Shown one piece after another: positions 1-64,000 of a stretch of DNA of 64,000 nucleotides (positions are counted from its first letter, which is position 1; each line of letters opens with the position of its first letter). This stretch comes from Isoetes taiwanensis (Eukaryota; Streptophyta; Lycopodiopsida; Isoetales; Isoetaceae). The DNA lies in assembly GCA_021234155.1 (NCBI GenBank), contig JAJEKV010000060.1:3766451-3830450 (forward strand). Reading direction: 5' to 3'. The position numbers were made by a program, and so were the translations under genes. Under the pieces are notes generated by a model, which saw nothing but the letters and a program-made list of their open reading frames with translations, searched no databases and was not told the origin of the DNA.

Positions 1-267
1 GTTTTTGGAAGGGTACGAAGCAGATCCTTGGGCAGGCCATGGAAACCCTTTGCTAGGGTTGTGTTTGCTGAAACTCATATGGCCCAAATTGTGGAAGGAT
101 GGTCAAGTTGGGATGCCTCTGAGAACGATACTAATGTGTTATTTGCAGAGTATAATAGCTATGGCCCTGGAGCTGCCCAAATTAATGATCGGATTTCTTG
201 GTCTGTTCAGCTCAATTATACCCAGATTGCTGCTTTCTCTATTCCCGATTTCATTGATGGATGTTAG
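1..267 (+). CDS. Pectinesterase (pectin methylesterase), C-terminal part, cut by the window edge
   Basis: Reading from base 1, the frame contains LGRPWKPFARVVF, then AEYNSYGPGA, then RISWSV and IPDFIDGC before TAG at 265-267. The LGRPW block with its arginine and tryptophan, and the AEY..GPGA block, are signatures of the pectinesterase right-handed beta-helix. The family de-esterifies cell-wall homogalacturonan. Pectinesterases usually continue after the F-I-x-G block with a W-L motif. Here the frame stops at that point, so the end is a few residues to about 15 residues short, either natural variation or a mild truncation. The 5' part lies outside the window. The family call is firm; whether the gene works cannot be judged. 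Confidence 0.85.
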   Translation, partial: VFGRVRSRSLGRPWKPFARVVFAETHMAQIVEGWSSWDASENDTNVLFAEYNSYGPGAAQINDRISWSVQLNYTQIAAFSIPDFIDGC

Positions 268-1130
268 TGCCCCATGGTGGTTTGCTCTTTTAGAAGACTC
301 CGGTGATGAAATGAACCAATATATCTCCTTATAACTCAGTTTGGATGTTCACAATCGGTTGTTACATAAGGACTGGAAAATCAATGCCTGTTACTTCTTA
401 GATTCTATAAGACCTGCATATTCCCAAGCATGTGCGATTCTTGGCCCTTTGGTATTTGTAGTTGTTTACATGAATCAAAATTTCGTTGGATTCTGTTTTT
501 ATGTTCTCTAGGTTTTTGCTCAGAAAGTTACGGCAGCTCTATGTGTGGACATGCTATGCTCCGCCACGAATTTTTCATATTAGAACTGCAATGGCAGCGA
601 GGTAATTTTCCTTCGGTACTACTTATACTGATCTGGTTCTTCAAGTCAAGGTAATGACTTGCTTGCTACATATTAATCTATTTCATCTTAAAGTGTCTCA
701 GTGTCTCGGTTATGGGCTCCCAAATAGTCCTTTTCTTAAAATCGCCCACTTTGGTCCTGAAACTTTTGTGCAAGAATGTGTTTTGGGCCTTAATGGCAGA
801 GGAACTCCTGGCATCCTTCATGTCAATAAGCTATTTCCCTTTCCGCTCCTTTTGCAATTTCGGCTGTAGTGGTGGACTTCCTTTATGGCTAATAGGTAAC
901 ACGACTGGAATGATTTATCCTTCTACTCAAACAATGCTAGAGACTGCAATGATTTGTCAAGCAATGCCCGGTGGCTGCAATAGCATTTGTCAGTTGTAGA
1001 GCCAAAGAATAAACATTCAGAGGGCTTTTCAACATGCAATAGCCTTTCACACGTACCCCTACAAGCTACATTTGTGCTGAGTTCATGGATGTCATTTGAG
1101 CATCATGAAAACTAGATGCTCTGGGAAGGA
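268..1130. other. Gene 3' flank without recognisable gene
   Basis: Short open frames here look like chance: no known motif, no splice pattern and no agreement between frames. The first part is probably the 3' UTR of the pectinesterase. I see no repeat or RNA gene. Confidence 0.5.
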
Positions 1131-1170
1131 TTCCTCCTTTACCCGCCCCATTGGACCGGGGAGATGTAAC

Positions 1171-1214
1171 CCGGAGTAGTCTCATAGGGTGATTCCATGA
1201 GATTGCGTCTCCGG
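1171..1214. repeat. Interrupted inverted repeat (hairpin)
   Basis: CCGGAG at 1171-1176 pairs with CTCCGG at 1209-1214, and TCTCAT at 1180-1185 pairs with ATGAGA at 1197-1202, leaving an 11-base loop. The local sequence is more GC-rich than its surroundings. It could be the tip of a degraded element or an RNA-level hairpin; nothing else identifies it. Confidence 0.6.
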
Positions 1215-1762
1215 AGGGCTACCACCACGCCATAGCATGATTCAGCCTATCTGCAAAGTGTGCACAGGAGGGGCGGATGGAGTGGACTACCCTATGCCAG
1301 CCAATGACGTTGCCACTATTCTGTCTGTTGGTATCCGGAGGCCCTGCCTGTCAGTTGACACCATTGAGTCTGAGCCGGGGATTAGACCCTTCATTTCTGA
1401 TGCACTTATTATGTTTCCTACTATTATGATGTGTTGTGCTATTGATGATGGGGCACCCTTAAAGGTGGCATATTATTTTATATATTATGTGCTAGGTGCT
1501 AACTTTTATGTACCCTTCCGCTGTATAGGATTCTCGTAGAAGGCATGGGACGAATGACACCTCCGTGTTCTTCACTTAGACACTTGGCCATCACAGGTGG
1601 TCCGAGGCAGACGGAGGACCCTTCTGTGGTGATGTAGTTGCCATGGGAGGGGAATTTTCTGTATTTATATGATGGGAGCATCATATAGATTTGGGGAGCA
1701 TCACACCCTAGCTTTTCGAGGTTTTGTGGCATGGCATGTTTGAGCAACCCCTCGTTTTTCGA

Positions 1763-2062
1763 GGTTATTGTTTTCTTATCATTGTGTTCTAGTATTGGTG
1801 ATGTGCAGGTTGAGTAGGATGCGTGACTCGGGTTTCTCCTTCCATCGTGGGTATTTTTGTTTGACCGTTTTTTGCACCCTTATGTTTTGTCAAGGCCCCT
1901 TGCCGAAGGCTTATCGCTAGGATTACGAAAATCTAACAGGCAAGGTTTTTTAATCCCGACAATAAGCTCTCAGTAGGTACACAAGCCGATCTCTATAGAA
2001 TTTTTATTTTTGGGGCCCAGGTGATATAACTAGATATTCCCTAGGGAATAGGGAATATCTAG
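1763..2062 (-). repeat. Repeat family H, copy 1 (reverse orientation), ending in a palindrome
   Basis: The reverse complement of about 1763-2050 aligns almost throughout with 18470-18755. Shared blocks include AGGGAATATC, CGGGATTAAAAAA, GATAAGCC and CTGCACATCA. At its end, 2030-2062 is a palindrome with 13-bp perfect arms (CTAGATATTCCCT at 2030-2042 and its complement at 2050-2062) around a 7-base loop. No ORF is inside. It is a non-coding mobile element or part of one; the class is unknown. Confidence 0.7.
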
Positions 2063-3040
2063 TTATCTAGTTATATCTAGTGGGGGTTTTTTCATCCCAG
2101 TAGTAGGGACCCATTGTATAGTAGCATTTGTATCTTCTTTTTCTGCTTTGTGTATTGCACATACTGTCTCATAGGCCGGTTTACTTCTTTCCTTCCTTCC
2201 TTTCTCTATTTTTCATTTGTTTGATGGGTAGCTTGCAAATGTGCAGCTATCCACTCTAAACTATTGTAGGGAACTACTGAGATGAATGAAAAACCTATCC
2301 ATCTATGCAAAAAGCTATAAAAGAGAAGATTTTATGTATGAATTTATGTATATTTTCAAGCAGAATTTAACTGTTGAAAGCTACAACCAACGTCGTCTTT
2401 TATTTCCCCACAAAAATGCCCCTCTTCAAATACAAGCACATGAAATTCCCATCGAAAGTGGGCAATCTACTAGTGCAAGATTTTATTGTCTTTGCAAAAA
2501 AGTTCAACAAGAACTTAATTTCACTTTCCAGAATTGCAAGCGATGCAAACTTTTTGATGTCTTTACGTTGTATGCATCCCTCACAGTCCAACACATATCC
2601 ATCTATGTAGGCCACAAAAGTTGCTCACTATCCAAACGAGCATTCATGTGTATACATCTCTCATATTCTAACAACATATCCATCTATATAGCATTCATAT
2701 GTATCCCTACAATTGTTGCTCATTATCCAAAAGAACATTCTTGCTGGTTTTTGATACTGCCTTCAGAAGGCTTTTGCTAACACAAGCAAGTACTGCTACT
2801 CCATATATAATGCTCTTTGCAATTCTATGTTTCATCCTCCGTTTCATCATCTTCATCAAATGTGATCAACCATGCCACTACACAATATTTTGTATTTGAT
2901 TGATTGAATCATACAACTATGCTAAATTTAGTTAAATTCAACGTCTTAGGGCTACCTCTTCCTTTACACCTTTGCTTGTTCCAATAATTATGATCAACTG
3001 TGTCTTATTGTATTCCACGATGATACATCACCTTGAGGAA
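2063..3040. other. AT-rich spacer with a degenerate local duplication
   Basis: Frames here give no recognisable protein. Around 2590-2730 two stretches share 'atccatctat' followed by 'ttgctca(c/t)tatccaaa', spaced about 100 bases, so a degenerate tandem duplication is present. CT-rich tracts occur near 2180-2220. No gene is seen. Confidence 0.5.
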
Positions 3041-3042
3041 TC

Positions 3043-3718
3043 ACATTAAATTGTTGGCCTCATCAATGCTTTCACATTTTCTGATAAGAGAATTGCAAAC
3101 AACAACATTTAGGACAAATTCATTTGCAATTAAGCTTGCATGAATTAATCTGCCAATGTATGAGCACTAAGGGCATTTACGAACGATAACTTGTTTGGAA
3201 GAATAAGTTGTTTGAACATATTCTGCAAAACTACAAGAGCATGTTTGTGATACCCATAATGCACATAAGCAGCAACTGCTAGATTCCAGGATATTACATC
3301 TTTGTGAAGCAAATTGTCAAACACCAAATTCGCATCATGTAAACATTCACATTTGTTGTAGAGGTTCAGAAGTGCATTCTCTACAAAGGTGTCTGCTGCC
3401 AAAAGATTAGAAATAGCACGAGAATGCAATGGCTTTCCACCTGCTAATTTTGGAGGACTGGAACATCCATAAAAAATACATATAAAAGTATATTTATCTA
3501 GTTTTATTCCTTCCATTTGCACTTGATTAAAAAAATGCAAAGCTCTCTTGGCATGTCCACAACTCCCAAATGCTGTAATCATGGAATTCCATTTGATAAT
3601 ATCACATTCTTTAATTCTCTCAAATAAAATATGAGCATCATTCACCATCCCCGTATTTCCATACATGTTCCAGTCTTCTTTTAGGAATGAAAGCATGAAT
3701 AAGTTTACCCTTTTCTAG
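3043..3718 (-). pseudogene. PLS-type PPR protein, broken
   Basis: Minus-strand frames show consecutive PPR repeats: DIIKWNSMITAFG, ALHFFNQVQMEGIKLD, FVENALLNLYNKC, LVFDNLLHKDVISWN. PPR proteins bind organellar RNA. The main frame covers 3145-3696. The repeats continue upstream in another frame (KGKLIHAFI near 3700), with part of a repeat lost, and downstream in a third frame (GRLIHASLIANEFVLN near 3100, past a stop). At least two frame changes make it a pseudogene. It ends about 60 bases from the left end of element K1. Confidence 0.8.
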
Positions 3719-3779
3719 TGCTAGAAAAATCTTTATTGATTGCGTTGCCTATTATATTGGGCATGTTTGACTCCTTTTT

Positions 3780-3803
3780 GGGTTGCCCCTAGGGGGCAAA
3801 CCC
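3780..3803. repeat. Terminal palindrome of K1
   Basis: The first 24 bases of K1 form a near-perfect palindrome centred on CCTAGG. They read GGGTTGCCCC, then TAGG, then GGGCAAACCC. The same palindrome, one G longer, starts K2 at 45696-45720. The following 60 bases hold repeated, partly palindromic GCATAT/ATATGC words. Confidence 0.8.
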
Positions 3804-4060
3804 TCGTTTATGTGGGTATGTGGGCATATCCAGGTATATGTCGGCATATGCCTAGCATATACCGGTGGATTTGCTAAAACTGGCCGGTGCCTCGTAAGTG
3901 CTTTCATCATCCAAAATTCCATCTCCTTCGCAGCGGCTATGGCGCACCTTGTTTATTTTTATGCCCCGCTTTTTCTCTAAGTTTTTGCCTGCTCATCCTC
4001 CTCGTTTTTGCCCGCTCATCGCCATAGCCACTCTTTGGAGCTTCTTTCCTGGTAGTATGA

Positions 4061-4344
4061 AGCAACGACAAAGAATTTTCAAGTCTGTATATCTTTGTTG
4101 GACCAGGCGGTCAATGTGGCAATCAAATCGGTGCCAAGTTTTGGGAATCAATCATGCATTCCGCTCTCGAATCGCCATTAGATATCCGCTTTAAAAAAGT
4201 CAAAGCCGCTAAATGGATAGAGGATCACCGCCTCAGATCATTTGGCCGGGAGGCAAAATCGCCACACAGATGTCAAAGCACCGGGAATGCCCTTTTATCC
4301 ATATGCAAATCTCTTATAGCGGGAGGAGTCGCAGGAGGAGTGTA
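4061..4344 (+). pseudogene. Chimeric ORF: beta-tubulin N-terminal fragment fused to the carrier's first exon
   Basis: At 4106-4147 fourteen codons read GGQCGNQIGAKFWE, identical as I recall it to the nucleotide-binding N-terminus of plant beta-tubulin. The frame stays open through an unrecognised linker of about 50 residues (IMHSALESPLDIRF...) into SICKSLIAGGVAGG, the start of the mitochondrial carrier's first repeat, and stops at 4342-4344 where an intron donor is expected. There is no ATG in frame before the tubulin block; the frame opens after a TGA at 4058. It looks like two captured fragments joined by chance in one frame. Expression is unknown. Confidence 0.6.
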
Positions 4345-6108
4345 ATGTATTGAATTTTTTTTTTTTCTTTCTAGTTCTTTCTTAATCCTAAGTTGATCCT
4401 CTCCGCTTTTTTTTTTGTTTGGTTATAATATCCGTTATGACATAATCAAGAATATTTGGTTGCAGGTCCGTAATACTGTGGCACCTTTGGAACGCATGAA
4501 AATTTTGCTTCAAGTGAGTGTCATTACTATATTTGTTACAGATATCCCCTTCTGGGCTTGTCCTTTTGAATTCTATTCTGGGTTTGTTTTTACTAAGCCA
4601 TTTCTACTCTGTAGGTCCAAAACCCATATAATCCTCAATACAGTGGAGCACTTCAAGGCTTAAAGACAATCTGGGGGCAAGAGGGTATGCGTGGATTCTT
4701 TAAAGGCAATGGCACTAATTGTGTACGCATTGTACCAAATTCTGCTGTTAAGTTCTACAGCTATGAACAAGCTTCAAGGTCTGTGGCCATTGGTTATATA
4801 TTTCATGTTTTTAATCCTGCGTTACAACACTATCACATAGTGTATATTTTTTTTCGTATTTGTGGTTCCATGATTAGTGTATTTTCTAGTTTGTGAAAGA
4901 TTTTACTGCAGTGATTTTAATTTTTTTCTCTGTTTAAATAGGGCAATCTTATGGCTCTATCGACAACAAGCAGGTTGTGGTAAGTACATCCTTTCTTATT
5001 GCTTTTTTCTGGCTCTAATTCATCTGAATAGTGCCTCCGTTCGATGTTCGTAAAATGCGAGCTTACACCGTTCTTCGGCTTTGTGTCGGTATTATTGCCA
5101 TGTTCCGCTACTTATCCACTAGATATGGTGAGAGGGCGTTTGACAGCTTCAGGTTAGTTATTTCGCTATGTATCTTCAAGTGATTTATTGTGTTCAAGAG
5201 ATCAATGTTTGGAACATTGCACGGCGCGCCTTCTGGGGAAATATAGAGGCATGGTCCATGCAACCTCTACTATTGTAAAGGAGGAGGCTTGAGAGCATTA
5301 TACAAAGGCTGGCTTCCATCCGTCATTGGAGTGGTAAGGTTACCTCCGATGCATTCCATGGGCCATGTGATGAACTTGGCTTGTTCCTATTAAATGCATG
5401 TTCTTTTGATTTAAAAACAATCTCATAGACATCCGGATGTATTGATACTTAATGTAAATTACGTGGAGGATATCATAGATGGTCTATTAGCTATTTCTTT
5501 TGCCATAGGCTTTTCTATCAACAATCTATGATGCTCGAGATTTTTTCTTGCCTCGCAACAAAGGATGTTAATGTTGATAATCTCTTGTGTGGCTTATATT
5601 TGCAGGTACCTATGTTGGTTTCAATTTTTGTCAGATATGAGACTTTAAAAGATTGGGTTGTAAAAGTTTCTACCTTTGACACTAAGGATGATTCTCAATT
5701 GAGTATAGTAACAAAGCTAGGATGAGGTGCCGTAGCTGAACAGTTATCGACCGTTGCATAGCCCTTTGGATGTTGTCCGCTTGGCGGATGCAAATGGTTG
5801 GTTGGAAAATGCATCACCCATTGTGACTACAGAGGGAAGATGGCAGCTCCAGTTCAAGACGATGGTATGGTGGATGCTTTTAGAAAGACCAAAGAAACGA
5901 GGGTTTTGGTGCACTTTACAAGGGGCCGCTCAACTCGTGAAGGTTGCCTTATTTTTAATGCTTAGTTTGTTACCTTCCTTATGCCTACCGATAACATTTG
6001 ATGTTGATTTGATCTCGTTGCGTGTCGTGCCATCCAGTAGCTTTAGCATTTGTGACATATGAAATCATGAAGCACCTCCTTGAGTTGAGATTCTGGATAA
6101 CCGATTAG
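4300..6108 (+). pseudogene. Mitochondrial adenine-nucleotide carrier (ADNT1-like), decayed copy with introns
   Basis: Mitochondrial carriers swap metabolites across the inner membrane; ADNT1-type members move AMP/ATP. Exon remnants in order: SLIAGGVAGG; TVAPLERMKILLQ (4466-4513, donor GTGAGT); a long piece (4615-4778) with GFFKGNGTNCVRIVPNSAVK; AILWLYRQQAG (4942-4979); SATYPLDMVRGRLT (to 5152); YRGMVHATSTIVKEE then ALYKGWLPSVIGV (to 5333); YETLKDWVVK and PLDVVR (from 5606); GMVDAFRKT; FVTYEIMKHL and a final RFWITD with TAG at 6106. Introns are kept, so this is a DNA-level copy. Several one-base indels break the frame (for example in KEE-GLRALYKG and in the PLLRLG block) and RRRMQMVGW is shifted. 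It is carried inside K1. Confidence 0.85.
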
Positions 6109-6470
6109 GTGGTCTTTTCTTGTAACCCTCCGGGTTTATGAATTACGAGCTTGAATCGACCTCCTTGGAGTTGAGTTCGATTACGATTAGGTGGTCTTCT
6201 TTTGTAACCCTTCCTCGGGTTTATGAGTTACAAAACTTGAATCCAAATTTTGCTCAAATGTCGGGCCTTATTTGTCGAGATTCTGGATAACTGATTAGGT
6301 GGTCTTTTTGTAACCCTCTCGGTTTATGAATTACGAGCTTGAATCGACCTCCTTGGAGTTGAGGTTCTGATTATCGATCGTGGTCTTTTTTGTAACGCTT
6401 CGGTTTATGAGTTACAAAGATTGAATCCAAATTTTGCTCTAAAATGTCAGCCCTTATTTGTCCCTGATAA
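6080..6470 (+). repeat. 190-bp tandem duplication of the carrier gene's 3' end
   Basis: The block starting GAGATTCTGGATAACCGATT at 6088 recurs at 6278 with one change, and everything between follows the same order. Each unit is itself made of two related halves sharing GATTAGGTGGTCTT..GTAAC and GTTTATGA(A/G)TTAC. The unit starts in the last codons of the carrier (RFWITD-stop), so the duplication arose after the coding end was in place. Confidence 0.8.
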
Positions 6471-7316
6471 TTGCAGATTTACTACTTTGTTGTTGGCTTT
6501 TGTTCTTGATTCAACGTGAGTATACCTTAATAATTTTGTGAATATTCTATAGACTAAAACTCATTTATATAAAACTCATTTTTAAGCACTTTGCAGCAAC
6601 TCAATTATGAAATACCATTACAGTAGGGAGAAACGAGATGAAACGAGCAAATATCCCTCCTAAACACTCGTATGGTTGTATTCAGTACAAAAAATGAGGG
6701 GGGTGGTGAACACCAGTATTTTAGTCCGAAGCCTGTGAAACTTGATCTGGGCCTGCTTTAACTCTAAACTCTTGATCTTTCAAGATTTGACTGAAGAAGA
6801 GGTGGATGGGAAGCTGCAAGGAGTTATATTAGAGGCAAGAGGCAACATAGACTGATCAATCAGTTGGTTAAATACTTTTAAAATGTTGTACATAGAAAGG
6901 TATTGTGTTCAAGTCTCTCTTGAGACATTTAACAGGTGGCCTCTTTTTTTAATGCATAAACAACCAATAGTTCACAATTGTGTAAAATATATAAGAGCCC
7001 AATGTTTCGCTCTATGGTGTGGGGTGTGTGTGACACTGTGAGATAGGTATATGTCCATAACCAGTTCCATTCCTTTGCAGCCTGAGGATATTCATGCAGA
7101 GATACATTCGGCATAGGTTAGGGCTTTGTATACGATGAATATGTTCAAATCCGGCCACATATCACATTTGGCATTAAGAAAACAACATACTATGTTCATA
7201 GTATTTACACGGCTTCACACAAAACAAAAAACACCTAGCACAAAAACATCAAAACAGAAACCATGAAAATATATTTCTCGGGCATTGAAGGGCAACCCCT
7301 CGTGCGCAGCACCTTG

Positions 7317-8087
7317 TCTTTTTTAGCTTATGCTGCTAGGTCTGTTAGATCCTATTACGAGAAACATCTTTCTGCTTGCATGGATATATTATATTTGGGC
7401 ACTTGTCTTGACTTTGTTACTAAAACCTTTTGTGCTTACATTGTACAGTCACCATAGGTTATATTAAACCTATTTTCCTCTTTGCCATTCTGGTTTGACC
7501 TTATGGCTCTATAGTTCTTCCGATAGAGTAGCTCGTCTCCAAGCTTTTCCTTTGTGTCCTAGGGACTTAGTAACTTTGTGTTATCTTTTGACTTAGGTAT
7601 TATTGTTGTTCGTTTTAGTGGTTTCTCAGGGTATTGTCTTGGTATTGTAGTTGGGTTTTGGTGTTGTCTAAGGGTATCGACATAAGTGTTTTTGTTTAGC
7701 ACACTCCTTAAACATTACGTTGCTTCGTTCAGTTCTAGGAACATGTAGGGGTTTTCTCATCACACATGGGATTCAACGCGGTAGTTTGAAGGTTATTGCA
7801 TGCGCATGAGCAACGGATTAACTATCGACATCAAACACTCTTATCTTAGGTCGGTTTGCCTTTTGCTTTAACTTTGGCATCTTTTCTGAGTATTGACTCG
7901 GATTGACCTCGCCCTCAACTTTGACTTCAAATGTATTTCGAATTGTTTTCTCTTTTTCCTTTGAGTGGATTTTCCTTTGCCCCTTTTTCCTCCCATAATT
8001 CTTCGTTTTTCCTCTGGGTTATTTTTCTTCGGCATAAAATTTTATCTTTTTCGCATTTGTCAACCTATTAGCTAATGTGTAGTTATA
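7317..8087. other. T-rich spacer right of K1, no gene seen
   Basis: Strongly T/G-biased sequence with only short frames and no known protein motif. It starts with CTTTTTT directly after the K1 end. No repeat shared with other parts of the window was noticed. Confidence 0.5.
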
Positions 8088-8157
8088 GATAGATAGATAG
8101 GTAGGTAGGTAGGTAGGTAGGTAGGTAGGTAGCTAGATAGATAGATAGATAGATAGT
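8088..8157. repeat. Tetranucleotide microsatellite (TAGA)n(TAGG)n(TAGA)n
   Basis: About 17 uninterrupted tetranucleotide units: TAGA, then TAGG about eight times, then TAGC once and TAGA about five times. Shorter runs of the same repeat on the opposite strand occur near 8412 (CTAT) and 36966-36992 (CTAT/CTAC). Confidence 0.95.
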
Positions 8158-8159
8158 AT

Positions 8160-10250
8160 TTTTACGGCATTTTTGTCTTTTTTGTAGCTAATTTTACAAA
8201 CACAATGTCTCTCAATTTCCTATAGCAGGATTCAATTTCCTACAAACTGTAACGGTCCAGGCGAACTTCTATGTTTCTAGACCCAGAACTAATCAAATGC
8301 ATGACTACAATGGCCTCTATTTTACCTTTGTAAAAGGGGTAAGTAGTGGGCTCGTTTTTAAGGAAATTCAAATTTTATCAAGTAGCTTATGGTTCTTGGA
8401 TACTTTAGGATCGATCTATCTATCTATCTTCATATTAGCATATGGTACTAATGAGACTGTGGCATATCTTGTGTACATATAGTAATCTATTCAAAATGCC
8501 AAAAATTATGTGCATCCTATAGACGACATAGAAGACACGAATGCAATGGGCCCATTAGACTGAAAGCTTTTGTGCGTTTATTGCTAGCTTTGTCTATAAT
8601 ACATAAGAAGCTAAGCACTTTAGACCATCCAACAAATTATAATTAAAATGTTTTAGAAATTTCTTCTTGAGAAATATAGGTTCATTGCTATGGCACAATA
8701 AATTAAAATTGTTGAGTTGGTAATGTGATTTATCAATGTTCCAATGATATGACACCCAACTCGCTTTGATGCCCATATTATGCAAAGATTGTAGATGGCC
8801 GCTTGCGTTTAGCACCATACCTAAGGTTGGCTAAGGTCTTATACGTAAGCTTGGCTAAGTTATATATAATCACTTAGCCATGCCCCCTCCCCACACTAAT
8901 TAATGTATACAAGGCTACTAACACTAGAGTTGTCCGTTGATGAACCCAAATGGGTTCATTCGTACACCTTTTTTGAAATTCTATTATAGCTCCGAGATAA
9001 AGAATTTGTCTACATACTCACAATATGTTGTCCTTCATGAGTGTACATATAAGAAAAAATTTATGAAAATATAGAAAGCTTCTATTACCAAGCATAATGT
9101 GGAGCCGAATGCAAAGGGGTCAAGTTTATTCTCAAAGTCTTTAACATTTCTCACATTATTTTGCAAATATGATTTTTCCTAGGAATTCTAATTCTTCCAT
9201 CTTATAATTCATGATATGGCAAATCTATCACAAGAAGAATTAGAAAAATCTATGGTAGAATTTTCGAGAAATAATTCCTTAAAGTTTGAAGTTCAGAAGT
9301 CCTTTATGGACCCAGTTAGGTCCCCCGAGGGTCAAAATTTTGAAAATTCATAGTACTACTCCACTTTTCGAAAAAGTGAAATCCATTTAGCAAGACATGT
9401 AGTACTTAGTATCTATTTCCATTGAAAAATTTTAGTACCTTCAAATTCTTATTCTATTTCAAATATCATGGATATGAAATGGTTCCTGGATGTCTGTTTT
9501 TCAGAAATTCGGGTCTCTCAAGAATTGAAATTATGATTTGCTAATTGATATATCAAATTTTTATAAAATCACATGAAATTTGAAAAATGAGTAGCATTTG
9601 TAGGCTACGTTCATAGAAAATTAATGTTATCTTGAAATTTGTATTCCATGTTGAGTGTCATGAGATTATATCATATCATTGAAACCATTGAATTGAGTGT
9701 ATTTCAAGGTGCGATTTGTGCCAAACTATTTTGCCATTGAATATGGTGGTACAACTTCGAGTTAATCTTACAATTCAGGTGTTCATATTTAAAATCTCAT
9801 AAGTATCATGAAGTTGTGGCTTGGTTTTTCTGTTAAAATGCCACTAGTAACTTTCTGAGATGAGATGACCAGCAATATAGGTTTATGGTATTGCAAGTGG
9901 CAAGGATCCAAAACTCTGTAATGTCTGACCTGTTAAAATTCACCTTCCCTGTTTTGGATGTTCCAGGCTTTTACATTTTTCTATAGCCTGTTAGGTCTTA
10001 GTTTGCTTGCAAATCTGCGTCCTTTATGTTTAAACCTATATGATTGGAATGCTCCAAATAGCATTGCACTGTGATTGAGGCTGAGGTTGTCAAGGGTATA
10101 TCTCAGGCGTAAGTGTTCAAAAGTGTTGTATATGCAGCAGAGTTATATGGATCCAATTCTAAAATCCTCTCACTAGCATAGTGCCCTTGTTTCTCATTGT
10201 TCTAATTTCTGCATGCACCATGAGGCATTATCTAGACAATGGTATTGTCC
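8160..10250. other. AT-rich spacer, no gene recognised
   Basis: About 2 kb of AT-rich sequence with short random frames on both strands. No splice-linked frames, known domains or repeats shared with the rest of the window were found. Confidence 0.5.
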
Positions 10251-10257
10251 TGAAAAG

Positions 10258-11030
10258 GAATTACCTGGATAAAGTCTTCCACATAATCCAGATGCCCTGC
10301 ATGTCCAAACATATCAATTAAGCATCCATAATGCTCTACTGTTGTCGCCACATCATGATCTCTACTTATTGAAACAATGTAGTTATGACCTCATTGACCG
10401 AGAGAGCATAACTGCATGCACAAAGAATCCCAATGAATGTTATCTGATCTGGCTTTACATCCTGCTGCATCAATTGAAAACGATGTAAAGCCTGCTTGGC
10501 ATTCCCATGCTGAGCATATGATGAGAACATGGAACTCCAGGAAAACAATCCATGCTCCTCCATTTTATCAAACACCCTTCGGGCATCATCTACACATCCA
10601 AACTTGCTATACATGTTTAGAAGCAGAAGTGCAACCACTCTTTTAAGAATGAAAGCATAACTAAGTTTACCCCCTTCTAATGCTAGTATATCTAAAACTG
10701 TGATGAATGTAATCTGGTTTGGCTTCACTCCTGTGGCTTGCATTTCTTTGAAGCAGCGGATACTTTGCTTCTTACACCCATAGTTTGCTCATTGCAGTCC
10801 AAGGCACCACATCCTTTTCTTTCATCTGATCAAAGACTTTTTGAGCTTCCACCAAACTACCAAAGTTGTCATACAACTTAAGAAGGGCATTTCCAATATT
10901 TACATGAGGCTTCAATCCACTATTTATAAAATGCGCATGCATACACCCTCTGAGAAAGCCTCTGTGCATCAAAGTAAGCATAATTGTGTCTCCTGTACTC
11001 TTGTTCAAGACTGGAAACAAGAAGCACAGA
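10258..11030 (-). pseudogene. PLS-type PPR protein, C-terminal half, frameshifted
   Basis: Minus-strand PPR blocks in three frames: NIGNALLKLYDNFGSLVEA and VFDQMKEKDVVPWTAM (10772-11020); then, after a frame change near 10760, CFKEMQATGVKPNQITFITVL, LLLNMYSKFGCVDDARRVFD, SWSSMFSSYAQHGNAKQAL, QDVKPDQITFIGILCACS (10366-10743); then, after another change, VEHYGCLIDMFGHAGHLD (near 10300), which resembles the start of the E region following PLS repeats. Two frame breaks and a shortened repeat (LALEGGKLSYAFI joined to LLLNMY) mark it as a relic. Confidence 0.8.
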
Positions 11031-11778
11031 AATGGTACTCAGCTAGGGAGAGTCCATTTTCAGATTCAGATGAAAATAGTCAGGATAGGCAGGAGAAGGT
11101 ATAACAAAAGATAGTAAGTGGAATGGATTTATTGACAGGATAACAAGATCAAATTCAGGATTTCTCATCACCACATATGAACCATTACATGCATACCAGG
11201 CAAGAAGCTTCTTGACATCCACTGGGTTATGCTGTTGTTCTTGATACATAGAATAAGAAATCCAGACACTGAGACCACTGTTCTATGCGAGCAGTTACAA
11301 ACTGTTCACTCATGTATGTAAGCTCCAATTCAAAATAAACTTACCACACTTGTGGTCACGTTCCGATTTTGTCTTTCGTGTTCGTGGAAAGCTGGGTGAC
11401 CAGTTTTGCAAGCTCAATTTGCTCTACCAATTGCATGGTGGTTATGCAAATGCTGGATTTTACTGGAAGCAAAGAAGTTGAGCAGATATTTGATGGAAGC
11501 AGAAATTCAGAGAGAAATCACGAACTTAGTTATGCGGCAGAATGTTTGGCTAAGCGGCAGCCAACTACAATTTCGCCAAAAAATCTATGTTCTAAATTTG
11601 CATAACCTAAAAATGTCTGAAAGCCTAACGGGCAACCTAAATCAGGGGTTTTGCGATGCCATTTTCATGGAAAATGCGATTCCTAAAAAAGGGTTAAAAA
11701 GGTTAGCCTAAAGGGTAATAAAAAGGTTAAAGTTTGCATATATTGGCATTGTGCGTGCATTTGGGTAAGGGTTTAGAG

Positions 11779-12843
11779 ATGGAGAAGGCAAAGGATCTGA
11801 ACATTTTGTACTCCAGCAAATTTCCCAAGCTGCTGGAAGACTATGATCTGCTCAAACGGATCGGCCAAGGTGGGCAAGCTATTGTTTTCAAATGCAAAAG
11901 AGTGGAGGACGGAAAGGAATTTGCTTGCAAAACCACCTCCAAGAACGCAGATTATGTTAGAACAGAGATGGAAATCATGCACAAATTAGCCAGCTGCCCT
12001 GGCGTCGTGCATCTAGAAGAGGTGATCAGCGACAATGATTCCTGGCATTTTATTATGGAGCTCTGCGAATGCAGCCTGGCAGACAGAATAGGGGAAAAAG
12101 GCAATCTCTCAGAGGCAGAATGCGCTCTTCTTATTCAAAATCTGGCGAAGACTCTACAGAATTTACACGCAAATGGGGTTGTCCATCGTGATCTGAAGCC
12201 GGCAAATATTCTGATAAGCTTGGGCGGAAAACCCTACGATGTAAAAGTGTCGGATTTTGGGATTTCTGCTTGTTTCGGTGCTCCAGATACTCTGTATTTT
12301 TCTAAAGTTGTGGGCACTCAGAGATATTTGGCACCAGAGCTTGTGGGCGGAAGATATTCCAAGGAGATTGATATCTGGGGACTGGGAATTATTCTGTATG
12401 AAGCACTTACTGACTGGTATGCATTTTCGGAGCTTGAAAGCTGCGACGTTCAACGTAGGCTGGCTAATGGGGAGGATCTGACAGTTTCCCATTTAGATTT
12501 TCCTCGTGATATGTCATCCGAAGCAAAGGACCTTGTTCTGGCTATGCTGCAGCCCAACCCAGAAAAAAGAATATCGTTGCAGCAAATTTTATGCCATCCC
12601 TGGGTGCTGAAGCATACTTTATCCGAATCAGCGGGCAGCAAACCAAATTGCAGAAAAAACCCATTTGTAGCACAGGCCAAATCCAAGCGTCAACGAATTC
12701 TGATGCAACAAAAGGAATCGGATGTGGATCTTCAAAGCTTGAATGGGGAATGGAAAGCTACTCCCATCTTACATGACAAATTTCTACTACTTGGAAAGCT
12801 TTGCTGCCATAATTTCCTTCGTCAAGGAATGGAAGTAATTTAA
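11779..12843 (+). CDS. Serine/threonine protein kinase, CDPK/CaMK-like, single exon
   Basis: 354 codons from ATG 11779 to TAA 12841. The longer open frame begins at a TTG, so this ATG is the best start. Kinase landmarks: glycine loop GQGGQA at residues 29-34 (third glycine replaced by alanine), ATP lysine in FACKT at 51, glutamate in TEME near 63, catalytic loop HRDLKPAN at 136-143, DFG at 159-161, APE at 185-187, DIWGLG at 198-203. All catalytic residues are present, so it should be active. The C-terminal 75 residues after the kinase end (HPWVLKHT) are basic and have no EF hands, so it is not a full CDPK. It resembles small cytosolic or nuclear CDPK-related kinases. No frame break is seen; it is the best candidate for a working gene in the window. 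Confidence 0.88.
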   Translation: MEKAKDLNILYSSKFPKLLEDYDLLKRIGQGGQAIVFKCKRVEDGKEFACKTTSKNADYVRTEMEIMHKLASCPGVVHLEEVISDNDSWHFIMELCECSLADRIGEKGNLSEAECALLIQNLAKTLQNLHANGVVHRDLKPANILISLGGKPYDVKVSDFGISACFGAPDTLYFSKVVGTQRYLAPELVGGRYSKEIDIWGLGIILYEALTDWYAFSELESCDVQRRLANGEDLTVSHLDFPRDMSSEAKDLVLAMLQPNPEKRISLQQILCHPWVLKHTLSESAGSKPNCRKNPFVAQAKSKRQRILMQQKESDVDLQSLNGEWKATPILHDKFLLLGKLCCHNFLRQGMEVI

Positions 12844-15218
12844 TGCAACAAGGTCACAGAAAAAGCCTCTGTTCAGAAATTGTTAAGATTGTTTTTTTTT
12901 GTACATCTATACTTGGAATTTTTCTCAAAACGCTGTCATGAGCTAATTGGCTCACTGTTGTACATATAAAGGTGTGAATAAAATTCATCACGAGATTATA
13001 CCTTTTTTTTTTTCTCTTGTTTATTGTGTTCAATAATAATTTTAATGACCCTACACAAGGAGAATCCATTAACTAATAGGACTGCAGAATTATGTGGCTA
13101 TCTAGGGTTAGATGACAACCTAGCCAACTGAATTTAATTTGTTCAATCATAGAACGAAAACCATGAATTTTGCTTCCTATAATAGTTAAAATGGAGAGAA
13201 TAGATGAGATGTGCCAATATGAAAGTATGATTTATCAACTCATATATAATTCAGATTCATTTTTTGTTTGAAGGTATTTATTTGAAGTTATTTTTGTTTG
13301 AGGCATTATGGTTGCGACACGTAAGATGCAAACAAACAAACAATTTTGTTTGAAGCATCTAAAGCCGACACGTGGTGCCCTTTTCTTGCTATGCAATTAA
13401 TCCTTTTTTTTGCACTTATGGTGCATTTATGGCGGCTGTACTATAGGCATTTATGATGCATCGTGAAGCTGACACGTGGTTCCCCTTTTCTTGCTCTGCA
13501 CTCAAGCATTGCGCTGCCTGCAACAAAAGACTCCGTCCCCTGTTTCGAAATCGATCAGTTGGCAATGGTTGGTGTATTTTTTAAGTTTTCTCATCATTTT
13601 CTTATTGATTCGGCAATGGAACGACTGCTCCGGCGATTATCTCCATAGCTGAGGGCTGGCTAAGCCTCTACTAGTCCTGTTCCAGGTTTTCGCAGGTAGA
13701 TAACGATTTCAAATCGGTCTGTAATTTATTTTTTTATCTAATGAAGGTTCTTCGTTTACAGGTGCAACAAGGTCGATTTAGCTAAAGCTGCTCTGGATTT
13801 GCTCTGGGTTCTGTTCGATTCGAAGAATACCTTCATTTCTGGCCTTGATTCCGCTGTTCCCTCGGTTATCAAGAAGCTGGATTTGCGTTTTTTCTGATTC
13901 AAGAAGTTGGAGCCCATTCCGTGGTCCGAACTCCTGGCAGCGCCTGTATTTTGTTAGCCCAGTGAAAGCTCATGTGGCTCGGATCATGCTTCTGCTTCTC
14001 GTGACAGCAGTGAGCCCAGTGAAAGCAGGTAAAGCTTTGGACACAGCTTCTAAATCCCATTTTTTAGTAGCAGATCTTCTTCTCTATTGACAATGCCTGA
14101 TTTGTGTCTACGAATCAACCCAACAGAGGAAAGCTATGTTTCGTATAAGATTTCCGTGCAAAACCTAGAACCCCATAACCCAACGGAGACAGAGACGGAT
14201 GCCCTGCTGCCTGTTCTGAAGATGAGTTATGGCGGCTAGAGTAGAGCCCTCTCTACCAGTTCTACTATGTTATGGTCCCTAAACTCGATCCAGCAATTGA
14301 TTTGTTATGGTTCTATAGTGCTTGAATAAGCAAACCGGTTGGCTCTTGGGGCTATGGCATAGCAAAATAGATAGCTTTTCATTTCTAATAACAGCTATTG
14401 AGTCTGGCTCCAGCAGGGGCAGTTCTACAAAGATGTCACTTGCTTCACAGCTTAATCCTGGAAAGCGAGAAAAGACTGGAAATGCCAAAAATTATGGGCA
14501 CCGGCGAGTCTTCAAAGCTCTGAAACTGTCGTTGTAGCCATTGATGCAACTAAAGCAGTTACAAAACATGCCTTACCAATGCAGTACAGCCTGGGGACCG
14601 TATTATACTTCTTGCCCTTATTCCACTCCCAACCCAAGCTCTTCAGGCGAGGGCCGGATTATAGTTGTTTTTCCGTTTTTTTCTAGACGTACAATTTTGC
14701 TAACGAATTATTCCACTTACTCTGATCGTCATAACAGGATGGAGACTTTGGAGCTTGCAGAGATTGAGTAGTGAATGTGCTTCCGGTCTCAAGAGTCAGA
14801 AAGAGGCGGAAGACGAAGCTAAAGATTGTTGCCGACATCTGCTCAAACAGCTCCAACCAAGTTCTTCCGACAGAACTACATGCATTCCATCTTCTCGAGC
14901 CCTGCCCTGTGCCCACTGGACAGAAGCTTCGGATATGGACTTGAAAGAGGTGTCGGATATGGATGCATTCTTGGGCTTTTCTGCTTATTGCAAATCTGGC
15001 AAGCATTGTTTTGCTGAATCAAAAGTAAGCATCTTGTGGCTATTCTGGATGCCCTGTTTCCCATCACATTCTCCCACTGTTAATCGGCAGAGGCCAGATT
15101 ATGTCCCGAAGACAGTCATCCTCTGGAGCATGCATCTGCCCTTTGTGGGGAATTTTAGTGATCTGACACTCTATAAGCTTGTGCTATACTCTGTTGGGTT
15201 GGCGAGAACAATTTCGCA
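12844..15218. other. Spacer and possible CIPK 5' region, with a G-box duplication
   Basis: No coding motif was recognised in 2.4 kb. At 13367 and 13470 two related segments each contain GACACGTGG followed by CCCTTTTCTTGCT, about 105 bases apart, so a G-box-containing block is duplicated. Pyrimidine-rich stretches just before 15219 would suit a 5' UTR of the CIPK-like exon. Confidence 0.45.
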
Positions 15219-15383
15219 ATGAATATGGTGGTGCGCAATGTGGGGAAGCATGAGCTGGGCCGCACTATTGGCGAAGGTACTTTTGCAAAGGTTAAGTTTG
15301 CACAGAATACAGAAACAGGGGAGAATATGGCCATGAAAGTGATGAATGAGGAGACTATTCTCAACCATAAGATGGTAGATCAA
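15219..15383 (+). pseudogene. CIPK/SnRK3-type kinase, first exon only
   Basis: From ATG 15219 the frame gives GKHELGRTIGEGTFAKVKF (glycine loop), then ETGENMAMKVMNEETIL with the ATP lysine, then NHKMVDQ followed by a good donor, GTAAGT at 15384. This matches exon 1 of CBL-interacting kinases, which act downstream of calcium sensors of the CBL family, and the intron sits where CIPK genes have one. No second exon (expected REI..M..L.HPN) is visible before repeat family A starts at about 16,575, nor later on this strand. It is either an orphan exon or the head of a gene with a very long intron. I treat it as a likely fragment. Confidence 0.75.
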
Positions 15384-16574
15384 GTAAGTTTTCTCCCTTT
15401 CGCTACTAGAAATAGAATAGAAGAATTTTACAGAAATTTACAGAAATCAGGCTTGTTCTGAAATTTACAGAGCACATATAATAATCTGGATGCATGCCGG
15501 AACATATTAATTGCAAATTCAGTGTTCTTTAGGACAATGTAGTCCGTAATGCTTGGTTTCTTCTCTAGTTCTCTACCATTGAAGTAGAATCAGGGTCCTT
15601 AATGCATTTCTGAGGCAGTCAGCTTTGTTGAAATCTCTATTAATTTGTTTTTGTCTGTTGTGATTATCAGAAATGTGTGCCATTCCATATCCAATGAGAG
15701 TTTTGTTCAAGGATGGTATGGATTTTATAAAGGTATAATGGTTTAGGGCTTTGGATATATGCCATCACACTAACACATGTTTTATATTGCTGGCAGATTT
15801 TTCTCTGAGTCTCTGGATCTCATGTGGTTCATTTGGAATGTGCGAGAATATACCCAAATATCACAACAATCTTAGGAAGATTAGGCAACACTTTTTAACT
15901 AAGTTTGCATAATGATCTTTGACCATATACTATCCCCAAAAATCTACAAATATTTTGAGTTTTAAGGGAGATCAAATGCACACACAACACTAGCATTACT
16001 CAATTAACTTAGTCTTCACTTTATGTTGTGTCTGAACATATCTGAGGAGGGGCAGGAGAAGGACATTTCTTACATCACTGGAAAAGATGATTAACTAGAA
16101 ATGCATGTCATAAATTGCATAAGTCCAACTTCTATTGAAGTGTTGTCGTCTATGTAAAACTAAGGCGATGCGTTGCAATTTTGGTCAGGCGGCCAACGAC
16201 CTGTGAGATGATATCAATGCTCTGCTCTTCTCTTCTGGAGTGGCAAAATGGGTCAGATGGCAGCCTCAGGGAGTTTAGGCCCCTCCCTTCCCTAGCTTAT
16301 ACTTGTGTCAATTGTCTTTGTTGTTGCCTTTGAAATCTCCAGACCGCCATTGTCTTTTTGTTGCATATAATACTGCCTTTTGCAGGATGAGAAGTGAGAT
16401 GATTGAGGGTGGTTTAGTTAAAAATTTTCATTTTGAATTTGCCCTTCATAATACTTGGGTCTCGAACTGAGGTTCAAAACCCACTGGCTATTGTTGCATG
16501 ACATGATTGTCAAAAAAAAAAAGGGCATCCTATAGTCGTTATGGTCAGCATCCTTCTATCGTAAAAAAAAGTGC
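15384..16574. other. Sequence after the CIPK exon, no further exon seen
   Basis: AT-rich, with scattered stops in all frames. I searched by eye for CIPK exon 2-type motifs and found none. A poly-A/G run at about 16510 and a TTCTA pentanucleotide run near 16815 are the only simple repeats. Confidence 0.45.
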
Positions 16575-18445
16575 ACGGCCGCCGCGATAAGTTTCTTGTA
16601 TAAATAAAGGTGTCCTCCATCCATATCCAATACTTCTTCAAATTTCTTGTCAATTATATGATTTCATATGTTGGGTTTGTCATCTTGGTAGGCGCCAAAG
16701 ATTTGTGCTACTTACATTTTACATAATGTTCTTTCAGCAATGACATAAAGGGAAAAAAAGAAAAAAAATAGAAAGAAACATTTTGGTTAAACATGTACTT
16801 TGATATCTCCTTCATATTCTATTCTATTCTATTCTTCTTGTTTGCATTGGATTTTAAGAAGAGTATATTAATATTTGAGCTTAAAAGACTTTTGGCCAAC
16901 CTTAAATGTACAAATGTGAAGTCTCGTTTTTCATGTAACTTTTATCTGCTTATGAATCAAATTGAAACAAAAGTTCCATTGCATGTGGATCACTTTTGTG
17001 GATGCATGCATGGTTTTTATTTCCATTGGCTTTTCACATGCCTTCGTTTCTTAGTGCCATTTTTGTTTTAAGTATTCACTTTTTACTCCTTTAAATTTAA
17101 AGAAATTGTTGCCACGATTTGTCGTATATATGTTGTAGATTATGTAGTACATAAAGGTTGCAGACTTGTGATAGGTGTGCATCCTAGAATAATTTATCTA
17201 TTGGTATTATTTTGCAAATTAAAATGGTCACACGAGGGCCTAACAATGTAACAAGTTTGAACAAAGTAGTTAACATTTTGACCAAAGAGACAAAATACGC
17301 TTTAGAATGTAGTTACACATGCCTTGTATGTTTCCTAGATAAAGCATAACGGTTTATTCATATAGTGTCCTGTAGCTATAGATGTCCTATCTAATTGCAT
17401 GAGTTAAAGGGTTTGTATATATCTAACAATTGGGCTAACATCTTCCTTGAGTGAAATATATAATATTATCTCTATGTACATCAAGACTTCACTAGCAAAA
17501 ATAAGTTTATTATAGCGCTGTGAAGATTTAAATTGGTGATTGTTGGTATTTTGAGACTATAAAGATTTAAGATTTAAAAATTGTATTTGTTCGTCTAATA
17601 TAAATGTACCTATTCCCAAGAAGCCAGTTGAGTAGTGGAAGCTAAACCATTCAAGGATGCTACAATAAATGCATAGTAACTACCCTTAAGGTGATGGACA
17701 AATGTTATATAGATGGATATAGAATCAATCTCCATATATTTCGCCACTTTCTATTCCTCAAATAGATTTCAAGGCAATTTTTGGACGAGTCGGAGATGAA
17801 CCAATATAGGGGTGTTAATCTATAGCTTCTAAGCAACAATGTTGAAGCTTCAAAGTGCATCAATTTTTGCAATTATATGCTTGTTACAAAGTCAATGGCA
17901 TAGGAAAAAAATGGCAATTATACGCTTGCTGCAAAGTCAATAAGGAAAAAATAATATAACTAATGTGCTCAAATAAATATAATCCTCAACTAAAAAGAAA
18001 ATACGCTTTTAATCTCTATCCCCAAGCTTATCCTACTGCTAGTTAATCTATTTATTCATGCAATACATAACTCTGAGTCCATCTAAAGTCACGTATCTTT
18101 ATATCCACACCTTAATCTTTCCAGGAAATGCGCCTTAGATGTTCCACAGATATCATCTTTCCTCACATTTTCCTCTTTGAGGCTTTCCTTGTTCACCGTC
18201 CATTCCATTAAACATACCATTAATCATAGAGTGGGTCACAACACGATGCCATGTGTTTTGTGAAATTGTTGAAAATGGGTTGATAAATAAGATTTGTGCG
18301 GCATTTTTTGCTATTATTTTTTTAACAGGCTTGCCTAACCCTCAACAACATTTCTTGGCTTCCTAGGCTATCCACATGTATAGCCAACTGGGCTTTATTG
18401 AATGAGATGCTTTGATCTATAATTCTTGAAGGGCTCGCATGAAAA
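16575..18445 (+). mobile_element. Repeat family A, intact reference copy (non-coding)
   Basis: This block recurs, reversed, in pieces at 37468-37861, 38601-39035, 45223-45695 and 51198-51690, and directly at 18765-18900. Put together, the reversed pieces follow this copy base by base in order, so this is the uninterrupted form. It has no ORF of note. Its start carries GGCCGCCGCGATAA(A/G)TTTCTTGT, which also occurs at 53471. Near 17865-17945 there is an internal duplication of about 45 bases. Class unknown: no terminal inverted repeat or LTR pair was identified with confidence. Confidence 0.75.
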
Positions 18446-18469
18446 CAGACAAAAGCTCCCGATAAACAT

Positions 18470-18755
18470 AGGGAATATCCAGTTATATCATCTGGACCCC
18501 AAAAACATTCTACAGATGTCGGTTAAGTTTACCTGCCGAGAGCTTATCGCCGGGATTAAAAAAGCCCTGCCCTTTCAGGTTTTCGAGGAAAAACCCTAGT
18601 GATAAGCCCTCCACAAGGGGCTTGGACACAACATAAGGCTGCAAAAAAACGCTCCCACAAAGAAACCCATGAAGCCTGAAGAAGATAAACTAGAAGCGCA
18701 CATCCCACTGTACCTGCACATCAACAAACTAGAATACAAAGATAAGAATCAACAA
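18470..18755 (+). repeat. Repeat family H, copy 2
   Basis: Aligns with the reverse complement of 1763-2050 over its full length. It contains the core CGGGATTAAAAAA.CCCTGCC and GGTTTTCGAGG. It lies directly after the family A copy and before a second, partial piece of family A, so H may be part of, or nested in, a larger family A element. Confidence 0.7.
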
Positions 18756-18764
18756 ACTGTGCCA

Positions 18765-18900
18765 ATAATTTATCTATTGGTATTATTTTGCAAATTAAAA
18801 TGGGCACCCACAAGGGCCTAACCATGCAACAAGTTTCAACAAAGTAGTTAAGATTGACCAAAGAGACGAAATACGCTTTAGAATGTAGTTACACATGCCT
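18765..18900 (+). repeat. Partial direct copy of repeat family A
   Basis: Matches 17190-17325 (TTATCTATTGGTATTATTTT through GTAGTTACACATGCCTT). It breaks off where the divergent-gene block begins at about 18,905, so that block was probably inserted into it. The continuation after CATGCCTT was not found on the far side. Confidence 0.75.
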
Positions 18901-19128
18901 TAAACAAGATCTCGTTTAATAAACAAGATCTTAAACACTAAGCCTGTAGCTGCATTATAGTAGAATGAAACAACCCCCTACAAAAGTTAAATGGCATCCA
19001 CACGCCATCATTTGGAAACTTTGCCCCTAATGGTACAAGTATTCAAAATGTTCTGTTATGGTTCATCTTCTCCTGTATACATGGAAACATCAAGTTAAAG
19101 TTAAGCTATGGCGAGACTGCAGTAACTA

Positions 19129-20868
19129 ACCTATCTTTTCCTCAATGACTTTTCAATCGTATCTTCATTTTTTCCACCTACTATCTGAGCAGGAACCTCA
19201 TTTTCAACCCACTTGGATGATTATGTCTTGCGCTGCTTTTTCCTCAACTACAATATGAGGAGTAATCAGCACAGGCTTCATCCGTGATCTATCCCCGCTC
19301 TATAACCCGATGCACACCCGCTACAAAGGATAAAATCTTAAGACTACTATATGTTTCAAGTGATAATGGAAAAAGTTTGATCCCACCTTTCAATGAATAT
19401 GCATTTGAGGTCTTTTCTGCATTTGAGGCCTTTTCTGCATTTGAGGTCTTTTTCTTTCAAAACTAACTAACCTCGCTTTAAAGAAAAGGACATTCGGCCA
19501 GTGATTGATTCAAAGTGCCCTACAAAGGAAATACCTGATTTGAAGTTGCCTTCCAAAGGAGAGGCATTTGGAGGACAATCATAAAGATATTCTACTTGAT
19601 TAACGCAAGTTGCGCCATCTTCACTTGCTGGTAGAGAAACATGTTTAAGCTTCTTCACAATTATATTGGTTTCACAATCATCACTGCCATCTTTGATTTC
19701 CTCTTCATAATTGTAACCGAGTTCTAATCTTGCGTAAGACCTGCTGGCACTTGGGTATTGCATCCATCAACTATGCATGTCCAAGCATCTGGTACAGCTT
19801 GGAAACAACAAACATGATAAGTGTGTTGGCACTTCAGTTTTACTATAAACAAGTATTCATATGTGTATAGCAATCCACATGCCGCACAAATATTAGACTC
19901 TATTCCACAGGGAGTTTGTAAATGCCCGCTCGGGGCTTCAAACACTTCCTTGATTTAAAATTCTGTTGTATTGCAAGCAAATGCGTTCGCTTTGCATTCG
20001 AATGGCAAATGTCATCAGTCAAAGATGCAACACTCGATGATAGAGAGGAAAGTTTGTTCTCCAACTGGTTCTTTTTCTCAGAATTCAAACTTTTATAAGC
20101 AGACTCCATTGCTGACTTCAAGTTCTGTTGCTCAATTCGAAGCGTAAAAATTGCTGGCGCCATGTCCTCATCATCTCCGAAATTATCTACCAAATCCTTA
20201 AATTGTGCAGTCTTTTCATCCATCATAGAAGCTAGTGATTTCAGCATTTGCACATTCCCCTCCAGCCTAAGAAGTTCATGCTCTGTGTTGGCAATGGCAA
20301 TTTCTGTCTTGCTTTTCTCATTCATCAATGACTTCAAGTGTTCCATGACAGCAGTCAAATTGACAACAATAGGATCACCTCCATCACATTGAGATTTCCT
20401 TTTCTGCTCTACTGACATTTTCATAGAATCAAAGGCAAATTGGGCCCAATCCACTTCAAATTTTGCAGGGTTGGACTGACCTTTCAAAGTTCGCTGCCAT
20501 GCAAATGCTCTGGCAAACCAAGTGTGAGCTTCATGATTTGTGAGTCCTTGTTGGTAAACTCGCTTGATTAAACCATTCAGTTCTTCTGCAAACTGAGGCT
20601 GGATCATGAAAACGTGGATTTTACCATTTTTAAGTGGAACTTTCCATGCGCTAAAGAATTCTGCTTCTGTAATGTCTGATTTCTTCACATTCTTGGGATC
20701 CGTAGAACACAACCCACGAAGCTCATCAAATTCTATCTTTATTCTTGCTAGTGGGATTTGCAAAGAGAGATTAAGCAATTTCAGCTGTAATTTTAGGGAT
20801 TGGCACAGAGAAAAAACCTAATAAAACTAAGTAAGAAAAAAACATGCTTCATCTATTGCGTTCTCCAT
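19129..20868 (-). pseudogene. Coiled-coil/RING-like protein of a transposon-like block, copy A
   Basis: Exon 1 begins at ATG 20868 (MENAIDEA). A main exon (about 19,930-20,790) encodes ITEAEFFSAWKVPLKNGK, AHTWFARAFAWQRTL, and then a long alpha-helical coiled coil (KSKTEIAIANTEHELLRL; LRIEQQNLKSAMESAY). A later exon has a zinc-binding motif: CAACG, then CQHTYHVCC, then WTCIVDGC, spaced like a RING-H2 finger. The last exon (19129-19318) holds VENEVPAQIVGGKNEDTIEK. A frameshift after PAGLTQD and a shortened last exon break it. Function is unknown. It sits head to head with a transposase-like gene and is duplicated at 28.3-30.6 kb, so I infer an accessory gene of a mobile element. Confidence 0.6.
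19395..19456. repeat. 18-bp tandem repeat in copy A
   Basis: GCATTTGAGGTCTTTTCT is repeated three times with one or two changes. Copy B at 28590 has only one unit, so the expansion occurred after the duplication. Confidence 0.8.
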
Positions 20869-21430
20869 GGCGCTAGCATTAAAGTGTTGGCGGTGATTTG
20901 CACTGGTAGAAGGATTACCGGATGAATCGAGTGCCAAATTCAACTGGATGAATCGAGCAGCAAATTTGACTGAATGAACCAAAATGAAATAAGGTGACGT
21001 GAAAAGAAGGGCAGTCAATGTTGACGGGTGAGCGAAACAATGTTTAAAAAAAAAAGTGCTGAATAGGTGCTTTGATTTCGTAATTTTGCAAGGGTCTAGC
21101 ATTTTTGGACCCAAATAACATCATTTTATCTTTTTCATTTACTTTGGCTCAACACCGATGAGGAATGCAGGAAGACACAAGGCTTTTATGGGAGAAAGGG
21201 CCAAAGAAAGCTTGCGCTATAGCAGGCTTGTGCCAAAGAAAGCTTGGGTCTAAAGAGCTGGCGCTAAAACTGGCGTCCCTATCCCTAGAATGATGGTTCT
21301 CTTCTATATAAGAAGAGGACCATAGCATTACAAAGAGCTAACTCTTGGATTTCACGGTATTTGCTCAGGTTTGGCACAGTCCATTCTTCAAAAGAAATCC
21401 AATCCCAACCCTAGGATTCCTGCCAGTGAA
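20869..21430. promoter_or_regulatory. Shared 5' region between two divergent genes
   Basis: About 560 bases separate the ATG of the minus-strand gene (20868) from the likely ATG of the plus-strand transposase (21431). A TATA-like CTATATAAG lies at 21304-21312, about 120 bases before that ATG. In copy B the part equivalent to 21035-21113 is missing and the similarity ends at about 30,742, so the second copy has lost the plus-side promoter. Confidence 0.5.
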
Positions 21431-22976
21431 ATGGGTGATGAAAACGATAATGGCCTTGGTGCTCAACATGCTTAGGAATCTGCTGATGCTGTTGATGTAG
21501 ACCTTTCTAGTTCAGGGTTTGATACTGTAAATTGCAATTGCAAAGCATCAAGCCGAAAAGAAGCGGATTTGGAGACAAAAGAAGAAAGAAAGTCATTCTA
21601 ACAAAGAAATTCAATCACCAGACAAAGTAAGCAAGGTAAGCATGCGAAGAAAGCAACAATTGACAAAGAAGCTGGCTGATTCTGTGGAGAAAGCAGTAAA
21701 AGAAATATGTGGCAGCCTTCATTTTGTAGACCGAGCTGAGGTATCTTCTAATGCTATTAGAAAAATCAATCTTTTTGATGAGAAGGCTATTACTGATTAT
21801 GAAACAGTAAAAAAAGTTATGGAAATTTTGAAAAACTTGTTTGAATCACATAAATTGGCAAGGAAGACTGACGTTCTGAGAGCTAGAAGTGCTGCTATGG
21901 TTTATATTGTAGATCCCAACATTGATTGTTCAGCTGTTTCTAGAATATTTAATTTGAGTAGAAGCATAGTCAGTACAACAAGAAATAGAAGAGTCTTTAA
22001 GGTGCAGGACCATGGTCTATGTTCACAAGAAGAGTCAGAAGTGATAGATTCTTGAATGAGATTAGGAAAATAGTTGTAGATTATTGGACTGATAATACTA
22101 GAGCTTCGTTCAACAAAAAGGATGTCTTGAAAATAAGGATTGCACAAAAACAAAAGGTGCTTCATCCTTTGCATTTCTTGGAAGAGACACAGGTAATACT
22201 TCTATTTTATATGTTAATTATTTTGATAGCATGTTTCAATTGGTGATGATTATATTTTCTTCTGCAGGTGGCTTTCTTTCAACGTTTCAAGAGAGATCAT
22301 GCTGAACTCAATATCTCACTGACAGCATTTCAAGCTTTGAAACCAGAATTCGTTAGAAAGATCAAAGATCGAGAGACGTGTTGTTGTGTTCATCATACGA
22401 AAATGGACTACATCAGGTTAGCAATTAACAAAATTAGGAACGATTCTAGGATTCATGGTGCTGATTGCACATGCAAGTGTGTCGTATATGGTCTTGGGCC
22501 AACTTGTTTAGCTAAGAGCAGTACGTACATGTCTAAGAGTGAGTTGTGGAGGTCGTTGACTTGTCCTAAGGATGAATATGAGGAATGGTACAAGCATGAA
22601 TGCTTGCTGCTTCAATGTAAGAAGTGCGGCCCCTCAAAGCTTCCCGTTTGTCCAAAAGAGAAGAAAGACGAGCACTATATGATTGATTGGAAAACATTTG
22701 ATCAGGTACCCTCCTAAATTTCTAAGTTTCTTATGTGTTCTATTATAATGATGCTAAAGGGTTAAAATAAGTTGTTTACATGCTTGATTTCCATGTACAG
22801 TCATACGCATAAGCTAGTTTTTTGTTGGTGTATTTTATAGTATTATAATATGATAGATTAGATTTCAGGGTGGATTCTAGTGCATAGGTTGGTAGTCTAG
22901 GTTGCTAGTTTCGCTGTTAGAGGTTGGTTGCCATAGATGTATTGCATTGCATTGGTTGGTAGGCTGCTAAACATTG

Positions 22977-23994
22977 GTTGGTAGGCTGCTGAACAGCCCA
23001 CTTGATTATATACAGTGTCTACACATGCATGTGATGATGGCTTAAATAGATTAACAAGGCTTAAATAGTGATGCTCAGCTCAAATTTTTCTATACAGTTC
23101 TAGGTTTTATTTTAGATTGGCAAAATGGCCTTGCCTTGTGTACATAGCTTCTTGTTTATCAATCATGATAATCAGAGAAGGGCTTTCAACTAGAATAATG
23201 ATAAATGCTATTTATCTTGACATCATTGCAAGTAAGAAAAAGAGGCTGGAGAGTACTTACTGTAAGGAAAATATTTGTCTGTATTCTTCTGCTGCCTTGA
23301 ACTGTTCTCTTCAGTTTTGGTTTTTTAATCTCTGATTTCAGGCATTGAATATTGAAAGCATCCATGATTTCTAGCATTGCCCATATTTTTCTTTTGTATC
23401 TCTGTTAAGAATCAGGCCAGGATAAAATAAAATAGTGTACAATACACACTGGGACGTCATTGTGGCTAAAGACGTAAAGCATACTCCTAGATTATTGATA
23501 TGCCTGATATATAATATGGCAATGGTTGTCAAATGTAACTTCTTGATTAGCTCTATATAGTATGTATTCTTCTGCAATGCAAAAGGCAAATACTAGTCCA
23601 TTCTTTGATATTTGTTTCAAATCAACTTTGTTGGGGTGTATGACTCATAGGCCAGTTGGTGTGAATGATGTAAACAATGCTCTGCATCCCTTAGAAAGCT
23701 CCCACTACCAGCCAAAATCTAAGCCTCGTGTTGCATTAGGTGAAATATCAATAAAATTTAATGGATCTTTCATCTCATGTCAAGTTTTTAGTTTTTATTA
23801 TAGTGTCACATAACTTCTTGTACAAGGGGGTGCAATAAGTTCATTAGATCCATCATGCCAAAAAAAAATACTAGTTTTAGTAGTGACGTTGGTTGGTAGG
23901 CTGCTGAACAACCCACTTGATTATGTACAATGTCTGCACATGCATGTGATGATGGCTTAAATAGATTAACAAGGCTTAAATAGTGATGCTCAGC
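22977..23994. repeat. Pair of about 100-bp direct repeats in the transposase intron
   Basis: 22977-23075 and 23890-23994 are nearly identical: GGTTGGTAGGCTGCTGAACA, then CATGCATGTGATGATGGC, then TTAACAAGGCTTAAATAGTG. A shorter tandem of GGTTGGTAGGCTGCT precedes the first copy. Confidence 0.85.
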
Positions 23995-24211
23995 CCTTTG
24001 GAAAATGGAATATAGTAATTCGTTCAAGGCTGGAGTTAGCATCTTGATGTTATGAATTTAGTTGATCTTGATGTCTTGATCTTGGTGAACTTGGGGTCAC
24101 TGCGAGTGTTTGCTAATGCCATGCATCTGTACGCTTTTGGTACTTGTTCACTATTTATTTTCGTAGCTATTTAGTGCATGTAGGGCTTGATACTATACAA
24201 TTAAGCCAATC

Positions 24212-24708
24212 AGTGATGTGAAATAGGATATTGCACAGTTACGCGAGTTAGTGAAGCTAGTTATGTAAAGGTGATTGCTTGGGCTGCGGATAGTGGTCTA
24301 GGACAGGTTAACAAGAATGTTTAAATAGTTAAGGTCTAGCTTCCATGTCTACCAAATTTTGACTAAACTTCTTACTGTCATCTCGGAATCTATCAAGTGC
24401 CTCCACTGCTGCGGCAGACAGTTCAGCTTGGAAAGTAGGAAAATGCTTAAGCTCCTGTAGAAACAATACTTGAGTACTCCTGGTGCAGCACAATTCGAAA
24501 TATCCTGTGCAAATCATGTGTTTTTCTTACATGTGTCTCATTGATTGCCTTGCGTACAAGATCCTTCAATGATGTGAAATAGGATATTGCACAGTTAAGC
24601 AAGTTAGTGAAGCCAGTTATGTAAAGATGATTGTAAAGGTGATTGCTTGGGCTGCGGATAGTGGTCTAGGATGGGTTGACAAGAAGGATTAAATAGTTAA
24701 GGTCTAGT
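24212..24708. repeat. Pair of about 130-bp direct repeats bracketing a captured gene fragment
   Basis: 24212-24341 and 24567-24708 share TGATGTGAAATAGGATATTG through TTAAATAGTTAAGGTCTAG, with a small insertion in the second. The dynamin-related fragment fills the space between them almost exactly. Confidence 0.85.
24341..24570 (-). pseudogene. Dynamin-related protein fragment, two exon pieces with intron, inside the transposase intron
   Basis: On the minus strand, SLKDLVRKAINET (to about 24531) is followed by a donor GTAAGA, a short intron and acceptor CTACAG. Then comes ELKHFPTFQAELSAAAVEAL, then DRFRDDSKKFSQNLVDMEA (24454 down to about 24341). This is the stalk (middle/GED-proximal) region of plant dynamin-related GTPases, which cut or tubulate membranes. 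The correct splice site between the pieces shows a DNA-level copy. It lies antisense in the large transposase intron, so it is captured filler and not a working gene. Confidence 0.75.
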
Positions 24709-27189
24709 TTTATGGTGGGAAATGGAATACAGTCCAGAAATGAATGCTATGATATGCTAATTAAGCTTATTGCTACAATGATGCATTTGTGTGCTCTTCT
24801 TTTTGCAAAATGCTTATGTTGACTGTTGTCAAACTGCAGATCCATGACCAAGTTGAACAATTTGACGATAAGGGGGCCTCCAAAAGTAGGAAGAAACCTG
24901 TGGTCAAACTTGCATACAAGACCACTAGTACTGCACTTGTGCTGCAGCAGGCCAAAACAGTTTTGAAAAACTTTATACCTCATAACTACGAGGCTAGATG
25001 ACAGGCACAACAATTTAGGAATTGTCTTGCCACATTTCCTGAAGGTACAGTAGTCTCAGTGATTGACTTCGCTGAGAACTACACCTTTAAGATTCAACAA
25101 GAGATTCAGAACTTGCATTGGAGGAATGACCAATGCAGCATATTGGTCCACATCACCTACAGACATGCTCCTAGAGTTGATGCTAGTACCGTGAATGAAT
25201 CAGAAAGAAAGATAATAAAAGAAACACATTTTTATATTAGTGACGATCGAGAACATGATGTACTATTTGTGCAGTACTGTCTAGACCAGCGTGCTAAATT
25301 CCTTGAGCAGGAAGGTGCGCACATAAACGAGCACATCATTTGGTCTGATGGCTGCTCCAGTCAGTTCAAAGGTGCTAGACAATTCTTTTATCTTGGTAGG
25401 TCTTTCCAAGCAACAGGTGTTCCGATAAAGTGGAACTATTTTGGTTCGTATCATGGAAAAGGTATTTGCTCATTTAATATTTATTATTTCTGTTTTTTTC
25501 TGCTCGTAGTTCTAGCTAATTGGATGACATATTTGCATTCAACTGACTAATAACATATTTTGGGTTTGGCTATTATTGAATCTTTATGCACATAAAGGGC
25601 TTTCTAGAGTTGAAATGCTTTTTGAATGTTCTGGAGCCAGAGATTGCTAATCACAAGATTATAGTGGAATATTCTGTGCATGTGCAGGGTTGGCAGTGTT
25701 GCTAGAGTATGTTTATGGGCTTAGATTTAATAAGCTATTTTGGTGGTTGTATAACATGTTGGTTGTTGCAAAGATAGATTTATGTGTTTGTCCATAATGC
25801 TTAGTAGGGAATGATACATGGTAGTCTATAGTAGGTTGCATAGAAGTCTGCTAGTAGTGTACAGTAGGTTGTATAGTGGTCTGCAAGTAGGCTAATCAAT
25901 AGGAAGTGTGAAACTTACTACATACAAGTTGTAGCATGAAGTAAGTAGGTTACGCAGCCATAGTATGATTGAAATAGCTTGTTGTTATGGTTATTAAAGG
26001 CACTGCATGCGTGGGCAGGGATGTAGGACTTAGGTATTGATTGATAGCACATGCACGTGTAGACAGGCTCAACATATTTTTTGGAGATGGTTTAAGCTAT
26101 TTAAGGCTTAGGTAATAGGTCATGCATGTATGGTTTGCAGGCATGGTGGTTTACAGCTAGAGGTTTTGCTTTAATATAAGGGTGTATGTTTGCTACAATA
26201 GAGCAAGATCTCGCTACTAGAACTATTAATTATTATTTTAACTCCGTGTCTTTTTCCTTTACAGGAGAACATAATGGAGCAGGTGTTGTGATAAAGAGGG
26301 CAATGACATTTGAAATGCTCAAAGGGGATTTTGTGCCATTGTGAAATGCTCATGATGCTGTAGTCTTTCTGAATCAACACTTTAGTAATTGCCAACATCT
26401 TGAAAACAAGTCCACATTTAGGTATATTCAGTCAGTCAAAGTTTAAGCATTTCTGTTGAACAATGATATGAGCATTTGTGTTAAGAAATTACGTAAGACA
26501 TCCACTATGCTACTGCAGATTCTTTTGGCAAAATAAAATTGGACAAGGTGGATCGGAGTCAGAGATTTGACTGCGAAACCTTAAAAGGCTCGAGCAAGTT
26601 TCATGCCATTCGACCAGTGCAGAGATTAGACCCTACTCAAGTTGCCCACATGAATTTTTCTTGCTTTTGTCATGCTTGTTGGAAGGGAAAGTATAACAGT
26701 TGCATGAACGGATCTCGAATTGGGACATGGCAGTACTCTGAACTCAATCCTGGTGTGCTAGATTTAGCAGAATTGGTGGATGGCCATGTTTTTGAGGGTG
26801 AGGCAGATTGGAAGTCAGATATTATTGATATTGGCGATAATTTTGCTGTAGTTGCAGAAATTGGAAACAAAATGCTGATTTTTACTTGCTTAGATGCACG
26901 CATATTAAACATGTAGTGGAGAAAGCATTTAAGGATCCTTGGGGCCAATATTTTGCCAGAAAGGAAGTTGTTGTAACAAGACTTGGTATGAAATCTTGGC
27001 AATGGGATGTTCGAGCTGTTAAGAAGAAAACCAGATGCCAATATATACAGCCACTTGGTCACAGCATGCAATTTTGAGTTGATCCATAAAGGTGGTGACA
27101 TGTACTATTTGCCAGAACACCTACATGAAATGATCATGGATAGTTTGCCTGACAAGTCTACAATAACTTGATGTTGCTGGAAGTTCTGG

Positions 27190-28080
27190 AAGCAATGGTC
27201 AAGAACAGGAAGACAACATTGTGACTGCACCATGTAAGAAAATATCGAAGAGGTCAAAGAATTATGCTCTCTGATTCTGATTAATCATTATGCTCACAGA
27301 CCTATTTCATAACCTATGTAGACAAATAGTATGTGAATGGGAGCTCTTATTGTAGTTATTATCACTCCTGCATTCTTTGGTATGGAGGATTTAATCTAAT
27401 ATAATTTCTGAAACTATGCCAGCAGATTTATAGTATGTAAATGGGAGCTAGATAGGACGTTGTTGCAATTTTGCTTTCCTGTTAAACAGTAGAAGGATGG
27501 AAGCTGTAAGGTATTACAATAAAAGGATGGAACTTATTAACCTATGTTATGGTTCTTTTTCCATCTCTCTATGGTTGGACTGACTGGCCCAGTTCTCTCT
27601 TTTCAACATGATCTTGCACATCCAACTTATAACCATAACACTTACAATGATCTTGTATATCCTACTTAACTCAAGTTGTTATTTTATGGTAAAGAAAGTT
27701 GGCATTGGGAAATCAGTATTTTGTTAAGCATTGTCATTGTACAACAAATAAAATGAAGGTTCAATGATTTGTATAAAATGATCTTGTAGATTGGTTCTAT
27801 AACCATAACAAAAAGAATGAAAAACTTCCATGTTTCATTCTGGAAAAGCAAATATGATGGGTTATAACTGCATGTTCTATTCCAGAGCTTCAAAGAGAAG
27901 GTAGAATTAATTCAAAGCTTGAACAGAAGTAGTAATTCACAACAAAAAAAGGTTTACACTGCTGTATAATCAAATTCTTTTTTTCCTTGCCTTAAAAAAA
28001 AAATAATAATCAAATTCTGTGATCATAATTATGAGATATCTAGTTCATGCTGCGTGTTGCATCTGTTTGCAAAGTACATT
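27190..28080. other. Spacer between transposase relic and copy B
   Basis: AT-rich, with no recognisable coding. It contains two TATGTGAATGGGAGCT-like words (near 27330 and 27440) and A-rich runs near 27990. The duplicated block resumes sharply at 28082. Confidence 0.5.
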
Positions 28081-28313
28081 GTCGTTTAATAAACAAGATC
28101 TTAAACACTAAGCCTGTAGCTGCATTATAGTAGAATGAAACAGCCCCATGCAAAAGTTGAATGGCATCCACACGCCATCATTTGGAAACTTTGCCCCTAA
28201 TGGTACAAGTATTCAAAATGTTCTATTATGGTTCATCTTCTCCTGTATACATGGAAACATCAAGTTAAAGTCAAGCTTAGAGACTAAAACATGGCGAGAC
28301 TGCAGTAACTAAC

Positions 28314-30557
28314 CTGTCTTATCCTCAACCACTTTTCAATCGTATCTTCATTTTTTCCACCTACTATCTGAGCAGGAACCTCATTTTCAACCCATATACT
28401 TTGGATGATTATGTCTTGCGCTGCTTTTTCCTCAACTACGATATGAGGAGTAACATTGTCTTCAGCACAGGCTTCATCTACATCTATCCTGTCTATAACT
28501 GATGCACCTGCTTACAAAGGATAAAATCTTAAGACTACTCAATGTTTCAAGTGATAATAGAAAAAGTTTGATCCCACCTTTCAATGAATATGAATTTGAG
28601 GTCTTTTCTGCAACTAAAGAACCTGCTTAGAGAAAAGGACATTCAGTTGTGTGATTGATTCAAAGTGCCCTACAAAGGAAATACCTGATTTGAAGTTGCC
28701 TTCCAAAGGAGAGGCATTTGGAGGACTATTCTACTTGATTAACGCAAGTTGCGCCATCTTCACTTGATGGTACAGAAACATGTTTAAGCTTCTTCACAAT
28801 TAGATTGGTTTCACAATCATCACTGCCATCTTTGATTTCCTCTTCACAGTTGTAACCGAGTTCTTGCATAAGACCTGCTGGCACTTGTGTGCATCCATGA
28901 ACTATGCATGTCCAAGCATCTGCTACAGCTTGGAAACAACAAACATGATAAGTGTGTTGGCACTTCAGTTTTACTATAAACAAGTATTCATATGTGTATA
29001 GCAATCCACATGCCGCACAAATATTACTACTCTATTCCAGTAGGGAGTTTGTAAATGCCCGCTCAGGGCTTCAAACACTTCCCTGATTTAAAATGATGTT
29101 GCATTGCAAGAAAATGCATTCGCTTTGCATTCCAATGGCAAATTTCATCAGTCAAAGATGCAACACTCGACGATAGAGAGGAAAGTTTGTTCTCCAACTG
29201 GTTCTTTTTCTCAGAATTCAAACTTTTATAAGCAGACTCCATTGCTGACTTCAAGTTCTGTTGCTCAATTCGAAGCGTGAAAATTGCTGGTGCCATGTTC
29301 TCATCATCTCCGAAATCATCTATCAAATCCTTAAATTGTGCAGTCTTTTCCTCCATCATAGAAGCTAGTGATTTCAGCACTGCTTCTGATCCTTGCACAT
29401 TCCCCTCCAGCCTAAGAAGTTCATGCTCTGTGTTGGCAATGGCAATTTCTGTCTTGCTTTTCTCATTCATCAATGACTTCAAATGTTCCATGACAACAGT
29501 CAAATTGACAACAATAGGATCAACTCCATCACATTGAGATTTCCTTTTTTGCTCTACTGACATTTTCATAGAATCAAAGGCAAACTGGGCCCAATCCACT
29601 TCAAATTTTGCTTCAAAGTTCGCTGCCATGCAAATGCTCTGGCAAACCAAGTGCGAGCTTCATGATTTGTGAGTCCTTGTTGGTAAACTCGCTTGATTAA
29701 ACCATTCCATTAGAGGAAAAATGAGATCACATTTTGTCCCATTAAAGGATGCTTAAAATGCCATGTCAGCTTTTTAAACTGTCCAATAAGAGAAGAGCTC
29801 CAGTTTATCTTATTCCAGTATTATGTGGCAGCCTGTAATTAATGCAGCTGCAACTAACTTCTGTAGTATCATTTTTTCATTATAACTTTTGATCCAGAAC
29901 TCCGATTCAAAAACTTTTTATAGCAATGGGTTCGTCTTCACAAGATCTATCTAGTGATAACCCATTCATACATCTTTTACGATATAAATATATAAGAAAT
30001 AAGCAAAAAATCATATTTTTTTAAGGTTAATGCATATGACCATATTGAAATACATCATAACCATATATCATTGGAAAGATCTTTTCATTCCGCATCTAAT
30101 GCAACAAACGCCGCAACATTTTGACAAGTGGATCAAAAGTTATAGGGGAAAAATGACAGCAATGAAGTTGTTGGTGCTGCATTAATTGCAGTTAATAGAG
30201 GGTAGCCATTCCATTGGAGGATTCTTATGGGGATAAAATGAGATCTCAAATTTCCTCTAATGAATTCTTCTGCAAACTGAGGCTGGATCATGGAAACATG
30301 GATTTTACCATTTTTAAGTGGAACTCTCCATACGCTAAGGAATTCTGCTTCTATAATGTCTGATTTCTTCACATTCTTGGGATGTCTAACTGTAGAACAC
30401 AACCCACGAAGCTCATCAAATTCTATCTTTGTTCTTGCTAGTGGGATCTGCAAAGAGAGATTAAGCAATTTCAGCTGTAATCTTAGGGATTGGCACAAAG
30501 GAAAAACCTAAAAAAACTCTTAAGAAAAAAACATACTTCATCTATTGCGTTCTCCAT
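28314..30557 (-). pseudogene. Coiled-coil/RING-like protein, copy B, interrupted by a foldback element
   Basis: Near-identical to copy A from ATG 30557 (MENAIDEA) to the last exon at 28314-28506, which here is fuller (ASVIDRIDVDEACAEDN through TIEKWLRIRQ, then donor GTTAGT). The zinc-finger frame runs without the break seen in copy A (PAGLMQELGYNCEEE), but an 11-base loss after CVNQVE shifts the end, and a stop follows GKCLKP. A 555-bp foldback element (29708-30262) splits the region between FARAFAWQ and FAEE, and GQSNPAK is missing. The two copies have different lesions, so each decayed on its own after duplication. Confidence 0.6.
29708..30262. mobile_element. Foldback/MITE-like element inside copy B
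   Basis: Comparison with copy A (empty site at about 20,579) defines the insertion. The tips are inverted: CATTAGAGGAAA..TGAGATC on the left, the same read backward on the right, and pairing continues imperfectly for about 130-190 bases per arm. The inner ends are AATTAATGCAGC and ATAACTTTTGATCC on the left and their complements on the right. There is no ORF. No clear target-site duplication is visible (flanks ..AACCATTC and AATTCTTC..). A transcript would fold into a long hairpin. Confidence 0.8.
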
Positions 30558-30744
30558 GGCGCCAGCATTAAAGTGTTGGCGGTGATTTGCACTGATAGAA
30601 GGATTACCGGATGAATCGAGTGCCAAATTCAACTGGATGAATCGAGCACCAAATTCGACCGAATGAACCAAAATGAAATAAAGTGACGTGAAAAGAAGGG
30701 CAGTCAAATTTGACATCATTTTATCTTCTTCATTTACTTTGGCT

Positions 30745-31260
30745 CAACAAAAATGTCTGAAAAAAGAAAGAAATCGTGATTAAGATGGGAAAAGCAATCC
30801 TGAGATAGTGACTAGTTACAGTATTCATCATACAGGTCGTTGGGCTCTCAATCTCATCAACCTAGTTGGGGATTTGGTGAGACACAAAATAATCCAATTG
30901 CTCTATATGCCAATGCAGTAGAAACAATCAAATCATTATTTGAAAGCAACTCTGACAAACCTGTGCACCTAAAGATTGCGGCAAAACACATCCATGCCAT
31001 ATTTGTCGGAAGGACTTCTTGAAATCATACGAACACCTAAATTTTGTAACTTTGGATTTTTGACAAATTGAAAAAATTCTAGGTGCTAAAAATCCTCACA
31101 ACTTCAGACAAAATAGCCGGAGAAAAAAATCCAAGAAATTTTTCACTTGCCAACAAAATCAAATTTAAACAATAGATATTTTGAATTTGGTATTCTAGCC
31201 ATTATATTTTGCACTTTGACAGCCTATTTGGACCAACAATGGGCGGGTTACTCTAGTATA
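30745..31260. other. Short spacer with an unassigned 60-codon frame
   Basis: A plus-strand frame at 30840-31022 has the helical run VETIKSLFES and ends IFVGRTS. It is loosely like the helical part of the transposase (VMEILKNLFES) but too weak to call. Otherwise there is nothing in about 500 bases before the PAL relic. Confidence 0.35.
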
Positions 31261-31262
31261 GT

Positions 31263-33003
31263 TCACAAAGAGCAATCTTTGAAGCTTGAAAAGTTCAAGT
31301 TTATTGAATTAAATCTTTCAGACAATGCCATGAACACCTTGTTAATTTCTTCCCCAGGAGATGTCTTCTGTATGCCACTCAAGAGCCTTGTTCCGGCCTC
31401 CTTTCTCACAAATTCATACAAGAACCAAGTCCGGCACTCTTCAATTCTGTTGGGCAGAGCATGAACACCCTTGTCATATTTTTCTCGTGCTGCAGGAATC
31501 TCCTCTGTCAGCTCCCTTGCCAATTCTCGCTCAAACCTTTGAATTTTGGCAAACAGGGAAGCATCTGCTGTTTTTGCATTCTTCAATCCGAATTCCACCA
31601 AAACCTTTCTGAGCTCCTGAATCAGAGGATATGAAGCATTGGCAGCGTCATCGATGTAGCTAAATACATGCTGATGATCCACAACTCGGAGCAGATCCTT
31701 CTCGCAGAATCTGAGAGAAGACAGTTCCCCTGGTTCATCTATTAAAAGGGTCTTTTTTGCAACTCTGGCCACGATCTACTTGACAGTAGACTGCATAATC
31801 TCTTCAAGATGCCGCAGATCGACTGCCTGGCAAAGGGCGATGAGGAAAGTGGAGCTCATGAGCTTCAAAATCTCAACAGCCTCTTCGGTCTTCCTGGCAG
31901 AGATCAAGCCAAGAGAATTTACATCCTGATTATGCTGCTCTGCGCTCTGCACATGATTTGTGACCGGATTTGCGAGGACTTGGAGCTCGGAGGTGTAAGA
32001 AACCATGGCAATTTCGGCCCCTTTCATGCCATAATCGAGGCTGGGATTAGGGCCGCCGCTGAGATTTGAAGGCAATCCATTGTTGTAGTAATCGTTGACA
32101 AGCTCTGAGAATTGGGCGAACATGAGCTTCCCAATTGCAGCTATGGCGAGACAGGTGGTATCCATGGAAACACCAATTGGGGTGCCCTGAAAATTTCCGC
32201 CATGAAGGGCTTTATCTCTGCTAACATCAATGATCGGATTATCATTGACGGAATTGATCTCTCTCTCAATTGAATGAGTGGCAGCTCTGATCACTTCGAT
32301 TTGGGGACCCAGCCACTGCGGCGAGGTCCTGAGAGCATATCTGTCCTGTTTGGGCTTCTTGAGGGGGTCTGTTTCGTGCAATTTTGCAGCGGCTTTCATG
32401 TAAGAGCTGCCGTCTAGCACAAATTCCTGAATAGCAGCAGCTTCGATCTGTCCAGGGTGATGCTTCAATCTGTGAGTGAGAGGATCAGTGTATTCGGGCT
32501 TGCCTTGCATTGCCCTGCAACAGAGTATTGGTCCGCACCAACATGGCTGCTCTGGCCGTAGAACAGGGCAGAGTATTTGCATTGCCATTTCCCAACACTC
32601 CGGCATTCAGAAATCGGATCAATTCCTTCTGAAGCTCCACCCCTTGATTAGTCCGGCGGTGAGACGCGGCCCCAAATCCGGTGGTGACTCCATTTGTGTC
32701 AGTGCCCTTCATCACATTGTCCAGAACCCAATTGGAGCTCTCGTCCACCCTTTCCTTTGCAATTTCTTCATCCAGACTAACCCTCACGTCTGATCTTCTG
32801 GCTACCGCTGCAACTTGTGCCACTGTTAGAGTCTGGCCTCTGATCCAAACCTCTGCCGAACTGGAATACTCCTCCACCATATCCTGGACTTCCTCAAAAT
32901 GACTCCTTTTAGTGTATTCAACAGATTTCGCCCAATTGAGGGGGTCTTCGACCCTGGCATTTTTGCACAAACCAACAGAATCGAGGTCTTGAGGACAAGC
33001 CAT
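31263..33003 (-). pseudogene. Phenylalanine ammonia-lyase (PAL) pseudogene, catalytic segment deleted
   Basis: PAL turns phenylalanine into cinnamate, the entry to lignin and flavonoids. From ATG 33003 the frame reads [40 protein letters not shown] and [10 protein letters not shown]. It then jumps to [21 protein letters not shown] in another frame. About 120 residues are gone, including the Ala-Ser-Gly triad that forms the MIO prosthetic group. The rest is well kept ([39 protein letters not shown]). An in-frame TAG at 31776-31778 follows STVK, where PALs I recall have Gln. The usual catalytic Tyr in TDTYGV is Asn (TDTNGV, residue 104). There is no intron at the SHRR position and no poly-A tail, so this is a decayed DNA copy of an intronless PAL. 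Confidence 0.92.
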
Positions 33004-33106
33004 AGCCGAGCAGAATAGAAGGAATCCGGTGCTGTTGTATTGGATTGGCTATGATGTATCAGACCTCCTTGCCTTTTGCAGTTGGTTTGAGAACTTCAAA
33101 TGGCTG

Positions 33107-33235
33107 TTATATTTATCCAGATGCCAAACAGTGTGGGACAAACTCTAAAAACCTAATAAAAACCTAACAAGTATAAAAAAACCCACAGATTTTGACCGGA
33201 AAATTTCATGCAATTTTAACCTATAGATTTTGACC
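33107..33235 (-). promoter_or_regulatory. PAL-relic promoter: TATA-like box and duplicated W-box segment
   Basis: TAAATATAA (minus strand, 33107-33115) lies about 105 bases before the PAL ATG. Further upstream, a segment with TTTTGACCGGAAAA is present twice (33190-33197 and 33228-33235 for the TTTTGACC part), 38 bases apart. TTGACC is the core bound by WRKY factors, which act in defence-induced transcription. The two copies are part of a direct repeat of about 37 bases. Confidence 0.55.
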
Positions 33236-33269
33236 GGAAAACTTCCTGCAATTTTCTTTTCCTTTGGGA

Positions 33270-36200
33270 AATTCTCGTAGGATAGTGTTCCTAGGAATTC
33301 GACATACACAATGCCAAAAAGAGCACTTTTTCTTTAAAGACCGCCCATCCGTTGGAATTGCAATTTTCTCCCACGTGGTATCCAACTTCGTCGAGATGAC
33401 CATTTATATAAGAGCATTGTTGTGGAACTTGTGGATTGAACATTAATCGACAATTAGAGATTTTCGTGACCATTTATGTTGAATTCAACCTTTGATCAAT
33501 TGACAACTAGGGAGATAATAGAGATTTAAGCAAATTGTTAGGCCAAGATGGGATTCCTGCCTGCCATCATAAAAACATGCCTCTGGAGGCTATTTCTTAG
33601 GTCCTTTCCTCACTTGTGAATGTTCGTATTAAGGAACCTCTGTGATTTCTATGTGATTTTTACGTATATAGGAATGTCCGTGTGGAGGGGATTCCGGCCT
33701 AAAAAATTAGCCACGACGCCTTGGATCTTGAGGCCAATTTTCCGGCGAAATTCCACACGCGAACATTGGTATAACGTGAAATTTTGGTGCCAAGCTTTCT
33801 GCTGATGTGTCATTTTTTTTTTTTTGTTCTGATGAGTGGAGCTCCGAGCTTCGACTATGACGTCTTGTTGGCGCCATACGTCCTCCTAAGTTCCGATCAT
33901 CTTGTTTCTTAGTTATATTGAAGCGTGGAGATCATCTTAATGTGTAGGCAGGGTAGCCCTTAAGCCCAAATTTTTATAGTTGTAATTTAGAATGTGAGGC
34001 GAATCTTAGCTTTTTTCGATTAGTTATGTTGGCGATTTTGTTTCGGGCTTCAATTTGGTTGTAGCAACCTTGGCGAATCTTTCATCCATCAAGTGATGGA
34101 ATATGTATTTTTTTCTCAAGTAAAATTTGGGTCTACAATATATATTTGTTATGTCCGTATACAGTTGTAAGCGTAATGCTCACATAAGGAATATACATGT
34201 TACCAGACATTGGCATATGATTGTAAATCTCAATAGCTCCACACTTAAAGGGCTAAACAACAACAAGTACACAAACTTAGCCGAGGCATGATTGCATATT
34301 ATGGTGGGCAAGCACAAACCGATTTGATTTCAGTTTTTTTAAGATTGGATAAACAACAGACCAGGATTGCATACCTAGATGTTGGAACCGGATCATGAAA
34401 TCCATATAACATGCATGGTTTTTTCCCTTTCCCTTTTTTTTCTTGGAGGTAAACGGCAATTCTAAAAAACTCACCAAGAATAAAATTCGTATTAATTTTA
34501 CATGATTTTAGGGGGTTAAGGGGCGATTTTAAAATAATTACCAAGAATAAAATTCACATGGGGGCGAATCCAAGAATCCATCATTTAGTGATGTAGGCTA
34601 ACTTATGAGTGGAGGGAGAAAATTTCATAGACAAGGTGGCGATATTTTATTGGCACTACTCCTAATTGATACTACTCAACAATAGTGAAAAAAAAATGCA
34701 AATGTCCAAAAAAATAGCCTTTTGGCGATATTTCGAGCTTAAGGGCTACCATGTGTGTAGGGCGTCTTTTTTCCTGCAGCGTCTTCTTTCAACGAAGGTA
34801 TATTATCATTTTTGTGTTTTCGGCAACGATAGTAAGCCTTTTTACTTGCTAACAGTAATGTTGGAGGTCCAGATGCTCTAGTTTGACGTGTTTTCTCGAA
34901 ATGTTTTTGATTCTTGATCTTTGGCATGAAATATTGCTCTGATGCAGGTTTTTCTTTATGATCGGGGCATGCAGAGTGCTAGGATGTCTTTATCCTTGCT
35001 GTGGAAGATAAAGAAAGCTCTGGTTGCACATTGTTGACTGCAACATTTTCTTAATACGGCTCCAAATTCATGGTTGTGACTAGGTTTTCGTAAATCCTAG
35101 GGTTGAGCCATCACCGATGTCAACAAAGGTCCGAAGGTGGATGAAACCCCATTTGGATTACTGGCTATGGTATTTGACAAGGAATAAGCCATGCAGGAAA
35201 GCGTTTTGCATCTACAGACTCATCTGTTGTATCAGATTTTTCATTCCAATGCTTATGGCCATTTGCTTGATGGAAGAGAAAAGGAAAAGAATAAGACGTC
35301 TTTGTTCTTGTGTACTTCTGAATTTTGTATCAGATGTGCCAGAGATTGAATCCAAGTGACTTATAAATCTGTTTGATCGTTAGAATGTTCTTTATCACGT
35401 TTTTATACTGGAATGAATTTGTTTCATTGCAATAACGAGTGTGAATACAGAAGAGAAACCGAAATTTAAGTTAGAATGAAAAAATTACAGATTCTAACAT
35501 TCCTAGAATAACCTGTTAAGAATTCAAGATTCGAGGAAAGAATGCCTGACACGTGTCAGACACAGATAGGCGGAAAAGGCAGAAAGCTTGGCACCTAAAT
35601 TTTACGTGATGTGGAAGTGGGAGGGCACCCTGCCCTGCACGAGGCTAGCAAGAATGCCTGACCCCTTCTAGCTCCACTACGTCAAGGAAAGATTACCTTA
35701 TTCTACCGATTTTTAGGGGACAATTTACTATTCTGGATAAGAACGTTCTCAAATTTTGCAAGAACGCATACTCACTTACCCTGACGTGGTGTACAAGGCA
35801 CAAGGGTCTTTTGTCACGGGCAAATTTGTCACGCCAATAAAGTTTGACAATTTGCATCTGCTATTTAAACTTACCTGTTTATTAAACAACTCCAAGGATT
35901 CAGTTCACGAACCATGTACATTCACCACCACATATCTAGATATGTAATGTAGGATAACATATAGCAGATCCACATGCAGAATGAGTGTTTATACACAAAT
36001 AACTTCAAAGCAAAATTTTATCTATCTTAAAGGACACATTCAAAGAGAATGGAAAGATTATGGATACGTCCAGCATGCTTCAATTTTGCACCATGAATGC
36101 TAATATCAAGAGGTTGAAATAACATCGGAAACTATATTTTATCAAGTAAGCTCCTTAAGAACAATTTGTGAATTCAATAAGATGTGCTCCAACTAAAGTT

Positions 36201-37467
36201 GCCGCACGACCAATAGCACCCATATTGCCAAGAATCTGAGATAAAAATACTTAATGTGCTTAAAAGCGTCAAGAAATAATCTAAAATGGATACATTAAGT
36301 ATCTACATTGCATTTTCTAGTCATAACACTGTCAACGTAAAGTATGATGAATACTTGAGGTGAAACTAGCACTACTTGTTGATGTCTTTGTTCTGGTGAT
36401 AAATGAGCATCTTTTCCAGCGTCAAAAATCCAGTCTTTACTAAAAAGCTTGGAGGCTGCAACCAAACACACTAGGACCCAACAAAGCAATGTTCATGTGT
36501 TGTGTGAGACATAAGTCCAATCATATTTGTGGTAGGCATTTGCTACTCTCAGTTTGGAGAGGAGCTTAATAGTCAATCATTAGAGTCTGATAACGTAGCA
36601 AGCTCTGAAGGCATCTCCCTTAAGATGCCCGATTCCTCGTGCTGCTTGTAATAGTGGTGCTTTCACTAAGAACATGGAATTTACAAGCTGTTAGTGTGGA
36701 ACCCATGACGTTGATACTTGATGAGAAACTTGCTAAATGGACTTGGGTAGACACCAATGTCGCCAGTAGATGAGAAGGTAGAAATACAACAAAGATATAA
36801 TCGATTTGGTGATGCTGCAAAATTATGTGCATGGGCATATAGTGGAATACATCTTTCAGCAGGGTTCAAAGTCTATTATCGAAGGCCAAAATTGATCATG
36901 GATAATGGGGCAAGACTTTTGGCTAAAGGTTGTAGGATCTTTAAAAATTGGGATTTGGGTAAAAAATCCATCTATCTGTCTATCTATCTACCTACCTTGG
37001 ATCACGGTAATAGTTCATAGTAGGAGGGACAAATTGGCAAGTTACCTTCACCAAACATAAACATGGAAAGGTCTTGGAATAGAAGATGAAAGGAGGGCTA
37101 GTTTTCCCTATATAAGGGAAGTACAAAATCTAATTTGACAACACTGCATGTATGAAAATGTCGAAAGGCTTATTATTTGACCACCTACATTTTCGTTGTA
37201 TAGTGACTAGGGTCTCCATATCATTTTCAAAGTATTGATCTTTTAGGATGCAAGCAAGTGGAAATATATTCACGTAGTTTGCTCAATAGCTCTGTATATT
37301 TCAATTATAATTCTCTCTATTTGAGATCGATGTTTCATGCTCACATTCTTTTTCACATTTATCCACTTTTCTATTTTTCACTATCTTCAATCCCTCCCAC
37401 CAATCCAAGTTAATCCGTCACCCCAAGCCTGCCTTACTGCTAGTGTTTTCTAGCCTTTAATGCGATA
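33270..37467. other. 4.2-kb spacer without recognised gene
   Basis: AT-rich with short frames only. Points of note: a 14-bp palindrome CTGACACGTGTCAG at 35546-35559 containing a perfect G-box; a T-run at about 33809; CTAT repeats at 36966-36992. An 80-codon frame at 35117-35359 is Cys/Arg-rich and matches nothing I know. I see no introns or domains. Confidence 0.45.
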
Positions 37468-37861
37468 AAATTATAGATCAAAGCATCTCACTCAATAAAG
37501 CCCAGTTGGCTATACATGTGGATAGCCGAAGAAGCCAAGAAATGTTGTTGAGGGTCAGACAAGCGTGCTAAAAAACTAATAGCAAAAAATGCCGCACAAA
37601 TCTTCTTTATCAACCCATTTTCAACAATTTCACAAAACACATGGTATCGTGTTATGAGCCACTCTATGATTAATGGTATGTTTAATGGAATGGACGGTGA
37701 ACAGGGAAAGGCTCAAAGAGGAAAATGTGAGGAAAGATGATATCTGTGGAACATCTAAGACGCATTTCCTGGAAAGATTAAGGGGTAGATATAAAGACAC
37801 GTGACTTTAGATGGACTCAGAGTTATGTATTGCATGAATAAATAGATTAACTAGCAGTAGG

Positions 37862-38600
37862 AAGGAAGGTATTTTTATCGTCCACGGAGACCAATCGGTC
37901 TATGGGACCCAATACAAAAGCGCAGCAAGCGGATTACTACCCGGATTAAAAAACCCCCGCCCCGAAGGGTTTTCGAGGGAAAAACCGTGGCAGCAATCAG
38001 CCTGCTGACAAACTGTTCCAATATATGAAATGCAAAAACACACAAATATATACACTCATGTACCGTACCCGTAGTGCCTGATCAGCGGGCAGCCAGGCGG
38101 GGACAAAGGTGGGCTCGCAGATCCAGTATCTCCTGAATGTACGACCCCAGAGCATGTACTGACGGTGTGTTTTTCAGCAAATGTAGGGGCAAGTCCGGCC
38201 GTACTAAGGGAACGTATCTGGCCCGGATTTGGGTTCCCCAATCCACCTGCCCGTCTCGATGCGGAGATGGTGGGCACCTGTGCGAATGGAGGCAATGAGT
38301 CTGCGCTTTTTCAGGGGCAGCTGGGAACGCAGGTAGAGCTGCGGGCCTCGGGCCAACGCGGGGTCGATGTGCTCCTTGTAATAGGCCGTTTTGACCTGCT
38401 CTAGAGCGCCGGGGTCCCAGAGCTTGCCAAGGAAGCAAGCGTCTAGGTACTCCCGCAGGCTGTCACGATCGGCCTCTGTGTCCACCTACACACATCTGTG
38501 CTCCTGCACGTTCCATCTGGCGAACCACTGATCTCTCTTACCCCTCCAACAGGCCCTGAGCCGCTGCGGGCCCATTGCCACAGCGTAAGCCAGGTGCGGG
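37862..38600 (-). mobile_element. Insertion X: GC-rich, with family H core and retroelement-like coding fragment
   Basis: Defined by the empty site at 18030/18031. The left part (37915-38000) shares the H core (CCGGATTAAAAAACCC, GGGTTTTCGAGG). The right part, about 38,050-38,600, is much more GC-rich than everything around it. A minus-strand frame at 38204-38485 contains LREYLDACFLGKLWDPGAL, then IASIRTGAHHLRIETGRW. The last block resembles the region after the reverse transcriptase in some non-LTR retroelements (pattern R-x-G-x-H-x-L-x-I-E-T-G-R). No target-site duplication was found. Confidence 0.5.
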
Positions 38601-39035
38601 CAAGCTTGGGGACAGAGATTTGGAAGCGTATTTTCTTACATTAGTTATATTCTTTTTTCCTGATTGACTTTGCAGCAAGCGTATAATTGCCATTTTTCTC
38701 CTATGCCATTGACTTTGTAACAAGCGTATAATTGCCAAAAATGATGCACTTTGAAGCTTCAACATTGTTGCTTAGAAGCCCTAGATTAACACCCCTGTAT
38801 TGGTTCATCTCCGACTCATCCAAAAATTGCCTTGAAATTTGTTTGAGGAATAGAAAGTGGCGAAATATATGGAGATGGATTCTATATCCATTTATATAAT
38901 ATTTATCCATCACCTTAAGGGTAGTTACTGTGCATTTATTGTAGCATCCTTGAATGGTTTAGCTTCCACTACTCAACTGGCTTCTTGGGAATAGGTACAT
39001 TTATATTACACGAACAAACACAATTTTTAAATCTT

Positions 39036-42000
39036 TTTTTTTTTTTGAGGGATAAAGAATTGACTTTATTTACTTTAAAGGAATGGTACAAAGCCACATG
39101 GCAGGGGTGTATCCAACTGCAAATCTGAGATGGAGATAGCTACATGGCTCCTTCTTGCACTATTCCCTTGTTCGTCCTAGTGTAATCTTAGGTAGGTGGC
39201 CCAAATTTCAACCTTTACTTCTTCTTCACTCTCGAAGACTAGCCTGAATTTTTTCAGCCTTTCATGTACTATATGTAGAAGCTGATATGGTGATATGTCT
39301 GCTTGATTCTCATCAAAGACCACGGCATTTCTCCTTTTCCATATTGACCCATTGTCCGGGGCCCTAGCTATATGAAAGGCCACCTTCTTCATGGTGCACC
39401 ATTCTAGGGGGAGGATACCCAACAACAGTTCCTTGGTACCTAGCGGGTATTCAAAGCTATCCAGACTCCATGCCCATACTACTTGCAGCTTCTCACACTC
39501 CACCAGACAATGTTCTATGGATTCCTGTTCGGCCTCGCACAAGGGACATACTGGGCTGACGTTGTTGTCCCATTTTGCGACTAGTTGATTGACCCTTGGG
39601 ACCCTGTGTATCACTTGCCAGAGGAAAACATTTATCCGTGGGGGAAGATATTTCTGCCACGCATCTCTCCATATGTTTATAAGGTTTTCCTCCGTGACTA
39701 CTATATCCCATTTGGTAGGTATTGGAAGTAAACCCTGAGTCCTCAGGCTTCTGTAACTTGATTTCACAAACTTATTTGGCAAAATCACGGGTGCAAAACC
39801 CATGGATTTTGATCTCAAAATTATAGTGTTTGGGAGTTTTTCCCATATTATTCTGTCTGCGTCCTTTAAGGCAAAGCGTGCACTGAAATTCTGCCCAACC
39901 GGCTAAGCTGTACTCCCTTGTACCATTGAGCACAAGAATCTATTCCACAATTTTTCCACCTCTTTCTGATCCTTGCATCGACCCACCATACCTAAGGGGC
40001 CTTGTTTATTGTGCGGTACCAGCGGGTACCCACCATGGAGGGGAAGTCTACGCCGAATTTTTTGGCGTCAAGCGTAAATAGCTTTTTATGATTTGCCACG
40101 CCCGAAATTAATCCCTTCAGGGAATGGAGAAGCTTCTCTACATGGCTTAAGATCAAAAAGTGACCATGGGAGTGAGACTTTGGAGGAGGCCTTACTATGC
40201 TTACATGGCGCTAATAGAGCACAGTTGATGAGATGCATACACGGAGACTTCACCTCATTACGTATGATCATCCATATGAATTTAAGCTATTAATACTTTG
40301 CTCTGTAATGATATGTCGACCATTCCAATACCTCCTTCTGCCTTATCTCTCTTGCACTTCCACCAAGCGATTTTGACCACTGCCCCTTCTTCATTCCCTC
40401 CCCAGACAAAGTTGCGGATTAGCCCTTCTAGTTCCTGTGCCTTCTCCTTTGGGGCTAGTAAGATTGATGACGTGTAGACATGAGTATTGCTTAACACATG
40501 TTTTGCCACAGTAATTCGACCTGCAAGTGATAGCTTTGCCACCTTCCACCAGTTTAAGTGTTTCTGCAGGCCTAGTAGTATTTCATCCCATATTTGTGCA
40601 TTAGCGATATTGATGCCCACTGGAACTCCTAATAGGTTGGAATGCTCACCCTCTGGGATTATTTTCCATGGTAGGATTGTCAAGCATGTGGGATGCGGTT
40701 CTTCCAACGGCCATTATGCTTTGCGCATTTTTCCGGTTTATGAGACATCCACGAGGCTATTGAGAAGGAGGCTAGTAATTTGCACGCACTTGACGGGTTA
40801 TCTTCCTCTGCCTCTATGAATAGAAATGTGTCGTCTGCATATTGGTTACATATTTGTTGAGAGCCATCCGGCATTTCTAGTCCACGAATCATACCATCTG
40901 CAGAGGCTTGCCGCGAATATTTGTGAAAGTGCTTCTGCTGCGATATTGAAGAGGAATGGGGCTAAGGGGCACCCTTGCACGATGCCCCTCTTTATGTCAA
41001 ATATTGGAGGGTTCACCTTGGAATAGGACTAAGGCTCGAAATGATCGCTGAGAAGTTTCATGACCCCTTCCGTAAAAATATTTCCACAACCCGGCAGAGC
41101 ATCATTTTATCTGAAAAACTCCATCGATCTTCTTTTATCGTAGCTTTGGTAAAATCTAGCTTTAGATAGGCCACCTTTTGTCTTGTTTTTCTAGCCCAGT
41201 GTAAACCTTCGAATGCTGCTGCGACATTGCTCAAGATACTCCTGCCCGGCAGAAAGCCGGATTGGGCTTGTGAGATGCCTTCAGCTAGAATTGGCTTAAT
41301 CTTCTCTGCCATAGCCTTAGCTATGATTTTATAGAAAGCAGATAAAAGTGTGATGGGCCTCCAATCATTGTAGGTGCTTGGCTCCTTACTCTTGGGAACC
41401 AGGGCAATACATCCTGTGTTCAGTCTTGGATTTAGATTTTCAGCTTGCATAAAGTCTGTGTATGTAGAGAAGATATCATCCTTGACCCATTCCCAATTGC
41501 ATTGATAGAATTCTATGGGAATTCCATCCATACCCGGACATTTATTTTTAGCCGATAAAAAAGTGGCCTTTTGAAGGTCCTCAGCAGAGGGGGAAGATTT
41601 AATATGTCTTCTTTGGCTAGAGTTCATTATAGGTGAGACTTTTGAAACCACCAGACTCTTGAAGGTCTCTTGAAATGGTAAGTTGTGTTCTCCAAAGAAA
41701 GCATTGAAATGGTTAAATAGATACCTTTTGAGATCTCACGGGGATTTGAGAATCGGCCGTCATTTTGAGTGATGGATGATAGTGTGGAAGATCTCTTCTT
41801 CTCTTTGGTTGTCTTGAAGAAGAACTTTGTGCATTTATCAGCTTCTTTTAGCCACGTCAATCCTGCTTTACATCTGTTTTCAGCTATCTTGACCTCTTCT
41901 AGTGTCTTTATCTGTTCTATTATCCTATTCTCCTCCATCCCATCATTGGGGCCCAAAGCTCTAAGTGAGAGGAGTTGGCCATAAAGAAAATCCAGTTCTT

Positions 42001-45000
42001 CCCTTTCTTTTTGCACTTTAGCTCTACCCCAACTTTTGGCGTAATTTTTGATATTTGAAAGAGCTGTTATCATAGTTTCCATACCAGATCCCGTTCTAAA
42101 AGTCGATTGCCATATACTTTTGCAGGTCTCCACAAACTCTGGGTCTTTCAAGTATCTGGTATTTAATTTGAATACTGTTTTAGAAGTTCTGAACTGATAC
42201 TTCTTAGTAGATATCACTTGTGGATTATGATCGGATATAGCATTCTTTAATTGATTGGACCTTTGGAGGTAAGGGAGGATGGAGAAAGCCACGTCATTCA
42301 TATAGCATCTATCGTGTCTTGCATACGTCCTCCCTGTTCCCAGCCATCCATTACACCATGTAAATCCCTTATCTCCGTCCAGCTCCATAAAGCCCATATC
42401 CTCCACCAATTTACACCACTGAAGTTTCTCAAATCCGTGTACAATTTCTGAGGACACCCCTTGTCTATCCTCAGCTGCCTCCACCATATTGAAATCCCCT
42501 GCCATAAGCCACGCTACCTGACTTCCAAAGCTTTTCAATCTGTGTCTGAGAGTGGCCCATAAAGCACCTCTACCCCTGGGGTTGTTATGGGCATAGATAT
42601 TTACCAATCCCCATATTCTACCTTCGTGTTGCCATATAATTATAGCCCATCTACCAAACCTGTCTACCTGTGAATCACATACTTTTACGTCCTTCTTCCA
42701 GGCGATCAGAGTGCCTGCACTAGAGGTATCTTTTACTGCAGCAATACCCACGTATTCTTTACCTATTGTGTTGAACAATGCGTGTATCTCCCCCTGTTTA
42801 CACTTATGCTCCTGCAGGCATATTATGTCTGGATTTATCTCCTTGATTGCATTTGATAATCTGCTTTTCTTGTATTCCGAGGATTTTACTCCCCTGATAT
42901 TCCAGCTAAGGATCTTATAATTCATGGGGCAATGTTTGGAGACCCTTTCTTCCTTTTCATGTTGCCCGTCCCATCTGTATCGATTACTTCTGCCTTTTTA
43001 TTTTTTTTGCCTGTTACACTAGGCGGGTCCTCATCCACCCCATTCTCCTCTTCCATTGGAAGGTTTGCCCACATATTTTTGTGTGATGGGAGGGCACTCT
43101 CTATAGCAGCCAGCTCACCACATACTACCATTTCTCCTCGACTTCCTTTCACCTTATCTGGCAATGCCTCCTCGGAAATCATTACTTCTTTTATGTATTG
43201 AGAGAAAGGATTGTTTACCTCAGAGACGAAATGAGTGCTGAGAGACATTTGAGGAGGGGACTTTGGGCGAGGTCCTCCACTCTTTCGAGCGATATTTCTG
43301 GTTCTCCCTTTTTGCCTGGCGCCTCCCACTTCCCAAGTTTGGCCTTCTGTTTTTGACGAGCCCTCTACAGTTGTAGAGATGGTGGGCTCCAAAGTAGGTC
43401 TCATGGTTGGAGATGCCGCGTTGCTAGTGTTAGGTGTTTCTACACCCCGACTTGGAGCACTTGGAGTGGTTGTTGCAGGAGTAATGGGGTGGCTCTTTGG
43501 GGACCCAGCACTTGTAGGGGGATGTTTGGGATTATCGCTCTGTGCCTGATGTTGAGGACTTATCTCTTCCTTAGAACTTGCCTGAGGGTTCTCTTCCAGC
43601 CCTTCAATTTTTAGATCTGGGAACATTCTGTATATTTCCCACTTGTTGGTCAATTTCAAAGGAAATTTGAAAGAGCAGTTGCCACTCTTCACTATCACGC
43701 CTTTGGGTATGCTCGCCTTTGCTGGAATGGCTACACAGATCCTTGGCCCTCTGGCTATGGAGTGTGAGATATAAGCACCTATTGTGTTAGCAATGACCTT
43801 TAAAAACTCAGGTATCAGCATGTCTGGAGGTAGGTGTTCAATCTCCAGCCAGCATGGGATTTTGATTGCTGACATTTGATGGGGGGAGAATCCAGGAGAA
43901 TAGTATTGATATAAGATGTATTCCCCCATAAAAGTGTCCGTTGCACGAGCAACCATTTTATCTACTGCGTCCTCACTTTGGAATAGGATGAGGAAGAAGT
44001 TGCCACCTAGTGCCTTTAAAGATTCATGCTGAGGCAAACCTAACCTTTTCAAGTGAGTTGACAACCAAAATTCTAGTTTTCGGAAGTCCAGGAATCCTCC
44101 TGTAAAGAATCCAATAACTGCTCGTGATACCAAGTTCTCCACCACTTTTACATGCGTACCATGATCTATCTCTGCTATTGGGAAGTTATCCTCCACATCT
44201 ACTTCCATGTTCCCAGCACTTTCCGTTCCAAATTTTTCAGGATGGCCTTTATTTAGTTTGCCCAGATCTTGGGCAAAACCTGCTTCTACTATTTTAAGTG
44301 CTGCATCTACTCTCAAACTCCTGGCTATCTCTGTTGGTACATTATTCTTTATCCACTCTGAAAATCTAGGCTTGTTAACTCTTGCTATAGTGTCGTTGTT
44401 TTTCCAAGCCTGCCTTGCATTACTCCTTGCAGCGCCACTAGCTGAGTCTATATTTGCGGTATTGTTATGCCCTTCTTGAGTTGGAGTTTTTGTAGTATCG
44501 GTAGTTTGTGGAGACAGTTTTTTCGCTATGCTTTCATGAGATATCCCCCCTTTTGTGATGCTCACTGTACTCCATTTCTCTTCCCTTATAGCGCCTCCCA
44601 AACCTACGGATTTGTGCTTCGTCTCTGCTAGTTTTTCATTTTCTTCCAGCTCTTTCTCGTTTGCTTCTGTTTCTTCTGTTTCTACTTCTTCCATCTGTGA
44701 CACTTCCATGGATGCTTCTTCCATATGTGAAGCTTCCATTGGTGAAACTGATCTGGCAGGTTGTGTGAATTTTTCACGCCCTCCCCGCACTATCTCTTAC
44801 CCACGACCCTAACATTGCAGATTTCAGTTTACGGATAGCACCGATGGCACTCACACTTGCCTTAGAGGCCAGATCTTCCCCTGCTGATACCTTATCTACT
44901 CTATTGCTCTTTATGGAATGATTAATGCTATGCGAAGCAGGGGCGGCTGCAAATGGGCCTGGATTCTTATCTGAGAAACTAATGAACTGGTTTACCTCAT

Positions 45001-45222
45001 ACTGGGCAAAAGCCCCAATTTTTGAAGCCGATTTGTTGGAGGCCCCATCGGCTGGGGGCGATATGCAGACCCCTGGAGTCTGCCGGATGGTTGTGGACCA
45101 GCCTAACACGCCACCGGGCGAGGCGAATCGGGGCCCCGGGCCCCGTTGTTCTTACAGGTCGGACCCAGGTGACTTCCGACCCGCCACCTCCCTTCTTTTG
45201 CGCCTCCATTTTCCAAAACCCC
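39036..45222 (-). mobile_element. LINE1: full-length L1-type retrotransposon with 17-bp target-site duplication
   Basis: Flanked by CACAATTTTTAAATCTT at 39019-39035 and 45223-45239. The same bases occur once at the empty site 17569-17584 (reverse strand). The 3' end carries a poly-A tail, seen as the T run to 39046. From the 5' end it encodes ORF1 (to 42922) and ORF2 (from 42925), then a 3' UTR of about 140 bases. It inserted into repeat family A. ORF2 is broken, so it can no longer move itself. Confidence 0.95.
39177..42925 (-). pseudogene. LINE1 ORF2: endonuclease and reverse transcriptase, frame-broken
   Basis: The apurinic-type endonuclease (41627-42925) is intact: SWNIRG, LQEHK, NIYAHN, GDFNM and ISDHNP carry the catalytic Asn, Glu, Asp and His. 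The reverse transcriptase is spread over several frames: PGMDGIPIEFYQ, TGCIALVPK, FLPGRSI and LKLDFTKA (41058-41651); IVQGCPLAPFLF; QYADDTFLF with the catalytic YADD (40680-40892); SLAGRITVAKHVLS (40282-40707). A C-terminal zinc knuckle, CPLCEAEQESIEHCLVEC, lies in 39177-39818. At least five frame breaks mean no full enzyme. Confidence 0.88.
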
Positions 45223-45227
45223 CACAA
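42922..45227 (-). pseudogene. LINE1 ORF1: RNA-binding protein with DUF4283-like domain
   Basis: The main frame, 42922-44790, begins after frameshifts: earlier pieces lie at 44997-45227 (MEAQKKGGGGSEVTWV) and 44774-45109. It has an acidic stretch (EVETEETEANEKELEENE), then a globular domain of about 170 residues (FTGGFLDFRKLEFWLSTHLK, LGGNFFLILFQSEDAVDKM, IKIPCWLEIEHLPPDMLI) typical of ORF1 in plant L1 elements, then a Pro/Ser/Thr-rich tail. It binds element RNA in the family. The stop TGA overlaps the ORF2 start as ATGA (42922-42925). Confidence 0.8.
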
Positions 45228-45842
45228 TTTTTAAATCTTAAATCTCTATAGTCTCAGAATACCAACAATCACCAATTTAAATCTTAACGCTATAATAAAT
45301 TTATTTTTGCTAGTGAAGTCTTGATGTATATAGATATAATGTTATATATTTCACTCAAGGAAGATGTTAGCCCAATTGTCAGATATATACAAACCCTTTA
45401 GCTCATGCAATTAGATAGGATAATCTACAGCTACATGACACTATATGAATAAACCGTTATGCTTTATCTAGGAAATGTGTAACTACATTCTAAAGCGTAT
45501 TTCATCTCTTTGGTCAATCTTAACTACTTTCTTGAAACTTGTTACATTGTTAGGCCCTTGTGGGTGCCCATTTTAGTTTGCAAAATAATACCAATAGATA
45601 AATTATTCTAGGATGCACATCTATCACAAGTCCACAACCTTTATGTACTACATAATCTACAACATATACAGGACAAATCCTGGCAACAATTTTTTGGGTT
45701 GCCCCTAGGGGGGCAAACCCTTGTTTATGTGGGTTTATGGCATATCCTAGGTATATGCTAGAATATACCTAGGATATGCTGATGACGGCTCAAAACCTAC
45801 TATTCGCTGTAAACTCTCGGTCACCTGCGTTCTGGATCCAGG

Positions 45843-47886
45843 ATGCTCCAACCGAGTAACTGGCAGGGCAGACCGAAGATTTTCCTTCCTCCAATGTCTC
45901 AATTTCTTACAGTCTATCAGTCGTGCAGTCAGTATCAAGTCCATGTATGTGCTTCTATTCTGCTTATCAACGAAAAACTTGACGACGGTAGGAACAGAAA
46001 TTTGTTTTCTAATGGCGAAAGCCAAATTTTGGAAACGGCACCGGTTAAACTAGGGAAGAAAGCAGTTAAAACCCAATATTTGACTCTCGCTTCTTTATTA
46101 AGAAGATGCGGCGATATGAAGAATTTGTCTGAGGAAAAACGAGTACACGATTACATCAAAGAAATGGGGCTTGATGGGGATACATTTATCGGAAACCATC
46201 TTTTGGACATGTAAAGAAAATGTGGGAATTTGCCAATGGTATGGACGGTATTTGATTCAATGCCTAACAAAGATGTTGCTTCATGGACAAGCATTATTGG
46301 GGTTTATGCACAACATGGAGAATTTAAGTTGGCACTCAGATTGTTTTGCCAAATGCGTGACCAGGGTGTCCAGTTGGACAAAATTACGTTAGTTTCCATT
46401 CTCAGTGTCTGCCAAGATCCGACTGCTTTGGCTGATGGAAAGCTCATCCATGTCCTTATTCTAGATAATGGATTTGAGGGTGACTTAGTTACTGGTAATG
46501 CACTTGTCAACATGTATGCAAATTGCCAAACTTTACGTGATTTCATGGACTATTATAGCTGCAGGCTACCTTGATCAGGGGCAAAGCAGAGTGGCTCTTT
46601 ATGTTTTGAAAGAAATGCACAACGAAGGAGTGATGCCGGACATGATCACTTTTATAACTATCCTTAACACATGTGCCACTGATGCTAAGCTAGCAGAAGG
46701 AAAAATGATCCATGCATATCTAATCTGTGGCAACTTTAAGCCAGATGTTGTCATTCACACTGCCTTAATGAACATGTATGGGAAATGTGGGAGTCCACAG
46801 GATGCATACGCATATTTCCAGCATATACATTTGCAGAATGTGGTTTCTTATAATACAATGATCTCTGTGTATGCTGGCTACGGGCTGGAGAAGGAAGCAA
46901 TTGAACTTTATCAAGCAATGTACGACCAAGGATTGAAGTTAAGCAAGATCACATTCATCACTACCCTCAAAGCATGCTCTGGCTTAATGTCCTTGGAAAG
47001 TGGCAAGTTTGTTCATGCTTGTATCATAATTGATGCATTTGATCTAGATCTCATGCTAGAAAATGCGCTTATTAATACGTATGGAAAGTGTGGCTGCATA
47101 TTTAGTGCATATGGTGTTTTTGTCAAAATGCAACAGCGAGATGTCATTTCATGGAGCACATTGATTTTTGTTTATGATCTTCTTGGGAAGAGCAAAGAGA
47201 CCCTTGGTCTCTTTCAACAAATGCATATGGAAGGTATAATGCCGAACAAGTTTACCTTTGTCAGCCTTCTTTGTGCATGCTCCAACTTGGAAAATTTAGG
47301 AGAGGGCAAACATATACATGCTCGTGTTATAGCATATAGATTTCAGGAACATGTGGTTGTGGAGTGTTCCCTTGTAGATCTTTATGGAAAATGTGGGAAT
47401 TTGGAAAGTGCTTGCAGATGTTTTGTAAGGATCACAGAACCAAATGTGATTTCATGCACAGCAGTGCTTGCAGCATATGTCCATATTGGATATGGAGGGG
47501 AGGCGTTTCATATCTTTAAACAGATGAGTATAGTATATGTAAAAGCAAATCAAATCACATATATGAAAATTTTAAGTTCCTTTTCTAGTGTAACACTTTC
47601 CATTGGCAAGATGATTCATGCTGATGCCTTACAAAATAGGCTAGAGCTAATTGCTGCTATTGGAAATTGCCTTCTAAATATGTACGGTAGAGCTGGGAGT
47701 TTAGAGGATGTCTGTAAAACTTTTGTCAGAATGTATAATTCTGATTCATTGTCATGGAATGCAATGATTGCAACCTTTTCTCAGCATGGCCATGCCAAGG
47801 CTGCCCTCATTCTTTTTTGGAAAATGTACAAGGGAGGTATGATGCCCAATAGAGTAGCATTTGTTAGTATGTTTGATGCCGGCTAG
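45843..47886 (+). pseudogene. PLS-type PPR protein, near-complete repeats, one stop and one frameshift
   Basis: ATG 45843 opens an N-terminus of about 80 residues that could be an organelle signal, then repeats: VHDYIKEMGLDGDTFIGNHL, a TAA where DMYGKCG is expected (46212), then SWTSIIGVYAQHGEFKLAL. Near 46,550 a frame change with a short loss follows MYANCQTL. About nine more repeats follow in one frame (46498-47886), for example NVVSYNTMISVYAGYG, DVISWSTLIFVY, SLSWNAMIATFSQHGHAKAA. The C-terminal E/DYW region is absent; the frame ends FVSMFDAG. Such proteins bind and edit or process organelle RNA. Here it is cargo of K2. Confidence 0.88.
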
Positions 47887-47889
47887 GTG

Positions 47890-48690
47890 GTGCTGCATTT
47901 TCTTGAAGAAAATCTGATTCATAGTTTTCGGCCAGTTTATAAAGGTCGGATCCATATCTACAGGGGAAATATGGGCAACATCCGGCCAATACTAGATGTT
48001 TTTCCTGCATGCGGATTTATCAGCATTCTAGAAGCTCCTAAAGATGAAGGTAAACTTCTCCATAAAACTGAGCTTCTAAGCCAGTCGATATTTTCTTTAT
48101 CTAGCATAATCTGTCTGTTATGCTTCTATCTTAATAAGATGAGAAATCAGTTAGGATTGTTCTTTCAGATTGCATTCGAATCATGGCAGATTTAAGATAA
48201 GGTAACTATTAGGACCATATCATTCATCAGACTTCACCTTCGATCATAAAATCTGCACTATGATTAGCATTTCGTCTGTTATTCTGAAGCTCAAAAACAG
48301 AGTCAGCCATGCATTTTTCTTTGTTGCACCATGGTGTGGGTTCTCACATCATCGTTGCATTTTTTTTTTACTTGCATTGTGGTCTATCCCTAAGTCTATG
48401 TGCTCTCAGTGTACTAATCTAAGGATGCTCTTTGGATGCTCTTTGATGCTCTTCAACACCACACACTGGCAAAAGTTCAGTGTATGCTGCCTACACATTG
48501 GGCAGGTGATTCATTATCATCGCAACTAGGTTTGGCTAATGTGTAATATTGAAGGAGTTAAATGAGTTGTTATTTAATTGGTTTTATAGGCATTCCCTTT
48601 ATACTCTACACCAGCTGCTTCTTTAATATGTTCTTTAAATTCATAATTCCAAGTTTACTACCTCAAAGTTTCTCAGCGTGGCATGTTCAC
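47890..48690. other. Spacer inside K2 between the two captured genes
   Basis: No recognisable coding. The frame 47887-48195 may be divergent sequence following the PPR repeats but has no motif. A tandem CTCTTTGGATG repeat occurs near 48428. Confidence 0.45.
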
Positions 48691-49842
48691 ATTGGACAGG
48701 CCGAATAGCTTTGTCAGATGCGCCACAGACATCTTGTTAGTCTCCTTGGTTGTTGTCAAGATAACGATCGTCACCTTCAGATGCTGATATATGATTATCT
48801 TCCTAATGGAAATGTCCGCAGCATTTTATACGGTATGCCATGGCTACTATATTGATTTGGTTATTGTCCTATTTACAATTTGTTATAACTACAACATATT
48901 ATATGTTGGCAGACAAAGATGGAAATCCCCGGGCAAGTCTTGACTTTAAACAAAGACTTTCTATTGCTGTTGGTGCTGGAGAAGGTGCATTCAAATATTT
49001 GAAACTACTGTTGTTTTTACCAATACGGAAATTTATTTTGATGCAAGCTTACAATATTTACACGAGGAGACAGCACTGGTTGCACATGCGGATTTCAAGT
49101 CCAGCAATGTTCTTCTTGATGAGAATTTTATTGCAAAGGTTACAGACTTTGGATTATTAGGGCTTTTACAAGCTGGGAAAAGTCTAGGTTCCTCCAGTGA
49201 TGTTGGCACAATAGGTTATGTTAATCCTGAGCAAGTAAGATATAGTCCACAGTATGCTTGCATATTGGAGTAATTTCTGACGGTGGTGACGTTGCATTAT
49301 GTTATCTTAGATACCATCACACCAAAAGGCCATCTAAAAGGAGTGACATATACAGCTTTGGAGTCGTTTTGTTGGAGCTCATAAGTGGGAGGGAAGTAAT
49401 CAGTAAAGCATACGCACCACCGGAGGGCAATCTTATTGAATGGGTAACTTCCAAAACTTTCCTAATCGCTATTCAACTGCCATTCACCTTGGTTATACTT
49501 TCTTTAGTAACATTTACTAGATATGACATTGCTCTTCAATATGGATCTGCCTGCATGTAAGATGATACTATTTGTTGGATGTATAGGCCCATTTAATGCA
49601 TGCAGCAGGAAGCTTACAAATGATTGTGGATAGTGGTATATAGTCTGGGTATTCCGAAGGGATGACCGGATGTTGGCTGTGGCCTTTCAGTGCATAGACT
49701 CCAGTGCATAGACTCCAATGCAGACAAAAGGCCAACAATAAATGGAGTAGTGAATGAACTTGAACAAATCCTGGAAGAAGAGAGAGGATTGGCCACAGGA
49801 GGAACATCAATTGTCACGCTTGGCAGCAAACTTTTCACATGA
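48690..49842 (+). pseudogene. Receptor-like kinase, C-terminal half, decayed with introns kept
   Basis: Exon pieces: HRHLVSLLGCC and IYDYLPNGNVRSILYG (48718-48833, donor GTATGC); LDFKQRLSIAVGAGEG (from 48915); FKSSNVLLDENFIAKVTDFG and DVGTIGYVNPE (49095-49233, donor GTAAGA); KRSDIYSFGVVLLELISGRE and APPEGNLIEWV (49315-49443); AFQCID then INGVVNELEQILEEE, ending LGSKLFT (stop 49840-49842). The catalytic-loop HRD is HAD, the activation start GAAKGL is lost by frame change, and a 14-base tandem duplication near 49,690 shifts the frame. Membrane receptor kinases of this type signal at the cell surface. The extracellular part is absent. Confidence 0.85.
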
Positions 49843-50394
49843 GCCTTATTCTTCTTTATTCTTCTTGTTTATAGTTGTAGAATATCAATCAATTATTTAG
49901 GGGAATGACTTCCTCTCTTCAAATAAACTACTAATGCAGTAACGTCTCCAACAAATGCTATAACACCTGGGATTTACCAGCTTATAATAGATGAAATCCA
50001 GGTGGAAATGTATATTGCAAGTGGAACCAAAAGCTAAAGCTTTGTTGATGGTAAGACCATTTGAAGGTGTTGGTTGTTACCCTTTTGATACTAAAATATA
50101 TTTTCCTTTTTTTTTTATGCTAAAAACTATTCCACAAGAAGTTATTTTTGCCCTAGCAAGGACGTTTATTTATTTACGTGTAAGAGAACATTGTGGAAGG
50201 GCCATATGCATAGCATATACGAACAGGAAAAAGGTGACATAGATGATATTTAAAAAAACTATCCATCTTCCTCGACTAAATCTACAAGAAAATAAGAAAA
50301 GAATTATACCAAATTGTGGTTTGTGCCGCCTTCTTTTTCTTTCAAGAGACATTGGCGTTCTTGGCATGTTGGCAAGGTCTTAGACTTCTTGTTA
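49843..50394. other. Spacer inside K2 after the kinase relic
   Basis: AT-rich with short frames and a T-run at 50107. No gene or shared repeat seen. Confidence 0.45.
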
Positions 50395-50860
50395 GAGGTA
50401 ATTACTCCATGGCGTACAAAATCAAAACCTCAAATGTGCCATTGGAATTGTTAGTGAAGGACGTGGACACACAAAACCAAACCTCAAATGCATCCCAATG
50501 GATTTGTTATTGAAGGACATGAAGGGAGAGATACATTAACGATCCATACGAAGCTAACCACCATGAATGATACATATGGAGAGATATCGGCATTGATGAT
50601 ACATATGAACGCCATTAACGATACATATGAAGCTAATCACAAGATGAACTGGTGAAATGGGGCAAGGCCCATAACCCAATATCAATGTATATACAAAGCC
50701 ATGCACCATTAATTATACATACGATGCTAATCATCCCTAATGTTAATGTATATACGAAGCTAATGACCATTAACAATACGTAGGAAGCATTAACGATACA
50801 TACGAATTTAATCACAATATGAAATGGTGAAATGGGCAAGGATGTCCTCTGGATATTGGC
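50395..50860. repeat. Degenerate minisatellite-like region
   Basis: The words CATTAACGATACATA(C/T)GAA and GAAGCTAATCAC recur many times with changes from 50530 to 50815, and ATGAA(C/A)TGGTGAAATGGGGCAAGG occurs near 50642 and 50820. At 50425-50510 the pair ACCTCAAATG and TTGTTA(G/T)TGAAGGAC is duplicated about 65 bases apart. Confidence 0.75.
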
Positions 50861-51699
50861 GTGAGCTTTCACTAGAGTATGGAGACCTTTGAATATAATT
50901 GCATAGTTTGAAGTTTACTCATGAGATGATAAATAAAAGATGTATATGTGATGTACGAGTCTTGGAATTCTTTCAAGGTGAAGACTTTTTCCTTGGAACT
51001 CTTTTAGGGTCATGCAACTTTTAGAGTAGAAAAATGGTTCTAGATGACGATGGCATAGCTTCATAAACAAAACTCCTGCCCTAAGAAAATGACACCCTAT
51101 GACAAACGAAAAGAACTCGACACAAAATGATGAAACAGAAACCATGAAAACACACTTTTGCAGCACTGGAGGGCAACCCCTCGTGCGCAGCACCTTGTTT
51201 AAATTTAGAGGGGTAAAAAGTGAATATTTAAAACAAAAATGGCACTAAGAAACGAAGGCATGTGAAAAGCCAATGGAAATAAAAACCACGCATGCATCCA
51301 TAAAAGTGATCCACATGCAATGGAATTTTTGTTTGAATTTGACTTACAAGCAATAAAAGTTACATGAAAAATGAGACTTGACATTTGTACATTTAAGGTT
51401 GGTCAAATGTCTTTTAAGCTCAAATATTAATATACTCTTCTTAAAATCCAATGCAAACAAGAAGGAGATATCAAAGTACATGCTTAACCAAAAAGTTTCT
51501 TTCTATTTTTTTCTTTTTTCCCCTTTATGTCATTGCTGAAAAAACATTATCTAAAATGTAAGTAGCACAAATCTTTGGCGCATACCAGGATGACAAACCC
51601 AACATATGAAATCATATAACTGAGGAAGAAATTTCAAAAAATATTGGATATGGATAGAGGACACCTTTATCTAGACATATATAAAGCAGTTTGATTTTT

Positions 51700-53455
51700 T
51701 CCGTCCGCCTAAAAATAATTCTAATTTTCTCCCCGTCGTCAATCAACTATATTTGATTTTGTTTCTGAAATCCGAGGCACGGAGAACCACGTGTGCGGCA
51801 AGATGAATCGGGCAATCTGTTAGCGCCGCCGCACCTGGGCACAGAGCAGTCCCATTCTTTTTGCTGCCTTGTGCATTTATGCACTGGCTGAAGCCCTTTA
51901 ATTCGGATTTTTTCAATTTGAGGCATCGTTTTGGGCAAAAAAAGCAAACCGGCTTTATCAGAATCGTGAACACAGGCTAGGGCACACATCTCTTACTCTA
52001 AAACTGTATGGCAGATGAAGAATCTGGGCTTCAGAGCTTTTGAGAGGTATAAGAAAAGATCCATCATGGCTTTCTAGCAGATTAATCATCAATTTGATAC
52101 TTTCTGCTTCCATCTTTGCTGCTCCATTAAAAGCCTAAGCAAATCCCTTCAAGTTTCTGGCTAATAAATCCCTTCAAGTAAGCAATGTTGGCTGATCCAA
52201 AATTCGCAATTCCTTCCAATCAAATCCGGCAACCCATACTTAGAGGCTTTTGAAGTCCTTTCCTGCTTTCTGATGCAGTCTCCTGCCACCCAATCGGCTC
52301 TTAATTTGACCACCGAGAGCTTCTCCTCTATTATTTGTATCTGCTCGAAAAACACAAGGGGTTCTGTTTATCTTCGGTAGAGCAAGTAGCAGCAACACAA
52401 GCATTGCCATTCCAACCTGATTACGCAGATTAACCAAGTCTTATATTGGTTTGTTAGAATTTAGCTGTAATTTACCAGACGACCAGAACTACAACCCCTT
52501 AGATTTATATCCGGCACCATATCCGGCACCTGCAGTTCCAGCTGGAGGAATCCCACATCTGGCAGCCTGCGTTTTGAATCAATTTCGACTTGATCAATTC
52601 ACACCCAGGTCTGATCGCCGATTTTACTACTCTGTTTTTGCTCTCCATGTCTTTTTTCTTCTCTTTTCTTACGAGGCTTTTGCAGCCATGTTTTTGCGCC
52701 ACGTCATCAAATTATTTCTATGGCCTGTACATACTATATTTGCAATTATAGTTACGACTTTAAAGGCGAATCATATTTCCCAGAATATGCTTGTGATTGG
52801 CACACATCTACATCTAGGTATTTCGTTTTTTAATTTTAGAGATTACCCATTTATACATATAATCAATGCCACTTAGGCTACCATGTCAACATTCGTGACT
52901 TCTAGCTCATCAGCAAAAATATCATGTAAAAAATAAATGTATCAACATATGGGTATCACCTTTGCCAAAATTGTCCAAAAAGTGTGTTCCTCATGTACAT
53001 CGACATTGTCTAACAAGATTCACATGGTGAGAGCAGACGGTACAAGGCACCTACCTTAGCCACATAATGCTCTTTTATCCTCCACCCACAATTCAAGTTG
53101 CATTTCTCAGATTTGCAGACCCTAAACAGTTCTTCCCGTTCAAAGTTGAAGATTTTCTAAACTTGTTAAGAAACTGCAATTTCACACATTAAGTTCCACA
53201 ACTTTGTTAAACATTACTAAAACTTACTTAAACTTGCAACTTTTTAAGTTCTATTTCAAAAATATATTACGATAAAAGTGGGTCTAATGACATGGTAATT
53301 CTGTTTCTGTCATCAATAGACACGAATCGATATTTCCTCCACTCCAGACAGATAGATCACTCCAAAACCGAGATAGATGAGAAAGCTACTAATCTTGGCA
53401 CCATAATACAAGGCTATTTGGCAAGTTAAAATTACAGAGGAGATAGGAAAGAGAA
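51700..53455. other. Spacer with G-box and no firm gene
   Basis: After the family A end, a CACGTG lies at 51788-51793. A 141-codon plus frame at 52451-52876 has a proline/alanine/tyrosine-rich start and a hydrophobic middle (YSVFALHVFFLLFSYEAFAA), but no family I recognise, and codon use looks random. I leave it uncalled. Confidence 0.4.
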
Positions 53456-53460
53456 ATGTT

Positions 53461-53482
53461 CGCGGCGGCCTTGGCCGCCGCG
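53461..53482. repeat. Perfect GC palindrome
   Basis: Arms CGCGGCGGCC and GGCCGCCGCG are separated by TT. The right half, followed by GATAAATTTCTTGT, matches the start of repeat family A at 16575-16600. This is either a family A end or a shared promoter-like block. Confidence 0.9.
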
Positions 53483-53494
53483 ATAAATTTCTTG

Positions 53495-53626
53495 TCTAAA
53501 CATATATAAGCCAGCTTCCTTTTTTGTTTGATGGAATATTTCCGTTCCAAGAAAAAACCTTGGAGCACCACGTGTACTTCAAAAATACAGTTAAAAAAAA
53601 TTAAATGGATGGACTGTGTGACGTCA
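53495..53626 (+). promoter_or_regulatory. Promoter-like cluster: TATA, G-box, TGACGTCA
   Basis: CATATATAAG (near 53,500), CACGTG (53569-53574) and the perfect bZIP/CRE palindrome TGACGTCA (53619-53626) lie within 130 bases, 220-350 bases before the ATG at 53849. A similar order (TATATAAA then CACGTG) occurs at the edge of family A near 51,680-51,790. G-box and TGACGTCA are bound by bZIP factors. Function here is inferred only from the motifs. Confidence 0.45.
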
Positions 53627-53848
53627 TGATATGACCATTGTAATCGGCTCTAGATCTGAGTGATTGCATCGATTTATAAGAAGGATGCGGGTCTGCTGGG
53701 TCTGCTATGATCTCAAGTTTGTACAGGCTAGGCTGTGATCTGGAATATTTGGCATGGAATATTTGGTATTGAATGTTAGATCCTGTGCAGTTCGAGAATT
53801 GGCTGAGTGCTCCTATAAATTTCGGATGTCTGTGATGGGTTCGGTGCC

Positions 53849-54344
53849 ATGGCTTCCAAGAAGCGAAAATTTGCTGAGTGCATTGTTGGGCATATGGAAG
53901 ACTACCTTCCAGTGCCCAAAAGGCTTCGAATTGATTTGCTGGTAATGGTCGATGGGTGGATTGTATGTGATGATGAGCGGGGAGGGGGCTGATGACGATG
54001 TAGACCACCACAGTGACAACAACGGCAATATGGAGAGAGTTAGCGTTGCTAGGATAGGAGATTGTTCTCATACCTCTATTCTTGAGGCAACAGAAGACCC
54101 ATTGGATGGTTTGATTTTCCCTGAACTTGATTTCGACTTGCCTGATCAGGTAGCATCTTTTGAATTGGTTAACACTGTGGAGGAGAATCCGGAACTTGGC
54201 CTCCTCCCGTACTTATTTGGGTATGATAACCTTATAGTTTGTAACAACTTCCTCTGTTTTGTTGCTGATGATGAGGTAGACGAGTTTGGTTGCTGTAAAC
54301 TTTGCATCAAAAACCCAGTAGAGTTTTGGGTTATGGGGTGCTGA
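53849..54344 (+). CDS. Unknown small acidic protein with a basic nuclear-type start; frame change near 53,985
   Basis: ATG 53849 opens MASKKRKFAECIVGHMEDYL, then VPKRLRIDLLV and an acidic turn (DDERGGG), then TGA at 53990. A second frame, open to 54344, continues with GADDDVDHHSDNNGNMERVS, ATEDPLDGLIFPELDFDLPD and a Cys-rich tail (FGCCKLCIKNP). The two frames overlap at the point where the composition is alike, so I suspect one gene with a frameshift, or two exons. The KKRK run could act as a nuclear signal. I recognise no family. The promoter-like cluster upstream supports a real transcript, but this could still be chance. Confidence 0.4.
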
Positions 54345-54719
54345 AGGTTTGTGCCTTGCAAATTACCTGTCTGAATTGTAATGTGGCCCCTGATTTTTTA
54401 TTGTAACGTGCAGGTGGCGAAGGTACCTCGTGATAGTGTTTTTTTTGCAGCAAGGTTCTGTTGCAACAGTACAGAGTTTTGTTTTGTAAACTAACATCTG
54501 CTGGATGTATTTTGATAACACGTATAAGAAGGTCTTTGAACGAGGAAATAATCTGTCTACTTTGCTGTTGCATGTTAACAGGGATTCCTATTGCATCCTT
54601 AGTGTGTCATGAACCAATAGTACTGTTCGTAGTTCACTACATTGTAGCACAACTATCCAATAACTGCTTTAGCAATTTAACCATGAACTTGCATGGAAGT
54701 ATGCTAGAAGATGCATGCA

Positions 54720-55690
54720 TCACTCTTTCGTAACTAGAGAATTGTAGCTTCCAACAGAATTAGTTCTTTTACGTGGTTCTGCATGCTTGATTGAAACATA
54801 GAGACTAGTTAATTGAGAGTAAGTAGTCTCAAATCTACCTGATTGTTCCCCAGAGAGAGTATCTTCACAAAACACATGAAAGTCTCCCTTTCCAAATGCT
54901 TTAAAAACCATTGGATCAGTTCTCACATCAGGAACTAAGTTACCCATTTGCCATTCATCTAATTCAGTGGCAAGTTTTGTTTCTAATTTTCCTGCCAAAT
55001 ATGCGTCAATTACTGCACCATATGTAACAATGTCTGGAATAATGCCAAGAGAATGCATATGTAAGACAGCAATATGCAAATCCCAGAACATTGTCAACTT
55101 ATTCACAGAAACTCTAAACATTTTATAACATAAATACAGCTTTCTCATTTCCCTCAAAAGGCCAACTGTTGCATAGGCCTGGACCATCATATTAAGCGAT
55201 TCTGAATCTGGAGGCCACCCTTCCTCCAGCATTTCTGTATACACCTTTTCCATTCTGCTAATAACCCCACCTCTAGCATAAGCTTTGATAAGGGCTTGGT
55301 AAGTAAAGCTATCTAGAATACAACCTACACTCTTCATGTCAATTAAAAGACTGGACATCAGGTTATAAAGACCTTTTTTCCCATATATATAGATAAGCCA
55401 TGTGTAAGTAACAACCGTAGGTTGCTTGCCACTATCCACCATCCTTCTTATTATCTCTTCAACTTTTTTGTACTGTTCTGAGGCTGCATAAGCATGACAT
55501 AGAGATGTCCAAGTTGCAACTGTGGGCTGAATATCCAATGTTTCCATTTCATTAAAGAGCTCTTCTGCCGAATCTACCATTTGAGCCTTTCCTAGCATAT
55601 TTATAAACCTTGTGTAATGTTGCTCGCAAGGTCGGTATCCTTTTTGGCGTTTCCGCCAATTGAGGTACATTAGCAAATCGAAACTTTGTG
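54720..55690 (-). CDS. P-type PPR protein, 3' exon(s)
   Basis: The open frame on the minus strand starts after a likely acceptor (CACAAAG at about 55,691) and reads FDLLMYLNWRKRQKGYRPCE, then P-type repeats: INMLGKAQMVDSAEELFNEM, TVATWTSLCHAYAASEQYKK, TYTWLIYIYGKKGLYN, FTYQALIKAYARGGVISRME, MMVQAYATVGLLREMRK, VTYGAVIDAYLAGKLETK. It ends KRTNSVGSYNSLVTKE with a stop at 54720-54722. There is no ATG at the start, so an upstream exon is expected further right, beyond LINE2 or outside the window. No break is seen in 320 codons. P-type PPRs stabilise or process organelle RNA. Confidence 0.75.
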
Positions 55691-55780
55691 AGGATCAGCA
55701 GCATGATAATGAAGCCATTGCCTCTGAACAATGACATACTTCATCGTGTTCTTATATCAACATACATGGTGAAGCAACAG

Positions 55781-55832
55781 CTGACATACAAATATAGAAT
55801 AAGTAGATAAAGTTGTGATAAAACCTCAGTCA
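55781..55832. repeat. About 50-bp direct repeat, left copy
   Basis: CTGACATACAAATAT then AGATAAAGTTGTGATAAAAC and CTCAGTCA recurs at 62751-62804 with few changes. The two copies lie on either side of LINE2 but are not its target-site duplication, so they predate or are separate from the insertion. Confidence 0.8.
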
Positions 55833-56448
55833 ATTCTTACTCAGGATTTGATTTTAATGCTATTCAAGTGGCTTCATAACTTTTAACCCAGAAAATTAGT
55901 TTGTATTTTGGATTTTGACGATCTGATTCTGTTCATGCTATTCAAATGGCCCAGATAATTGGTCTGCCCTAGCAACAACAGGTTACAATCTATTACGATT
56001 TCTTACAATCTATTTTCTTGCAGGTTAAGAAAAGATCGTCAACTGAAGCTAATAGTCTTTTTCCAGTTGTAATGAACACTGGATGGTAGTAGACTGTGGT
56101 GGGTTGCTTTTAGCCTGCTTTGCTGTTTACATAAGCACAGTTTTATGAGGTCTTTGTTGTCTTATCCATGTAGTATTATTGTACATGTATTTTTTTTTAT
56201 TTTTTTTATTTTTTGAGGAAACGGCAGTAGATTATATTACATGATAAGACATAGTAATACAAAAGGGCAGGGAAGACCCTGCTATATAGGCCATGACTTA
56301 GTCAAAACTGGCCAGGCTCTCCAAAGGAGGAAATATTCCAAAATTTAGAACACTGTTTTAAGATTTTAAAGCATAAAGGAACTGCAAATATAACTATAGT
56401 AAAAACATTAAGGTCCAAAGTCGATCAGAGTTCATTTCATCTGCCTCC

Positions 56449-56781
56449 TCAATCATCCATCACACCATCTAGAGTAATGATGGCGAAAGCCTGATCTGTG
56501 TACTTGAAGAGGAGATAATCCAGTTCCACGGCTCCATATGCTGAAGAGTCCAAAATATGGAGTATCCACGAATCCCTGCATGATTCACAGATGCCAAGCT
56601 TCTGCTCGAAATAATTTTTGAGTTCATGCTTAAACTGCCAAATGTCTTCATCATCTAAAACCCGCTTCAGAGTCTTAACCATGATAATTTCTGTCTTTAT
56701 CCATAACAGAGCTTCAAGGACTTCCTGGTGCGATAAGGGTTTCGTTCCTTCCGGGACCTCCCTGTAATGCCCCGCCTTCAT
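56449..56781 (-). CDS. LINE2 ORF3: unknown 110-residue protein in stop-start overlap with ORF2
   Basis: ATG 56779-56781 overlaps the ORF2 stop TGA 56778-56780 (ATGA). The frame reads MKAGHYREVPEGTKPLSHQE, then VLEALLWIKTEIIMVKTLKR, then an acidic, helical stretch with CESCRDSW and a hydrophobic end (FKYTDQAFAIITLDGVMDD), TGA-stopped at 56449. The protein has no breaks although ORF2 upstream is damaged. I recognise no domain. It could be a captured host fragment or an ORF2 accessory. LINE1 has only about 140 bases in this position and no such ORF. Confidence 0.55.
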   Translation of the reverse strand: MKAGHYREVPEGTKPLSHQEVLEALLWIKTEIIMVKTLKRVLDDEDIWQFKHELKNYFEQKLGICESCRDSWILHILDSSAYGAVELDYLLFKYTDQAFAIITLDGVMDD

Positions 56782-59700
56782 GGTGCTTCTTGACCAGGTA
56801 TTCTGTCAGCCACATCAGAGAGCTTGTTAAAATACAATGAGAAGAAAGAATAAAATCCCTGATAGGAGCCCAAAACATCCCAATTTCTGTCATAGTTAGA
56901 GCCCCTAAGCAATCTGTGTGCCATGGCTGCATCAGCCAACTCCAATTGAAGAGTAGTTTTGAGGGAATTTATATCTGGAGTAGAATGATTAATGGCCACT
57001 CCATTCCTATGTTTCCAAATTGTCCATAGACATAAAGTCCTTACTGTACTCAAAAAGGAAGAACCAGAGGAGAGGAAGGCAAACAATTCTGGTTCACTTG
57101 ATGGAGTAAACCCAATAAATGCATGAATCCAGTTCCAGAAAGGAGTAAGCCATGGGCAAATGAAAATGTGGGTTGAGGTTTCAGCTTGGCCACAACCTAG
57201 AGGACACCTATCTGAAATTTGATTGTTAAATTTGGCTCGGTATGCATTAGTCTTCAAACTTTTGTTCAAAAGAAGCCATCTGAACAAAATGGTTTTCTTG
57301 GCACTTTATATCTTCCATCCTTTTCGAATGACACGAATGGCATCAGATTCCGAGCAACCCCATTGCCTGGAGACCTTTGTCTCTTGGGAATTCAGCAGGA
57401 GGGAATAAATCTTGGCTACATTGTAGCCTTTGTCATCGAGAGTCCAATTATATTCTTTTGCCTCACCCCCTGCTCTTTTAGGATGTTGAGTCAAGGCATT
57501 GTAAATATTCCTGTTACAAACAGAGTCCCTTACCAAACTGGAAACTTCCTGCCAGGTTTTCCAGACTGCCCCATTTGACATGCTGCTAATTGTGCATAAC
57601 CCTTTGAGTTTCCACTCCTTGTATTTCCTAGGATGTTTCAAGGCTAAGCATCCATCATTCTCATCTGTGAGTACCTGGTGCCAGAAAAAATTGAAATCAT
57701 CTGAAACTTTATTAATTGGCTGAGCTTTGAAGCAAACAGAGACTCTGTTCCAAGCTTGTATAATCCTTCTCATGATCGGAGATGTACCTGAACATGGATC
57801 AAGCTGATAGAAAACAGAATCCGGGATATGATGGGGAGTGGAAGGGCTACCAACCAAAGAAGTTTTACTAAGCCAGAAATTTGTCAGAAGAAGAGCAGGG
57901 GATTTCGATTGGGAAGTTATTGTTCTCCAAACCAGTTTTGCAGCAAGGGTCTGTGCTTGAAGAAATAGATCTTTACATCCTAATCCTCCTTTTTTCTTTG
58001 GTAAGGTTAAGTGCTGCCATCCAACCATATGTGAGCCGTGCCAAATGAACTCCTTCAGGATAATTTCCAGCTCTTGGTAAGACTTCTTATCTGCTATTAT
58101 AGCTGATGAGAAGAAGACATGTGAACTAGCAATAACACTATTAATAATTTCCACTCTTCCAGCCAGAGATAAAGTTTTGGGATACACCTGCAGTTTCTTC
58201 TTTATTTTAGCAACAATAGGCTCCCACAATCCATGGAGACTCATGTTTAATGCCAGAGGTAAACCCAATAACTTTGTTGCAGAATGATGTCCACAAACTT
58301 TGATTCATTGAATAAAGCTTTTTGAACTATCAGAAACAATTGCACATTTATCTTTGTTTAAAAGAACCCCTGATGCTTTCCCAAACAAGTCCATAGCAGC
58401 AAGAAAGTTTGGAATGCTGTCTCCTTGCTCCTTTAGGAATACAAACGTATCATCTGCATACTGCATCACTGACAAGGATTCATTTGCCACAGGTAAATTG
58501 AGGCAGCTAATTCTGCCATTTTGCTGCATTTTCAGAATAACCCTTGTGACCATCTCAGCTACAATAAGGAAAAGGTAAGGGGCCAGAGGGCAACCCTGCC
58601 TAACCCCTCTTTTACACTCGAAAAAAGAGGAAGGGGAACCATTTATTAACACTGCTGAGCATCCTGTAGCATTAAAGCCTGTTATCTTGTCCAGAACTTC
58701 TTTGGAAAACCCAAGTTGGATCATGGCCCTATTGAGAAAGTTCCAATCAATAGTGTCATAAGCTCTTCTAAAATCAAGTTTAAGAAGTACACATTTCTGA
58801 TTGGAAAATCTATTCCAGTGTAGACCTTCATAAGCCCCAATGAAGTTATCAAGAATACTTCTCCCAGGAAGAAAGCCTAATTGAACATTACTTATCTTCT
58901 CCTGTAGGACTTTTTTGAGTCTATTAGCAAATATCTTGGCCACAATTTTATATGTAACATTTGTCAACGAAATAGGTCTCCAATCTGAAAAGGTAGCAGG
59001 CTTATCTACCTTAGGAACTAAGGCAATTAATCCAGCATTGACAGCTGGATGTAGTTTCTCTGCCTGCCATGCACCTTGTATGAACAAAGTGAGATCTTTG
59101 CCAACTAAGGCCCAAAATTGCTCATAAAATTCTGGAGGTAATCCATCAGGCCCAGGGCTTTTGCCATGAGCCATACTCTTAATGGTTCTCAAGATCTCAT
59201 CCTCCCTTGGCACTGCTAGAAGGTGACTATCATCTATACTTTGATCTTTGGGACCAAGATAATCAAAGAATTCCAGCATTTTATCATTATCTATTTGTCT
59301 GGCTGCAAATAAGTCCCTGTACTTGTTAAAGAAGAGATCCTGAATGTCCTCCTGTTTGGATATGTCCTGTTGATTATCATCCTTTACAGAAACAATCCCA
59401 TTATTCATTAATCTGCTTTTGGCAGCTCTAAAAAAGAATTTAGAGTTGCAATCATCCATGTGATTGATGTACAAACTCCTGTTTTTAATTGCCAGACTCT
59501 TCGCCTCATATTCTTCAATCAATTTTACCTTCCTTTCAAGAATTTCCTCTCTCTACTGTAACTGCAAGTTGTCCTTATCCGTGAAGAGATTTTGTCGAAC
59601 CACTTTCATCTCCATGTATATTTCATTCTTTTCCTGTTTTTTTCTTACTCCATTCCCTGCCCCACTGCTTAACCCAATTCTTGATCAGTTTACATCTGCA

Positions 59701-60549
59701 TATGAATTCCTACATTGATCCACTTGCATTGATGGACGCCAGGGAAGAATAGAACCTAGTGAAATCATCACAGAAGGTTTTATTATTTAGGAGGCTAACA
59801 TTGAATTTAAATGGAGTATCAGCCATCCTTTTTTGGGGGAGAAGACCCGTGTCCAAAATCTGGGGATAGTGATCCGAGATGGAGTTGCTGCAATCATTGA
59901 TTACAGTCAGGTTATCCCAGCCATTCATAGTAGATATATTGGTATAATACCTATACAACAAGCAATACACTCTGTCTACTCCTTTCCTTTTGTTACACCA
60001 AGAATAAGCATTGGAAGAGGATGGGGCATGGTAGATGAAACTATGGATTAGCTTGTCCCACTGGTATCTTTCCCCTTTTGACATATTAATCTTCTTGCCT
60101 GCTTTCTGATCCCAAGAAGGAGTGTTGTTAAAGTCATCACTTAGAACCCAATTGCCAATGCTCTGTCCCTGTAACCAGTCTGACATACTTTTCCATTGCT
60201 CTTCTCTTTCTTCAGGGGAGGTAGATGCATAGATATTTATGATGCCCATTTGCTCTTTTTCCACTTCCAAGAATGCAACCTGCCATCTCCCAGAAGGATG
60301 AGTAAAGGAACCAACTTTCTTCAGACCATTCTAAGCAATACAGATACCCCCTTTGGTACCATCAGCAAGAGCCCAAATAGACTCACCATTAGGGAAAATC
60401 CAATTTCCCAAATTTGAGGCTTCAAAGGCAGGAAGCCTATGTTCTTGAAGCAACACTATATCTGCTTTGATTTCTTTGAGAGCAATCAGAGCCCTTTTCC
60501 TCTTCAGGGGACCCTTGATGCCTCTCATATTCCAGGAAACTATCTTCAT
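56778..60549 (-). pseudogene. LINE2 ORF2: endonuclease/reverse transcriptase with few breaks
   Basis: ATG 60549 begins MKIVSWNMRGIKG and reaches VLLQEHRLP; TAG at 60331 interrupts after GGICIA. Then INIYAST, LSDDFNN (usual GDFN altered) and ISDHYP (59710-60270). The long RT frame 58305-59522 has KSPGPDGLPPEFYEQFW, LIALVPK, FLPGRSILDN, LKLDFRRAYDTIDW, GVRQGCPLAPYLF and the catalytic QYADDTFVF. The next frames hold LSLAGRVEIINSVIASSH (57306-58268) and the zinc knuckle CPLGCGQAETSTHIFIC (56778-57287). About three to four breaks separate them. It ends GQEAP with TGA overlapping the ORF3 ATG. Confidence 0.88.
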
Positions 60550-62329
60550 TTAGCAATGGAGCTTCGGGTAACAGGCCCATTCTCTCTTGGAGTATAGACC
60601 TTTTTTTGTCTCCTCTTGATCTGAGGGAGTGGAGTTACAAAGGATTGTTCATTGGAGAACTCTTTCTCTTCATCACTTCCATCTTCATCATCCCAGAATT
60701 TGCCTGATAAAGCAGAAGAGGGATCCCTCAAATCTCTAAGCTGGGCAGCTGGGGTCTTGAATATACCCCCCTCCCTACCAGATGGGACCTCATTTCCTTC
60801 TGCTGCAGGGGAGTCTACACCTGTTGTCATTTTTTGGAGAGATCCCTGCTGTTCACTAGTTTCCCTGGCCAATAAATCATTCTGTTTAGGGACACCATTG
60901 GTAGACAGAGCATTATCCTCCTCTAAAACAGTCTCTGGAGGAGGTGTCGACATCAGTTCACCACTATGTGTGTTCAATTCCTCCTCCTTTCCAGGGATGG
61001 GTTGGTTTGACACCACTTCCCGTCCCGGTCTCTAGGAAAGAGTTCCATAATTGGCAAGGGTGAATCTGTGTTTTGGGTTACCAGAGGGGAAAACTTAGGA
61101 GAGCTAGCCCCCATCCTTACCTCCCGATGAATCCGAGGAAGAATAAATTTTATCTTGGGAATTTGGTTCCCTTATAGTTAAGGCCATGGACCTAAATACC
61201 TCAGAGGTATCTTGGGGTCCGCTTCCATCAGAGACATTAGCTTTGGTGATGGTACCCTGTTTAAGGAGAAAGCTCGGGGTCTGGTTATTTCCGCATTCAA
61301 CCATGAAGAATGGGAATTCTATCCAGTATATACTATTGATTGCTACCCCATGCTCCATCCTCTCAAGCTCCCCTTTTATATATTGTAGACGAACCCCCTC
61401 ATGCCGGACACATCCTATGAGCCCCCGGGATTTAAGAAACTTAAGTTTACTTTCTACTGCTGCATTTCTGAGAGGCTTACCAGTAAATGCCGGGACTTTT
61501 TTCAGTTATCAACTCCTTCCTAACGTCCTCCTGGATCTGGTTAGCATACTCCAGAATTTGGTTGACGGCTTCCTTCTGTCGCTGCAAGGTACCAACTCCA
61601 GAGGAACGCCTCGTGTTCACCATGTCTGATAAGGAAGTAAGAAAGTTTCCAAAGGCAACGAAGTCTTTCACCTTCTCTCCCTTCTCCACTGCAGCCAAAT
61701 GAGTAGCAATCTCTTTGATTTGCCTAAATCCCTTTTCACTCAGAGTACGGGCCAAATCTTGCAATTCTTTGAATTTGGCATTATTCCCTTCCACATCATT
61801 CCTTTCTGACCCTTTAACTTCTTTTTCTTTTTCCCCCAATACTGGCTCTGCCTGCACACCTCTCAATGGCTGTCCCATCCGACCTGACGGCTGTATTTTC
61901 CCAGACATCCCTTCACCCTGTCCCACCTACACTGATTTTTTTATTATATTTTCGATCTTTCTACTAACCTAACGACGTGCCACTACTATCAACCTACAGT
62001 CTTTCAACTGTAAATCTTCAACTGTAAATCTTCACTATAACCCTACGAGCAATGCGTATGAAAGATACCTGCTGCACTGGCATTTCTATCACCCACAAAC
62101 TCACCCAGCCAAGATTCAAGAAGCTCTACTTCTGACTGCGGGATCGTTGAAAAGATGGCAGTAAATAGCTCTTCTGGGAAGAATCTATGATACACCAGAC
62201 TTTCCCACAACCTTGCACTCTCACCCTCAAGCCATCCACAGGTGAATCTCTCACCTTGGATCAAGATCGTAAAAAACTTCATGACTTAGGGTAACAGTAG
62301 TAGAGTTCTCCCGCTCCCGCGTCCGCCAT
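60546..62329 (-). pseudogene. LINE2 ORF1 region, in several frames
   Basis: From the 5' end: a 16-codon ORF (MADAGAGELYYCYPKS, 62279-62329) whose TGA overlaps the next ATG as ATGA; 62043-62282 (FFTILIQGERFTCGWLEGES, then EVELLESWLGEF); 61477-61926, strongly helical (FKELQDLARTLSEKGFRQIK, TLQRQKEAVNQILEYANQI); 61104-61358; and 60546-61016, an acidic and Ser/Pro-rich tail ending RRQKKVYTPRENGPVTRSSI. The layout suits a plant LINE ORF1, but frame changes split it. The final TGA overlaps the ORF2 ATG (60546-60549). Confidence 0.7.
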
Positions 62330-62369
62330 CGCCTCCGTCCCTTTTTTCAAGCCCATTGTACATGTATTT

Positions 62370-64000
62370 CATAAAGAGGCAAGGCATTAATACAATTGAG
62401 AGGAAAAATGGAGGGTCAACAATCAACCATCGCTCAATGGGGCTGCAGAGCATTGATGTCTTCTCAATTGTTACATTCAAAACAAAATGGCACTTGGATG
62501 TTGCTAATGATCAATGTTCTAAAAAAATGGAACACTAGCATGATGATTTGCATCATGTAATTGGAGCTCCTATAACGTATGATAATGGAAACACGTGCAG
62601 GTCGTCCAAATTTTGATGACCTCTTTCTTTAATCTGAGTTTATGAAATTAATGTAGTCTTGGATGGGGAAACCCTGAACCTATGACATTTAAAAAGAAGA
62701 CACAGTTTGGTCCAAGTGGTTGTAACAATATTTGAACTTGAAAGTCTGTCCTTGCTGACACACAAATATTTAGAATTAGATAAAGTTGTGATAAAACCTC
62801 AGTCATGTTCGAATGAAGAGACTGAGATCTTTTTATTGATATACTTATCTATTATCTAATGTGGATTAAACATCCTTTTGTTATAAAAATGGTTGGTGAT
62901 AATATATGGATGAATGTTGATATAGGAAGCAACCAACTTGGTCCATGATTCTGGTAAAAATTAATTCTTAGAAAGATATGCCAGACTTTCTAAGATTTTG
63001 GTAAGCACTCTCCTGTGTATAACAAACAGAGAAATGGGTTATCTAACATGTTTGTTTAGAGCTGCAAAACCATTGGATTCAAGCACACAATACCTGCAAC
63101 ATGCAACACTAAACCATTAGAATAGAAGATTGAACTTACACGCTTTTCTTACCCTGCACGGAGAGAATGAAACCATATTGGGATACCTTTGGCCTCTTCA
63201 ATTTCTAGAATGTTTTGTGTCCTATTGCATTTGGATAGTTACCTGCTGCATGAAGCCAATTTCCACTTAAGCCTCATAATCTAAAGCATAAATGGGACTA
63301 CATCAACTATGCAAAGTGCATCTGCACATACAACAGTTGGAGCAAGAGAATTTGGCAGCAATCTTCTGGGCTGTAATTTCATTACAACCTCAAATGGACC
63401 AAATAAAATTAAGGAACCTGAATAAGAAAGAAGAGGATGAGAAGGCAAAGATTCATCACATCAGCCAGTTTTGGAAGCTACAGTGATTTAGCATTAATCT
63501 GCATGCAGTGCACGTCCACAATGATGCATCTAGTGGGAAAGAACCAGACAAATAATCCTTTTATTCATAAACGCAGTTTGCTCCCAGGTAGAACCTTCAC
63601 ATGTAAAATTTATCATAAACACTTCAAGTGTCAATAATGCCTTACTTGTGGTTTCTTGAAATATAACATTTACTGGAACAACAGTTATGGTATATAGGCC
63701 CCAGCAACATGACAAATTAGATCCCAATGACACGGTGAACTAAGCCAGCATTTGTAAAATTGCCTGTATCCACTTTGAGTTTAGAAAACTAACCATGAGT
63801 GATGTGATTATGATGTGAGGACTGAGCTTAATGGCCTGAGCTTGAAAATAAAAATCCTTGCCATAGCTTTTGGGACACTGCTTTCTATATGTAGTGAGCT
63901 GTGTTACAGCCAAACTATAGAGTAGTAGAATTTGTTTTACGCATCACAATTTCTATTTGCAACTTGCCGTTAAATCAGGAAGGAATAGTGTTAGTGTTAC
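62370..64000. other. Right-hand flank, no gene recognised
   Basis: AT-rich; contains the right copy of the 50-bp repeat (62751-62804). Frames such as 63292-63486 (EDEKAKIHHISQFWKLQ) have no known motif. It may be an intron or 5' flank of the P-type PPR gene. Confidence 0.45.

Follow-up and report, generated by a model that had tools for sequence, protein, structure and literature searches.

Two elements with common ends

The window (the whole 64-kb stretch of DNA analysed) carries two elements on its plus strand, K1 (3778..7316, about 3.5 kb) and K2 (45694..51197, about 5.5 kb), which are very probably non-autonomous and, by their ends and target, of Helitron2 type; both ranges include two 5' T that probably belong to the element. 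K1 has a full-length second copy, L009, elsewhere in the genome, while for K2 there is an empty site within the window, near 17100-17117 on the minus strand. As the earlier note had stated, the two elements match at their ends and differ inside. The left ends (3775-3860 in K1, 45691-45777 in K2) are 86% identical over 88 aligned bp, TTTTT included, and the right ends (7239-7317 and 51121-51198) 84% identical over 79 bp, whereas the interiors are unrelated, the remaining matches all being short and weak and several of them arising via the palindromic left end. With up to three mismatches allowed, GGGTTGCCCCTAGGGG is found in the window only at 3780 and 45696 (0.18 occurrences expected) and GGGCAACCCCTCGTGCGCAGCACCTTG only at 7290 and 51171 (0.00 expected). 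A scan for layout rather than letters (T4, a 9-mer X and a 5' hairpin, with the reverse complement of X 0.5-20 kb downstream and then a hairpin) found exactly K1 and K2 on the two strands of the 64 kb, and gave three hits in total on 40 first-order Markov shuffles.

The ends in full read 5'-(TT)GGGTTGCCCC...GGGCAACCCCTCGTGCGCAGCACCTTG-3'. At the 5' tip, TT is followed by the palindromic GGGTTGCCCC-TA-GGGG(G)GCAAACCC; the K1 asymmetric inverted repeat (ATIR), GGGTTGCCC, and 5' hairpin, GGGTTGCCCC-TA-GGGGGCAAACCC, occupy 3780..3803 (predicted fold -9.7 kcal/mol), as supported by the alignment of 16 left ends described below, and their K2 counterparts 45696..45720 (-10.6 kcal/mol), with a second palindrome, 95% self-complementary, near the left end of K2 at 45740..45779. 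An addition to the earlier description is that the hairpin has the left tip as one of its arms. The first nine bases reappear inverted as GGGCAACCC (7290..7298 in K1), confirming the inner repeat that had been reported near the right tip, at a distance of 18 nt from the 3' tip and not the "about 20" given then. After it come the 3' hairpin GTGC-GCA-GCAC (7302..7312 in K1), the tip CTTG and a host T. The corresponding K2 region (51171..51197) has the repeat at 51171-51179, the hairpin at 51183-51193 and the same CTTG. The right tip proper carries no inverted repeat, as comparison of the K1 and K2 ends shows.

Between these ends lie pieces of host genes. K1 contains a segment resembling a beta-tubulin first exon (4100..4147, plus strand, reading GPGGQCGNQIGAKFWE), recognised by eye in the ORF 4061-4345; there is no Pfam tubulin hit within K1 itself, but the sister elements L024 and L027 do have one. 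A mitochondrial carrier exon follows at 4630..4779 (plus strand; Pfam Mito_carr, 5.9e-18), and by eye an exon farther upstream stops at GTGAGT (about 4514), with the carrier exon following TGTAG (about 4614), so that K1 seems to keep an intron, and DNA rather than mRNA would therefore have been captured. Internal direct repeats of about 190 bp occupy 6084..6462. K1 was also considered as the interrupter of an adjoining PPR-like ORF, and this was set aside because by eye the far side has no continuation. The K2 cargo consists of a PPR gene piece (46215..47886, plus strand, in frames 46215-46574 and 46489-47886; PPR_2, 4.9e-10 and 5.9e-47) and of protein kinase pieces in two frames (48697..49246, plus strand; PK_Tyr_Ser-Thr 7.7e-08 and Pkinase 1.1e-10), called receptor-like by eye. 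Among the best 120 of 746 protein homologues of the PPR piece, the best-scoring show about 33-38% identity, and the named ones include the lycophytes Selaginella and Diphasiastrum, ferns, gymnosperms and flowering plants.

Insertion sites and copies in the genome

K2 interrupts a host repeat of which another copy in the window (16597..17584, minus strand) lacks it and retains the empty site CAATTTCTTTAAATTT. The filled site reads CAATTTTTT[K2]TTTAAATTT, with nothing duplicated beyond two T, the comparison requiring one C/T difference in addition to those two T. The same host repeat also contains a LINE-like insertion (39019..45239, minus strand; frames named by eye) with a 17-bp target duplication, CACAATTTTTAAATCTT, at 39019-39035 and 45223-45239, and this control demonstrates that the empty-site comparison is able to reveal duplications. 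A second site is provided by L009, which lies antisense within a copia reverse transcriptase: when its flanks are joined with two T left out, the frame is open and the Pfam RVT_2 alignment gapless (65.9 bits), with five T left out one residue is lost (61.5 bits), and with none left out the frame is broken (32.0 bits). The K2 and L009 sites are best explained by the element bringing two T. The earlier note had named a fixed-length target duplication and true terminal inverted repeats as evidence against its reading; no such duplication is present at K2 or L009, the two sites tested, and the right tip has no inverted repeat.

That note also placed the insertions between T and T, and all 17 junctions do lie in T-runs. 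The left junctions have at least five T in 17 of 17 cases and exactly five in 13 of them, which leaves three to the host if the element owns two, and a T follows the right tip in 17 of 17, a single one after K1; longer T-runs hold L011, L012, L027 and L028. The right flank of L027 matches the tail of the LINE in the window, and that of L028 a repeat adjoining L014.

Of 16 aligned left ends, 14 have the exact 5' ATIR, 9 bp long and two T from the presumed end, and all 16 the core palindrome of the 5' hairpin, L017 and L022 having been excluded from this alignment for a lost or shortened hairpin. Among 21 right ends the 3' repeat is exact in 19, the hairpin stem is found in 18 (14 with GTGCGCAGCAC, four with GTGCGTAGCAC) and the tip CTTGT in 20. 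The predicted folds of the 16 left ends contain no compensatory base changes, so what speaks for the 5' hairpin is its conservation and its agreement with the published type.

Searching the genome with both ends, as had been proposed, revealed a large family. Exact matches to the 21-nt left end TTTTTGGGTTGCCCCTAGGGG number 4,492 (2,219 + 2,273) in the assembly (1,658,258,908 bp, or 1.66 Gb, in 1,110 contigs) and are to be counted as tips rather than proven complete elements; the same pattern read backward has none. The 66-nt right end gave 737 first-look candidates, and 40 of the 40 scored had 92-100% identity, in one case across just 53 nt. Leaving K1 aside, 39 right ends remain, and for 20 of them the 9.4 kb upstream was read; a left end in the same orientation was recognised by motif (up to three mismatches) in 13, and L017 and L022 also have a left end, with the damaged hairpin, which brings the pairing to 15 of 20, at varied spacings of 1.6-5.9 kb. 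In this sample the two ends form a fixed pair; independent occurrence would have spoken against the earlier interpretation. The other five (L010, L014, L015, L025 and L026) lack a left end within the sequence examined and amount to two sites, since L010, L014, L015 and L025 have a downstream flank in common and appear to be duplications of a single site. L011 and L012 are a single duplicated insertion. With K1 and K2 included there are thus 17 both-ended copies at 16 sites, 1.6-5.9 kb in length; L024 has an extra left end farther upstream. Outside plants, the right end had no matches in prokaryote genome contigs, nor either end in viral contigs. The K family is real, large and high in copy number, with a fixed pair of ends that keep their orientation.

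Gene cargo and the search for an enzyme

Nine elements (K1, K2, L013, L016, L018, L019, L023, L024 and L027) were scanned with Pfam in six frames, at an E threshold of 0.01 for the plus strands of K1 and K2 and 0.001 otherwise. Twelve pieces exceed the cut-off, in eight of the nine elements, with one to three genes in each, all of them sense to the element: the mitochondrial carrier in K1, PPR and kinase in K2, ubiquitin hydrolase with zf-UBP in L016, AMP-binding and exostosin in L013, SufE, Ssu72 and tubulin in L024, DnaJ in L023, tubulin in L027 and a protein kinase in L019, or about 11 kinds of gene with tubulin counted once. The earlier statement that each copy carries different host gene relics agrees with this variety, and with the contrast between K1 and K2 in particular. 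Matches below the cut-off are also on the plus strand (DUF7780 in L018, EGF_Teneurin in L013, MLLE in L027), and no minus-strand Pfam hit was obtained in the nine elements. With unconstrained orientation, 11 of 11 in sense would arise by chance with a probability of about 0.0005, a figure to be read in the light of common ancestry of the pieces, which may reduce the number of independent captures. One minus-strand ORF of L018, 104 residues long and without a Pfam match, looks gene-like by eye.

Some copies share their cargo. K1 and L009 are 95.2% identical over 3,470 aligned sites and L027 and L028 96.2% identical, each pair with the same cargo and differing flanks, while L011 and L012 have K1 sequence from position 336 or 310 onward with a different left part, and further pairs of elements are patchworks. 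The patchworks and the common cargo fit the stepwise gain of gene fragments that Dong et al. 2011 (PMC3288121) describe in maize Helitrons, and likewise the read-through model for which work on Helraiser (PMC4778049) provides support.

The earlier note expected some long copies to encode Rep/helicase, and so far none has been found between K ends: the nine scanned elements contain no Rep or helicase Pfam hit. Rep genes are nonetheless abundant in the genome, numbering at least 150, as all 150 scored of 1,813 candidates were above the cut-off. At L014 a Rep lies 6.8 kb upstream of the right end, with a PIF1 helicase on the opposite strand, but as an autonomous K copy this locus had to be rejected: the two genes sit in a separate 8.9-kb insertion that is absent from the sister L010, and no K left end was found at the locus when it was extended to 24 kb. 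The Rep in this insertion has many relatives, 150 of 1,893 candidates having been scored. Two RepHel loci of the same kind, L032 and L033, have frames of 1,463 and 1,561 residues and their own hairpin end, ...GGCGGCCTTGGCCGCCGCGATAAnTTTCTTGTA. No K ends occur around them in the 10 kb read, a 12-nt K-end match in L032 being a chance one without hairpin; their ORFs contain no endonuclease domain, and neither is tied to K ends. It is possible that K copies are moved in trans by a RepHel with other ends.

Classification and comparison with known systems

Taken together, these observations make it very probable that K1 and K2 are gene-carrying members, non-autonomous in the copies read, of a Helitron2-type (non-canonical Helitron) family with a presumed RepHel enzyme. 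The earlier label "Helitron2/Helentron" stands as regards the Helitron2 end anatomy and the T-run target; in the strict sense Helentron denotes the endonuclease-bearing subgroup, and this part is unsupported because no protein is tied to K ends. A rolling-circle or single-strand transposon with Helitron2-resembling ends and a non-RepHel HUH enzyme would accord with no enzyme having been found between K ends, and hairpins and duplication-free insertion into T-runs would suit single-strand transposition generally, but the order of features is that of Helitron2, multi-kb gene capture is characteristic of Helitrons and Rep genes are plentiful in the genome, so that we regard this as improbable. 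A family of canonical plant Helitrons (Helitron1) whose ends were atypical would share the plant host, the gene capture, the 3' hairpin and the absence of target duplication. It is nevertheless very improbable, since the canonical marks (5'-TC, CTRR-3', insertion at A|T, no 5' hairpin) are missing from K ends, where the tip is CTTG and both an asymmetric inverted repeat and a 5' hairpin sequence exist. The gene-capturing Helitrons of maize have canonical Helitron1 ends and the A|T target, in which they differ from K. Cut-and-paste transposons of the Pack-MULE, CACTA or Pack-TYPE kind also hold gene fragments bounded by fixed ends, but the marks of such TIR (DDE) elements, inverted repeats at both tips and a fixed-length duplication, are lacking (at the right tip, and at K2 and L009, respectively), and we give this reading hardly any credence. 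That assembly or segmental duplication gave unrelated stretches common ends is equally hard to credit, for although some of the fetched loci are duplicated sites (L011/L012; L010/L014/L015/L025), only L011/L012 matched across the insertion among 17 flank pairs compared, and there are thousands of ends as well as the K2 empty site.

For a Helitron2-type family, a RepHel supplied in trans would nick the left border, and one strand would be peeled off by rolling-circle replication, which would stop at the 3' ATIR and hairpin; the freed strand would then be joined into a T-run, TTT|T. Where the stop signal fails, read-through into downstream host DNA would provide cargo, which would spread with the element, genes being added one after another. 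A wider proposal, on balance doubtful, is that a plant Helitron2 lineage acts as a genome-wide exon shuffler, with thousands of non-autonomous copies, many of them mosaics of sense-oriented host-gene pieces, that are mobilised in trans, perhaps through a RepHel family with differing ends, and with capture or survival tied to the direction of transcription. If true, transcription-linked capture (12 of 12 pieces in sense) would become a testable rule of Helitron gene capture, and the one-sided orientation, should a large set of elements confirm it, is relevant to the way in which Helitrons take up genes. Annotation based on TC...CTRR would miss the K family, and its exact ends, target site and copy list are now available for tracing the enzyme.

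Helitron-5_SMo is an element of the lycophyte Selaginella. It is already listed as Helitron2, with Helitron-1_CRe and others, by Bao and Jurka 2013 (PMC3627910), which weakens the earlier suggestion that gene-carrying elements of this type would be notable in a plant. The Helitron2 type is known and the K family ordinary in kind; what is notable is its host, its scale and the orientation of its cargo. Among the open-access titles listed, none is on a gene-carrying Helitron2 family of a plant and none on Isoetes taiwanensis and Helitrons, and the words Helentron, fern and lycophyte do not occur in a recent review on how plant transposons capture genes (PMC13317346).

As described in PMC3627910, Helitron2 elements have a 5' ATIR of 8-15 bp, 0-2 bp from the 5' end and inside the 5' hairpin, and a 3' ATIR about 20-30 bp from the 3' end, upstream of a hairpin. 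K agrees in its 5' ATIR, 2 bp from the end and within the hairpin, and in a 3' ATIR that precedes the hairpin, albeit slightly closer to the tip, at 18 nt. The insertions of Helitron-1N1_CRe fall between TTTT and T/C and make no duplication, and K likewise enters T-runs with no target duplication at two sites, whereas the CRe-1,2,3 elements of the same paper make duplications of 7-19 bp; K differs further in its host-gene cargo and in having no RepHel tied to its ends yet. With the Helentron/DINE-1/HINE elements of Thomas et al. 2014 (PMC4067079) it shares the TT target, an element-owned T string of variable number, palindromic subterminal repeats, the 3' palindrome and borders confirmed by an empty site; Helentrons, however, take their name from an AP-type endonuclease joined to RepHel, no such endonuclease having been found for K, and have a 3' repeat more distant from the tip, at about 38-60 bp in the mite families. 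FoHeli of Fusarium (Chellapan et al. 2016, PMC5148889) resembles K in its ATIR, its 5'-end hairpin and a 3' repeat set back from the tip by about 20-40 bp, and differs in its termini (TCAG...ATTTT or TGCCT...CTCCTGT) and in a target that is TNAT|T or not established. The maize Helitrons (PMC3288121) offer a parallel in that they also carry several gene fragments per element and include elements with multiple termini, to which L024 may be compared.

LINE-like sequences and K-family target sites

The window holds a LINE-like insertion on the minus strand (39019-45239), with endonuclease-like and reverse-transcriptase-like frames recognized by eye, a T-tract and a 17-bp target duplication, and a second set of LINE-like frames at 56778-60330. 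Several copies of the K family, the relatives that share both ends with K1 and K2, are housed in long T-runs elsewhere in the assembly (loci L011, L012, L027 and L028), and at least one of these, L027, whose right flank matches window 39034-39438 in the tail of this LINE-like insertion, lies within a LINE tail; LINE insertions may therefore supply target sites for the family.

Also present are phenylalanine ammonia-lyase-like reading frames on the minus strand (31263-33048), named by eye, which are spread over at least two frames, interrupted by a gap, and probably represent a broken copy, and a duplicated block (18912-21025 and 28082-30714; 89-93% identity, copies about 9.1-9.7 kb apart).

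Rep/helicase loci

The 8.9-kb Rep/helicase insertion near the K right end at L014 contains an inverted duplication, its two arms, 99-100% identical, lying at 12629-14708 and 17190-19150 of the 24 kb obtained by joining loci L031, L029 and L014. Rep and helicase in this insertion are on opposite strands.

The related RepHel loci L032 (ORF 3342-7730, end near 9113) and L033 (positions 1499-9082, RepHel ORF 3153-7835, 1561 aa) belong to a family of many members with a strongly palindromic end (...GGCGGCCTTGGCCGCCGCGATAAnTTTCTTGTA). In L033 this end sequence recurs inverted at the opposite side, much as a terminal inverted repeat would, over roughly 33 bp, an arrangement that would be odd for a Helitron.

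Left ends of the K family

K2 carries a second palindrome at window 45740-45779, about 45-85 nt inside its left end; it is also found in the left ends of K2's sister elements, and is near perfect in K2 and in the copy at L023. The copy at L024 has two left ends (oriented positions 1189 and 5190) upstream of a single right end, a structure similar to the multi-terminus Helitrons reported in maize.
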